A program made the translations under genes and the position numbers. 48,503 bases of DNA from Bacteroidales bacterium (lineage in GTDB: Bacteria > Bacteroidota > Bacteroidia > Bacteroidales > VadinHA17), in assembly GCA_003141415.1 (NCBI GenBank), contig PLLX01000276.1, positions 1 through 48,503 of the forward strand, read 5' to 3'. Every line of letters begins with the position of its first letter. The stretch's first letter is position 1. Positions 1-48,503 of the stretch are shown here, piece by piece. A model generated the notes under the pieces. The model made no database searches. It saw only the letters and a program-made list of their open reading frames with translations, and was not told the DNA's origin.

Positions 1-443
1 GAGATGTAGAACCTGACATTTATCGGCTGAACGTGATCTTGCTGAAATACTATATGGAAAGGCGCATTTTTATAAGCATCAAAATATTGAAAACCCTTCT
101 TACGGTAGTAACTCACTGATAAATCGAGATTTATTATGGTTTGCTCGATGACAGGGGATGATTTTAACATCCACAGTTCATTCTGAAAGTTCTGGTTTAT
201 TCTTAATAAACTACTATTCAGGTAATCATTAACATCTTTGTCCCCTGATTGTTTTGAATCTTCTTTAATCAGAACAGAAGAAGAAATTTTATATACCGGA
301 ATTGAAAAGCGGTTTACCAAATATGCCAACCCTAATACAATTATTATACCGGCAATAAATAACTTGTAATTCCTCGATATCAGCTCTGAGAGTTTCTTAA
401 GATCGTTTTCTTCCTGAAGATTAATGTTTTGAGATAGCGACAT
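1..443 (-). CDS. Wzc/GumC-like chain-length determinant, N-terminal part (runs off the window)
   Basis: The frame opens with ATG at 443 and stays open to the window edge, giving about 147 residues. They show a short cytoplasmic N-terminus, one hydrophobic segment (about residues 28-45, around LFIAGIIIVLGLAYLV), then a periplasmic Wzz-type start (PVYKISSSVLIKE) and a stretch typical of GumC/Wzc proteins (ELWMLKSSPVIEQTI). The family sets polysaccharide chain length and in Bacteroidota is usually fused to a cytoplasmic BY-kinase. The kinase half, if present, lies outside the window. It follows the Wza-like gene on its right by 30 bases, so the two probably share a transcript. This is a second copy of the pair also present at 45.1-48.4 kb. 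Confidence 0.85.
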   Translation of the reverse strand, partial: MSLSQNINLQEENDLKKLSELISRNYKLFIAGIIIVLGLAYLVNRFSIPVYKISSSVLIKEDSKQSGDKDVNDYLNSSLLRINQNFQNELWMLKSSPVIEQTIINLDLSVSYYRKKGFQYFDAYKNAPFHIVFQQDHVQPINVRFYI

Positions 444-473
444 AATTTTCAATTAATTACAAAATAGTTAACT

Positions 474-1274
474 CTACTTAACAATAGTATAAATCAATAG
501 TCCGGTGGTTATCGCAGATAATATAAGGCTAAAAGGGAACTGGTTGAAACCCCAGAATTTTTTCCTGAGTGGAACTACATATACGATATCGTTTGGTCTC
601 AGGTAAAAGTAATCAGAAGAAAGGATCTCTGATTTGTTCAGGTTCACATTTATCCGAATATTTTCTCCATTTTCGTTCCGGATCAACATTACTTTGGTGC
701 GATTACCATAATCGGTAATATCGCCGGCTAAACCTATTGCATCGTAAATATTAAATTTGTCCTGAGAATATGAGAAATGTCCCGGATTTTTGACTTCTCC
801 TAAAACTGAAACATAACGGTTCACTAATTTCACTGAGACCAGTGGTTGATTTAAGATGTGACTTAGTGAGTCCTTCAATATAACGTTGACTTCTGAAATT
901 GTTTTATCCTTCACAAGTATTTTACCAATTAAGGGAAGGTAGAGATACCCTTCTTTGTCAATTTGGTATGACATCAATGATGCTCCATAGGGTGTAGCGT
1001 ATACAATATTAGGATCTTGTCCGCCTTTGGAAAATACGCTGGCAGCGGCTTCGTCAAGACTGCTGATTTGAATATACAGTTCATCGTTAGGTTTCAACCT
1101 GTAATCAGCCAATTCAACTTCTTTAAAGGCTTTAATATTCTCATTCTTGTCCTTAAGGTATGCCAGATCACGATGTGTTACGCATGATGATAAAAGTCCA
1201 AGGGTGATAGTAAAAGCAAAAAAAATAATTTTCTTTCGAAAACTAACAAATAACGGGTTACTTTTTGAGATCAT
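474..1274 (-). CDS. Wza-like polysaccharide export outer-membrane lipoprotein (left copy)
   Basis: About 266 residues. It starts with a lipoprotein signal peptide ending in a lipobox (LGLLSSC). A polysaccharide export domain follows (LKPNDELYIQISSLDEAA), then an SLBB-type ligand-binding region (VSVLGEVKNPGHFSYSQDKF) and a hydrophobic C-terminal segment (FSLILSAITTGLLIYTIV) that would form the membrane-spanning helix of a Wza-like channel. The frame could be extended to a TTG at 1298, but the ATG at 1274 puts the signal peptide at a normal distance and is preferred. The next gene is a Wzc-like protein 30 bases away. It is a diverged paralogue of the protein at 47.6-48.4 kb; both share the GEVK-pG and DxxDYxNR-type segments. 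Confidence 0.9.
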   Translation of the reverse strand: MISKSNPLFVSFRKKIIFFAFTITLGLLSSCVTHRDLAYLKDKNENIKAFKEVELADYRLKPNDELYIQISSLDEAAASVFSKGGQDPNIVYATPYGASLMSYQIDKEGYLYLPLIGKILVKDKTISEVNVILKDSLSHILNQPLVSVKLVNRYVSVLGEVKNPGHFSYSQDKFNIYDAIGLAGDITDYGNRTKVMLIRNENGENIRINVNLNKSEILSSDYFYLRPNDIVYVVPLRKKFWGFNQFPFSLILSAITTGLLIYTIVK

Positions 1275-1764
1275 TTTTATTCTGGATTGGTTAGGCAAAT
1301 ATTTGACGGTGCTAATTTATAAGAATAAAAAGAAAAAGCTTAAGTAATGATCTTATATTTTACTAAAAATGTCTATTCAGGGATGAACGGAAATCATTAG
1401 TTGATGAATAGATCTATTGGACTGTTTCCATAATGTACAGGATTTGTGAGGTATCGGTTTTATAACTTATCAAACAGGGTCAGAATAACCTGCAATGTGA
1501 CCGAAGAAGGAGATTACCTTCGGTGAGCTCGCACGCACACGTGTTCGGTTCCTCGCTCCCCTTGGGGCCGGGGTAAACGAAGAACCATAGCGAAACGGAG
1601 CTCGGCGAAGCCAAGATCAATGAATTTATATGCATGATTCACGATACTCACTAAAAAGAAAAACATAAATTTGAAAACTCCTGATTGAAGAATAGTCAAT
1701 AGTATCTAAAGGAGAATGGAAAAAGTATTATTTTCTCATAAAACCAGTATGGAATGCAGGTCGA
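1275..1764. other. Intergenic region with GC-rich block
   Basis: No convincing gene. Position 1500-1524 holds a perfect 7-bp inverted repeat (ACCGAAG / CTTCGGT, loop of 11). It is followed to about 1615 by a block visibly richer in G and C than the surroundings, then by one copy of a 77-base direct repeat (1616-1692). A 61-codon frame across 1514-1699 has biased, low-plausibility content and is treated as non-coding. Confidence 0.6.
1616..1692. repeat. Direct repeat copy 1, left of the toxin-antitoxin remnant
   Basis: About 77 bases starting ATCAATGAATTTATATGCAT. It is matched by a second copy at 2562-2640 in the same orientation, with roughly 85 percent identity by eye and small indels in an A-run. 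The two copies bracket the toxin-antitoxin genes. Confidence 0.8.
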
Positions 1765-2061
1765 TTAAAATCTCTTTTTTTCAGTAGCTTGTCGATTATG
1801 GAAGAAGTCTAAAAAAATTATTTTATTACCACTAACTTTGTAAAATATGTTTATTTGTTTAACAACCGTAAAGCCTCTTATTCCTTTTTCTTTATTTTCA
1901 ATTGCTCCAATTTCAGGATATTCCGCAAGAGTGTCTATTAAATCATAAACTTTTCTGATAAAAGATTTGGTAACTCATTCACTCCATTCAACCAATAAAT
2001 ATTCAAGAATTTTATCAAACTTCTTATCCGCTCGCTTCGACCATTGAATTTCTAAAGCCAT
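1765..2061 (-). pseudogene. RelE/ParE-family toxin broken by an in-frame TGA
   Basis: Reading from ATG 2061 gives a 98-residue frame typical of the RelE/ParE toxin superfamily: MALEIQWSKRADKKFDKI at the start and, after the break, RGFTVVKQINIFYKVSGN and IIFLDFFHNRQ at the end, where these toxins carry their C-terminal strand and basic residues. Codon 29 (1975-1977) is TGA. The frame is otherwise intact with no frameshift, and the natural stop lies at 1765. The missing residue may well be an Arg (CGA to TGA is a single change), but this is inference. No internal ATG follows the stop, so an active toxin is unlikely unless the TGA is read through or is a sequencing error. Its start overlaps the antitoxin end by 10 bases, a typical toxin-antitoxin layout. 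Confidence 0.82.
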
Positions 2062-2294
2062 TTCTTATGTTTTGTTACCATTTCGTCATGACTTATCAGA
2101 TTCTCAGGATTATCACTTTCCTCAAGCGCCATTAAAAGCTCTTCTTGTTCTGCTTTTGTCAGCCTACACCACAATTGGCCCTCTTTGGTCGAAGATCTTT
2201 TTTTAATAAGATCGTAGAAGCTAATCAGAAGATTCTCATTATCAATGCTGTCGATGAGAATGTGAAAGTTTTTTTTAAGTTCTAGTGTATTCAT
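2052..2294 (-). CDS. Antitoxin of a RelE/ParE-type module (addiction-module protein)
   Basis: About 80 residues, starting MNTLELKKNFHILIDSI. The sequence is acidic and helical. This pattern (short helical N-terminus, then a central LTKAEQEELLMALEES, then a tail ending HKKWL) is common for Bacteroidota antitoxins placed before RelE/ParE toxins. The ATG at 2294 is preferred over an in-frame GTG at 2312. The stop overlaps the start of the broken toxin. With the toxin interrupted, this antitoxin would be an orphan; it may still repress its own promoter. I see no separate DNA-binding domain that I can name with certainty. Confidence 0.75.
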   Translation of the reverse strand: MNTLELKKNFHILIDSIDNENLLISFYDLIKKRSSTKEGQLWCRLTKAEQEELLMALEESDNPENLISHDEMVTKHKKWL

Positions 2295-2561
2295 GTTATT
2301 TCTCTTTTTCACAAAATTAGCGAAATGTTTTGGCTTTTTATATTTTATATAACGTTTCGAGTTTCGCGTTGGGCGTGAAGCCGGATTGTGGGATGAGAGT
2401 TTAAAGTTTAGGGTCGGGCTCGCCCCGATAAATCGGGACTCGGTTCTTCGCTGGCGTTCGAAATGAAAGGAATGAGGTTATTCAGCTATGAGATAGAGAG
2501 ATTCCTCGCTACCGCTCGGAATGACAAGGTCTTTTTAGGGTCACAAGGGAGGAGAGAGAAT

Positions 2562-2640
2562 ATCAATGAATTTATATGCATAATTCACGATACTCATTAA
2601 AAAAGAAAAATTTATATTTGAAAACCCTTGATCGAAGAAT
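2562..2640. repeat. Direct repeat copy 2, right of the toxin-antitoxin remnant
   Basis: Second copy of the repeat at 1616-1692, same orientation. It begins ATCAATGAATTTATATGCAT and continues with the same order of motifs (TTCACGATACTCA, GAAAA, TTTGAAAAC, GAAGAAT). Differences are scattered substitutions and short indels, which suggests an old duplication or two members of a dispersed repeat family. Confidence 0.8.
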
Positions 2641-2709
2641 GGGGAGTAATTAATTGACCAATTTTTCAGTAGTTTTCATCATTTATGAACATCCCTAGAT
2701 CTTTTCAAC

Positions 2710-2742
2710 AAAAAAACCATGGCTCTATTAGAATGGCAGCCA
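2710..2742 (-). terminator. Candidate rho-independent terminator after the dehydratase gene
   Basis: On the minus strand a 5-bp stem (TGGCT at 2742-2738, AGCCA at 2724-2720) is followed after three bases by seven T (the A-run 2710-2716). It lies about 50 bases past the stop of the dehydratase gene. The stem is short and the loop is 13 bases, so the call is tentative. Confidence 0.35.
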
Positions 2743-2791
2743 GTGAGCAGCATTTGCAAGTTGTAAAAAAAGATTAGCGGACAAGAAAAAA

Positions 2792-4735
2792 TCAAGCAGG
2801 CTCCTTTTTGACCAACTTCTCATTATATTTGCCATTACTGCTTTTGTACTCCGACACCATTTCAGAAAATTCTTCAACCACTTGCTCTTTAGACATGCCG
2901 TATAATTTCTTTAAAAGATCATCAATCTTTATTAATATACCTGTATTATCAACCTTTTCAATCTTGGCTATCTTTATCTTTGGATGATATGTTGGGAGTG
3001 TATTCTCATTATCAGAAAGCAATTCTTCGTTAAGTTTTTCACCTGGTCGAAGACCAGTATATACAATCTTAATATCTTTCTCCGGTACCAGACCTGAAAG
3101 TTGTATCATTTGATTAGCCAGATCGATGATCTTTACAGGTTTGCCCATATCAAAAATGAATATTTCACCACCCTTTCCCATAAATCCTGCTTCTAATACC
3201 AGCTCACATGCTTCAGGAATAGTCATGAAATACCTTGTCATTTCATGATGAGTAACTGTTATCGGGCCACCATCCTCAATCTGCTTACTGAACAATGGAA
3301 TAACGGAACCATTTGAACCAAGAACATTCCCAAATCGGGTAATAACAAATTGGGTTTTTATGCCTTCCTGCTGTGACCTCCACTGTACAATCATTTCACA
3401 AATTCTCTTTGATGCTCCCATCACGCTGGTAGGTTTTACCGATTTGTCTGTGGAGATCATAACAAATTTTTTTATATTGTATTTGCACGACAGTTCAGTG
3501 ATAATTTTTGTACCTCCAATGTTTACACGAAATGCTTCATGTGGATTTTCCTCCATAAGTGGTACATGTTTATAGGCTGCAGCATGAAAAACAATATCAG
3601 GGTGAAACTCCTGAAATATAAAATCCATTTTTTCATAGTTTGTAACATCTGCTAAAATCAGCTTAAACTTGGAATGGCTCATGGTCTCATTAAGTTCATT
3701 CTGAAGATGAAACATCGGGGTTTCCGCCTGATCTACCAAGATAGTTTTCTTAACATCAAATCTTGCGAGCTGGCGAACAATTTCGGAACCAATTGATCCG
3801 GCAGCTCCCGTTACCAGCACTATCTTTTTGTTTAATCCTTTCCCAATCAACTCCATATCGAGTTTAATAGAATCTCTTCCTAACAGATCCTTTATTTTTA
3901 CCTTTTGAATCTGGGCCATCTTCAACTGTCCATTCAACCACTTGTCAACAGCGGGTGTTTCAAGTATTTCAACACCTAAGTTCATAGCTGTTTGGATAAT
4001 TTCGCTTTTTTTATTTGATGATATATTTTCAGTTGCAAGAATAAGTGTAACAATTTTATGTTTATGAATAAATGCAGAATTAAGTATATCAGGATTATAT
4101 ACATATATACCGTTCAACTTTTTACCCTGCAATTTCTTCTGGTAATCAAGAAAACCTGAAATCTGATAATTACTTTGTATATCGCTATTAATAAGCCGCT
4201 TAACGATAACTCCCATATCGCCTGCGCCAAAAATCAAGACATTCTTCTTTGATCCAGATGTGCTTATCAGTTGAAATCCAATTTTTATCATAATGCGCAC
4301 AAAGAATAGCAACAACGTAATAGTAACATAATGGATAATAGTAATTGAAATCGGAATGTTTAGAATTTCATTTCCTCGTATCCTTCTATTTAGGAGTGTG
4401 ATACCAATAAGAGAAATAAATGCAGTACTGGTGGCAATAAAAACATTAAAAATATCTATGATAGTTGTATGGCGAATAAGCCCTGAATAAGAACGAAATA
4501 TAAGTCCAAAAATAGCATATATTGCAAGGGCTATGAATGCATGGTTTACAACAAGGATTGGGTCAAATTTCTCAAGTTCGAAGTTATAACGAAGAGCATA
4601 CGCGAAAAGAAAAGTCAGAAATACTGCGGTGTTGTCAAGTCCAGACACTATCCAACTGGGCAGGGAATATTTCCGAAACATTTCTATAGCTTTAAGTCTA
4701 ACTATTTCCCGCCACTTTGGATAGTTTTCAAACAT
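2792..4735 (-). CDS. Membrane nucleotide-sugar 4,6-dehydratase (WbpM/CapD/FlaA1-type, long form)
   Basis: 647 residues, the usual length of the membrane-bound long form. Four hydrophobic segments fill residues about 28-155. A first Rossmann-like domain (FGAGDMGV, 169-176) is followed by the catalytic SDR domain with the NAD motif TGAAGSIGSE (309-318). The active-site region ISTDKSVKP (427-435) is followed by M439 and K443, where this subfamily has Met in place of the SDR Tyr. Members convert UDP-GlcNAc to the 4-keto-6-deoxy sugar (4,6-dehydratase, some also 5-epimerase) at the inner membrane. The product would be a substrate for the DegT aminotransferase encoded just upstream (240-base gap), giving an amino-6-deoxy sugar. 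It is the last gene of the leftward array. The exact substrate cannot be read from sequence. Confidence 0.92.
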   Translation of the reverse strand: MFENYPKWREIVRLKAIEMFRKYSLPSWIVSGLDNTAVFLTFLFAYALRYNFELEKFDPILVVNHAFIALAIYAIFGLIFRSYSGLIRHTTIIDIFNVFIATSTAFISLIGITLLNRRIRGNEILNIPISITIIHYVTITLLLFFVRIMIKIGFQLISTSGSKKNVLIFGAGDMGVIVKRLINSDIQSNYQISGFLDYQKKLQGKKLNGIYVYNPDILNSAFIHKHKIVTLILATENISSNKKSEIIQTAMNLGVEILETPAVDKWLNGQLKMAQIQKVKIKDLLGRDSIKLDMELIGKGLNKKIVLVTGAAGSIGSEIVRQLARFDVKKTILVDQAETPMFHLQNELNETMSHSKFKLILADVTNYEKMDFIFQEFHPDIVFHAAAYKHVPLMEENPHEAFRVNIGGTKIITELSCKYNIKKFVMISTDKSVKPTSVMGASKRICEMIVQWRSQQEGIKTQFVITRFGNVLGSNGSVIPLFSKQIEDGGPITVTHHEMTRYFMTIPEACELVLEAGFMGKGGEIFIFDMGKPVKIIDLANQMIQLSGLVPEKDIKIVYTGLRPGEKLNEELLSDNENTLPTYHPKIKIAKIEKVDNTGILIKIDDLLKKLYGMSKEQVVEEFSEMVSEYKSSNGKYNEKLVKKEPA

Positions 4736-4975
4736 AAGTTCAGGTCTCTAAATAAATTTTATAATATATAAAAACATACAATTCAAATATGAATGTCAAG
4801 TTACATAAGCTTCTGATAATCATAAATTGGGATAATCCTGATTATTTGATCAATGGCAATGCTTGGTTCCTCAATTAAAGAGGTCCGGTTAAACAAAAAT
4901 ATCATTAGCTCATCAAAAACTTAAGACCGTCAACTAATGTTTTATAAGAAGTTACAATTGCAAAGACACCAACAA
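4736..4975. other. Gap with a degenerate coding-like segment
   Basis: On the minus strand, codons from about 4921 down to a TAA near 4820 read VFDELMIFLFNRTSLIEE and onwards. This resembles a stretch in the next intergenic region (about 6880-7025). No start codon and no full gene are apparent. Confidence 0.4.
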
Positions 4976-6337
4976 TCAAGTAATTATAGCATTTTTAGAT
5001 TTTATAGCATTTTTAGATTTTTTAGCATTTTTAGCAGCTATCTTATTTTTAGCATTTATGGCATTTATGGCATTTATGGCATTTATATCCTTTTGGTCAT
5101 TTAAGTCATTTATATGCTTTACAGCATTAATTTCATTTAATTCATTAAGAGCATTAATAGCACGAAGAACTTTTAAAGAGTTTATGACTCTTCTGGAACT
5201 TATTTCTAGTATAACTTTTAAAGCATCTAAAATCCTCATTCGGTCACTATCTGACATATTTGAACCCGAAGGAAGACATAGTCCATTGGCAAAAAGTTCC
5301 TGGGAAACACCATTTAAATAGGCAGGACAGTATGAAAAAATCGGTTGCAGGTGCATTGGCTTCCACAAAGGTCTGGTTTCAATATTTTCCTTCTCCAATT
5401 CCTCCTGCATATCTTCCCTGTTTATGCCGGTTTTTGATGGATCTATCAGAATTTTTGTAAGCCAATGATTTGAAAAGTATAATTCATTAGGTTCGTCACG
5501 GAATTTTATACCATCATATTTTCCCAGATGTTTCTGGTAAAAGAAATAATTATCTCTTCTTCTTTTTACCCGTTCTTCGATAACCTCCATTTGCCCTCGT
5601 CCTATTCCAGCCAAAACATTGCTCATCCTGTAGTTATAACCAATTTGGTTGTGCTGATAATGAGGGGCAACCTCGCGTGCCTGAGTGGCCAGGAATCTTG
5701 CTTTAATGATCAATTCTTCGTCGTTTGAAATAAGAGCCCCGCCACCTGAGGTAGTTATGATTTTATTTCCATTAAATGACAGTACGCCCATTTTCCCGAA
5801 GCAACCAGCCGGTTTATTGTCATATCGACTTCCAAGAGCTTCAGCTGCGTCCTCAATTACGGGAATATCATAATGGTTAGCTATTTCCATAATCTTACTC
5901 ATATCAGCAGGCATACCATATAAATGAACCGGTATTATGGCTTTTGGTTTTTTTCCTTTTAAAAGCCGGTCCTTTATAGCATATTCCAGTAATTCAGGAC
6001 TCATATTCCAAGTTTCAGGCTCACTATCAATCAGAATAGGTGTCGCCCCAAGGTAAACTATTGGGTTTATGGTTGCTACAAAAGTAAACGATGATGCAAT
6101 AACCTCATCACCAGTTTTTACGCCAAGAATGATAAGAGCCAAGTGAATTGCAGCTGATCCTGAACTCAGGGCAGCAGCGTGTCTTACATTACAATAACTT
6201 GCAATGGTTGCTTCAAAAGCATCAACATTAGCCCCAAGAGGGGCAATCCAATTTGTATCAAACGCCTCCTTGATATAGTTTTGTTCGGTGCCTCCCATAT
6301 GAGGAGAAGAGAGGTAGATTCGATTGTTTTGGGGCAT
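4976..6337 (-). CDS. DegT/DnrJ/EryC1-type sugar aminotransferase with a repeat tail
   Basis: PLP-dependent fold-type-I aminotransferase of about 453 residues, placing an amino group on a keto-sugar nucleotide. The start YLSSPHMGGTEQNYI, the SSGSAAIHLAL phosphate-binding region, the VIEDAAEALGS segment and SFNGNKIITTSGGG with the PLP lysine (K192 from the ATG) are all typical. A TTG extension to 6370 exists, but the ATG at 6337 fits the family start. The normal body ends at about residue 380. An extra 70 residues rich in Asn, Ala, Ile and Lys follow, including an INA triplet run encoded by a 9-base tandem repeat at 5052-5087 and related 17-18-base repeats at 4984-5035. It probably acts on the product of the neighbouring dehydratase. 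Confidence 0.92.
   Translation of the reverse strand: MPQNNRIYLSSPHMGGTEQNYIKEAFDTNWIAPLGANVDAFEATIASYCNVRHAAALSSGSAAIHLALIILGVKTGDEVIASSFTFVATINPIVYLGATPILIDSEPETWNMSPELLEYAIKDRLLKGKKPKAIIPVHLYGMPADMSKIMEIANHYDIPVIEDAAEALGSRYDNKPAGCFGKMGVLSFNGNKIITTSGGGALISNDEELIIKARFLATQAREVAPHYQHNQIGYNYRMSNVLAGIGRGQMEVIEERVKRRRDNYFFYQKHLGKYDGIKFRDEPNELYFSNHWLTKILIDPSKTGINREDMQEELEKENIETRPLWKPMHLQPIFSYCPAYLNGVSQELFANGLCLPSGSNMSDSDRMRILDALKVILEISSRRVINSLKVLRAINALNELNEINAVKHINDLNDQKDINAINAINAINAKNKIAAKNAKKSKNAIKSKNAIIT
5052..5087. repeat. 9-base tandem repeat in the aminotransferase tail
   Basis: Four head-to-tail copies of GCATTTATG, the last with a final A instead of G. They stay in frame and encode INA units on the minus strand. 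A looser repeat (TAGCATTTTTAGATTTT-like) at 4984-5035 encodes the final Lys-Asn-Ala-rich part of the same tail. Confidence 0.85.
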
Positions 6338-7087
6338 TCTTCTATTATTAGAAATTTCTTTATAATCCAATCAGATAACGAGTAATTATTATAGTAAAAA
6401 TAAAATTTAAAAGGATCCAAATCAAGCGCCGTACGCCAGATTACAGGCAAAATGAGCAATGATAAAATATTTTAATCACAGAATTCTAAACGAATAATTA
6501 TGCACATTACCGATTAGTAACAAAAAATGTTGCGTTCGTCAAATTGCAGCTGAAATTTATTAACAAAATGGGGCGACCATGGGTAATAAGATACATTTAG
6601 AGTACCTAAGACAAAGAAAACCAGAGTAATAAAATAATCTAAGAAGCAATTATTTGAACTGGTTAACGGAAATGAGATTTTGACAAAGGCTCAATAACCA
6701 ATGATTAAAAATCCAGAAAATCTGATTGAGTGATCCATAACTCGTTAGATAATGGATGAAGTATATCCAAAAACTTCAAAATATGTATATTTCAGTAGTT
6801 AATGTGGACAAAGGATCTGAGTACCAAAAAAAAGGAACAAATACATCCTGTACTTATTCCCATCTAAAATTTCATCTGTCATAGTGAAAATCCCTGCTTA
6901 TGAATATTCACTTTTTCAACATATCTTTTATTCGCTTCTTTGATCTCAACAAATCTATGTTCCTCAATCAAAGAGGTCTTATTAAGCAATGTTATCAACA
7001 ATTCATCAAAATGTGAGGTAGGGACCTAAATAATTAAAATTTAACCTAAAAGTTAAAGATTTTAGTTAATTGCATTAGGTTGAAACC
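6338..7087. other. 750-base intergenic region, degenerate remnants
   Basis: No intact gene. On the minus strand, from about 7025 to a TGA near 6890, a frame without a start reads SHFDELLITLLNKTSLIEEH and continues for about 30 codons. Its first part matches the segment in the 4.7-5.0 kb gap. The rest is AT-rich with scattered stops in all frames I followed. Next to the TonB remnant lies an inverted repeat (7043-7081). Confidence 0.5.
7043..7081 (-). terminator. Inverted repeat after the TonB-receptor remnant, possible terminator
   Basis: Perfect 7-bp arms AACCTAA (7043-7049) and TTAGGTT (7075-7081) lie just past the stop of the receptor fragment, followed on the minus strand by an AT-rich stretch (AAATTTTAATTATTT). 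The loop is long (25 bases), so the call is weak. Confidence 0.3.
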
Positions 7088-8041
7088 TTAAGATACAGAG
7101 CTCTTCTCACTTAACATTAAATTCACTGAAAGCCTTGGTTCAAAACAAAAATAAGGATACGCGGCTTTACCCGAACCATAGTAAGTTGAATCCACTGGTT
7201 CATTTTCAGGAAAAAGAAGTCTGGCAACAATGTCTCCATAGGTTCGTCGGCCTGAGATGATTAATGACATTTTATCTTTAATAACAGGAACCTCAAGTGT
7301 TAAGTGGGTAGACACCAGCCCAATTCCTCCTGAAACACTGAGAGTCTTGCTGTTTCCATCCTTCATGGTAATGTCAAGTACCGAAGATGCCCTGCCACCA
7401 TATTTTGCAGGTATCCCTCCCTTATATACAGTTACGTCTTTTATTGCGTCAGAATTAAATACAGAAAAGAATCCCATTAAGTGAGATGAACTGTACACAG
7501 AAGCTTCATCAAGAAGAATCAGGTTTTGCCCCATCGATCCGCCTCGGACATTAAACCCGGTGCTGCCTTCAGCTGAGTTACTTATTCCAGGGAGCAACTG
7601 AATGGTTTTCAGAATATCTTTTTCACCAAAAAGAACAGGTATGCTTTCAATGTCCTTCAACTTTATTTTTTCAATTCCTAAATTTGAAGAAGAGATTTTA
7701 TTATCATCTCTTTCAGAGGATACAATAATTTCATTAAGAGCAATAGGGGACGGTTTAATTTCGATATTTATAACATGATCTTTATTAAAAGTTATTTTTT
7801 GCTCTACCTTTTGGTAACCTATGTAGCTATAACGAATTGTATATGTGCCTTCAGGAAGTGAGAGTGAATAAAATCCATATGAGTTTGTTGTAGTACCTTT
7901 AACAAGTTCAACTACCATAACTGATACCCCAATCAGATCTTCTCCCGTTTCTTCATCAGAGATTTTTCCGCTAAGAGTATAGTTTTGCTGACCAAGGACG
8001 AGAACAGGAATTATTGCAAATAAAAAGAGTAAAAGTTTCAT
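7088..8041 (-). pseudogene. TonB-dependent receptor, truncated remnant
   Basis: 317 residues where intact relatives have roughly 750-900. It starts with a signal peptide (MKLLLFLFAIIPVLVLGQQ) and a carboxypeptidase-regulatory-like beta-sandwich (YTLSGKISDEETGEDLIGVS, about 21-100). The plug domain comes next (about 110-235), with IQLLPGISNSAEGSTGFNVR and GGIPAKYGGRASSVLDI. The first barrel strands follow (ISGRRTYGDIVARLL). After residue 280 the sequence jumps to FEPRLSVNLMLSEKSSV, a motif that normally sits far deeper in the barrel, then stops. This indicates an internal deletion plus loss of the C-terminal half. The protein could not form a full barrel. No SusD partner is present. Confidence 0.8.
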
Positions 8042-8428
8042 TTTGCAATATTTTAATTACTTAAAGATAACAATAATTAAAGTTAATTAATATTTTCTAT
8101 CGAGCTCTATTACAAGTTTTTGTAATATTTTTGTTGTCTCAAGGACAAATCAAAAAATAAAAAAAAAAGTCAATTCCATTTTATCTGATTAACCAGGGTT
8201 GCAGAGATATTTATGAATTCTTCTCTTCGTTCAGAAAAGTTTTTTCAATTTGTTAGAAATATTTGAATCTCCCGATATAAATTTATTAAGACTTACTTCT
8301 ATCTCTGATTCAATTTTTATTACAATTCATGAAGTTAACTGACTATCAGGGTTAAGCTTTATGAAATTATAAAAAAATGTCCCAGGAGCAATTTCCGGTT
8401 GCTGGAAACAAGTTGTTTCTGTTAATGA
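8042..8428. other. Intergenic region upstream of the receptor remnant
   Basis: AT-rich and without a gene. It contains a perfect 8-bp inverted repeat with a 4-base loop (TATTACAA GTTT TTGTAATA, 8108-8127), 67 bases before the receptor start, and a candidate terminator of the FISUMP lipoprotein gene at its right end. Confidence 0.6.
8371..8405 (-). terminator. Candidate terminator after the FISUMP lipoprotein gene
   Basis: On the minus strand a stem AGCAA/TTGCT (8403-8399 with 8391-8387), with partial outer pairing, is followed by GGGACA and then seven T (A-run 8371-8377). It sits about 25 bases past the stop codon. Confidence 0.45.
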
Positions 8429-9997
8429 TTAATTATCCTTCAAACAGCGAACTGAAAAACCATCACTCTTCCATTCATCGTATGTGACTGCATTGCCAGA
8501 ATTGTAGGATATGCTCCGATACCAGGCAAATGCAGATGAGTACCCCGTAACTGACCACCAGTAACCGTAGCTTCCAAAGCCGTCGAACAACTCTATTCCT
8601 GAATTCATTTCATAAAATCGAGAACCGCCAGGAAGGGCCGTAAAACCGGTTTCGTTAGTTGCACTGGTATTGGGACTCTGCCAATGTGTGGTGCCGGTTT
8701 CTTTCAGTTTACCTCCGGATACACTTTCCCCTCCCAGATAACTTGTAAGCGTAGTCCATTCAGCGGTTGAAGGAACATGCCATCCTGTGGGGCAAATGTT
8801 TCTTGAATCCTGTACGGCATACCAATTATATAAGGCTCCAAAGGCATTTTTATAAATTGTTTCACTGTTATTATACCAGCAATAGGCACCGGTACTGAGG
8901 TTTAACCATTTTATACGATCGGTTTCATTAGGTAGCTGTTCACCATTGCTATATTTGGTTGTTTTCAGGTTTTCTGCCATCCAAACCTGAGATCCAATAG
9001 TAACAATATTGTAAATATTTCCGTCCTTGTCAATAACTAAAGTTGTAAGCGACATATCACTTCCATAGATTGTTCCATGAGCATTTTCTGCTTTAATCCT
9101 GAAATGATATGTAGTTCCTGAATTGAGTCCTGATAGAACAGCACTTACACTTGTGGTGTTATTCCCTGCAACAGGACTTGGTGCAGCAGCTACGGAACTA
9201 CCATATGCTTGTGAACGGCCATATTCAAAGGAGACAGTTGTTGGCAGGTAATTGGCATTCACAATACCATTCAGTTTAGCCCCATTGGCTGTCGGGCAGC
9301 ATGCTGGCAGAGTTGAAGCAGTTGGCGCCTGGCTTAGAGTTGTAAATGAAAAATCAATGCCATTACTTGTTCCGAGAGCATTTACCGCTTTAATCCTAAA
9401 ATGATATGTAGTACCAAAGTTAAGCCCTGATATACTAGCACTTACGCTTGTTGAGTCATTCCCTGTAACAGGACTTGGTACAGCATCAACAGAACTATCA
9501 TATGTTGTTGTTGTACCGTATTCAAAAACTACAGTAGTAGATAAGTCATTAGCATTTACTATACCATTTAATGTCACTCCAGTTGTTGTAATACAGCAAA
9601 CCGGTAGGGTTGTTGCAACAGGTGATTGTCCTAAAGTAATAAAAGTCATATCAGAACCATATGCAGTACCCACTGAATTGGTTGCATAGGCTCTTATATG
9701 ATAGGTTGAGCCGCCATTTAATCCGCTAATGCTACTTAAAAACTGACCTATACCATTACCATCTTTGGTCTTTGAATCTGATATCGTAGGATTTTCAGTA
9801 ACACTCCAACAAACTCCTCTTGCTATAACTCCCGCCCCTCCATCAGATGTTATATTTCCACCACTTGTAGATGAAGTGGTCGTTATATCTGTTACTGAGG
9901 CAGTTGTTAAGAGAGGTAATTCATCTTTCTTACATGAATTTAAAATGCACAATAGAATAAAAAATACCAGACTTGCTGGTTTTATAAGATTTTTCAT
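8429..9997 (-). CDS. FISUMP-domain surface lipoprotein with three fibronectin-like repeats
   Basis: About 522 residues from the ATG at 9997; the in-frame TTG at 10054 would place the signal peptide too far inside. A lipoprotein signal ends at ILNSC (C22). Three beta-sandwich repeats of 90-100 residues follow (about 32-121, 125-221, 222-320), each with a SGLNxGTTYHxRIKAxNxxG core. The C-terminal 200 residues are a FISUMP domain (named after Fibrobacter succinogenes major paralogous proteins). Its signatures are IGSQVWMAENLKTTKYSNG, GALYNWYAVQ, CPTGWHVPSTAEW, GFTALPGGSR, WWSVT and GFSVRCLKD. The family is common on Bacteroidota surfaces and has no established activity. It shares orientation with the giant T9SS protein upstream but is separated from it by a strong terminator. 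Confidence 0.88.
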   Translation of the reverse strand: MKNLIKPASLVFFILLCILNSCKKDELPLLTTASVTDITTTSSTSGGNITSDGGAGVIARGVCWSVTENPTISDSKTKDGNGIGQFLSSISGLNGGSTYHIRAYATNSVGTAYGSDMTFITLGQSPVATTLPVCCITTTGVTLNGIVNANDLSTTVVFEYGTTTTYDSSVDAVPSPVTGNDSTSVSASISGLNFGTTYHFRIKAVNALGTSNGIDFSFTTLSQAPTASTLPACCPTANGAKLNGIVNANYLPTTVSFEYGRSQAYGSSVAAAPSPVAGNNTTSVSAVLSGLNSGTTYHFRIKAENAHGTIYGSDMSLTTLVIDKDGNIYNIVTIGSQVWMAENLKTTKYSNGEQLPNETDRIKWLNLSTGAYCWYNNSETIYKNAFGALYNWYAVQDSRNICPTGWHVPSTAEWTTLTSYLGGESVSGGKLKETGTTHWQSPNTSATNETGFTALPGGSRFYEMNSGIELFDGFGSYGYWWSVTGYSSAFAWYRSISYNSGNAVTYDEWKSDGFSVRCLKDN

Positions 9998-10074
9998 ATC
10001 AGCAGATATTCTATTCTGTAATTGAAATTTTTCGTATTCAAATGCTCTTTCCAATAGGCTTCCTGATGAAAATC

Positions 10075-10114
10075 AAAAAATGAGTAAAACTCAGGTCAAT
10101 GAATTTTACTCATT
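10075..10114 (-). terminator. Strong rho-independent terminator after the 1627-residue protein
   Basis: Perfect 11-bp arms AATGAGTAAAA (10079-10089) and TTTTACTCATT (10104-10114) with a 14-base loop. On the minus strand the stem runs straight into further T (A-run 10075-10080). It lies between the giant surface-protein gene and the FISUMP gene, so the latter probably has its own promoter. Confidence 0.78.
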
Positions 10115-10181
10115 ATATTTTAATATAACCAGTTTGTTTCCAATTATTTTAATATTTTGTCCTCAGCTCTCCGACTAATGC

Positions 10182-13100
10182 CTACATTATCATTACCTTC
10201 CCGACATATCTCATAAAGCCTGACTGCACCTTAACAAAATATATCCCGCTGTATCCGGTTACCGGGATCCGGATCAGTGAATTTTTCGAGAATTCTTCAT
10301 TATCAATCTTTCTGATGGTTCTGCCGGTCATATCTATCAGGTCAACTGATCCGGATTTACCATCCCACTCATCGGAAAGAGTTTGGATATTGACAAAGTC
10401 TTTTGAAGAATAAATATTAAAGACACTTTTCGATATTACCGGATTTTCAATACCAGTTAAGATATTAATGACCTTGATAACAAACCGATCGGTAACCATA
10501 CCGTCTGAAGCAGCAAAATTTATTGACGGGGTAATTTTCAGATCAGTGGTATTACCAGTAAGCTTGTCAATGAGGTAGATATTATAATTATCGAGTCCCT
10601 GCAACTGAGTTGCAGTTAATTTAAATGTGCCTGATTCAATTGCATTCATTCCGACAGGTATTTCAGTTTTGATTTCCGGGAATGGAATACTGTTAATGCT
10701 GTAGTTCACAGGACCGATGAAAGTCCAAAGACTGACAGCAGTCCCAGTTGTGGAGAATTTATAAGCGTCAAACTCTTCATCAAAAGTTGTTTTGGCTTTC
10801 TCATTAAATCTTATGACTGCTTCATCTGACATATTCAGGCCTTCGATTTTCAATCTTAAAAGCGGGATGATCTCTCCTTCACCTTTGAACCTGTTTTGAC
10901 CAGTGTGTATTCTGTTAATAGGATTAAATGTTATGTTACGGCTTGGCTGATTTGCCTTGACAAAGAATCCCTGCATAGGAGGGATAAAACCTGTAGTACC
11001 ATCCGGATTACCCACCCCATTAATATAAGAGGCGAAACCATTATCTTTTGTAAAATAGATTGCATTGTCTATGCCAGTGGGGGATCTTGAAACATCATCC
11101 CAATTGATACCTGCCGTATATGGATTGCCAATCAGGTTCCATCCTTTTGTTCCCATATTATTTGTGGCTCCGGTATAAGAAAGATTTCTTGGATAAAAAC
11201 CAGTGTTGATAGTTCCTCCGAAAGTTCTTGTTGCATCTCCATAACTGAAATAATTGTACCCCCGGCCAATCTCAAGAGGATCAGGGATAGTGGGACCGTA
11301 AGGAGTTCCATTTGCGTTTTGATAGTTCCATCCATCATAGCCATACCATCCCAAATTCTTATTAGTGGGTGTAGCATAGGTTTCATAATAAGCTGCCAGG
11401 TTATTAGTGGAACCTGCACCTGTGCCAATAACATCACTTACTGACAATGAAGTAACAGGAGATGAAATGTAGTGCCATTTCCAGTTATTCTCTATCTGGT
11501 TACCGCCGCCAGTCAGATATAACTCAATATTTTCTATTCCGCCGGTTCCTCTTGCGTAAGTATCGACAATAAGTGAAGCAATCCCGGTAGCATCAGATTT
11601 CAGGTTAAGAGTTCCATTATTTGTCAGTCCACCAATTGTCGCGTTGCCCAGTGGACCAATAGTAAGGGATCCGCCATTGCTTATTGTCAGGCTTTGGCCA
11701 TCTGCAGCTAATGTTCCTGAGATAACTGCAGCATTTGTAAATGTGCCACTACCCGATATTGTAAGATTAAAAAATCCACCTGCTCCGATCTGCGGCGAAG
11801 TTCCATTGAAAACAACAGTACTCTCGTTTGCTGTAAAAGTGCCGTTATTTGTCCAGTTGCCACTAATGGTTAAAGTACCTGTGCTGGCGATCTGGAGAGT
11901 TGCACCTGAATTAATTGATATATTATTGCATAAAGCAGTTGCGGAGATCACAGGCTGGTTTCCACCAGAAGGTATAACAACATTTACATTGGCATCAGGG
12001 ACTGATCCATCTGACCAGTTTGAACCATTGTTCCAGGCAGTATTGACAGCACCGGTCCATTGACCCTGCAGGCCCGCCATACTGCCAACTGTTGTTACAG
12101 GAAATGGATCTGCCCATTTGCGTATTCTGACATTATCCAGGTACTGAGTTGACCTGACGGCACCAAACCTTACGTAACCGTTTCCATCTGTAGGCATACT
12201 AAGACCAGAATGTATATTCCCGTCAAAAACCACCCTGCTGTTGCTACCATTACGAACAATAGTCACCTTATGCCATTCATTCCATGTACTTGATTGTAAA
12301 GGTGTAACCGTTCCTGCCGTTTGGTCATACCAATGCATAACTGGTCCATTCTCCTCATAAAAATGCATTGAGCCATAACCATAAAGTCCATCGGTCAAAC
12401 GGACAACGCCATAAGGATAAGGCCCGAGATCTGCTTCTGCTATGCCACCAAGCGTCGTTATGTTCCAATCGAAATCGAGAGCGTAAACTGAACCAAAGCC
12501 TGCAACGGTCTCAGCCGAGTAAAGTACTGATGGACTACCATCCATTGGGTCTCTTATTACTAAACCCTTGTTTCCCTGATACTTTGCAGTGCCATCAGTA
12601 TAAACAAAGTTGGCACCTGAAGTAGTCCATGTGGAAGGAGGATCTGTCGGTACCCAGTTATCTGATGCAGGATCATAAACTTCGTTATAGTTTATGCCAT
12701 ATGGACTAGCTGGGACATCACGACCTCCAACTACATAGAGTTTGCCACCGATTACTCCACAGGCCACTCCATCCCTGGGATGGTTCGCTGATCCCTTTTG
12801 TTCCCAGGTATCCGTATCCGGATCATACATATAATTGGCCGTGTAGAACCAATAATTGTTCCATCCATGCGTAATATATATATTACCATTAATAACAGGA
12901 CTTTCTCTAGTTGCTCCGTATCTGGTTCTGGGGGAAGGGGTTTTAGCTTCCCAGGTATCCGAACTAATGTTCAACTTTTGATTGTTATCGGAGCCACCAT
13001 AAGTGTCAGGCTCATAACTAAAACCGCCAATAAGATAGATGCTGTTATTAACAAACGCGCATGTAGCCCATGTCCTCGGATGCGGCACATCCGATTTCTG

Positions 13101-15065
13101 CACGTAGGTATCTGTTGCAGGATAATACTCGTAATGATAGGACATATAGAACAGATGTATCTTTGTGCCATCGCTTATACCCATCAGGCCTTGGTTTGCA
13201 ATTCCGGCTGGCATAGGCCGAGGCGCCGTTCCCGTAAATTTTACTACTGATCCTGTTGTCTGGTCTATATCTGCAATTCCAATTCTCCAACCTGTATTAT
13301 CTACATCAGAATTAACGCCGCCATAATACATCCTTATATTGTTACCAGTAAGTACTATCTCTCCGGAACTATTTACAACAGGGCAGGAGCGATAGATGTG
13401 TGTCTCATCCCATTCGCCAGCAGCTCCTCTGGCTATCGCCTTCCCCTGGTTGGTCCAGCCGCTTGTAAGAGAAGAGGATGTTAAAAGTCCTAATTCATAA
13501 TTGGTATCAGTGCCTAACAACTCTCTTACAATGTACATGCGATAAGTTTCTGAGCCTTGATTTTTGGCAATATCAATATGTCCACCGCCTGATTTGAAAA
13601 TGGCATCATCTGGCAGATCAATGATTGGATTCCCTGCATTACGAGTCAGACCCACAACACTGCTTGTTGTATTATCCCAGGTGAATGTTGCTAATCCAAT
13701 TTTACCTCTGTTATTTCCAGTTGCTTCTTCAGCGTAGAAAAGATAGAAGGTCCCATCCTTGTAGAACAAAGTTGTCGTAGCTGTTTTTGAATAAGTACCA
13801 TCTGTTTCCCAGGCCACTCCCTGTGAATCAGTACCAGATAGGATAACCGGATTGGCATTGCCATTAACCGGAGATCCTTTGTATTGAGTCCATGTCTTTC
13901 CATCGTCAGAATAAGCCAGGGCGATTTTTCTGTTGCAGGTTTGACAGTCACCACCATCCCATACCATAAACCATTTATCGTGGCCAAGATGAAGACCATC
14001 GATGTCAGAAACAAAGATAAAATCAGGATCAGGGTTTTCCTCTCCATTCCATGCTCCTGGTTCGCCGAGGGGAATGACCGGATTAGTTATTCCTGCATCA
14101 GTCCAATTAATTCCATCATGACTTCTGACTATGCTCGGATTCTCATCTGGTTCCCATGGATATGGAGTATAAACCATCCAGTATTCGTAACCATCTTTGC
14201 CACCAGGGAAATATATCACATCTGGATGAGTGACCCCCAACCCGGTATATTTTGGAATTGTGGATAAAGGATTCCAATATTTTCTTGACTGCCAGGTATC
14301 ATTAGAGGGATCGTATATTTCATTCACATCTACTCCAATGTTGCCCTGATTCGCTCCTCCAAATACATAGATCTTACCCCCGAATCCGACCGAAACCATG
14401 CCCCATCGATTGGTCGGCATGGGAGCTTTATTAGTCCAAACATTGTTACCTGGATTAAATTCATAGGTTGTATTAAGAACAACATGGCCAATGCCATATC
14501 CTCCGAAAGTATAAAGTTTATTATTGTACACCGATGCTGTAGCATCAGCTGAAGGAGTCGGAATTGGCGCGCTGGACGAAAGGTCCTGCCAGACGGATGG
14601 ATGAGGAGTGACTGACCACGACGATGATTCAAAATCGTCAAAAAAATTAAAGGTATTATTGCCGCTGCTCAAACCTGTAGCACTCGTGTTGCCATAATAA
14701 AGATATAGTGTCGTTGTTCCTGAAGCAGGGATACTTGGAACTTTTACCCATATATTTGCTGTAGTCCCTTGGGTCCAACTCTCAATCCAGAAGGGTATTG
14801 TCGCAATGCCATCCGACCAGGTTATACGGATATCGCTTCCATCAGTCTTGGCCATAGAAAAGTCGAAATTACCAGAGTTAAGAGTGATCTGCACCTGAAA
14901 ATCCGTCAAATCTGTTGCTACTGAATTTGAAACTGTTACAGGCGAACGATATATCCAGCCTGGAAGCCAGCTCTGGGCAACCAGTGACCGGGTCGGTAAT
15001 AATACTATCAGAATAACCAATGAAACTTTTAAAGCTATTTTGGAAGATTTAAATATTGCATTCAT
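10182..15065 (-). CDS. Giant T9SS-secreted surface protein (DUF2341, Kelch, glycosidase-like propeller)
   Basis: 1627 residues. A signal peptide ends near residue 30 (RSLVAQ). A DUF2341 domain (about 31-130) shows WIYRSPVTVSNS and TLYLYYGN. Kelch-type repeats (about 165-260) show YTFGGYG and IYVFGGANQ. A separate five-bladed-propeller-like stretch (about 263-645) has repeated WTQ/FYLFYAEEATG and IRMYYGG phrases reminiscent of GH43/GH32-type folds. Kelch repeats then resume (about 646-806, SIYLIGGFS, KLYVVGG). A lectin-like jelly roll (about 815-990) and repetitive beta-strand segments (GSNWSDGSVPDANVNVVIPS, SGNWTNNGTFTA) follow. The end carries a T9SS type A sorting domain (SVFNIYSSKDFVNIQ to GIYFVKVQSG). 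Carbohydrate binding or hydrolysis at the cell surface is likely; catalytic residues were not identified. Confidence 0.85.
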   Translation of the reverse strand: MNAIFKSSKIALKVSLVILIVLLPTRSLVAQSWLPGWIYRSPVTVSNSVATDLTDFQVQITLNSGNFDFSMAKTDGSDIRITWSDGIATIPFWIESWTQGTTANIWVKVPSIPASGTTTLYLYYGNTSATGLSSGNNTFNFFDDFESSSWSVTPHPSVWQDLSSSAPIPTPSADATASVYNNKLYTFGGYGIGHVVLNTTYEFNPGNNVWTNKAPMPTNRWGMVSVGFGGKIYVFGGANQGNIGVDVNEIYDPSNDTWQSRKYWNPLSTIPKYTGLGVTHPDVIYFPGGKDGYEYWMVYTPYPWEPDENPSIVRSHDGINWTDAGITNPVIPLGEPGAWNGEENPDPDFIFVSDIDGLHLGHDKWFMVWDGGDCQTCNRKIALAYSDDGKTWTQYKGSPVNGNANPVILSGTDSQGVAWETDGTYSKTATTTLFYKDGTFYLFYAEEATGNNRGKIGLATFTWDNTTSSVVGLTRNAGNPIIDLPDDAIFKSGGGHIDIAKNQGSETYRMYIVRELLGTDTNYELGLLTSSSLTSGWTNQGKAIARGAAGEWDETHIYRSCPVVNSSGEIVLTGNNIRMYYGGVNSDVDNTGWRIGIADIDQTTGSVVKFTGTAPRPMPAGIANQGLMGISDGTKIHLFYMSYHYEYYPATDTYVQKSDVPHPRTWATCAFVNNSIYLIGGFSYEPDTYGGSDNNQKLNISSDTWEAKTPSPRTRYGATRESPVINGNIYITHGWNNYWFYTANYMYDPDTDTWEQKGSANHPRDGVACGVIGGKLYVVGGRDVPASPYGINYNEVYDPASDNWVPTDPPSTWTTSGANFVYTDGTAKYQGNKGLVIRDPMDGSPSVLYSAETVAGFGSVYALDFDWNITTLGGIAEADLGPYPYGVVRLTDGLYGYGSMHFYEENGPVMHWYDQTAGTVTPLQSSTWNEWHKVTIVRNGSNSRVVFDGNIHSGLSMPTDGNGYVRFGAVRSTQYLDNVRIRKWADPFPVTTVGSMAGLQGQWTGAVNTAWNNGSNWSDGSVPDANVNVVIPSGGNQPVISATALCNNISINSGATLQIASTGTLTISGNWTNNGTFTANESTVVFNGTSPQIGAGGFFNLTISGSGTFTNAAVISGTLAADGQSLTISNGGSLTIGPLGNATIGGLTNNGTLNLKSDATGIASLIVDTYARGTGGIENIELYLTGGGNQIENNWKWHYISSPVTSLSVSDVIGTGAGSTNNLAAYYETYATPTNKNLGWYGYDGWNYQNANGTPYGPTIPDPLEIGRGYNYFSYGDATRTFGGTINTGFYPRNLSYTGATNNMGTKGWNLIGNPYTAGINWDDVSRSPTGIDNAIYFTKDNGFASYINGVGNPDGTTGFIPPMQGFFVKANQPSRNITFNPINRIHTGQNRFKGEGEIIPLLRLKIEGLNMSDEAVIRFNEKAKTTFDEEFDAYKFSTTGTAVSLWTFIGPVNYSINSIPFPEIKTEIPVGMNAIESGTFKLTATQLQGLDNYNIYLIDKLTGNTTDLKITPSINFAASDGMVTDRFVIKVINILTGIENPVISKSVFNIYSSKDFVNIQTLSDEWDGKSGSVDLIDMTGRTIRKIDNEEFSKNSLIRIPVTGYSGIYFVKVQSGFMRYVGKVMIM

Positions 15066-15441
15066 AGCTAAATTTTTAAAAAATCACATGCTATCAACAT
15101 TCTCATGTATAACATTTATGCGCAATAAGCACAAAAAGGAAATTAATAATTAAAACAATAAATATAATTAATGTCGAACTAAAACACAAAAATACAAAAC
15201 TACAATAGGCGACAACTATCTGCTACAGAAAATATCCGGTATGTACAACGCAAATCGGATACACTCTTTATTAAACAAATCTGTCAAAACAGATAAGGGA
15301 TTTTAGATAATCAAAAAATTGAATTAAAAGATCAATCGCGAATTCTAAATATTTCTTATTAGTTCGCTAAGGTGAATCAACTTGTCCATATTAATACGTA
15401 TGGACCTATAAACTCTGTCATATTTGATATTATCCTATACT
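15066..15441. other. Intergenic leader of the giant surface protein
   Basis: No gene. It holds the promoter-like AGTTTTGTA motif on the minus strand (15193-15201) and two perfect inverted repeats: ATCTGT/ACAGAT with a 4-base loop (15279-15294), and GTCCATA/TATGGAC with an 8-base loop (15384-15405). The latter lies 37 bases past the methyltransferase stop and may mark the 3' end of its transcript, although no T-run follows. Confidence 0.55.
15193..15202 (-). promoter_or_regulatory. Bacteroidota-type -7 element upstream of the giant surface protein
   Basis: Reads TAGTTTTGTA on the minus strand, matching the Bacteroidota -7 consensus TAnnTTTG, about 128 bases upstream of the start. The same AGTTTTGTA string occurs before the plus-strand lyase-like gene and before the first gene of the main operon. 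No clear -33 TTTG is visible at the ideal distance. Confidence 0.42.
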
Positions 15442-16437
15442 TTAATTAGTTTTATTCTTAAAGATTCTCTTTAAAGAAACTTTCAACATAAATATTGGAT
15501 CATGTTTATATTGTAAAAAAGTCCTGAAATAGTTCGGATATATAAGGTTTTTTGTTTCTAAGAAGCTTTTACGCAATTCAGTTTCTGTAATCGGTATGTG
15601 ACCCGTTCTTGCTAAGGTTTGCGTAATTGACATTTTATGCTCTCTATATGTTGCCCTTTTTTCTCTATTTAGAATGACTTCATATCCTGAAAACTTAAAA
15701 AGTAGCTCAATTGATTTTTTTTGATAAAAATTAATATGTGTTACCGGATCAATATTAGGCATTGTAGCTTTATAGAGTTCCATAGGTACTTCTGTATAAA
15801 CCAAACCCTGATCATTTAAATAATCTCTAAGTCCTATTAAAAGTTTCTTTGGTTCTGCTAGATGTTCTAAAACATGCCTGCAAATAATTAAATCAAATTT
15901 ATACTCTAATGGAATATCAGTTAATGTATTTCCTAATCTCTTTATTCCTTTTAGTGTGTTTTTATAGTAATCAACTACGTAACAATTATGGCCTCTTTTT
16001 TTCATTGGCATTAAGAAATGACCATCGTCCCCTCCAAAATCCAAAATATTCATTTCCCTACGAATTTTCGTATATTTTTTTACTAAGTTTAACACTTTTA
16101 CGGCCTGCAAATATTCAAGTTTTTTACTTTTTTGGGAAATACCCTCTATTGAACCAACCAATTCAACATTAGCAAGATATTTGTACTTTTCATCAAGGTC
16201 ATGTTCACTTGGCCGAGGAATATCCAAAATAAAACCACATTTCTTACAAACATAGCGATATACTTCTAAACTCATTTTATCATGCCAGATATTGAAAAAA
16301 ATATATTTTCGAGCTTTATTTTTATCAGACTCCCAATGTTCATTAATATCATATTCTCTTTTGCCTACAAATAGCCATTCTGTTTTTGAACAGATTATAC
16401 ATTTATCAAAACACTCTTTAGACTTTATATCTTCCAT
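15442..16437 (-). CDS. Class I SAM-dependent methyltransferase with N-terminal Cys pairs
   Basis: 331 residues. An N-terminal segment has two CxxC pairs (C13/C16 and C64/C67), which probably bind zinc. The methyltransferase domain follows, with a SAM-binding motif ILDFGGDDG (131-139), an acidic VVDYY after the second strand, and the HVLEHL motif (188-193) typical of Methyltransf_23 proteins. Relatives in polysaccharide loci methylate sugars or sugar nucleotides, but the acceptor cannot be told from sequence. It is the last gene after the MBOAT and SGNH genes in the same direction, 70 bases from the SGNH gene, suggesting co-expression and a joint role in decorating the polymer. Confidence 0.85.
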   Translation of the reverse strand: MEDIKSKECFDKCIICSKTEWLFVGKREYDINEHWESDKNKARKYIFFNIWHDKMSLEVYRYVCKKCGFILDIPRPSEHDLDEKYKYLANVELVGSIEGISQKSKKLEYLQAVKVLNLVKKYTKIRREMNILDFGGDDGHFLMPMKKRGHNCYVVDYYKNTLKGIKRLGNTLTDIPLEYKFDLIICRHVLEHLAEPKKLLIGLRDYLNDQGLVYTEVPMELYKATMPNIDPVTHINFYQKKSIELLFKFSGYEVILNREKRATYREHKMSITQTLARTGHIPITETELRKSFLETKNLIYPNYFRTFLQYKHDPIFMLKVSLKRIFKNKTN

Positions 16438-16507
16438 TTTTTTCAGTTTTGAAATCTACAACTTTTTTTTGAACCTTTTAAACTAAAAGCTTTTCATTAG
16501 TGAGTGG

Positions 16508-17479
16508 TCAATTTGTCCTGAATAAACAATAGGGCGATAGTTTTTTTAAATCCCTAACCAGTTTATTTGTAAATATGTCAGATCCGGTTTTGTTCAGGTG
16601 AGTTGAATTATAAAAATATTTTTTTTCTCTACACATTTGATCGTCAGAATAGTCAAGAAATGGGATATTATATTTTATTGAATAGTCTTTATATAGGTAT
16701 AATATCTTCTGTCTGTTTTTCACAAAATCATGAATTTCAATATAGTCTGGTGAATATACCAGTATAACTTTAATATTATCTGTCTTGCATTCATTAAGAA
16801 AATTTTTAAATAGATTTTCAGAAGCAGAATCAATTTTCACTTCATAATTCTTTATTTTCAACTTTGCTGATGCAAAATCATTGTTCCATACAAATTCCAT
16901 ACCTCTATAGCCTTTTAATCTCATTGGTTCAGAATTGCCAATATTTAATGCAGATAAAATTGCATCAAAGAGTGCTTCGCGTCTTCCTATATATCGTATT
17001 AATGGAATATAATAACATAACGTGGAAAAACCCTTGTATGAAGAAGTATAATAAAAAATATCATCATCAAACAACATATATGGTAAGAATTGATCCATAT
17101 TATATAAATCCTGCCTTTTTTCAAGACTAAGAATATCTAAATTGAGTATTATGTATTTGGGTTTTGAGTCGTATTTAATTAGTTCTTTATGCCTTAAATA
17201 TTGCAGCCAAAAATTATGACCATCTATACCTAAATTATAGGTACTGCACTTTAAACTATCTTCTATTATATTAGGATTAAAACCCACCCATGCTTTGGAT
17301 GAACCATAAATATAAATATCTGCATTTACTTTGCCGTCAAATATATCATTCCATACCAGGAATTCACCAGAACATGAATTAGATTTTTTTAAATTTTTTG
17401 AAATAAAATAATCAAGTGGAATAGATAGCATGATTATTGGTAATATGAAAATGATTAGTTTAACAAAAAGTGCTTTCAT
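16508..17479 (-). CDS. SGNH-like membrane-anchored acyl-transfer partner of the MBOAT protein
   Basis: About 323 residues with one N-terminal membrane helix (ALFVKLIIFILPIIMLSI) and an extracytoplasmic SGNH/GDSL-like domain. Visible blocks are IYGSSKAWVGFNP (block I, Ser around 60-61), YNLGIDGHN, and near the C-terminus NSTHLNKTG, where active relatives usually have DxxH; here the Asp position is Asn. The frame could start at an ATG at 17524 inside the MBOAT gene, but the ATG at 17479, four bases after the MBOAT stop, gives a normal membrane anchor and is preferred. Known MBOAT/SGNH pairs (such as AlgI with AlgJ/AlgX) pass acetyl groups to exported polysaccharide, and the adjacency supports that role. 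Confidence 0.75.
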   Translation of the reverse strand: MKALFVKLIIFILPIIMLSIPLDYFISKNLKKSNSCSGEFLVWNDIFDGKVNADIYIYGSSKAWVGFNPNIIEDSLKCSTYNLGIDGHNFWLQYLRHKELIKYDSKPKYIILNLDILSLEKRQDLYNMDQFLPYMLFDDDIFYYTSSYKGFSTLCYYIPLIRYIGRREALFDAILSALNIGNSEPMRLKGYRGMEFVWNNDFASAKLKIKNYEVKIDSASENLFKNFLNECKTDNIKVILVYSPDYIEIHDFVKNRQKILYLYKDYSIKYNIPFLDYSDDQMCREKKYFYNSTHLNKTGSDIFTNKLVRDLKKLSPYCLFRTN

Positions 17480-17483
17480 GACT

Positions 17484-18941
17484 TTAAAACTGAAAATAAA
17501 TGAACTTGGTTTGCATCCCGCCATAATATAATATTAAAAACAATGCTATATAATAAATCACAAATCTTAGAGATTGATGCTTGAATTTATCGCTGTCCCA
17601 GAGAATTTCTATTTTTTCATATTTATTCTTCATGTCACAGGATATTTTTTCCATGATTAACAAGATGATCAAAATTCCGAATGCTATAGAAAAAGAAAAA
17701 ATATTCACTCTATTATTAATAATCAGTGCTTTGGAAATTGGCAATGAGAAATTTATCCATTTTAATCGATCGAAATACAGCAGACTCGTTTTAAAGTCCG
17801 GAGAGAAAAAGAAAACAAGTGATACTCCATAAAAGAGATAAGTTACAAGACGGCCTATCAATTTTCTCCAATAGGCAGGTATCTTTGAAAAGAAGTCATA
17901 TCTTTTTCTTTTAGTAAAGAATTCAAAATTTATTGCCAGGGCCTGTAACAAACCAAGGACCATGAAATTCCACCCTGCCCCATGCCAAATTCCAAAAAGT
18001 ATCCAGGTAATAAAAACAGCAAAAATTGTTGCAGCGGTTTTCCACTTTCTTAATCTAAAACTCAATTGTTTAAAAACATAATCATTAAACCAGAATGCAA
18101 GAGACATATGGATCCTTTTCCAGAAAGTTGTAACGTTTTCAGAAAAGAAGGGACGGTCAAAATTTGGCAATAAAGTTATGCCATATGTTTTAGCAATACC
18201 CCTGGCAATGTCGGTGTATCCGCAGAAATCAAAATAGATATAGAGAGGTTGAATCAGCATTACTATTAATAGAATACCCCCGCCATACGTACCTATATCA
18301 CTATAGACAGGATTGACTATCAGACTCAACTGATTTGCAATTACATTCTTTTTAACTAAACCCAATAATATAAATCGAAATCCCTCTATAACATTTTGTC
18401 GGTTAAATGTATTCAATTCATTTAGCTGGGGCAGGAAATGATTAGACCGTTCAATAGGTCCGCAAAGAAATTTTGCATAAAATGTAATGTACAAAAGAAA
18501 ATTTATGAATCTTCTCTCTGGTTTCTCCCATCCCATTTTGATATTTATCAGATAACCAAGTCCCTGGAGGGTAAAGAATGAAATTCCAACTGGAATAATA
18601 ATCTCGGAAAGCTTTGAAAAGTGAATATCACTGTTGACCAGTTTAAAAAAAGGATCAATCGCAAATGAAGAATACTTCAATATAACTAATTGCGACAGAT
18701 TTAAAAAAACTCCAATCCTGAAAAGGGTTAGTTTAGATTTGGATTCAGGAATACATATTCCAATGTAATAATTAATTACTGAGTAAACCAGAATATAGAT
18801 CAAGAGCAGATAACTATAGGATGCAATGAACCCACAGCTTAATGTTACCAAAAATATAATTCTATGTTTAGGATTTAAAAGGTAAAATATGAATACAGTT
18901 GTTATTGCAAGCAACGCAAACTTATAGGAAACGATCTCCAT
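17484..18941 (-). CDS. MBOAT-family membrane O-acyltransferase (AlgI/DltB-like)
   Basis: 485 residues with about ten or more hydrophobic segments. It carries the family landmarks: GISFFTLQGLGYLI (119-132), a loop YIYFDFCGYTDIARG (234-248), FWKRIHMSLAFWFNDY (273-288) and ITWILFGIWHGAGW (311-324) with the catalytic His320. MBOAT proteins move acyl groups, usually acetyl, across the inner membrane to extracytoplasmic acceptors. The SGNH gene starts four bases downstream, so the pair forms a polysaccharide O-acetylation module. It is the first gene of a leftward group and faces the plus-strand lyase-like gene across a 402-base divergent gap. Confidence 0.93.
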   Translation of the reverse strand: MEIVSYKFALLAITTVFIFYLLNPKHRIIFLVTLSCGFIASYSYLLLIYILVYSVINYYIGICIPESKSKLTLFRIGVFLNLSQLVILKYSSFAIDPFFKLVNSDIHFSKLSEIIIPVGISFFTLQGLGYLINIKMGWEKPERRFINFLLYITFYAKFLCGPIERSNHFLPQLNELNTFNRQNVIEGFRFILLGLVKKNVIANQLSLIVNPVYSDIGTYGGGILLIVMLIQPLYIYFDFCGYTDIARGIAKTYGITLLPNFDRPFFSENVTTFWKRIHMSLAFWFNDYVFKQLSFRLRKWKTAATIFAVFITWILFGIWHGAGWNFMVLGLLQALAINFEFFTKRKRYDFFSKIPAYWRKLIGRLVTYLFYGVSLVFFFSPDFKTSLLYFDRLKWINFSLPISKALIINNRVNIFSFSIAFGILIILLIMEKISCDMKNKYEKIEILWDSDKFKHQSLRFVIYYIALFLILYYGGMQTKFIYFQF

Positions 18942-19343
18942 AATTTTTTTTACTCTTCCCTTTTTAACATCAATTATACTTAAAATTCCAAATACTGATT
19001 ATTAATTATGACCAATGGTCAGAATTAATCGACTAATGATAGCTGAGAATACATATTACAACTACCAATATCTGATTAAATGAATTCAATACTTAATCAA
19101 AAACTTGTTACAAATCTTTCAAATTAATGGATTATCAATCTCTATTTAATAGCAACGATTTATAAATAAATTATTACAGACAGTTGAAATTAAATGCTGA
19201 TTATTCGTCATATCAATAAACAATTATGTAGTTTTGTAGCTCAACTAAAATAGGAAAAACAGTAGTTTATGTAACAAAAACAGATTCTCATCGTTATAAT
19301 AAGTGCGTTAGTCAAATCTTCAATTGCTATTTAATACTTTTAA
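18942..19343. other. Divergent intergenic region between MBOAT and lyase-like genes
   Basis: 402 AT-rich bases with no gene. It must hold promoters for both directions. On the plus side an AGTTTTGTA element is visible (19230-19238). No matching element was found for the minus direction. Confidence 0.6.
19229..19238 (+). promoter_or_regulatory. Bacteroidota-type -7 element upstream of the lyase-like gene
   Basis: TAGTTTTGTA matches the TAnnTTTG -7 consensus, about 106 bases before the ATG. It is identical over ten bases to the element before the giant surface protein, which suggests shared regulation of the two T9SS-exported proteins. This is inference from two sites. Confidence 0.42.
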
Positions 19344-22300
19344 ATGAAGAAATTTCTGCTTCTCCTCTTGCTTGCTTCAGGTACAGCAGTATTTGCCAAG
19401 ACTTATTATGTTGCACCAACTGGTGGAAGTGATAGTTACGCCGGAACTAATATTGCACAACCATGGGCAACCTGGCAAAAAGCATTTAATACCGCTCAAC
19501 CAGGAGATACTGTTTATTTCAGAGGTGGTGCATGGAAAGGAGCAACTACTGCTCCAATTCTTGATCCTACGATTAGTCATGGTCACAACGGTACACATGC
19601 ACATCCTATTTGTTTTTTTAATTATCCCGGAGAGAAACCTGTATTGGATTGCAGTTCATATACTGCTACCAATGATAAAATTGCATTAGGTATTCAAAAT
19701 GTCACCTATATAAAATTTAGAGGATTAACTGTGGCAAACTGCCAGCAGAAAGTTAGTGGCCAGTGGATTTCAGGAATATCAGTTCTAACTTGTGGCAATT
19801 TATATTTTGATCAGGTATCGGTAACAAATACCGGCGGTTATGGATTTTGGACTTCAGGATATGATACGCTTTACCTTGTCAATTGTGATAGTTATAATAA
19901 TGTTGATTATTTAGCTTCTGATCCAGGCAACAGGTCTGATGGATTTCAGATTGCAAGTGGTAGTGAGGTAGGTGACTATACGTTGATAACAGGATGCAGA
20001 TCGTGGCAAAATTCAGATGATGGTTTTGAAATAAATACAGAACGTGAAGTGCATTTTTTTAATAACTGGTCATTTGGAAATGGCAGACTTGTGTATGGCA
20101 ATGGAATAGGCGTTAAAATTGGGCCGAGTTACTTATCTGATATATCGAAAAGAGAATTTCATAATAATGTTGTTGCTGATAATAAAGGTTTTGGAATTTC
20201 ACACAACTTTTTAGACGAAGGACCCCCAGTAGCATCATTTTATAATAATTCAATATATAAATGTTCAATGGGATTTAATGATGATCCCGGAGATTGGCTT
20301 TGTTCATCCAGAGGTGGCCATACTGTTCATCGTAATAATATAGTATATAATGTAACAGATTATCAGTGTTATCTTGAAGCTTGTGTATATCAACCTGAAG
20401 TCGGCCCAGTTTATAATACTGCAGATCATAACACATGGACAAAATTAATGGTAAGTCCGTTTTGTCAGGTTAATCCTGCATATAATGTTACAGCGGCAGA
20501 TTTTGTAAGTTTGGATACAACGGGAATGTCTGGGCCAAGAGCTTCTGATGGTTCACTGCCTGCTACCAATTTTATGAAATTAGTTTCTGGCAGTGATTTA
20601 ATTGATACCGGAGTTGACGTAGGATTGCCTTTTAATGGATCTGCTCCTGATTTAGGAGCGTTCGAATATGGAGGCGTTACAAATCAAAAACCGGTAACAA
20701 GTATCACTGTTACGGGAGCTGGAGGGTCAACAACAATCACTACTAACCTCGGAACACTTCAACTTTCCGCCTCTGTACTCCCTGCTGATGCCTCGAATAA
20801 GACCGTTACATGGTCAATAGCCAATAATACAGGAAAGGCTTCCATAAATTCGTCAGGACTTGTTACTGCTATTGCCAATGGGACAGTCACGGCGAGAGCG
20901 ACTGCAAAGGATGGTTCTGGCGTTTATGGAACATTGACTATTACAATAACAAACCAATTGATACTGGTTTCAGGTATAACAGTTACTGGTGCAGGAGGAG
21001 CTACTGCAATAAGCACATCTGGAGGGACACTTCAGCTTAGTGCAGTAGTTTTACCTACAAACGCATCTAATATGACAGTAACATGGACAGTAACAAATGG
21101 AACAGGACAGGCAACGATTAGTACCGGAGGTCTTGTCAATGCAGTAACTAATGGGACTGTAACAGCAAGAGCGACAGCAAATGACGCATCAGGAGTTTAT
21201 GGTACACTTTCAATTACGATATCCAATCAGGTGATACTGGTTAATGGTATAACACTAACCGGTGCAGGAGGAGCTACAACTATAACATCAGATAATGGAA
21301 CACTTCAGTTAAGTGCGGGTGTAATGCCGGTAAATGCAACAAATAAGACGGTAACATGGTCGATATCTAGTGGAACTGATAAGGCCTCTATCAGTCAGGC
21401 AGGTCTTGTAACTGCCCTGGATAATGGAACAGCTACGGCAAAAGCCACTGCAAATGATGGTTCAGGTGTTTATGGTACTCTGATAATTACAATATCAAAC
21501 CAGGTTATACCTGTTGCGAGTATAATCGTCACAGGAGCAGGAGGAGCTACTTTAATTACTATTATTGGTGGAACCCTTCAATTAAGTGCGGCTATATTGC
21601 CTTCTAATTCTACAAATAAAACAGTGACATGGTCAATATCAAGTGGGACAGATAAGGCATCCATCAGTTCAACAGGTCTGGTCACTGCCCTGAGTAATGG
21701 AACTGCTGTTGCCAGGGCAATAGCTAATGACGGATCGGGTGTTTATGGCACGCTGACATTAACAATATCTAATCAGGTAATTCCTGTGACAAGTATTTCA
21801 GTTACAGGAGCAGGTGGCGCAACGACAATAAGTACTGATAATGGGACCCTTCAGCTTAGTGCGAATGTTTTACCGGCAGCAGCGACAAATAAAACAGTGA
21901 CATGGTCAATAACTAGTGGTACGGACAAGGCATCAATAAGTTCAACCGGACTCGTAACTGCCCTGGATAACGGAGCTGCTGTTGCGATGGCAACAGCTAA
22001 TGACGGTTCAGGCGTATATGGCACACTAACATTAACGATATCTAATCAGATAATTCCTGTAACAAGTATTTCAGTCACGGGAGCAGGTGGTGCAACAACA
22101 ATAAGTACTGATAATGGAACCCTTCAGCTTATTGCGGCTTTATTGCCTGCAAATGCGACAAATAAGTCAGTGACATGGTCAATAACAAGCGGTTCAGACA
22201 AGGCATCAATAAGTTCCTCGGGACTTATAACTGCCCAGGATAATGGAACTGCTGTTGCCAGGGCAACAGCTAATGACGGATCGGGTGTTTATGGCACACT

Positions 22301-23147
22301 GACATTAACGATATCTAATCAGGTAATTCCAGTAACAAATATTTCAGTCACAGGAGCAGGTGGTTCAACAGCAATAAGTACTGATAATGGAACCCTTCAG
22401 CTTATTGCGGCTTTATTGCCTGCAAATGCGACAAATAAGACAGTGACATGGTCAATAACAAGCGGTTCGGACAAGGCATCAATAAGTTCAACAGGACTTG
22501 TAACTGCCCTGGATAATGGAACTGCTGTTGTCAGGGCAACAGCTAATGACGGATCGGGTGTTTATGGCATACTGACATTTACGATATCTAATCAGGCTAA
22601 TCAAGTAATTCTTGTAACAAGTATTGCAGTCACAGGAGCGGGAGGAACAACAACAATAAGTTCTGATAATGGACCTTTCCAGCTTAGTGCAAACGTATTG
22701 CCTACAAATGCAACAAATAAGACAGTGACTTGGTCAATTACAAGCGGTTCAGACAAGGCGTCAATAAGTCCAACAGGACTTGTCACTATCTCGGATACCG
22801 GAACAGTAACAGCAAAGGCAACTGCCAATGACCTTTCAGAAATTTATGGAACATTTGTTATTACAATATCAGACAATAAGAATTCCCCATCTTATGAAAA
22901 TCTTTCTGTAAAAGTCTATCCTAATCCTGCAAGTGATCATATTAATATAAGGATAGATGCATCAACATTTTCTGCAGACTTTTTACAAATAATAAGTTTG
23001 TCTGGGACAATTTTATTACAGGAAAAACTGGATCATGATCTTAAAGAATTTACTATTCCTTTTAATTTAAAACAAGGCTTATATATTGTGCAAATCAGGT
23101 CAGGTAAAATGACTTTTTTTGCTCAAAAACTGTTAGTGTGCTGGTAA
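19344..23147 (+). CDS. Secreted beta-helix (pectate-lyase-like) protein with eight BIG2 repeats and T9SS tail
   Basis: 1267 residues, the only clear plus-strand gene. A signal peptide (MKKFLLLLLLASGTAVFA) precedes a right-handed parallel beta-helix domain (about 20-440). It opens TYYVAPTGGSDSYAG and continues with AFNTAQPGDTVYFRGG, as in PL9 and other DUF1565-like lyases, and has helix-coil phrases such as SDGFQIASGSEVGDYTLITG and DDGFEINTE. Eight bacterial Ig-like group 2 repeats of about 91 residues follow (V451 to about 1178), each with SVTGAGG, NKTVTWS and DGSGVYGTLT landmarks. The last 85 residues are a T9SS type A sorting domain (SVKVYPNPASDHINI). It may cleave or bind the polymer made by this locus. 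The catalytic Lys/Asp set of PL9 was not verified. Confidence 0.88.
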   Translation: MKKFLLLLLLASGTAVFAKTYYVAPTGGSDSYAGTNIAQPWATWQKAFNTAQPGDTVYFRGGAWKGATTAPILDPTISHGHNGTHAHPICFFNYPGEKPVLDCSSYTATNDKIALGIQNVTYIKFRGLTVANCQQKVSGQWISGISVLTCGNLYFDQVSVTNTGGYGFWTSGYDTLYLVNCDSYNNVDYLASDPGNRSDGFQIASGSEVGDYTLITGCRSWQNSDDGFEINTEREVHFFNNWSFGNGRLVYGNGIGVKIGPSYLSDISKREFHNNVVADNKGFGISHNFLDEGPPVASFYNNSIYKCSMGFNDDPGDWLCSSRGGHTVHRNNIVYNVTDYQCYLEACVYQPEVGPVYNTADHNTWTKLMVSPFCQVNPAYNVTAADFVSLDTTGMSGPRASDGSLPATNFMKLVSGSDLIDTGVDVGLPFNGSAPDLGAFEYGGVTNQKPVTSITVTGAGGSTTITTNLGTLQLSASVLPADASNKTVTWSIANNTGKASINSSGLVTAIANGTVTARATAKDGSGVYGTLTITITNQLILVSGITVTGAGGATAISTSGGTLQLSAVVLPTNASNMTVTWTVTNGTGQATISTGGLVNAVTNGTVTARATANDASGVYGTLSITISNQVILVNGITLTGAGGATTITSDNGTLQLSAGVMPVNATNKTVTWSISSGTDKASISQAGLVTALDNGTATAKATANDGSGVYGTLIITISNQVIPVASIIVTGAGGATLITIIGGTLQLSAAILPSNSTNKTVTWSISSGTDKASISSTGLVTALSNGTAVARAIANDGSGVYGTLTLTISNQVIPVTSISVTGAGGATTISTDNGTLQLSANVLPAAATNKTVTWSITSGTDKASISSTGLVTALDNGAAVAMATANDGSGVYGTLTLTISNQIIPVTSISVTGAGGATTISTDNGTLQLIAALLPANATNKSVTWSITSGSDKASISSSGLITAQDNGTAVARATANDGSGVYGTLTLTISNQVIPVTNISVTGAGGSTAISTDNGTLQLIAALLPANATNKTVTWSITSGSDKASISSTGLVTALDNGTAVVRATANDGSGVYGILTFTISNQANQVILVTSIAVTGAGGTTTISSDNGPFQLSANVLPTNATNKTVTWSITSGSDKASISPTGLVTISDTGTVTAKATANDLSEIYGTFVITISDNKNSPSYENLSVKVYPNPASDHINIRIDASTFSADFLQIISLSGTILLQEKLDHDLKEFTIPFNLKQGLYIVQIRSGKMTFFAQKLLVCW
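20694..22876 (+). repeat. Eight tandem BIG2-encoding repeats of about 273 bases
   Basis: Tandem in-frame units begin near 20694, 20966, 21239, 21512, 21785, 22058, 22331 and 22613. Units 6 and 7 are almost identical, sharing a run of roughly 68 identical bases from AGTACTGATAATGG onward, while units 1, 2 and 8 are more diverged. This pattern suggests recent duplication inside the array and makes the region prone to copy-number change and assembly error. Confidence 0.85.
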
Positions 23148-23257
23148 AAAAGTTAATTCTATTTTCAGAAATGTAATCACCTTCTGCTTTTTCTTTTTTG
23201 TTGTTTCATGCTATAAAAAGAGTAAACTCAAATACCAATAAATTTATATCTATTTGT

Positions 23258-23917
23258 CTATCGCGTAATTTTAGGTACTGCAATAACCTTTTCCTTGAAT
23301 CTGTGAAAAACGACCGAATCATTTGTTATATTCTGATCTACAATCATACCAGCTGTAATCTTGTTCCGACTGCCTAATTTTATGCCAGGAAGAGTGGCGC
23401 TATTAATTCCGAACAGATTTTCGTCTCCAATCTCTGTAAAACCTGAGAAACAAACATTCGGACTGATAAAGTTGAAATTACCAATTATGGTATCATGGCC
23501 AAGACTGCTTCGAGAATTTATAAGTGTAAAATTTCCTATCTTTACATTTGGACCTATATTAGCATTGGGACCGATAATTGTTCCTTCTCCTATTGTTGCG
23601 GATTCTGAAACATATGCTGTACAATGAACAAATGCTACGAACTCAGCACCTTCGGCTTTATACCTGCCAACAAGTAATCTCCTGTATTTCATATTTGCAA
23701 TACCAATTATATAGTATTGTCCTTTAATAACTCTATGATTCCTGACACCTCCCAGGAAAGGCGCCGAGAACATGTACCTCGAATAACTATCAGGATTATC
23801 ATCAAGAAAACCTATAACCTTTAATTCTGTTTTTCCTGTCATTTTAGCAGAGTATTTTAAATATTCATCAATTTCTGCAGCATGGCCACCAGCACCAATT
23901 ATAATCACTTCTTTCAT
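23258..23917 (-). CDS. NeuD/PglD-type sugar O- or N-acyltransferase
   Basis: 219 residues. An N-terminal Rossmann-like PglD domain has VIIIGAGGHAAEI (4-16), followed by a left-handed beta-helix of hexapeptide repeats from about residue 100 (ATIGEGTIIGPNANIGPNVKIG). The catalytic base is likely H141 in SLGHDTIIG. The family uses acetyl-CoA to acylate amino or hydroxyl groups of sugar nucleotides. In this cassette it could instead use an acyl-ACP or acyl-CoA made by the neighbouring KAS III, ACP and SDR, but that is inference. It is the last gene of the acyl cassette, 35 bases after the SDR gene, and is convergent with the lyase-like gene, separated by 110 bases. Confidence 0.9.
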   Translation of the reverse strand: MKEVIIIGAGGHAAEIDEYLKYSAKMTGKTELKVIGFLDDNPDSYSRYMFSAPFLGGVRNHRVIKGQYYIIGIANMKYRRLLVGRYKAEGAEFVAFVHCTAYVSESATIGEGTIIGPNANIGPNVKIGNFTLINSRSSLGHDTIIGNFNFISPNVCFSGFTEIGDENLFGINSATLPGIKLGSRNKITAGMIVDQNITNDSVVFHRFKEKVIAVPKITR

Positions 23918-23952
23918 AATTTGTTTATAATCATTTTAATGACAGTTTTTCT

Positions 23953-24720
23953 TTACCTTGCGAGATATCCTCCATCAACGATCATATTAGTTCCTGTTAT
24001 CCATCTTGATGCATCTGACAGGAGAACTACACAGGCATTTGCAACATCAGCTGGCTGACCAAGACCTAGTGGATGCATTGCTCTGATCTTATTAAGAGAT
24101 TCTTCGTTCCGGCTGTAAATTGCATTTTCCGACATGGGTGTTTCCACAACACCCGGAGAAACAGCATTGACTCTGATTTTTCTCGGAGCTAATTCAACTG
24201 ATATAGATTTGACTGCTGAAACAAGTGCCCCCTTTGTCATTGAATAGAGGGTTTTGCCATTTTCACCCACAACCCCCATAACTGAGGCGATGAAAATAAT
24301 ACTGCCTCCTGATTCTGAAAAATTCGGGGATTTTACAACCTGTCGCGTGAGATTAATAGCACATATAACATTTGTCTGAAAAAACTGTTCCATCTTCTGG
24401 GGTGAAATCGCATTCAATGGCAGAGTACTGGAGATCCCGGCACAATTTATCAAGCCATTAATCCTGCCTGTTTTTTTAACAATCTCCCTGGTTGCTTCTT
24501 CAATTTTGTCATATTCAGTAAGATCAATTGCACAGCTTAAGTGTCTGACTGGTTCTTCCATTTGTTTGAGTGTCTCCTCAAGCCTCGACTGGTCCCTGCC
24601 GAAAAGAGTCACATTTGCACCCATCATGCTGCACGTTATTGCACATTGCCGGCCTATCCCTGATGAAGCACCTGTAATTATTATATTTTTACCCAAAAGA
24701 GAGAATGGATTGAAGATCAT
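23953..24720 (-). CDS. Short-chain dehydrogenase/reductase, FabG-like
   Basis: 255 residues, the standard classical SDR length. The NAD(P) motif TGASSGIG spans 16-23, NCAG 92-95 and the active-site set is S146, Y159 and K163 (in YSMTKGAL). The C-terminal region ends WITGTNMIVDGGYLAR, as in FabG-type 3-oxoacyl-ACP reductases. Lying between a KAS III/ACP pair and an acyltransferase, it may reduce a 3-oxoacyl-ACP to a 3-hydroxyacyl-ACP. A sugar-nucleotide substrate cannot be excluded. The arginine-containing GRDQSR after strand two suggests NADP(H) preference. Confidence 0.9.
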   Translation of the reverse strand: MIFNPFSLLGKNIIITGASSGIGRQCAITCSMMGANVTLFGRDQSRLEETLKQMEEPVRHLSCAIDLTEYDKIEEATREIVKKTGRINGLINCAGISSTLPLNAISPQKMEQFFQTNVICAINLTRQVVKSPNFSESGGSIIFIASVMGVVGENGKTLYSMTKGALVSAVKSISVELAPRKIRVNAVSPGVVETPMSENAIYSRNEESLNKIRAMHPLGLGQPADVANACVVLLSDASRWITGTNMIVDGGYLAR

Positions 24721-24820
24721 GAGTTGCGGGTTAAAAGAAATAAGTTTGAGAATAACAAGTTTTTAGTTGTCAATTTCCGATTGGACCCTCATCAATCAAG
24801 AATTATGGCTCTCGCCACTT

Positions 24821-25879
24821 TTACACTTCAGCAATATCTGTTATATAACATCCATCCATATCAATCACTGCCGTGCCCCATGTCAGCCCAACCCCGAATC
24901 CGCTTAATAGCAGACGCTTATGTTTGTCAAGCTTATTTTTAAGTTCAGATACGATAGTAAGAGGAATAGAAACAGAAGAAGTATTTCCGTATTTCTCAAT
25001 AGTTGAGGGTATTTTCTCTTTTGGTATTTTAAGCTTTTTTGCAAGAAATCCGTTTATATAGCTGTTAGCCTGGTGAAAAACGAAGTAATCAATCGTTGGG
25101 ACCTCAATACCCGAGTATTCAATCAGCCGGTAGAAATCTTTAGGTACTTCTCTTATAACAAAATTGAAGACATCAGCTCCGTTCATATATCCATTCTCAT
25201 CAGAACGTATGTTGCCATATTCGTCAACAACATTCTCCATTACTGTTTCATTGGAACTCATGTTACGGTATCCACCAGCATTTATCTTGATCAGGGACTC
25301 TCTTGAGCCATCAGAGTTAAGTGAGAACCAGCTCTTTCCAAACCTCTCACCTCTTTCTATAAGAGCTGCCACTCCCCCATCTCCGAAGAGGAACCCTGTC
25401 TTACGGTCCTTCTGCGAATAAACTTTCGAGCGGGTTTCTCCGTCAAGGATAAGAACCTTTTTTACTGCTCCCGCTATGATCATGGAGTAAGCCACTGTTA
25501 AGCCGTAAAGGAAAGCTGAGCATCCCAGGTTGATATCAAAAGTAATGGTCGAAGTTGAAAGCTTTAGTCTCTCCTGCAATAAAACGGATGTTGCTGGCAT
25601 CCGGTAATCAGGTGTTTGTGAGATGAATATAAGAAGATCTATTTCGTCCCTGCTAATATTCATCTTATCAAGAAGTTTTGTTGCTGCAGCAAAGCAAAGG
25701 TCAGAGGAGCAAGTGTTTTTATCAGCAAATCTGCGTTCCTTCACACCGATCTTGTCAATTATTTCTTTTATATCTTCCTTTTTAAAATATAGGTCATGCT
25801 CATAGTTATTTATGATCTGTTTGGGAACAGCTGCCGCTATTCCTGATATACCGACATTACAATATGAAATTAATCCCAT
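24821..25879 (-). CDS. 3-oxoacyl-ACP synthase III family protein (FabH-like)
   Basis: 352 residues, slightly longer than housekeeping FabH. The catalytic triad is visible: C120 in DINLGCSAFLYG, H269 in FVFHQANSYIN and N299 in KYGNTSSVSIP. KAS III enzymes condense an acyl-CoA primer with malonyl-ACP. The gene follows the dedicated ACP gene by six bases, so the pair is almost certainly co-expressed and co-functional. It lies inside a polysaccharide locus, not in a fab operon, which points to synthesis of a short acyl substituent (for example 3-oxobutyryl, then 3-hydroxybutyryl after the SDR). The primer is not predictable from sequence. Confidence 0.92.
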   Translation of the reverse strand: MGLISYCNVGISGIAAAVPKQIINNYEHDLYFKKEDIKEIIDKIGVKERRFADKNTCSSDLCFAAATKLLDKMNISRDEIDLLIFISQTPDYRMPATSVLLQERLKLSTSTITFDINLGCSAFLYGLTVAYSMIIAGAVKKVLILDGETRSKVYSQKDRKTGFLFGDGGVAALIERGERFGKSWFSLNSDGSRESLIKINAGGYRNMSSNETVMENVVDEYGNIRSDENGYMNGADVFNFVIREVPKDFYRLIEYSGIEVPTIDYFVFHQANSYINGFLAKKLKIPKEKIPSTIEKYGNTSSVSIPLTIVSELKNKLDKHKRLLLSGFGVGLTWGTAVIDMDGCYITDIAEV

Positions 25880-25885
25880 TGATAA

Positions 25886-26116
25886 CTATTTTGAAGAATT
25901 GCCTGACACCAGATGTATGAGGTTGTCGACAGTTTTATATTTATTAAATTCCTCCATTTCGATTTCTACCCCGAAGTCAGAGTCGAGCATTGCGAGCACT
26001 GAAAGTTCAGTTAATGAACTGTAATTTTCATAATCCCGGAAAGTGTCCAATTGTTTGATTTGTGAAGGTTCCATCTCGAGGGCCTCGGCAAGAGCATTAA
26101 TTAGTTTTTCTTTCAT
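25886..26116 (-). CDS. Dedicated acyl carrier protein
   Basis: 76 residues, acidic, with the four-helix ACP pattern. The 4'-phosphopantetheine site is S34 in ENYSSLTELSVLAML. Most ACPs read DSL here; this one reads SSL, so the Asp before the modified Ser is replaced by Ser. Helix II (TELSVLAMLDSDFGVEIEMEE) is otherwise normal. It starts the KAS III/SDR/acyltransferase group and would carry the acyl chain as a thioester. A holo-ACP synthase is not encoded here and must come from elsewhere in the genome. Confidence 0.88.
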   Translation of the reverse strand: MKEKLINALAEALEMEPSQIKQLDTFRDYENYSSLTELSVLAMLDSDFGVEIEMEEFNKYKTVDNLIHLVSGNSSK

Positions 26117-26217
26117 GATTTTTAGTTTTTGTATTAATAATTATCGTCTTTGGAGAGTGGAATTAACCGACAGTCGAATATACTATTCTTATGTAAGTAC
26201 CTTTAGTCCATATTAGG

Positions 26218-26892
26218 TTAGCCTTCAATAATCCTTACAATCATAAATGCTTCGGCATGTGTAAACCCTACAGTACTTCCTCTCAGATTTGCAAGAGCTT
26301 CAATTGATTTCAATGATCTGGGATTTGGAAATTCCCTCAACTGGCTTTTGTAACATTTCATGGCTTTAAGTTTTGCATCAAATACACCAGAAATGTTTAC
26401 AAAGAAATCCGGGACAAATGCATCATCGCTAAAAGGAGCAGCCCATTCCGTTTCTGACAGGGTTTCATATGAATATATTTTTTTTATTGTGCTGTTTTTA
26501 AGAGGTCTTGTTGCTACCAACCCTGCATTAAAAACCGCTTTATGATCATGGTGTAAATCGCCCCTGAAAGGTAAAAAAACTGTATCAGGCAAGATCTCAT
26601 TAATTACTTCAGATATTGCTAACGACAATTCCGAAACTGAAACAAGATCGAGATCAGGTGCAGAAAAATCGAAGAACCTTGTTCCTGAGACGTCAAGTAG
26701 TTTATGAGCTTGGAGGGCTTCGTGTCTGACATTAAGTACTCTTTCCTCAGAGTACATCCCTTTTTTCCCTCGTGTCATTATTAAAACCCATACCTCGTTT
26801 TGCTGAGAGGTAAGTTTTTTTATTATTCCGCCACAACCTAAAACCTCATCATCCGGATGTGGTGCTATTACCAAAATTTTGCTTCCGTTCAT
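26218..26892 (-). CDS. PIG-L/LmbE-family deacetylase
   Basis: 224 residues. The zinc-binding motif is APHPDDEVLGCGG (10-22, with H12, D14, D15) and the second metal/catalytic site is HHDH (114-117). The family removes N-acetyl groups from GlcNAc-type substrates. In this cassette it may expose a free amine that the acyl machinery next door then re-acylates; this is inference from order. It lies 11 bases after the DegT-like gene and 101 bases before the ACP gene. Confidence 0.92.
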   Translation of the reverse strand: MNGSKILVIAPHPDDEVLGCGGIIKKLTSQQNEVWVLIMTRGKKGMYSEERVLNVRHEALQAHKLLDVSGTRFFDFSAPDLDLVSVSELSLAISEVINEILPDTVFLPFRGDLHHDHKAVFNAGLVATRPLKNSTIKKIYSYETLSETEWAAPFSDDAFVPDFFVNISGVFDAKLKAMKCYKSQLREFPNPRSLKSIEALANLRGSTVGFTHAEAFMIVRIIEG

Positions 26893-26903
26893 GTTTATAT
26901 CAA

Positions 26904-27878
26904 CTAAATGCTTACTCTAACAATATCATGAATATGGTTTATCATTTGTTCATTGTACCGCTGATCAACAGGTATTGGTATCATAAACTTTGACATCCAG
27001 CCTTCAAATGAAGACTCAGGAACTTCTGAAAGAACATGCGTCCACCATCTGCCAGTATAAATATGGTTCTTTTTCAGTGTATCAATAAGTTCGGATTTTT
27101 CAATTACAAGTGGATATACCATAGGAACACAATCCTTATCAATAAACATTGTTGGATCGATTCTGTTAATATTTTTAAATAAGCTATTGGCATATCTAAA
27201 GTTCCTTTTTCTGATGTTTTTTATACCTGAATAATCGACACTGTTTAATAGAGACTTTGTTAGCAGCGACATTTTAAGAACACCGGAATTATCAATTCTC
27301 TCCTCATTTTTCATACGTTCACCATATATTGCGCTTGAGCCATATTCGATTCTTTTAAGTAAGAATGAGGCAGTATCAGAAGAAAAATCCTGTTCATATC
27401 CTTCAGTTAATTTACTGGCGTCATTACCAATAACATAGCATCCATCCGGTAATCCAAAAAACTTTCGGGGGGAATATACATTATAACTCCTTTCTGTTGG
27501 TTTTGAATAAAAAGCAGCCGAGTTATCAATAATTACATTTTCAAACCGGCTTGCCAGAATTCTGATTTTACTGGCTGATAAAAATCCGAAATAGTTAACA
27601 AGCAGAATTGCATGGCCATCTTCCTGCTTAAAGTTTTCGGGCTCAAATTCATGACTAATAAAATATGTTTTGACTCTGATCCTATTTTGAACAAGGAACT
27701 TTTTTACAGTGGGACATAAGTAAAATGGAATATGTATAGAATTGCAGTTCAATAATCTGCAGGCATGATAAATTCCGGCCCGAGCTGAATTAAGCCGTGC
27801 AATATTTTCTTTCCCCTGATAGTATTCACCCGTATTTCTCAGATCCAGTTCAATGAAGCTCCCAATTTCCATGTTCAT
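26904..27878 (-). CDS. DegT-like PLP fold protein of unknown substrate
   Basis: About 324 residues with a compact fold-type-I aminotransferase layout. ARLNSARAGIYHACRLL is the substrate/cofactor region, IPFYLCPTVK follows it, VIIDNSAAF takes the place of the usual Asp strand, and VYSPRKFFGLPDGCYV carries the candidate PLP lysine (K139 from the ATG). Sequence drift from canonical DegT is large, and the final domain is short. The ATG at 27878 overlaps the WbqC stop as ATGA, which favours it over the in-frame TTG at 27911. Such WbqC-linked proteins occur in O-antigen and capsule loci. It may transfer an amino group to a sugar or an acyl precursor. Confidence 0.7.
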   Translation of the reverse strand: MNMEIGSFIELDLRNTGEYYQGKENIARLNSARAGIYHACRLLNCNSIHIPFYLCPTVKKFLVQNRIRVKTYFISHEFEPENFKQEDGHAILLVNYFGFLSASKIRILASRFENVIIDNSAAFYSKPTERSYNVYSPRKFFGLPDGCYVIGNDASKLTEGYEQDFSSDTASFLLKRIEYGSSAIYGERMKNEERIDNSGVLKMSLLTKSLLNSVDYSGIKNIRKRNFRYANSLFKNINRIDPTMFIDKDCVPMVYPLVIEKSELIDTLKKNHIYTGRWWTHVLSEVPESSFEGWMSKFMIPIPVDQRYNEQMINHIHDIVRVSI

Positions 27879-28582
27879 TTCATATCCTGATTTTGTAAGA
27901 CTCTGTCCCAATCATATCCGCAATTCATGAAAAAATCAAGGGATGAAACATTCGACAGGAAATTCTGCCCAAGCTGCGGATACTTAAACGGTTTAAAAAC
28001 CGAATATCTCAGTTCAATGCCCGATGATTTAAAGTCCTCTTCTTTCTGATACACTTTTGCTCCCGTGCCAGAATAATAAATATCTCCTTCCAAAACTTTA
28101 CAGATTTCAATAATCTTTTCTGTTTTTATCAGATTAATGTTAAAAACAGATGATAATATAAACTCAGCTTTTATTCCAAGCCTGGTGGCAAAAAATTCAA
28201 TAAAAGCGGTATTAAGAGTCACTATATCTGAATACTCTTTCATGATGAGCCAACTGTAGTCATTAAAAATATCTTTAAAGAACCTTGCATTATGATAATT
28301 TGATTCTATTAACTTTAAGTGCCTTTCTTTCCACCCCAGTTCATTTTTAGGACGAACCTGATTGATTTTATCCCCTAAACTTTGTTGAACAGGATATTTT
28401 AGTCTGAACACCCCTGCAGCAGATTTAATATAAGTATAATTATGCATGCCTTCATTTGAATACTGAGCATCATCAAGAAATACAAATATGTCAGATTGAA
28501 AAATTTTATAGAAATATCCCAGCCATGGAAGATAATTTGGTTGATGAATTGCAATTATTTTGTTTTCTTTCTCAAAGCCCAT
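27875..28582 (-). CDS. WbqC-like family protein
   Basis: About 235 residues. The start IIAIHQPNYLPWLGYFYKI and the following VFLDDAQYSNEGMHNYTYI are the family signatures (PF08889). WbqC proteins are found in O-antigen and capsule loci, often next to acyl- or aminotransferases. Their reaction is not settled; roles in amide-bond formation on sugars have been proposed. An in-frame GTG lies two codons upstream of the chosen ATG. It is coupled to the DegT-like gene by an ATGA overlap and follows the sugar transferase by 19 bases. Confidence 0.9.
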   Translation of the reverse strand: MGFEKENKIIAIHQPNYLPWLGYFYKIFQSDIFVFLDDAQYSNEGMHNYTYIKSAAGVFRLKYPVQQSLGDKINQVRPKNELGWKERHLKLIESNYHNARFFKDIFNDYSWLIMKEYSDIVTLNTAFIEFFATRLGIKAEFILSSVFNINLIKTEKIIEICKVLEGDIYYSGTGAKVYQKEEDFKSSGIELRYSVFKPFKYPQLGQNFLSNVSSLDFFMNCGYDWDRVLQNQDMK

Positions 28583-28601
28583 ACCCACCTAACCAAAAGA
28601 T

Positions 28602-29243
28602 TTATACTTTCCTATAGATATTATCAGATCTAAAGAAAAACAGAAAGGAAGCAAAGAAAAGCTTCAAATCGTATGAAAATGAGTAATTTTGAACATATTC
28701 CACATCGATAGGAATATTAATCTCCCAATCATGGATTTCCCTGCACCTCACCTGGGCCAGGCCACTGATTCCTGGTTTTACCAGAAATCGTTGATACTCA
28801 AACGCGTTATATTCATCAATTCTTTTTGGGAAATAAGTAACAGGAGGTCTGGGTCCTATAAAACTCATATCGCCACTCAGAATATTAAACAACTGAGGTA
28901 ATTCATCAATACTCGTTTTCCTGATAAAACGACCGACTCTAGTGATTCTGGGATCATTCTCATAAAGTTTATTTCCGGTATTCTTTTTATTATTAATAAT
29001 CATTGAGCGGAACTTATATACTTTAAATATGTTCCCGTATCGACCCAGCCTTTCCTGTACAAAAAATGCAGGGCCTTTTGTATTAAGTTTAATGCCAATC
29101 GTAACAATTATGAATAATGGTGATAGTATTATTATTGCAATTAATGCCAGGAGCCAGTCACATAAAGGCTTAAAAAAAGATTTATAAAAATTCCATCGGG
29201 AATTATCTAACAGAACCTCGTTATTTAAATCTCCCGTGTTCAT
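28602..29243 (-). CDS. Initiating polyprenyl-phosphate sugar-1-phosphate transferase (PglC-like short form)
   Basis: 213 residues, the short monotopic form. One hydrophobic segment (about 30-50, WLLALIAIIILSPLFIIVTI) is followed by the catalytic region: VQERLGRYGNIFKVYKFRSM (62-81), DPRITRVGRFIRKTSIDELP with the D113-E114 pair, LSGDMSFIGPRPPV and VKPGISGLAQV. The family moves a sugar-1-phosphate from a UDP-sugar to undecaprenyl phosphate at the cytoplasmic face, starting repeat-unit assembly. It overlaps the upstream GT-like gene as ATGA. No other initiating transferase is seen in the window, so this is probably the locus initiator. Confidence 0.94.
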   Translation of the reverse strand: MNTGDLNNEVLLDNSRWNFYKSFFKPLCDWLLALIAIIILSPLFIIVTIGIKLNTKGPAFFVQERLGRYGNIFKVYKFRSMIINNKKNTGNKLYENDPRITRVGRFIRKTSIDELPQLFNILSGDMSFIGPRPPVTYFPKRIDEYNAFEYQRFLVKPGISGLAQVRCREIHDWEINIPIDVEYVQNYSFSYDLKLFFASFLFFFRSDNIYRKV

Positions 29244-30286
29244 GTCTTAATGAAGCTTATAGTCTGAATATTTTTAAGATAGGATTGATTTGATCCAAAG
29301 AAAAGCTCATCTATCCACGCTTCAATGGAATAACGATTGTAAATATCGGGATCAATTTCAGAAAAAGGAGTTTTAATAAATTTCAGATCAATAATAGGAT
29401 TGTCTCGATTTACAATTAAAATATTTCTCTCATCATAAAAATCATAATCCTGAATGGTTTTATTAGTTGTTATTAATTTTCGTTTTGCTCCAAGCACTTC
29501 AATAGTTCGCATTGTCAACCCTGTTTGACCAGGGCCTTCAACATCCAATGAAGCTCTTGCTTTCTCCATATAGCCAGAAGCCTCATCTGCAGTCATCATT
29601 TCATATTTGAAATTCCCGGGATGACATTTTCTAAATATTGGATCAGTTAGTTTCTTCTGCCAAAAAATAAGTTTACTGGGAAAAAACAAATAGAAAAAAG
29701 TGATAAGTCCATTGGATTTAATAAAGGATTCAAGACTTACGATAAAACTGTAGCGATCACTATGAACTGTGCCAATGAATAATACATCGATTGAGCTGGG
29801 CATTTTTTGTGCAATTGTTTGATATTGTGGGAGAAAAAATAATGGTCTGAGGGTTAACTCAGCATATTTTTTGACATCCTCCGGATCAAAAGAAAGAATC
29901 CTGTCAAAATAGGGAAATAGTGATTTTGTGTTATTATATTTAATTGAATCCCATAAATATAGGATATAGATGGCGCCTGGATAAGCACATCTGAGCTTTT
30001 GCATTACTTTGGCAGTAAAACCTTCTCCCCGTACTATTAAAATATAATCGAAACTAATTCCTTTATTCTGGCTGATAATCCTTTTAAAATAGTATAAAAT
30101 ATATGGTTCAATGATCTGCTTGGCTATTCTTAATATAATTTTTAATGCAACAGAAGCAGAAGGTCTTTCATCATAAACAAAAACTCTTGCCCCTCTCCTT
30201 TCCAACTCGTGATATATTCCCGTTCCGTATATTCCTTTACCTTTTGGAATGAAGAGAAGGATATTCTTATTAGTTAAATACTTCAC
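29240..30286 (-). CDS. Uncharacterised GT-B-like capsule glycosyltransferase
   Basis: 348 residues, starting with GTG (30286); no early ATG exists. The N-terminus LLFIPKGKGIYGTGIYHELE and ILIVRGEG, the central FDRILSFDPEDVKKYAELTL with RPLFFLPQY, and the C-terminal LDVEGPGQTGLTMRTIEVLG (the likely nucleotide-binding region of a GT-B fold) resemble capsule-locus proteins of the CgeB/eps11J kind. Function as a glycosyltransferase is an inference from fold and context. It overlaps the initiating transferase by four bases and follows the epimerase by 13. Confidence 0.7.
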   Translation of the reverse strand: MKYLTNKNILLFIPKGKGIYGTGIYHELERRGARVFVYDERPSASVALKIILRIAKQIIEPYILYYFKRIISQNKGISFDYILIVRGEGFTAKVMQKLRCAYPGAIYILYLWDSIKYNNTKSLFPYFDRILSFDPEDVKKYAELTLRPLFFLPQYQTIAQKMPSSIDVLFIGTVHSDRYSFIVSLESFIKSNGLITFFYLFFPSKLIFWQKKLTDPIFRKCHPGNFKYEMMTADEASGYMEKARASLDVEGPGQTGLTMRTIEVLGAKRKLITTNKTIQDYDFYDERNILIVNRDNPIIDLKFIKTPFSEIDPDIYNRYSIEAWIDELFFGSNQSYLKNIQTISFIKT

Positions 30287-30299
30287 AATGAAAAATCTT

Positions 30300-31445
30300 T
30301 TACTTAAAGAGATTCTTTTTCTTTAGCTCGTCTAAAGAGCGTTGGTAATATTCAGGACTTTGACTTTGATTTTTTGCCCAATTAACAAATTTTCCAATAC
30401 CATTTTTAAAATCCATCTTTGGTGTGAAATTTAACAAGAAGTTAATTTTCGAAATATCGGCATAATTATGTCTTATATCTCCAAGGCGATAGTTGCCCGT
30501 GATATTTACTGGAATATCTATATCAAAACAGCGTAATAATTCACTGACAACATTTTTTACAGTTGTAGGCACACCACTTCCTACATTAAAGACCTGACCA
30601 TTTGCCATGTCGCTTTCAATCCCCCGAATTGTGGCATCAACAACATCATCAATAAATACAAAATCCCTGGATTCATCGCCATCTTCGAAGATATTAATAC
30701 TCTTATTGTTTCTTATCAGGGAAGAGAATATTGACAGAATTCCGGTATAAGGATTTATAAGTGACTGACCTGGACCATAAATATTCTGATACCGGAATGC
30801 CACACCGGCTATGCCTAGAGCATTAGTCACAGTCATAACTAACTGTTCCTGAGCCTGCTTTGTTATTCCATAAACTGAAGATGGATGTATCTTTGATTCT
30901 TCATCAGTTGCCAATAGAGTTAAAGATTCTGCACATCCTGGAAATTTGACTTCAAAATCACCATTCCTCACGTTTTCATCCAGCCTGTGATCAGGGTAAA
31001 CCAGGCCAAATTCTTTGCTTAAATATTTACCTTCGCCATAGATTGCACGCGATGAAGCTATAACCACTTTTCTTACCTTATTAGGCTTATTTGCCAATAA
31101 ATCAAGAAGAAGAGAAGTTCCGCCAACATTTACCCTGATATATTTCTCAATTTCATACATAGACTGTCCTGTTCCAGTTTCTGCGGCAAGGTGAACAATT
31201 ACATCCTGTCCTTCTAATGCAGACTCTAAATCGTTCCTTTCAGTAACACTCCCATTGATAAAATGTACTTTGTCTTTTATTGAAGCAAAAAGAGGTGAAG
31301 TAATCTCCGGGTTCTCTCCATGAATCTGTGTTGAGAGATTATCAAGGACCGTAATGTTATATCCCTTCTTTATCAATTTTAGTGCAAGGTTTGAACCAAT
31401 AAAACCAGCTCCTCCGGTTATTAGAATCTTTTCTCCTATACTCAT
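30300..31445 (-). CDS. NDP-sugar epimerase, WbiB-like (dTDP-L-rhamnose 4-epimerase-type)
   Basis: 381 residues of the extended SDR type. NAD motif ITGGAGFIGSN (9-19), VIVHLAAETGTGQSMYEIEK (82-101), SSRAIYGEG (131-139) and YGITK with Y192 and K196. The long insert between residues 140 and 190 (VYPDHRL, GDFEVKFPGCAE, TDEESKIHPSSVYG) and the GTGQSMYE phrase are what I know from dTDP-L-rhamnose 4-epimerases such as WbiB, which make dTDP-6-deoxy-L-talose. No rml genes are in the window, so dTDP-rhamnose would have to come from elsewhere, or the substrate differs. The epimerase class is sure; the substrate is not. Confidence 0.82.
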   Translation of the reverse strand: MSIGEKILITGGAGFIGSNLALKLIKKGYNITVLDNLSTQIHGENPEITSPLFASIKDKVHFINGSVTERNDLESALEGQDVIVHLAAETGTGQSMYEIEKYIRVNVGGTSLLLDLLANKPNKVRKVVIASSRAIYGEGKYLSKEFGLVYPDHRLDENVRNGDFEVKFPGCAESLTLLATDEESKIHPSSVYGITKQAQEQLVMTVTNALGIAGVAFRYQNIYGPGQSLINPYTGILSIFSSLIRNNKSINIFEDGDESRDFVFIDDVVDATIRGIESDMANGQVFNVGSGVPTTVKNVVSELLRCFDIDIPVNITGNYRLGDIRHNYADISKINFLLNFTPKMDFKNGIGKFVNWAKNQSQSPEYYQRSLDELKKKNLFK

Positions 31446-31605
31446 TTTAAATTTTTACTTAATTTTAGTTTTAAATGATTTAATTTTCACTATGGAGGTT
31501 TAGCCTGCTATTTTAATAATTAATTGTGGGTTTTAAACCTTTAACTAAATCAATGCCATTGTACCAACCGTCTAGTACCTCCTCTAACCAACATCCTTTT
31601 CATCG

Positions 31606-32934
31606 TTATAATATTATCGGCTTTCGTCCTATACTAAAGTATGTAAAACCTGATTCAGCCATTTCAGATGGTTCAAAGATATTCCTCCCATCAAAAATTA
31701 CTTTTTGTCTCATTAATTTTTTCATGACTTGAAAGTCAGGTAATCTGAATTCCGACCATTCAGTAATAATTAATAAAGCATCAACATTAATAATTGCCTC
31801 ATTCTGATCCTTTGCATAAATGATTGTGTCACCCAAAAGACGACGTGTCTCTTTCATTGCCACCGGGTCATATACTTTTAATTCAGCTCCTGCGTTAAGC
31901 AGTTTCTTAATAATCTTCAGGGAAGGAGCTTCTCGCATATCGTCGGTATTAGGTTTAAATGAAAGGCCCCAGATGCCAAATGTTTTGTTATTAATCGCAC
32001 CATGAAAATGATCAACTATCTTAGTAAATAAAACAGTTTTTTGAAAGTCATTAACTTCTTCAACAGCCATTAGAATCTTGAGAGGGAACTTTCTATCATG
32101 AGAAGTTTTAATAAGAGCCCGCACGTCTTTGGGAAAGCAGGAACCTCCATATCCGACTCCCGGATAAATAAATTTTGTTCCAATTCTCGAATCACTTCCA
32201 ATACCTTTGCGAACCATATTTACATCTGCTCCTACAGTATCACATAAGTTCGATATTTCGTTCATAAAACTGATTTTAGTTGCAAGCATCGCATTGGCTG
32301 CATATTTGGTCATTTCTGCAGAAGGAATATCCATAAAAATAAGAGGATGACCATTAAGAAGAAAAGGTTTATAAAGTTTACTCATTAGTGATTCAGCCTT
32401 TTGGCTCTCAATACCAATTACAATTCTATCAGGTTTCATAAAATCTTCAATGGCATTGCCCTCCTTTAGAAATTCCGGATTGGATGCAACATCGAATAAA
32501 ACATCATTTCCTCTTATATCAAGCTCTTTCTGAATTGCATTTTTCACATGTTTTGCCGTCCCAACCGGAACCGTGCTTTTAGTGACTACTACCATGTAAT
32601 GATCTATATATCTTCCGATCTCTCTTGAAGCATCCAATACATATTTCAGGTCTGCACTCCCGTCTTCGTCAGGTGGTGTTCCAACAGCAATAAAGACCGA
32701 ATCTGCATCTCCAAGATTATCTTTAAGAGATGAAGAGAAAAATAAACGCTTTTTTTGTGTGTTCTGTTCTATCATTGCGTCAAGGCCAGGCTCATAGATC
32801 GGAACAATTCCATTATTCAATTTATCAATTTTTTGCTGGTCAACATCAATACAAGTTACTATTACGCCGGTTTCTGCAAAACAGGTCCCGGTAACTAAAC
32901 CAACATATCCCGTACCGACAATTACTATTTTCAT
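31606..32934 (-). CDS. ugd: UDP-glucose 6-dehydrogenase
   Basis: 442 residues, the standard length. NAD-binding VIVGTGYVGLVTGTCFAETG (4-23), substrate region YAANAMLATKISFMNE (with K220 and N224) and active-site YPGVGYGGSCFPKD with C266. The C-terminal domain contains WGLSFKPNTDDMREAPS. It oxidises UDP-glucose to UDP-glucuronate in two NAD-dependent steps, supplying an acidic sugar or a precursor of UDP-xylose-type sugars. The YPGVGYGGSCFPKD block fits UDP-Glc rather than UDP-ManNAc dehydrogenases, but GDP-mannose use is not fully excluded. Gaps of 110 bases upstream and 160 downstream contain nothing I can identify. Confidence 0.88.
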   Translation of the reverse strand: MKIVIVGTGYVGLVTGTCFAETGVIVTCIDVDQQKIDKLNNGIVPIYEPGLDAMIEQNTQKKRLFFSSSLKDNLGDADSVFIAVGTPPDEDGSADLKYVLDASREIGRYIDHYMVVVTKSTVPVGTAKHVKNAIQKELDIRGNDVLFDVASNPEFLKEGNAIEDFMKPDRIVIGIESQKAESLMSKLYKPFLLNGHPLIFMDIPSAEMTKYAANAMLATKISFMNEISNLCDTVGADVNMVRKGIGSDSRIGTKFIYPGVGYGGSCFPKDVRALIKTSHDRKFPLKILMAVEEVNDFQKTVLFTKIVDHFHGAINNKTFGIWGLSFKPNTDDMREAPSLKIIKKLLNAGAELKVYDPVAMKETRRLLGDTIIYAKDQNEAIINVDALLIITEWSEFRLPDFQVMKKLMRQKVIFDGRNIFEPSEMAESGFTYFSIGRKPIIL

Positions 32935-33044
32935 AAATCAAGAATTTTCTTTGTTAATTTTTTAAATTAAAGTAGGATTACAATATTATATTACCAGGTA
33001 TATTTTCTATATTTAGTGATATGCATGCAGATACAAGTAATGCT

Positions 33045-34259
33045 TTATACCGACTTTGTCAATTCTTCATAAAGGCTTAAATAATCCAGATATCGATCAT
33101 TTTTATTGAACAGCCTTTCGGCTCGTGCGCGGCATAAAGGTCTAAAAAGATCTTTACCTTTATTAAGTATTTCCGATATTGCGTCCTGCAGCCCTTTTAA
33201 ATCACCTTTGTTCACTATTATTCCTGTATTTTCATCAATAGCTTCCGGGCTTCCACCAGTATTATACATTGCGATTGGAGTTCCACAGGCTATGGCCTCA
33301 ATGTTAGTTGTAGGGAAATTATCCATATATGTAGGATTGACAAAAACATCTGCAGTACTATAAAAAGCAGCAAGATCCTCAACACTTTCTGTTCTTCTTA
33401 TTCCAATAATCCCATCTGGAAGGGAGTCTATCCGCTTTTGATTCAGGCCAACCAAAACCATAACACATTCTTTGTTGAAGTATTTATGAAGTTTTAATAA
33501 ATCAGATAATCCTTTTCTATCATCCCATATATTAGCCACACCAAGAATTATTTTCTTATTACCGGTTTTGTACTTACTTCTGATGTCAATATCAGTGTGA
33601 GGTTTAAATACGTCAAGGTCAATACCGCTAAAGATTTTGTGAACCGGATACTTATTGAGAAAGGATTGATCTACAAGCTCTTTTAACCACTGTGAATGCA
33701 CGATGATATGAAGCTTTACAGGTTTTGTAAACAAGTCTTTCTTATCAGAATAATTTCTCCGGGAATTATCAAAAAGATATGAGGATGGATATTTTCTGGT
33801 CTTAGGACAGGAATAGCATCCGGTTGTCCATTTCTGACATTCGATATCATCAAAGTAAGTACAGTGTCCTGTGAAAGCCCAGCAATCAAATAACGTCCAA
33901 ACAACCGGTATTTTTATATCATGCAGGTAGTTAAATAAGATCTCTATATTCAGATAATAACCATGCAGGTTATGTAACCCTATGGCATCAGGTCTTATTA
34001 TATCAATTTCTTTAATTAACGCCTTCGTTGCCTTTGACGAGCCAAATCCATGTCTGTCAAATATTGCTGATTTCATCCCATGATTTAGGACATCACCAGT
34101 GTTACCTATCTTAAGTAACTTTGACAGGCTAGGTCTGTTACCTCTTCCATAAGCTATATAGCTTTCATGACCTCTGGATATCAATACTTTTCCAATATCT
34201 TCTGTGATACGACCTGTACTGCCCGAATTTACATCAGCATTTATTTGAATCACTTTCAT
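33045..34259 (-). CDS. GT4 glycosyltransferase, WcaC-like
   Basis: 404 residues, GT-B fold. The N-terminus KVIQINADVNSGSTGRI and the Cys-rich patch (AFTGHCTYF, WTTGCYSCPKT, residues about 130-155) match colanic-acid-type transferases. The C-terminal GT4 domain has ILGVANIWDDRKG, then FVNPTYMDNFPTTNIEAIAC with the E-x7-E-like donor site. It adds a sugar to the lipid-linked repeat unit at the inner face of the membrane. Its ATG overlaps the stop of the upstream GT4 gene as ATGA, so the two are translationally coupled. Confidence 0.9.
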   Translation of the reverse strand: MKVIQINADVNSGSTGRITEDIGKVLISRGHESYIAYGRGNRPSLSKLLKIGNTGDVLNHGMKSAIFDRHGFGSSKATKALIKEIDIIRPDAIGLHNLHGYYLNIEILFNYLHDIKIPVVWTLFDCWAFTGHCTYFDDIECQKWTTGCYSCPKTRKYPSSYLFDNSRRNYSDKKDLFTKPVKLHIIVHSQWLKELVDQSFLNKYPVHKIFSGIDLDVFKPHTDIDIRSKYKTGNKKIILGVANIWDDRKGLSDLLKLHKYFNKECVMVLVGLNQKRIDSLPDGIIGIRRTESVEDLAAFYSTADVFVNPTYMDNFPTTNIEAIACGTPIAMYNTGGSPEAIDENTGIIVNKGDLKGLQDAISEILNKGKDLFRPLCRARAERLFNKNDRYLDYLSLYEELTKSV

Positions 34260-35347
34260 TTATCACAAAAAATAAAATTGTAATATTTTTCACCAATATT
34301 ATCTATTGAAAATTCCTTAACAAATTCCTTTGCATTTGTGCTAAATTTATCTCTTAACTCTGGGCATTCCATTAGTAATCTAAGCTTTTCAAAAAATAAG
34401 TTATAATCGGATAAAGGTATTAAAAAGCCATTGTGATTATCTATGATAAGGTCCGAGGGTCCTGCAACACAATCAAAAGCGATTACTGGTAATCCGTATG
34501 ACTGGGCCTCTGCTATAACATTTGGAAATCCTTCCGATTCAGATGTGAATGCAAATATTTTACTTTTCAAATAGAATTGTTCCACATTAAGGTGATAACC
34601 CTCCAGTATAACAATATTTTCAGCATCCAACTTTTTAATTAATGCCTGTAACCGGGTCATATTATCTTGTTTCTGGGCATTGCCTCCAATGATAATCAGT
34701 TTCCAACCAGGCAAATTAATTTTTACAAATAGTTCGATAAGCTTATCATGATTTTTACTGTTAATTAGGCGTCCTACAGTAAGAACAATATTTTCATTCA
34801 TTGTCGGTTTTAATGAATCATTGACTATTCTTACCGGATTTCCTATAACCCTTATGTTGTTATGTCTGAACTGTTTTTCGTATACTTCTTTAGCTTTTGT
34901 TGTCTGAGCAATTATTCCCTTGGTTCTAGGGTATAACCATTTTCTAAGTATTGCATGCATTTTCCCCAGAGGCTTATCTGGCTGACAACGGTCGGAGACA
35001 TATACGGGATAGGGAAGACCGAAAAGGGAAAGCAACACAAAGCTGTTCCAATATTCACCAAAACTTAGAATATTATCAGGTTTAATTATGCGAACTACAC
35101 GACGCAGAAAGCAAAGACGATTCAATGTTGAAATAATTCGAATTTTATCATTAAATCGCATTTTAGGATAGTGAATAATAAGTGATTCAGGGATCTCGTA
35201 GAAGATTTCAGTATCCTTCCCGTAAAGAACAAGATGCATTTCCAAATCATCCTTCTGGCAAAAGAAGAATGCAAGCTGGCTCATCACCCTCTCCATCCCA
35301 CCTGCACTTAGTGACGGTATCAAGAGACACAACTTCTTTCTATCCAT
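34256..35347 (-). CDS. GT4 glycosyltransferase
   Basis: 363 residues, GT-B. N-terminus CLLIPSLSAGGMERVMSQLA, C-terminal domain with VLTVGRLINSKNHDKLIELF, then FTSESEGFPNVIAEAQSYGL (donor-binding E-x7-E region) and PVIAFDCVAGPSDLI. The pattern resembles PglH/AmsD-like transferases that add GalNAc, Gal or Glc; the sugar cannot be told. It is preceded by the ATP-grasp gene by 32 bases and overlaps the next GT4 gene. Confidence 0.92.
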   Translation of the reverse strand: MDRKKLCLLIPSLSAGGMERVMSQLAFFFCQKDDLEMHLVLYGKDTEIFYEIPESLIIHYPKMRFNDKIRIISTLNRLCFLRRVVRIIKPDNILSFGEYWNSFVLLSLFGLPYPVYVSDRCQPDKPLGKMHAILRKWLYPRTKGIIAQTTKAKEVYEKQFRHNNIRVIGNPVRIVNDSLKPTMNENIVLTVGRLINSKNHDKLIELFVKINLPGWKLIIIGGNAQKQDNMTRLQALIKKLDAENIVILEGYHLNVEQFYLKSKIFAFTSESEGFPNVIAEAQSYGLPVIAFDCVAGPSDLIIDNHNGFLIPLSDYNLFFEKLRLLMECPELRDKFSTNAKEFVKEFSIDNIGEKYYNFIFCDK

Positions 35348-35379
35348 AAAGTGAACCAGTTCCGGAAAATTTCTGCATC

Positions 35380-36402
35380 CTAAGTTTTATACTGTATACT
35401 ACTTATAAGGTTTTCCACCATCCACCCATACGGATCAAATTTACCCTCATGCCAGTTCATTTCTCCGTCCCAATATCCAGGGCAGGAAAAGTAGCCGGCC
35501 GGTGAAAAACCGTAGCTTATTTCGACGACCAATGGTTGATTCCCCTGGTAAACAAAATCAAAAGCCACACATTGGACCTTTAATTTCCTGGCCATAGTAA
35601 ATGAAAGCCTGATTGTGTTTTCATCGAATAAACTTCTGTCATATAGTATATTACCGCTACCTGATGCTCTAAAGTCGTTTTCGCGCACCATACGTTTTAT
35701 GGCAAAAGCTTTGTCGCCAATAACGATAACACGTACATCGGAATCGTTGTCAGCAATAAATTCCTGAAAGTAAATATACCCCCGTTCGTGTCCTCGTACC
35801 TTGGCGTAAGGTGGTGGTATTGCAAAGCGTGCAACACCCTCCAGGAGATCGCGGAAATTAGTCTTATCCAACCTATAAAGCCGCCAGCGTTCTTTTAAGC
35901 TGTCAGCAGGATCATATGCAGGAAAACCATGTCCAAAAGATTTGCTTATGAGTTTTATTGCCTGTTGACGAGTTTTGACAAGCCTTACATTTTGCGAACT
36001 GGCTCCGCTGCGTAGTTTAAATACCTTCGGGAAACCAGTCTTTTCGGCCCATTCAAAGGCTTCATTTTTGTTGTAAAACACCCACGTAGATACCAAAGGA
36101 GCACTGATTGTTTCAAGCAGGTATTTTTGTCCAACTTTATCGTCAAAATGCCAGCAAGTGTGAAAATTGGGAAATACCTTTTTACCACAAGTCTCCAATG
36201 AGTATATCAATTGCTTTGCAAAAAGAATTGCTTTTGGACTGTTCTGTGAGAAGTGCCACATCAGAGCATCACAACCAGATAATTGTTCAATGATATTGCT
36301 CTTATAACAGTTAACCGGGTTCCAATGAATATGTGTCTTTTCACAATAATCAATCCAGCGATCGCTAAATGAGTCCTTAGACGGTTGTATTCCGATTATC
36401 AT
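35380..36402 (-). CDS. ATP-grasp-fold ligase-like protein, RimK-related
   Basis: 340 residues. A pre-ATP-grasp N-terminal region (1-90) is followed by FPKVFKLRSGASSQNV (with K127/K129 for ATP), YIYFQEFIADNDSDVRVIVI (QEF 213-215, D222, R224), AFAIKRM, CVAFDFVYQ (281-283) and LVVEISYGFSPAGY, where the metal-binding Glu/Asn strand sits. Members join a carboxylate to an amine or thiol with ATP. In this locus it might attach an amino acid or similar group to a carboxyl of the sugar (such as glucuronate from Ugd) or to an amino sugar. It overlaps the DUF362 gene as ATGA and the CE4-like gene lies just above. Confidence 0.8.
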   Translation of the reverse strand: MIIGIQPSKDSFSDRWIDYCEKTHIHWNPVNCYKSNIIEQLSGCDALMWHFSQNSPKAILFAKQLIYSLETCGKKVFPNFHTCWHFDDKVGQKYLLETISAPLVSTWVFYNKNEAFEWAEKTGFPKVFKLRSGASSQNVRLVKTRQQAIKLISKSFGHGFPAYDPADSLKERWRLYRLDKTNFRDLLEGVARFAIPPPYAKVRGHERGYIYFQEFIADNDSDVRVIVIGDKAFAIKRMVRENDFRASGSGNILYDRSLFDENTIRLSFTMARKLKVQCVAFDFVYQGNQPLVVEISYGFSPAGYFSCPGYWDGEMNWHEGKFDPYGWMVENLISSIQYKT

Positions 36403-37739
36403 TCTTCAAGCAGATAAGATTTCCATCCTTGTGGAGGATTAGTCTTTATTGAAAACTCGTTAAGATCAAAAAGTGATATTTGTTTACTATTTAGGAATAA
36501 CTTAGAGTCATCTGTTGATAAAAGCTTTGCAGCTTCTGTAAGAAGCGGTAATTTCCTGTAATCAAATCCCATGAGTATAGCCATGGCAATATCGTTGATC
36601 TCTGGAGAGTCTGTAAATGAAACTATACCAAGTGGTAATGGTTCAGGATTAAGGGGACCGTTTCCCTGACCAGCAATAATTCCATCACATAAAGAATAAA
36701 TACATCTCTGCCTCTTGTCGGAAAGAGACCCATCGGGCTTTCCATAAAATGCAATAAGGTTAAGATCCATCACCATCCTCCAGGTAGTATCATTGCCATA
36801 CCATCCTGCCTCCAGAGAGTGAACATCTTTTGGGAATGATAACCTCCAAAAAAGGGATGCGACTTTGGTCCATAAGAAATATGCAACAGTTCCGCGCTTT
36901 GCATTTGCCATATCAAGTGCCAATTCGGAACAATAACGCAAGTAGCTTTTCCCTGGATAGCAATCCCCACCAAAACCTGTGCCACCCAGCCTGTGATGAG
37001 GAAGGAAGTCTTTGTCCCCGTTCAGTCCTACAATATTTTTTAAAGCCCCTGTTATTCCGGATTTCTGGTGTGTTTTTATCTTCGGCATAGAGATTATAAC
37101 ATCTGCCTCAAAGAGCTCTTTTGCAACACAATATTTATGAGTACCGTGTTTATGTGAATCTACAAGCTTTGATGGATCATAATTCGTAACGCGAAATCTA
37201 TTCCGTTCCATACTAGTTATTGGTTCAAGATAGCTTTTATCCTTTAGGTTGAAAATTACATAGTCTGACAAAGGTTTTAAGTCTGTTTTCAGCCTGTTAT
37301 TCAATGGAGAAAAGGTTGCTCTCCTTAAATCCTTAATCTGTACAGGAATTTGATATTTTTTACTCAGTTCGTGAATTTTTTTCGATAATATTTCAGTAAC
37401 AGTCTCATTCCATCTGCATCCCTGGATTGGAGCATCTCCAATGATCACTGATGATGGACTTTTTTCGAGTATAACTTCCAAAGCGGCTAATAAAAAGTTG
37501 TCATTTGTACGAAGGCAGATATCATCAGTTATTTTTGAGGAGTGTTTGACCCAATTAGGCTTCAACAAAATTTTTCTTTCCTTTATCTGAGCTGATGAAA
37601 GACTTTCCCCAATAGTTTCACTAATTACTTTCCCTAGTTTGTCAAGATTGCTATAAACTGAAGATAAATCTTTTAAATCTCTGTCAAGAAGATGATTAAA
37701 TAAAGTACTTATGTTCAAAAACCTATCCATTATTTTCAT
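36399..37739 (-). CDS. DUF362 protein without an iron-sulfur domain
   Basis: 446 residues. The DUF362 core is seen in KILLKPNWVKHSS (56-68), SVIIGDAPIQGCRWNETV (97-114), the conserved MPKIKTHQKSGITGALKNIV (218-237) with LNGDKDFLPHHRLGG, and a C-terminal region with DGIIAGQGNGPLNPEPLPLG. Unlike many DUF362 proteins it has no CxxCxxC ferredoxin-like motif. The family has no agreed function. Its start overlaps the CE4-like gene and its stop overlaps the ATP-grasp gene, so the three are probably made in fixed ratio. In-frame ATGs at 37739 and 37730 are both possible starts. Confidence 0.85.
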   Translation of the reverse strand: MKIMDRFLNISTLFNHLLDRDLKDLSSVYSNLDKLGKVISETIGESLSSAQIKERKILLKPNWVKHSSKITDDICLRTNDNFLLAALEVILEKSPSSVIIGDAPIQGCRWNETVTEILSKKIHELSKKYQIPVQIKDLRRATFSPLNNRLKTDLKPLSDYVIFNLKDKSYLEPITSMERNRFRVTNYDPSKLVDSHKHGTHKYCVAKELFEADVIISMPKIKTHQKSGITGALKNIVGLNGDKDFLPHHRLGGTGFGGDCYPGKSYLRYCSELALDMANAKRGTVAYFLWTKVASLFWRLSFPKDVHSLEAGWYGNDTTWRMVMDLNLIAFYGKPDGSLSDKRQRCIYSLCDGIIAGQGNGPLNPEPLPLGIVSFTDSPEINDIAMAILMGFDYRKLPLLTEAAKLLSTDDSKLFLNSKQISLFDLNEFSIKTNPPQGWKSYLLEE

Positions 37740-38853
37740 CTTTATTCATCAATTCACCTAATTGAGGGGTGGTCATGAATTCCACGTCGGGCCAGATCCT
37801 GATGATTTCCAGCAACAGTCTTGAAAGCAGGAGTAGTCCATTGTCACGATTGGCTGGATTTATTGCACCTATATAATTTACTCTGTGTGAGCTGATTATT
37901 GCCGGTTTGTGCCATCTGAAAGCAGTTTTAATATCATACAAACAACTATCAATCCAATCTTTACCAGATTGACCTGGTTCGAAAAAGCAATTCCGGGTAA
38001 TAAATCTAATACCATTCCTTTCCTTTTGCCCGAGATAGTGCAGTACTTTTCTTTTATTCCCAAATCCAAGAGGTTCCTCCTGGATTTTTGAAGAAGACCT
38101 TAATTTTATTCCATTATCGGCTAACGTTTTATTTAGGGAATTATTAAATGGTCCGTTAGGAGGCACAAAATACTCGGCTTTATAACCAAAAATGGTTTCA
38201 AAAAGCTGCGTGCCTTCTGTAATGATGTTTTTTTGATATTCAAGTTCTGCTGGATCAGCCAGTAGAAATGCTGCCTGGTAATCAGTTTCAGGATATTTAG
38301 ATGGTACAAAGCCCCACATCCCTTCATCAAAAGCGAGTAATGTATCCCTTTCACCTGTTTTCAAGTCTTTCATCCAGGCAGAGACATTCAGGTGTTCACG
38401 ACCATGCATCTGTGGAACAAACATTTTTTTCTCTATGCCTTCCTGCCATAGATCGAATGAGTGCTCACAACCCGCGTAACGCTTCAGTGTTTCTGTAAAA
38501 GGCTCATAGAAATAATTCTGAAAATTGGATTCTTTAATTTTTTGGAAATTGGGGTTGGCTACAATTGTAAGTGGAGTAAAAGTGGCATAAATTCCGTTTT
38601 TATCTTTTATCCCTGAAAGCACTTCGAACAGGTTTCCAAGGTCTTGACTTGTTGCCAGAGTATCATTAAGATTGAACCTCTCGGCATCAGCCGATCTTAA
38701 ATCAAGACCCGATTTTTCAAGTTTCTCAAATGAGGCAAGAGATGGCATGCGTATACTGCCCCAGTCATCTGATTCTATAACCAGGATCTTTCTCATAATC
38801 CGCTTGCCAGGAGCATTGGAAAGATTTCGCCAAATTGAATTTAATTTGTCCAA
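37723..38853 (-). CDS. CE4-like polysaccharide deacetylase-fold protein
   Basis: 376 residues. The conserved start is KILVIESDDWGSIRMPS with D29-D30, then VPQMHGREHLNVSAW with H150 and H154, FVPPNGPFNNSLN, and a late SSHRVNY. The D-D/H-x3-H arrangement fits the metal site of the CE4 beta/alpha barrel, though the rest is diverged. The only ATG near the start (38796) would drop the NAPGKRIMRK stretch that I believe belongs to the family; the longer form begins with TTG directly after a stop codon. Either start is possible. It may deacetylate an amino sugar before the DUF362 and ATP-grasp proteins act. It starts the trio. Confidence 0.78.
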   Translation of the reverse strand: MDKLNSIWRNLSNAPGKRIMRKILVIESDDWGSIRMPSLASFEKLEKSGLDLRSADAERFNLNDTLATSQDLGNLFEVLSGIKDKNGIYATFTPLTIVANPNFQKIKESNFQNYFYEPFTETLKRYAGCEHSFDLWQEGIEKKMFVPQMHGREHLNVSAWMKDLKTGERDTLLAFDEGMWGFVPSKYPETDYQAAFLLADPAELEYQKNIITEGTQLFETIFGYKAEYFVPPNGPFNNSLNKTLADNGIKLRSSSKIQEEPLGFGNKRKVLHYLGQKERNGIRFITRNCFFEPGQSGKDWIDSCLYDIKTAFRWHKPAIISSHRVNYIGAINPANRDNGLLLLSRLLLEIIRIWPDVEFMTTPQLGELMNKDENNG

Positions 38854-38884
38854 TTATGTATATCGATGAAATAGTTAATTTTTA

Positions 38885-40144
38885 TTAGAAGATTGTAGTC
38901 CATGCCGAATGAGCTGATTGATCGATAAAAAGACCTGTCAGGTTAAAATAATAAAATGTTAAAGAGGTAATTGATAAAGTGCTACGTAAGCTGAAAACGA
39001 TCATCAACAATGAAAATGGGAAAGAAATCAAAACCAGGTTTGAGATTAAGGTTGATGGGGAATTTTCTGTATAAACTTTATAAATATAAAAAAATGCAAA
39101 CATCAGAAATACATATTGAAATCTGTACCCGAAATGCGGGATATCCATAGTGAAGTTTACAAATGATAATATAATCAATGAAAAGAAAAACAAATCATTT
39201 GTTTTGTCAGAATAAATAATTGTATTCTTCTTTATACGGGTGATAAAAAAAAACAAATAACAAAATATAAGCATTGAAATTATCCTATCCCTGACATACC
39301 ATGTAGTATCTGAACCGTATTTAAGATCAGAAACAAGGCCGTAATACAACTCTGTCCTGCCTTCAATTCCTTTCCCAAAATATTCCGAATATTGAAGAAT
39401 ATAACTTTTTAGAAGATCCGGTAAAATAAAGGAAAGGACTAAAATCAAATATATTATTTTCGGGTACTTTTTTAATATTGGAAAAACAATCAGAAGCAGA
39501 ACAGCAGGTAAAAAAGAGAAGTGTATAAGTACAGATGATGCAACAACAATCAAATAGCGTTTATCTCCTTTATTTATGACCTTGATTGCACCATAAAAGA
39601 ATACATAAGCAGCCAGACTCATTCTGACTCCGGACAACTGATCAATGCTGACTATGCAAGAGAATGAGATCACAAGCAAATACTTATAGATATTTCTCCC
39701 GGCTTGTTCAGATATAAATAGTGAAAGCACCTTTGTATAAACATATCCTGCGATAATTCCGAATGTACACATTAACCATTTCGCGTTACTTGTGAACCTT
39801 GAGACCAGGAAAGTTACCATGTCCCTGTAAATATCGACTGATGATTCACCAAGTCCAACCTTTAGGCGACTGTCATTAAAGTCTCTATAACTTAACCGTG
39901 AAGCAGAAGGAAATGATTGCATAACTCTGGCAAGATCCATGTACTGAAATTCCGCAACAAGGGAATAGCCAAAAAGTGCAGTAAATAAAACAAGAATAAC
40001 TTTTGATTCTCTTTTGTCGTAATAATAGAGTGCATAAAGAAAAGCACCAAAGGGCCAAAAAATTAATAAAAGAATTAGTAAATAATACCGATAACGTTCA
40101 GTTGAGTAATTAAAGGAAATATATGGACTACTTACTGGTGACAT
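38885..40144 (-). CDS. EpsG/Wzy-like polysaccharide polymerase
   Basis: 419 residues with about ten to twelve hydrophobic segments and few conserved polar sites, as usual for Wzy-type polymerases. Features that fit EpsG are the early YLLILLLIFWPFGAFLYALY, then DSRLKVGLGESSVDIYRDM before the second membrane block, DQLSGVRMSLAAYVFFYGAI (the G-R pair typical of EpsG), and HFSFLPAVLLLIVFP. It would join lipid-linked repeat units on the periplasmic face. The stop of the GT2 gene is directly followed by its ATG, implying coupling. No other polymerase candidate is seen in the window. Confidence 0.82.
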   Translation of the reverse strand: MSPVSSPYISFNYSTERYRYYLLILLLIFWPFGAFLYALYYYDKRESKVILVLFTALFGYSLVAEFQYMDLARVMQSFPSASRLSYRDFNDSRLKVGLGESSVDIYRDMVTFLVSRFTSNAKWLMCTFGIIAGYVYTKVLSLFISEQAGRNIYKYLLVISFSCIVSIDQLSGVRMSLAAYVFFYGAIKVINKGDKRYLIVVASSVLIHFSFLPAVLLLIVFPILKKYPKIIYLILVLSFILPDLLKSYILQYSEYFGKGIEGRTELYYGLVSDLKYGSDTTWYVRDRIISMLIFCYLFFFITRIKKNTIIYSDKTNDLFFFSLIILSFVNFTMDIPHFGYRFQYVFLMFAFFYIYKVYTENSPSTLISNLVLISFPFSLLMIVFSLRSTLSITSLTFYYFNLTGLFIDQSAHSAWTTIF

Positions 40145-41074
40145 TTAGTTTAATTCTGAATACTGATAGATTAATGGGCATTTTAGAACACGTACTTTAA
40201 TTATATAAAGTAATCCTTGAATAATCAAGTTCAGATATATTCTTTCATTTTTAAAGATATTAGTAATCTTCCCGGATAAAAGTTCTGATCTCAATTCAAA
40301 AACAGACTGAACACCATAATAAAGCCTTTGAGATTTATTCAGCACATTATTTCTTTTATTCCTACCCTGCTTTTGTTTTTGTTTTTGTTTTAATTTTAAA
40401 CTTTCATCCAGATGCGAAGCCCTGTTTTCTGCTTCAGTTCTGTAAATAGTGGTTACCTTCTCAGATTTGGCAATCCTGGAATATTTCGCCAACCGGTTCC
40501 ACATATCTATATCTTCGCCGTGAGAGATATTCTGATTAAAATATCCAACTTCAATAAAAATGTCCCTTTTGATAGTTATACAACCTGTAATTATTATTGG
40601 TATGCTCCACTTTGCCATATAATAGGCTGAGGTATAAAAATAGTCCTCAATATAATATCTTCTCTCAGAACCTTTCAGGTTTTTGCCTGTCATATTGTAA
40701 TTCGTGCAAAAAACTTGCGCCTCCCGAAATTTGTTGATCAGAATGCAAAACTCTTCAAGACAGTAAGGAAGCCAGAGATCGTCCGCATCCAGAAAAACAA
40801 TATATTGATTTTGCGATAATTCAATTCCCCGGTTTCGTGCACTTGAAACTCCTCCGTTATCTTTATTTAAGATTTTGATTCTTGTGTCATTAAATGAACT
40901 TGCTGCTATCAAGCTATTATCCGTCGATCCATCGTTCACTAGGACAAGTTCGAAATTGGGATATGTTTGATTAAGAACGGATTCTATGGTTGATCTGATG
41001 CTTTTCTCCTTATTAAACAGAGGAATTATGACAGAAAACCTAATCGGATCCAAAAGACCGTACTGTGAAGTCAT
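40145..41074 (-). CDS. GT2 glycosyltransferase with a Lys-Gln repeat
   Basis: 309 residues, GT-A fold. FSVIIPLFNKEKSIRSTIES (13-32), FELVLVNDGSTDNS (41-54), and the metal-binding FLDADDLW (94-101). At residues 229-236 an exact KQKQKQKQ run is encoded by a 6-base tandem repeat, between the catalytic domain and a C-terminal tail. The family adds a sugar from a nucleotide donor. Neighbours are the polymerase (downstream, adjacent) and another GT2 (upstream, four bases). Confidence 0.92.
   Translation of the reverse strand: MTSQYGLLDPIRFSVIIPLFNKEKSIRSTIESVLNQTYPNFELVLVNDGSTDNSLIAASSFNDTRIKILNKDNGGVSSARNRGIELSQNQYIVFLDADDLWLPYCLEEFCILINKFREAQVFCTNYNMTGKNLKGSERRYYIEDYFYTSAYYMAKWSIPIIITGCITIKRDIFIEVGYFNQNISHGEDIDMWNRLAKYSRIAKSEKVTTIYRTEAENRASHLDESLKLKQKQKQKQGRNKRNNVLNKSQRLYYGVQSVFELRSELLSGKITNIFKNERIYLNLIIQGLLYIIKVRVLKCPLIYQYSELN
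40371..40392. repeat. 6-base simple repeat inside the GT2 gene
   Basis: On the plus strand TTTTG TTTTTG TTTTTG TTTT; on the coding strand it gives alternating AAA/CAA codons, Lys-Gln. Unit length is a multiple of three, so slippage would change the length of the linker without breaking the frame. Confidence 0.85.
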
Positions 41075-41078
41075 AATA

Positions 41079-42047
41079 TCAAGAGATTAGACTTTTTATG
41101 AAACTCACAGTCCCCTGCAGACCTGCTTTACACAAAATGAATGAAAATTTATTTTTAGTTGGAATGTTTTCAGATCTCAGACAGTCGATAATGCTATAAT
41201 TCATCTTTCTCATATATAGTTTTGAGTAAATGCGTCGTAAGATTTTTTTATCTGAAAGTGCCAATCCCAGATACCAGAATACACTTTTTTCCATGATCCT
41301 TTTATAAAGTCGTCTTTTCAATACAATATCCCTTGCCTTACAGTCAATAAGATCTAATTGGCTTTCAAGAATATAAATATACTCCCGCGCTTTGCGGGGA
41401 GTGATTTCTGAACGTAACGTACTATTGTCGCTCTGATTATAGTAATATAAAGGCCTATCAATTCTTACGTATCTTAAATCTTCCAGGCAAAGATTCAATG
41501 TCATCCAGGTATCTTCATATATTCTCCCAACAGGAAATCTTATGTTATTAAAAAGTGCTGTTTTGAACAATTTTGTTACAACACCATAGAAAATATCAGA
41601 TTCAATAAATTTTTCTATAAGATAGTTTCCTTCACCATATTCAATTCCTTTACCAAATTTACAAATGACTTCCTTATCCTTAAAAACAGATATATACCCG
41701 CATTCTGAAATATCAGCATCATATTTTACAGCAAATCCGTATAATGTTTCTATCATTCCCGGCGCGATATAGTCATCTGCATCTATAAAGCTAATAAATG
41801 TTGCTTTGGCTATATCTATGCCTGCATTCCTTGCTTTACTCTGCCCGCCATTCAGTTTATGAATTACAACAATCCTTGCATCTTTGATGGAATATTCATC
41901 ACATATTCTGCCAGAATTATCCGTTGAACCATCATCAACCAGTATTAATTCAAAATCGGTAAAAGTCTGAGAAAGAATGCTATCAATACACTTGTGGATG
42001 TAAGGCTCCACATTATAAACAGGAACGATTATGCTAAGCTTCTGCAT
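41079..42047 (-). CDS. GT2 glycosyltransferase
   Basis: 322 residues, GT-A fold. LSIIVPVYNVEPYIHKCIDS (4-23), FELILVDDGSTDNSGRICDE (32-51), NGGQSKARNAGID (66-78), and the metal site FIDADDYI (87-94). A conserved RIYEDTWM follows in the acceptor region. The C-terminal third (from about 230) is basic and helical, as in EpsJ-like capsule transferases. It probably adds one sugar of the repeat. It follows the GT4-like gene by two bases. Confidence 0.93.
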   Translation of the reverse strand: MQKLSIIVPVYNVEPYIHKCIDSILSQTFTDFELILVDDGSTDNSGRICDEYSIKDARIVVIHKLNGGQSKARNAGIDIAKATFISFIDADDYIAPGMIETLYGFAVKYDADISECGYISVFKDKEVICKFGKGIEYGEGNYLIEKFIESDIFYGVVTKLFKTALFNNIRFPVGRIYEDTWMTLNLCLEDLRYVRIDRPLYYYNQSDNSTLRSEITPRKAREYIYILESQLDLIDCKARDIVLKRRLYKRIMEKSVFWYLGLALSDKKILRRIYSKLYMRKMNYSIIDCLRSENIPTKNKFSFILCKAGLQGTVSFIKSLIS

Positions 42048-42049
42048 AA

Positions 42050-43300
42050 TTATAGTATTACCCTCTCAAAAAGATCAACAAACTGCTTTGCCTGCGCTTC
42101 TCTCGAAAACCTTTGTTTGTATTCCTGATTTACTTTTACAGTAGTATACCCCTTTTCTTTCCATTCATACCATTTATCCAATATGAAATTATATGCGTCA
42201 TTGACGGTCCTTGCAGATATACCAATATTGGCATTATTAATGATGTTTTCCAATATATCCTCATCACTCCGTACACATAAAACCGGCCTTTCTGCACCCA
42301 GGTAATCAAAGAACTTGGTTGTAAGAACACCTTTTGGACCCTTGTTACTTAAAAAATTAGTTAATACAAGTGCAATTGAAGCCTTTTGCAATAATTCAGG
42401 AACTTTCTTAAAATCAACATAATCAAAGAAATCAATATACTTTTCAGCCATAGGGAATAACTTATGATTCAAAATTGCGGAACGAAAATTACCCGGAGTA
42501 AAAAACTGGATTCTAAAACTTTCCTTATTAATAATGTCATTCTTTTCTAATTGGCTGACAGCTTCGAACAATAAAGTTGGGTCCTGTTCATTCTCACTAA
42601 AAACAAGACCAGTGTAAATTATTAAAAAGGTGTCTGTTCTCTCAATATATCCTGGATGAAATAAATCCGGATCAAAACCATTACTAATAAGCACAACATT
42701 ATTATTGTATTTAGATATTTGCTCTACATGGAATGCCGATACCGTTGTGACTGCAGTTGCATGTAAAAGAACATTATTTCGCAATTTCAATCTATTATTT
42801 TCAAATGATCTTTGGAGATAATTGACTAATAAATCTTTGAGACTTTTGTCGATTGTATTAATCATTTCAGGTTTTTGCTCCTGAATATCTCTTAAATCAA
42901 TAATAAGTGGGATCCCCCATTTCTTTGAAATTTTCAAACCAGCATCTAAAATAAACAAATTTGCCCAGGCAACTGACACAAGCATAACAGAATAATCATC
43001 CTTTTTGAAATTCAACTTTATTCCCTTAATAAAGGGTTGTCTATTATTTATAAAATGCCTTTTCAAATTTATCAGACGCCATATCTTTTGGATTAGTCCA
43101 TGTGGAGTATCTGTATTCTTAAGATTTACCCTTACTATCTTATTATTACCGATAAGAGATTTAAAATTATTCTCTTGTATAATATTTTCAGTAATAATAT
43201 CAGCATCCCAGTCAAATGCTGAAAGATACCTAACCAGATAACCCATCCGGGGATTAAATGCCGGAGGAAATACTTCGGTTAATAACAGTACTTTTCTCAT
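42050..43300 (-). CDS. GT4-like glycosyltransferase
   Basis: 416 residues. N-terminus KVLLLTEVFPPAFNPRMGYL and ITENIIQENNF, a central VLISNGFDPDLFHPGY, then IIYTGLVFSENEQDP, and a C-terminal TTKFFDYLGAERPVLCVRSD donor region. The layout fits GT-B family 4. It follows the flippase gene with a 185-base gap holding two inverted repeats, which is the longest gap in this part of the operon. Confidence 0.86.
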   Translation of the reverse strand: MRKVLLLTEVFPPAFNPRMGYLVRYLSAFDWDADIITENIIQENNFKSLIGNNKIVRVNLKNTDTPHGLIQKIWRLINLKRHFINNRQPFIKGIKLNFKKDDYSVMLVSVAWANLFILDAGLKISKKWGIPLIIDLRDIQEQKPEMINTIDKSLKDLLVNYLQRSFENNRLKLRNNVLLHATAVTTVSAFHVEQISKYNNNVVLISNGFDPDLFHPGYIERTDTFLIIYTGLVFSENEQDPTLLFEAVSQLEKNDIINKESFRIQFFTPGNFRSAILNHKLFPMAEKYIDFFDYVDFKKVPELLQKASIALVLTNFLSNKGPKGVLTTKFFDYLGAERPVLCVRSDEDILENIINNANIGISARTVNDAYNFILDKWYEWKEKGYTTVKVNQEYKQRFSREAQAKQFVDLFERVIL

Positions 43301-43411
43301 AAGCCTCTCAAGCAGTATATAACAATTGAGCTAAGCAGGTATTAATGAAATCACAATCAATCGTAGCTCTTATTTTTAAAAGATTACTTCTTAATTGTAT
43401 TGTGTAAAACT

Positions 43412-43449
43412 ATTGATAAATCAATCGTGGACATAACAAAATATGTCCA
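43412..43449. other. Two adjacent inverted repeats between flippase and GT4-like gene
   Basis: First dyad: ATTGAT AA ATCAAT (43412-43425). Second: TGGACATA ACAAAA TATGTCCA (43428-43449), a perfect 8-bp stem with a 6-base loop. No T-run follows on the minus strand, so a simple rho-independent terminator is not supported. Binding site, RNA processing site or attenuator are possible. Confidence 0.55.
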
Positions 43450-43485
43450 TTTGTAATCTTAAAACAGAATTTACCAAGCACTATA

Positions 43486-44985
43486 TTAGTTTCTTTTTGA
43501 AAGAATAGTTTCCAATATAGACTTAAGGCTATTACGCGTTTTTGGCCTTAGTAAAGTGAGGGTAAGGTATATAGCAAAGAAAATTAGTCCTGTAAGTAAG
43601 TGTTTTGTTATATTCTCTGTTACATCTAAAAAGATAAAGATATATGTTGAAACTCCGGCAATTATTGCTGCAAACAATGGTCCGAGAAGGGATTCAAGAA
43701 CGAGTCGAATTTTTATGGGAGTCCCTCTGAAGGCAAAACAAATCAAAGGTATCATTATTAAGAAGTTCGCAATAGTATATCCTATTGCAACTCCCCTGAT
43801 TCCAAATTGGACACCTATAATAAACGAAATTGAAATTATCGTAGCAGTTACGAAGGTGAGATACATGTGCCTTTTGGCAAATCCATGGCTCAACATTACC
43901 AGACCAGGTGCAGCTGATAAAGCAACAAAGACTCCGGCAACAGACAGTATTCTAAAAACAGGTACGGCACCCATCCATTTTTGTCCCATTAAAATCCGTA
44001 TAAGAAATTCACTTTCTAAAAAACAATAAACCGAGATGGGTAATGCCAGAGAAATACTAATATCAAGTAATTGACGGAAATAACTCTGGTACCTTGCTTT
44101 ATCGTTCTTTAATGAACTAAGTACTGGTAGTGACAAAGTGGTTAATGGAGCTCTGATTTGATTTAAAGGGGTCATTAAAAGACTGAAAGCTTTTGAATAT
44201 AGTCCCAGCGGTTCTGCTCCTACAACCCTGCCAATCAGCATACTGTCGAGATTACGCGATAAATAATGCACAAAATTGCTAACTGTTAGACGCCCTCCAA
44301 ACTTCAACATTTTTCTGACTCCTGCTCCTTTATGCATTTTACCGGGGGTCCAGGGACAACTATAAAATGTTAATACAATCAATGTAACAATGCTGGCAAT
44401 TGTTCCACCCACAAGAGCCCAATAGCGAAAACCAAATACAGACAGTACTATTGCCACTACTATCATGCAAAATTGGGCCATTATGTCAATTATAGCAAGT
44501 GCCGTAAACTTAAGATGCCTTTGCAGAAGGGCCCGGTGTTGTATGATGGTTCCCTCTGCCATAAACGTGATAGATAATACAATCGTCACCGCTGTAAGCT
44601 CAGGTTTTTTATAAAACGCAGCTATTAAAGGAGATGAAAGCATAATAGCAACAGCTAAAAAAATGCTTATACCAGCATTAATCCAAAATAGAGTGCTTAT
44701 TTGCCTTCTGTCAATTACATTATTTTGAATGGTTGCTGTTGATAATCCTGCATCTTTAAACAATGCTATGAAATTTATAACTACAGTCACCATCCCTATG
44801 ATCCCAAAATCGACAGGCGTAAGTAATCTAGCCAACACGAGTGTATTAACTATGCTTAATCCAAAACTAATTCCCTGTGAAAGCACGAGTGCCAGACTGC
44901 CTCTGACTACGGTATGTCGTAATTCCTGACTCTGGAAGTCATTATTGAAAATAACGGATGGATCTAGTCTGAGCTTATTTAACAC
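43486..44985 (-). CDS. Wzx-like flippase (WzxC/MOP-type)
   Basis: 499 residues with about twelve to fourteen membrane segments. The start RHTVVRGSLALVLSQGISFG followed by LVLARLLTPVDFGIIGMVTV and LFKDAGLSTATIQ is typical of the WzxC/LPS-flippase branch of the MOP superfamily. It flips lipid-linked repeat units to the periplasm. The frame begins with GTG (44985) shortly after an in-frame TAA; there is no early ATG, so GTG is the likely start. It lies 125 bases downstream of the Wzc-like gene. Confidence 0.92.
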   Translation of the reverse strand: MLNKLRLDPSVIFNNDFQSQELRHTVVRGSLALVLSQGISFGLSIVNTLVLARLLTPVDFGIIGMVTVVINFIALFKDAGLSTATIQNNVIDRRQISTLFWINAGISIFLAVAIMLSSPLIAAFYKKPELTAVTIVLSITFMAEGTIIQHRALLQRHLKFTALAIIDIMAQFCMIVVAIVLSVFGFRYWALVGGTIASIVTLIVLTFYSCPWTPGKMHKGAGVRKMLKFGGRLTVSNFVHYLSRNLDSMLIGRVVGAEPLGLYSKAFSLLMTPLNQIRAPLTTLSLPVLSSLKNDKARYQSYFRQLLDISISLALPISVYCFLESEFLIRILMGQKWMGAVPVFRILSVAGVFVALSAAPGLVMLSHGFAKRHMYLTFVTATIISISFIIGVQFGIRGVAIGYTIANFLIMIPLICFAFRGTPIKIRLVLESLLGPLFAAIIAGVSTYIFIFLDVTENITKHLLTGLIFFAIYLTLTLLRPKTRNSLKSILETILSKRN

Positions 44986-45110
44986 AAATTACGGAATTGT
45001 TTGGCAGATTTTTATTATCAAGCCTATTAAGGCAGCAAATGGATAGGGTACTTAAAGATAGCAAGTGATATATTTTAAAGTATTAAGTTCCTAATGTTAA
45101 AAATTCATGG

Positions 45111-47483
45111 TTAAGTGTTTTTTCGTTTAAACAGACGTTTCTTTTGACTTTCCTGACCCTTTATATATCCATATTTTTCTCCGTACCCAAAATGCTTACT
45201 CTTTGGTTGAATGTCGTTTATTACTATACTAACGCCTTTAGTAATACTATTACTAATCTCATTTATTGTATTCCAGAATAAATCACGTAGGGTCTTTCCT
45301 GGCCTTACAATAAGAAGACAGGCATCTGAAAGAGAAACAAGGTGAAATGTATCAGAAACTATCCCAATAGGTGATGAGTCTATCACAATACAATCATACT
45401 TTTCTCTCAGCGTACTAATAAGTTCATTTGTTTTTCCCAGAGCAGTCAGCTCCGACGGATTTGGAGGAATGGGACCGGCAGTAATTATTGAAAGGTTTTC
45501 AAATGAGGATTCCTGTATTATATCCTGTAACTTATCCTTGCCAATCAGCCATGTGGAAACACCCTTATCATTATTAAGATTAAAATCCTGATAAATTTTT
45601 GGTTTTCTCAGATCAAAGCCAATCAGAATTGTTTTCTTACCCAGCAGACTATAAACAGATGCAAGGTTTATGGCAATAAAGGTTTTGCCGTCTCCAGGCA
45701 AGGATGAAGTTATAAGGATGACAGGTGCCTTCTCTTCCTTTGTAAGGAATTGCATCCTGCTCCTTAATAAACGGAAAGCCTCTGCAATTTCAGAATTTGG
45801 AGTATCAATTACAACAGTACTCGTTTTTTCAAAATTGTGTGGTATATTGCCAACAACAGGTAAATCTCTAATCTTACTAATATCATCATCGGTAAGCTTG
45901 TTATTAAGTACATATCTGAGAAAAATAATTAAAAAAGGAATAACAAAACCTGCAAACAGACCTAAAAAATAAGCTCGGTAAGGAATTGGTGAAATAAGGT
46001 TTCTATGTTCTATATCTGCAGGGTCAATAACTTCGCTGTCAGCCATATTTGATGCCTTCTGCATCTGTTGTTCTGCTCTCGTCTGAAGGAGAAATGTGTA
46101 TAGTGCATCGTTCAGCTTGAATTTTCTCTCAATTCCAAGAAGCTGTCTTTCAGTTGCGGGTAGAGCAGCAGCCTGATCATTTATTTTATTAATCTGCTGC
46201 TGATTATCTGAGCGTGCCATACTATTAGCTCTTCTTAACCCATTTAGTGTTTCATTTAGGGCATCTTTTGTACTGTGTACCTTCTGCATAAGATTTCTCT
46301 GTAAAGGGTTCATTTCACCAGCCCCTCTGGCAGATAACTGTCCCTGTAGTGTGGTTAGTTCATCAACAAGCCGTGTGAGCCCCGGGTCAGTAATACCCAT
46401 CGTGACTGGCACAATTGGTAATTCTCCTGTTGTCTCCTTAGCAAGATAATTGGCGAGATATTCAAAATAATTGGCATTCAGGTTAAGACGAGCTTTTTCA
46501 TTTTCAAGAACAGGAATCTGCTCAATTATGGATCGCCCCTGAGAAGAAAGGTCCATAATTCTGTGAGAGGAACGGAATTGTTGGAGTTTGTTTTCTGTAA
46601 TGGATAGAGAATCAGATACTCCGATAAGCTGATCATCGATGAATTGTATTCTCCTCAAAGCTTCCACATTCTTCTTATCAAGTGAAATTGACTGGAAGAC
46701 TTCTACGAGCTTGTTAACGAAGTCAACATCTCTTTTAAAATTCGTACCAGTAATACCAACTCTTACAACAGAACCTCCTTGTGACAATAATTCCACCTCA
46801 AGCCGTCCATTGAAATAATCTACTAAATTGTGTTTGCTTCGGATAATAAAATAAAGTTTCTGATCTTTGTTCCTATTAAACCAATCCTCATTACGGCATT
46901 CAATACGAAAGCTGCCTCCCGTGATTTTTATGGTCTCACCAAATAAGGCTTCTTTATCAAGGGCATAATACTCTGATTCAGATTTGAGAATAAATTTTTC
47001 ATTCCCTGAATATGCAATGGAAAATTCTGTATTATCAGGAAGAGGAATATCATTATCCGAAATAATTTTTATTGGTACGTCTGGATAAACCGGCAGTTGG
47101 TTTCTAATAGTTTTTACGTAGTATTCAATTTCAAAGGATAATTCTCTAAGAGCTTTCTCAGTCAAGGCCCGTGATTTCAGTATCATTATCTGATTTTCCC
47201 TATTACTCATTCCTCCGGGAAGACCTAGCCCCTGCAGAAGTTGATCGTTATTCGAAAGTGTTCTTTTCTCAGGTTCATTTATTAGAAGCGTTGAAGATAC
47301 ATTGTAGACGGGCAGTGTATGAGCAAGATAAACATGAGTAATATATAGAGCTACTGAAACTGCTATTACAAAAATAATCCAGTTCTTAATTAAAAGAGAA
47401 AGGATTACCATTGGGTCAACCCTTAGCGAATCCAAGGATCGGTCGCTCTGCTGTTCTTTGTGAAGGACGTCATGATTTTTCAT
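45111..47483 (-). CDS. Wzc-like chain-length determinant and BY-type tyrosine autokinase
   Basis: 790 residues in the fused Bacteroidota form. Membrane segments lie at about 33-50 and 503-523, with a Wzz-type periplasmic region between (start VYNVSSTLLINEPEKR, coiled coil about 280-345 and 400-480, then FLLQTRAEQQMQKA near the second helix). The cytoplasmic kinase has EIAEAFRLLRSRM (565-577), Walker A SSLPGDGKTF (593-602), Walker A' IGFDLRKP (621-628, with Gly in place of the first Asp as often in this phylum) and a Walker B-like CIVIDSSPIG. The tail has Tyr767, Tyr771 and Tyr773 as candidate autophosphorylation sites. It controls chain length and export with the Wza-like protein 113 bases upstream. 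Confidence 0.95.
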   Translation of the reverse strand: MKNHDVLHKEQQSDRSLDSLRVDPMVILSLLIKNWIIFVIAVSVALYITHVYLAHTLPVYNVSSTLLINEPEKRTLSNNDQLLQGLGLPGGMSNRENQIMILKSRALTEKALRELSFEIEYYVKTIRNQLPVYPDVPIKIISDNDIPLPDNTEFSIAYSGNEKFILKSESEYYALDKEALFGETIKITGGSFRIECRNEDWFNRNKDQKLYFIIRSKHNLVDYFNGRLEVELLSQGGSVVRVGITGTNFKRDVDFVNKLVEVFQSISLDKKNVEALRRIQFIDDQLIGVSDSLSITENKLQQFRSSHRIMDLSSQGRSIIEQIPVLENEKARLNLNANYFEYLANYLAKETTGELPIVPVTMGITDPGLTRLVDELTTLQGQLSARGAGEMNPLQRNLMQKVHSTKDALNETLNGLRRANSMARSDNQQQINKINDQAAALPATERQLLGIERKFKLNDALYTFLLQTRAEQQMQKASNMADSEVIDPADIEHRNLISPIPYRAYFLGLFAGFVIPFLIIFLRYVLNNKLTDDDISKIRDLPVVGNIPHNFEKTSTVVIDTPNSEIAEAFRLLRSRMQFLTKEEKAPVILITSSLPGDGKTFIAINLASVYSLLGKKTILIGFDLRKPKIYQDFNLNNDKGVSTWLIGKDKLQDIIQESSFENLSIITAGPIPPNPSELTALGKTNELISTLREKYDCIVIDSSPIGIVSDTFHLVSLSDACLLIVRPGKTLRDLFWNTINEISNSITKGVSIVINDIQPKSKHFGYGEKYGYIKGQESQKKRLFKRKNT

Positions 47484-47596
47484 TAAAATAAATTATTCAT
47501 CTTTTGTTTATATAGAGAACATATAATATAATTATCTCTTATTCAATAAATTGAGAAATATAATTTAAAGTTTTCCATTACAGGTTTGCCAAATAA

Positions 47597-48385
47597 TTAA
47601 AAAGTTCGCATAAATGCGATTACTCCAAGTGCAGATGTAAGCGTTGTTAATAATACTGACCAGACAGAAGAGTTAGCCAGAAATGCTTTCCCGTGCATGG
47701 GAGCGGCATAGATTATATCGTTAGGCATTATATAGTAATAATCTGATGTAAAAATGGATCTGTCACTTAGAGAAAACTCCTTAACGATAGGCCCATATGG
47801 TGACTGTCTAATCAGCTTTATTTTTCTGCGGTTACTATAATCAGTCATGTCACCGGCCATAGACAACGCTTCGAATATATTTAACTGGTCCTTAGTTATA
47901 GGGTATCTTCCAGGCATTTTTACCTCTCCTAATAGACTCACATAATTATTAACCAGCTGAACTGATATATATGCATCAGTTACATATTTTTTGAATATCA
48001 AATCCAATTCAGCTTTTATTTGAGATAGGGTCTTTTCGGCTACCTCAACTTTACCTACGTATGGAATTTCAATGCAGCCCTTATCATCCACCGGATAACT
48101 TGATAAAACAACACTCTCAGCAGTCAGACCTCCGGTTGTTCCTCCGGGTGATGTATTAAATATAGCAGACCATTGAGGATCGGGGGTTATCACCCTAATA
48201 TACAGGTTATCATAAGGCATTAGCTTATACGCTAATGGAGTAACAAAAGTTCTGGCATCCTTAGCTGACGTATCAGTATTATAAAATTCATCTGTAGTCT
48301 TTAGGTATGTTAGCTTTTTTAAGGACACACAAGAGGTAATCGATACTAATACTAAAAAAGTAGTTATGATACATTTGCTTTTCAT
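47597..48385 (-). CDS. Wza-like polysaccharide export outer-membrane lipoprotein (right copy)
   Basis: About 262 residues. The ATG at 48385 gives a signal peptide with lipobox SITSC; an in-frame TTG at 48406 is less likely. The export domain (YKLMPYDNLYIRVITPDPQW) is followed by VDDKGCIEIPYVGKVEVAEK, an SLBB region (VSLLGEVKMPGRYPITKDQL, DYSNRRKIKLIRQ) and a C-terminal hydrophobic helix (VWSVLLTTLTSALGVIAFM). It would form the outer-membrane channel of the export machine with the Wzc-like protein. It is the first gene of the main leftward array, with a promoter-like element 47 bases upstream. Confidence 0.93.
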   Translation of the reverse strand: MKSKCIITTFLVLVSITSCVSLKKLTYLKTTDEFYNTDTSAKDARTFVTPLAYKLMPYDNLYIRVITPDPQWSAIFNTSPGGTTGGLTAESVVLSSYPVDDKGCIEIPYVGKVEVAEKTLSQIKAELDLIFKKYVTDAYISVQLVNNYVSLLGEVKMPGRYPITKDQLNIFEALSMAGDMTDYSNRRKIKLIRQSPYGPIVKEFSLSDRSIFTSDYYYIMPNDIIYAAPMHGKAFLANSSVWSVLLTTLTSALGVIAFMRTF

Positions 48386-48431
48386 AAGATATCTGGTTAA
48401 ATCCAAAAGGTTCTAAGTCTTAGATCTGAAA

Positions 48432-48440
48432 TACAAAACT
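48432..48440 (-). promoter_or_regulatory. Promoter-like AGTTTTGTA element before the main operon
   Basis: AGTTTTGTA on the minus strand, 47 bases upstream of the Wza-like start. The preceding bases are TA, so the fit to TAnnTTTG is off by one base (TAAGTTTTG). The nine-base string is shared with the two other elements listed, which raises its plausibility. Confidence 0.35.
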
Positions 48441-48471
48441 TAAAGTTAAAATAAATATTAGTCTAAAGATA

Positions 48472-48503
48472 AAAAGACAAAAGACAAAAGGCAAAAGACA
48501 AAA
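48472..48503. repeat. 7-base tandem repeat at the right window edge
   Basis: AAAAGAC, AAAAGAC, AAAAGGC, AAAAGAC, AAAA: four and a half units, running off the window. It lies about 87 bases or more upstream of the Wza-like start, outside the core promoter. Confidence 0.9.

Follow-up and report, generated by a model that had tools for sequence, protein, structure and literature searches.

Two putative adjoining amide-making modules of a polysaccharide locus in a Bacteroidales bacterium

Seven consecutive genes of a polysaccharide locus, located in a window of 48,503 nucleotides (the whole stretch of DNA analysed here), probably encode two amide-making modules lying side by side. The proposal is built on the identity of the genes and their catalytic residues, on their recurrence in other genomes, on the separability of the two modules and on the change of partner found beside the PIG-L deacetylase. 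The genes are the following:

27875..28588, minus strand, WbqC-family protein, 237 aa (PF08889)
26904..27878, minus strand, diverged DegT-like PLP-fold protein, 324 aa (by predicted fold)
26218..26892, minus strand, PIG-L/LmbE-type de-N-acetylase (PF02585)
25886..26116, minus strand, private acyl carrier protein, ACP (PF00550)
24821..25879, minus strand, cassette-type 3-oxoacyl-ACP synthase III, KAS III (PF08541, PF08545, NF006829)
23953..24720, minus strand, FabG-like putative 3-oxoacyl-ACP reductase, SDR (PF13561)
23258..23917, minus strand, NeuD/PglD/VioB-type hexapeptide N-acyltransferase (PglD_N, Hexapep)

All seven genes are intact, on the minus strand (28588-23258), and stand in the order given in the original prediction. 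An ATGA overlap (27878-27875) joins the end of the WbqC gene to the start of the DegT-like one, and six bases separate the ACP and KAS III genes, both as described before; the other gaps measure 11 (DegT-like/PIG-L), 101 (PIG-L/ACP), 100 (KAS III/SDR) and 35 bases (SDR/NeuD-type). The WbqC gene starts with a GTG at 28588, and the coordinate given earlier, 28582, corresponds to an in-frame ATG. A scan of the cassette yielded 18 promoter-like sites against 20.4 expected, and 6 terminator-like sites against 3.8 expected (sd 1.9), counts to which no weight was given. Six of the seven proteins matched Pfam families above the curated cut-offs, the exception being the DegT-like protein, and the catalytic residues of KAS, ACP, SDR, NeuD and PIG-L are all present and kept in nearly all relatives. 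Since the core turns up in numerous genomes and the complete set, with another gene inserted, is found in three more named loci (L096, L114 and L117), the grouping exceeds chance.

The private ACP matches PF00550 with 34.2 bits, above the cut-off, and its phosphopantetheine residue Ser34 occurs in 83 of 83 aligned rows. The KAS III reached 258.1 bits with the NCBIfam model NF006829 (cut-off 249), its Cys120-His269-Asn299 triad being kept in 137 of 137 rows. That this enzyme is the ordinary FabH was rejected: the genome has two further KAS III genes, both at other sites, whose products are 33% and 29% identical to it, the former being taken for FabH. Four further cassettes of this family encode a KAS 75-80% identical to the one described here, always together with ACP, SDR and NeuD. 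The SDR is above the Pfam cut-off (PF13561, E 1.6e-56) and retains Ser146, Tyr159 and Lys163 in 104, 108 and 108 of 111 rows, respectively; none of the 25 top-scoring NCBIfam models listed, FabG models included, was matched above its cut-off, and its 3-oxoacyl-ACP substrate is therefore a putative one. The NeuD-type protein carries PglD_N and Hexapep above the Pfam cut-offs, reached 152.6 bits with TIGR03570, 8 bits under the cut-off of 160.8, has VioB (7txp) as its closest solved structure and shares His141 with 79 of 79 aligned rows. This transferase is proposed to take the acyl group from the private acyl-ACP, although it could use acetyl-CoA instead.

The cassette-type KAS was detected in 21 of 395 sampled genomes of the phylum. 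Its neighbourhoods were analysed in the best 80 of 557 confirmed loci from named genomes, ranked by likeness to the KAS (L074-L153 only). Some of these contigs are short, L078 and L104 belong to one genome, and some loci outside the count are apparently the same records as loci within it (e.g. L060 and L075). Gene labels were assigned with profiles and BLAST libraries built from the relatives of the window proteins, and with Pfam where stated. Within four genes of the KAS, an ACP was present in 76 loci, an SDR in 70, a NeuD in 57 and all three in 49. Hence, as predicted, KAS III, private ACP and SDR form a recurrent module of the 3-hydroxyacyl-ACP type, usually accompanied by a NeuD/PglD-type transferase. 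The search for the same set beyond this genome thus led us to reject the notion of a cassette confined to it.

PIG-L and WbqC look like a second module, separable from the ACP-KAS core. The PIG-L protein (PF02585, 86.4 bits) has His12, Asp14, Asp15 and His117 in common with 13 of 14 aligned rows, the other row being gapped. Its neighbours were inspected in 34 loci, that is, 34 of the 35 matches at E<=1e-25 after dropping the window's own, on stretches of 3.8 to 13.5 kb, so that absence of a gene means absence within that stretch. The gene immediately next to PIG-L encodes a formyltransferase in 12 loci and WbqC in four, neither being directly beside it in the other 18; the ten formyltransferases scanned were all confirmed in Pfam. 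The sum of 16 compares with 4.95 expected, and none of 5000 shuffles of gene order reached it. For WbqC alone, the four loci, three of them from one genus, compare with 1.18 expected (98 of 5000 shuffles). In one PIG-L clade (14 rows, with L057 and L060 from one genome), the acylating gene found within three genes changes from row to row: WbqC in seven, a formyltransferase in four, a GNAT in one and none of the three in two. The support for this clade is moderate (82/81), and the branch of L096 is long and unsure. From these arrangements we infer that PIG-L strips an N-acetyl group and that the amine is then re-acylated by an exchangeable partner, which may be a formyltransferase, a GNAT or WbqC. 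Literature searches for PIG-L with a formyltransferase or N-acyltransferase in polysaccharide synthesis returned nothing seemingly relevant.

The swap of partners beside PIG-L suggests that WbqC would act as an N-acyl-transferring enzyme on the amine freed by PIG-L. The protein belongs clearly to its family (PF08889, 200.6 bits, cut-off 21.3), which is present in 209 of the 395 sampled genomes, and in many loci its gene is next to PIG-L or no more than three genes away from it, or else adjacent to an aminotransferase gene; in the window the DegT-like gene stands between WbqC and PIG-L. Twenty WbqC-centred loci were chosen from 30 places with loci, omitting the window genome's own (C279), those already in other samples (G376, G317, G233 and G422) and, to keep the sample at 20, G427, G464, G437, G214 and G411; WbqC directly adjoins PIG-L in only two of the 20. 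In L022, another locus of this genome, it adjoins an ACP, so that it may take acyl-ACP. No assigned function for WbqC was found in the literature searches, where the name appeared in no title or abstract and no mention of PF08889 was found, and a sequence search against solved structures gave nothing useful. Its fold is predicted with high confidence (pLDDT 95.7), and Foldseek detected weak likeness to BshC, class I tRNA synthetases and nucleotidyltransferases. We tentatively suggest that WbqC may represent an amide-forming N-acyltransferase of a new type, with a fold like that of nucleotidyltransferases and tRNA synthetases, and may make up an N-acyl swap unit with PIG-L. Such a unit would replace the acetyl on an amino sugar by a different group and would be interchangeable with the formyltransferase or GNAT versions; combined with the ACP-KAS module, it could yield a single sugar bearing two different tailored amides.

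The DegT-like protein is placed with the DegT/DnrJ/EryC1/StrS aminotransferases by its predicted fold, a model of moderate confidence (pLDDT 63; best Foldseek E 2.0e-7, TM about 0.5). It had no Pfam match, PF01041 included, and no NCBIfam match at E<=0.001, and a profile of the protein and three relatives had no PDB match at E<=1. A putative PLP lysine is present in nine of nine aligned rows, two of them distant. The gene is directly beside WbqC in L014, L015, L096, L114, L117 and L338, and occurs without WbqC in L016. The protein may be no enzyme.

In bacillithiol synthesis, a PIG-L-family deacetylase (BshB) acts first and BshC then forms an amide on the freed amine. A special case of the second module would be the polysaccharide counterpart of this pair, in which, once the acetyl has been removed, an amino acid such as cysteine would be joined to the amine as an amide. 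We regard this version as rather unlikely. The best NCBIfam match of the PIG-L is indeed BshB1, yet its 87.3 bits are far under the cut-off of 182.5; the WbqC model matches BshC (4wbd) with a Foldseek probability of 0.99, but with E 0.014 and TM 0.46, and the likeness to tRNA synthetases and nucleotidyltransferases is similarly weak. Moreover, comparison of WbqC with 15 BshC proteins (hhalign) gave a probability of 0.2%, inside the 0.1-0.9% range of ten other families, so that a relationship to BshC at the sequence level was dropped and the fold likeness kept as a weak lead. BshC itself was not found in this genome or in 20 relatives, although in a sample taken across the phylum 98 of 99 genomes have it, the sole miss being this genome. 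A role of the PIG-L in bacillithiol synthesis is accordingly weakened, which favours a polysaccharide role of the BshB/BshC kind; a further paper on bacillithiol (PMC12719100) added little. WbqC and PIG-L would resemble that pair in the sequence of deacetylation and amide formation, and differ from it in WbqC having a weak fold likeness and no sequence relation to BshC.

The seven genes could also constitute a single pathway, as the original prediction proposed: KAS III, ACP and SDR would make a hydroxyacyl group, and WbqC or NeuD would place it on the amine freed by PIG-L. The genes being consecutive here, the three loci with all seven, the one PIG-L locus of 34 that also holds ACP and KAS (L264) and a second locus of this genome where WbqC adjoins an ACP (L022) all speak for it. 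However, a same-strand PIG-L lies within four genes of the KAS in eight of the 80 KAS loci and in none of the other 72, ACP and KAS are absent from the fetched stretch in 33 of the 34 PIG-L loci, and L058 and L059 contain the four core genes (ACP, KAS, SDR and NeuD), while PIG-L, WbqC and the DegT-like gene went undetected over 19.9 kb. A single pathway is therefore judged unlikely, and the role of amine supplier for the cassette's acyl group, which the original prediction had given to PIG-L, was not upheld. It is quite improbable, finally, that WbqC accepts the private acyl-ACP while NeuD only adds acetyl from acetyl-CoA, as do its closest relatives of solved structure, namely VioB, perosamine N-acetyltransferase and PglD-type acetyltransferases. 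WbqC does adjoin an ACP in L022, and L333 combines it with an ACP and AMP-ligases, but WbqC lies within six genes of the KAS in only five of the 80 loci, which leaves NeuD as the usual taker of the acyl group, an ACP is present in two of the 20 WbqC-centred loci, and the hydroxybutanoyl sugar of Pseudomonas syringae requires vioB (PMC3927599).

Enzymes suited to supplying and loading the amino sugar are encoded on the same contig:

28602..29243, minus strand, PglC-like initiating sugar-phosphate transferase (PF02397)
4976..6370, minus strand, PglE/LegC-type sugar aminotransferase (PF01041)
2792..4735, minus strand, PglF/FlaA1-type UDP-GlcNAc 4,6-dehydratase (PF02719)

The PglC-like transferase (207.2 bits) adjoins the cassette, its closest solved structure being the N,N'-diacetylbacillosaminyl-1-phosphate transferase 8e37 (E 1.2e-37). 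The aminotransferase scored 332.9 bits with PF01041 and 403.1 with the LegC family, slightly under its cut-off of 420, and is closest to 1o61 and 4ztc; the dehydratase (387.8 bits) is closest to WlaL (5bju, E 2.7e-85). Both genes are 17 kb from the cassette, past a plus-strand gene, and sister loci suggest that they belong with it. The 4-amine for the first module would more likely come from this aminotransferase (6370-4976) than from PIG-L.

In the two-module scheme, dehydratase and aminotransferase would make a sugar of the UDP-Qui2NAc4N type. Using a short acyl-CoA as starter, KAS III would carry out a condensation with malonyl bound to the private ACP. The SDR would then reduce the 3-keto group to give 3-hydroxyacyl-ACP, the NeuD/PglD-type transferase would put the 3-hydroxyacyl on the 4-amine, and the PglC-like transferase would load the acylated sugar onto a lipid carrier. 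As there is one KAS, the acyl group is most simply 3-hydroxybutanoyl, and the likely product is a bacillosamine-type sugar whose 4-amine bears a 3-hydroxyacyl group, probably 3-hydroxybutanoyl, in amide linkage. In the second module (PIG-L and WbqC, here with the DegT-like protein), PIG-L would remove the N-acetyl of a repeat-unit sugar and WbqC would add a different acyl to the freed amine, the job apparently done in sister loci by a formyltransferase or GNAT. This would give WbqC, a widespread family, a concrete job, and predicts for polysaccharide synthesis a deacetylate-and-replace step with interchangeable acylating partners.

The original prediction knew of no described pathway with exactly this set. 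This may hold for the seven genes together, for which no description was found in the portions of the literature examined, but fails for the core: wfpC-G and vioS/vioR/acp/vioB are described, so that the recurrent ACP-KAS III-ketoreductase-NeuD core is of an already described kind. Enterobacterial flagellin islands also carry ACP and FabG genes (PMC4875605), and flagellin glycosylation has been reviewed (PMC3958885). The viosamine island of P. syringae (vioS, vioR, acp, vioB, vioA) has, as proposed for the locus studied here, one each of KAS III, ketoreductase, ACP, VioB-type transferase and aminotransferase, and makes a 4-(3-hydroxybutanamido) sugar; deletion of vioR abolished the modified viosamine. 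It differs in acting on dTDP-viosamine for flagellin and not on a Wzx/Wzy-type polysaccharide, in having a methyltransferase, and in the absence of PIG-L and WbqC from the gene list in the text available (PMC3927599). Acinetobacter baumannii, with qhbCB/gdr, arrives at a sugar of the same kind, QuiNAc4N bearing a 3-hydroxybutanoyl amide (QuiNAc4NHb); the term acyl carrier is absent from the main text, and the available passages do not give the donor route (PMC9676051). In Flavobacterium psychrophilum, also of the Bacteroidota, wfpC, wfpD, wfpE, wfpF and wfpG are proposed to make UDP-Qui2NAc4N-acyl, and the structure of the acyl-amino-sugar has been determined (PMC6519341). There, too, the acyl group of Qui2NAc4NR is proposed to be made and attached by a private ACP, KAS, 3-ketoacyl reductase and PglD homolog, with pglE, pglF and wfpB as the PglE, PglF and PglC-type partners, a likeness of described enzyme sets and not of alignments (PMC6519341). 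That system has two KAS and a 3,5-dihydroxyhexanoyl group in place of the single KAS of the window cassette, and PIG-L, WbqC and the DegT-like protein go unmentioned in the available part of the source (PMC6519341). The custom acyl-amino-sugar of the F. psychrophilum type would be the product of a portable cassette, present in Bacteroidota and beyond, so that the number of KAS genes may predict the acyl decoration of such polysaccharides.

The polysaccharide locus lies on the minus strand of the window (contig C118 of a genome assembled in 279 contigs, 81.75% complete), and the original prediction was right about the seven genes and their order, as well as about the ATGA overlap of the first two and the six-base gap between ACP and KAS III. 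Pfam matches were obtained for six of the seven cassette proteins, all except the DegT-like one. The features concerned are the following.

28588-23258, minus strand, seven-gene set in the order WbqC, DegT-like, PIG-L, ACP, KAS III, SDR, NeuD-type
28602-29243, minus strand, PglC-like initiating transferase, upstream of the cassette
4976-6370, minus strand, PglE/LegC-type aminotransferase, far left of the window
2792-4735, minus strand, PglF-type dehydratase, far left of the window

Next upstream, past the PglC-like transferase, stands a glycosyltransferase gene of the WaaS/CpsH family, and the genes beyond it are read from their translations as the remainder of a Wzx/Wzy-type locus. The database entries 1o61/4ztc, named 'aminotransferase' and 'Aminotransferase homolog', are taken by us to be PglE, and WlaL, named 'WlaL protein', to be PglF. 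Just downstream of the NeuD-type gene, on the opposite (plus) strand, positions 19344-23147 encode a secreted-looking protein of 1267 aa, in whose translation a number of similar Ig-like repeats are followed up to the C-terminus by a tail resembling a type IX secretion signal. Positions 16508-18941 hold an ORF whose translation is like a membrane-bound O-acyltransferase, followed by an SGNH/DltD-like ORF that gave no Pfam match; the pair possibly O-acylates the same polysaccharide as the cassette.

ACP-KAS-SDR-NeuD is a patchy, portable module: of 395 genomes of the phylum, 21 carry cassette-type KAS (E<=1e-75), and of 171 genera, 8 do. Among 117 family genomes searched, three held further copies of the cassette KAS at 75-80% identity, four copies in all (two in G029, one each in G094 and G101); the remaining two KAS III genes in the window genome have 33% and 29% identity to it. 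In all four family copies the ACP immediately precedes KAS, the SDR follows and NeuD is last, with a glycosyltransferase between SDR and NeuD in locus L059. PIG-L and WbqC stand ahead of the ACP in L057 and L060; in L058 and L059 the core cassette is followed by genes for an aminotransferase and a dehydratase, and 19.9 kb showed no PIG-L, WbqC or DegT-like gene. In the best 80 of 557 confirmed KAS loci of named genomes, counting same-strand genes, the ACP lies within four genes of KAS in 76 (directly adjoining in 59), the SDR in 70, NeuD in 57 and all three in 49; an initiating transferase lies within six genes in 38, an aminotransferase anywhere in the locus in 38 and a second KAS within four genes in 29. 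Going by record titles, most hosts of the named-genome loci are Bacteroidota; Ignavibacteria, Chlorobi and Balneolaceae also occur, as do a few members of other phyla. Cys-His-Asn of KAS is kept in 137/137 aligned rows, Ser of the ACP in 83/83, His of NeuD in 79/79, and Tyr and Lys of the SDR in 108/111.

More than one KAS gene is present in the cassettes of L062-L065, L086, L090, L105, L136-L140 and others, which may make longer groups, by analogy with the 3,5-dihydroxyhexanoyl of Flavobacterium psychrophilum. Cultured bacteria whose cassette has one KAS include Lewinella cohaerens DSM 23179 (L113) and Geofilum rhodophaeum (L098). Two large ORFs beside KAS and ACP genes (L062 2034-5246 and L066 11467-13806) resemble, as read from sequence, peptide synthetase condensation domains. 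Small ORFs of 123-124 aa occur in or near cassettes (L074 11101-11475, L063 4285-4659 and L117 3835-4206), once between KAS and SDR; those of L074 and L063 start alike, and all three look like four-helix-bundle proteins.

The original prediction had joined PIG-L to the KAS-built acyl group in one pathway, and this link is probably wrong, PIG-L standing within four genes of KAS in 8 of the best 80 of 557 loci; in these same 80, WbqC lies within six genes in five and the DegT-like gene in three. All seven genes come together again in L114 (Lentimicrobium MAG), L117 (Bacteroidales UBA5281) and L096 (Paludibacteraceae MAG), each time with an initiating transferase inserted into the set and, in L096, with NeuD moved ahead of the ACP. 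The partner at the same place in other PIG-L loci is a formyltransferase (L078) or a GNAT (L093), and WbqC stands at PIG-L without the DegT-like gene in L074, which has a GNAT nearby, and in L075.

PIG-L sampled regardless of KAS gave matches at E<=1e-25 in 35 of 395 phylum genomes, from which 34 places were used, the window's own being excluded. A formyltransferase adjoined it directly at 12 of the 34 places and WbqC at four, with no place having both; shuffles of gene order within each locus, the loci being treated without correction for kinship, gave expectations of 3.77 and 1.18. For either partner adjoining, 16 were observed vs 4.95 expected, which none of 5000 shuffles reached; the four of WbqC alone were reached in 98/5000. 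Comparison genes adjoining PIG-L gave no excess (aminotransferase 1 vs 3.82, dehydratase 2 vs 2.37, NeuD 4 vs 2.85), and the initiating transferase a slight one (4 vs 1.50, 235/5000 shuffles). Formyltransferase labels were confirmed in Pfam for 10/10 scanned proteins. Of the 34 stretches, L264 alone was seen to hold ACP and KAS, and it is not among the 16 where a formyltransferase or WbqC adjoins PIG-L. In a tree of 43 PIG-L proteins, that of the window falls in a clade of 14 (support 82/81), where the acylating gene within three genes is WbqC in seven, a formyltransferase in four, a GNAT in one and none of these in two, the WbqC rows including two loci from one genome and the long, unsure branch of L096. 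Such neighbourhoods may be read as one deacetylase type with several interchangeable acylating partners. In L267 and L268 initiating transferase, formyltransferase, PIG-L and NeuD are consecutive, the same layout as in the window, although with the formyltransferase replacing WbqC and the DegT-like gene, and without ACP-KAS-SDR. Against interchangeable partners stand the 18 of 34 PIG-L loci with neither gene directly adjoining, and the fact that three of the four WbqC-PIG-L adjacencies come from one genus. Also against them, a WbqC-centred sample of 20 has PIG-L directly adjoining in only two, an aminotransferase in six and NeuD in six; WbqC beside the last two would still fit an enzyme acting on sugar amines. 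The new part suggested here is a separable PIG-L module with changing partners, together with a role for WbqC; no description was found when the open-access literature was searched for WbqC, PF08889, and PIG-L with formyltransferase or N-acyltransferase.

No family was matched by the DegT-like protein. Sugar aminotransferases are the closest structures to its model (pLDDT 63), and the lysine is kept. Its gene adjoins WbqC in L014, L015, L096, L114, L117 and L338 and occurs without WbqC in L016, while WbqC adjoins PIG-L without it in L057, L060 and L074. The protein could either prepare the donor of WbqC or modify its acceptor, both being possible. Two further features may concern the acid.

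L096 5333-6139, HpcH/HpaI-type aldolase (PF03328), immediately preceding the WbqC and DegT-like genes of the Paludibacteraceae set
L022 (G000:C279, the window genome) 5446-10476, second locus with an ACP: NeuD, AMP-binding ligase (PF00501), SDR, ACP, WbqC, aminotransferase

The acid used by WbqC may be a product of the aldolase, whose presence hints at an unusual donor. In L022 the acid is probably activated by the AMP-binding ligase and not KAS-built.

The WbqC model, from a 30-row alignment, is very confident (pLDDT 95.7), and Foldseek against solved structures gave nothing with E<=0.001. Among its weak matches the most plausible is BshC 4wbd (rank 2, probability 0.99, E 0.014, TM 0.46); rank 1 and some others have low probability, and tyrosyl-tRNA synthetases and cytidylyltransferases come lower in the list. 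BshC adds cysteine to the amine freed by BshB, which would be in keeping with such a role, and the best NCBIfam match of PIG-L is BshB1. PIG-L and WbqC may thus work like the BshB-BshC pair, but that they belong to it is not supported: profile comparison of WbqC with 15 BshC proteins found no relation, and PIG-L falls well below the BshB1 cut-off. The window's lineage may lack bacillithiol, because BshC was not found in its genome and 20 relatives; in a phylum sample of 99 genomes, 98 have BshC, the sole miss being the window genome. At least one WbqC match occurs in each of 209 of 395 phylum genomes. The matches seem to form two grades, a polysaccharide type above ~150 bits and many weaker matches of ~100-120 bits across the phylum (cf. 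G000:C222, L003, L004), the weaker grade being perhaps a housekeeping paralogue. On contigs of a viral collection (L154-L233), 119 of 197 pattern matches were confirmed as WbqC-like proteins, with up to 46% identity to that of the window, and a search of BFVD with the WbqC model gave five viral proteins at E<=0.001.

The core of the original prediction, a short acyl group built on its own ACP and placed on an amino sugar, is right in kind but not new, because pathways of this kind are described in the wfp set of F. psychrophilum and the vio set of Pseudomonas syringae. In F. psychrophilum, according to PMC6519341 (GenBank MK214915 for WfpC-G), wfpC and wfpE are KAS, wfpD the ACP, wfpF a reductase and wfpG a PglD homolog, proposed to build 3,5-dihydroxyhexanoyl and to place it on UDP-Qui2NAc4NH2, which comes from pglE and pglF; the homolog of PglC there is wfpB. 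For the window cassette, having one KAS and one reductase, the simplest product would be 3-hydroxybutanoyl, expected as an amide on a 2,4-diamino-2,4,6-trideoxy sugar, other KAS starters being possible. The P. syringae set, as PMC3927599 describes it, is like that of the window: one KAS III (vioS), one reductase (vioR), acp and the VioB-type transferase (vioB) serve a 4-(3-hydroxybutanamido) sugar, which is lost on vioR deletion.
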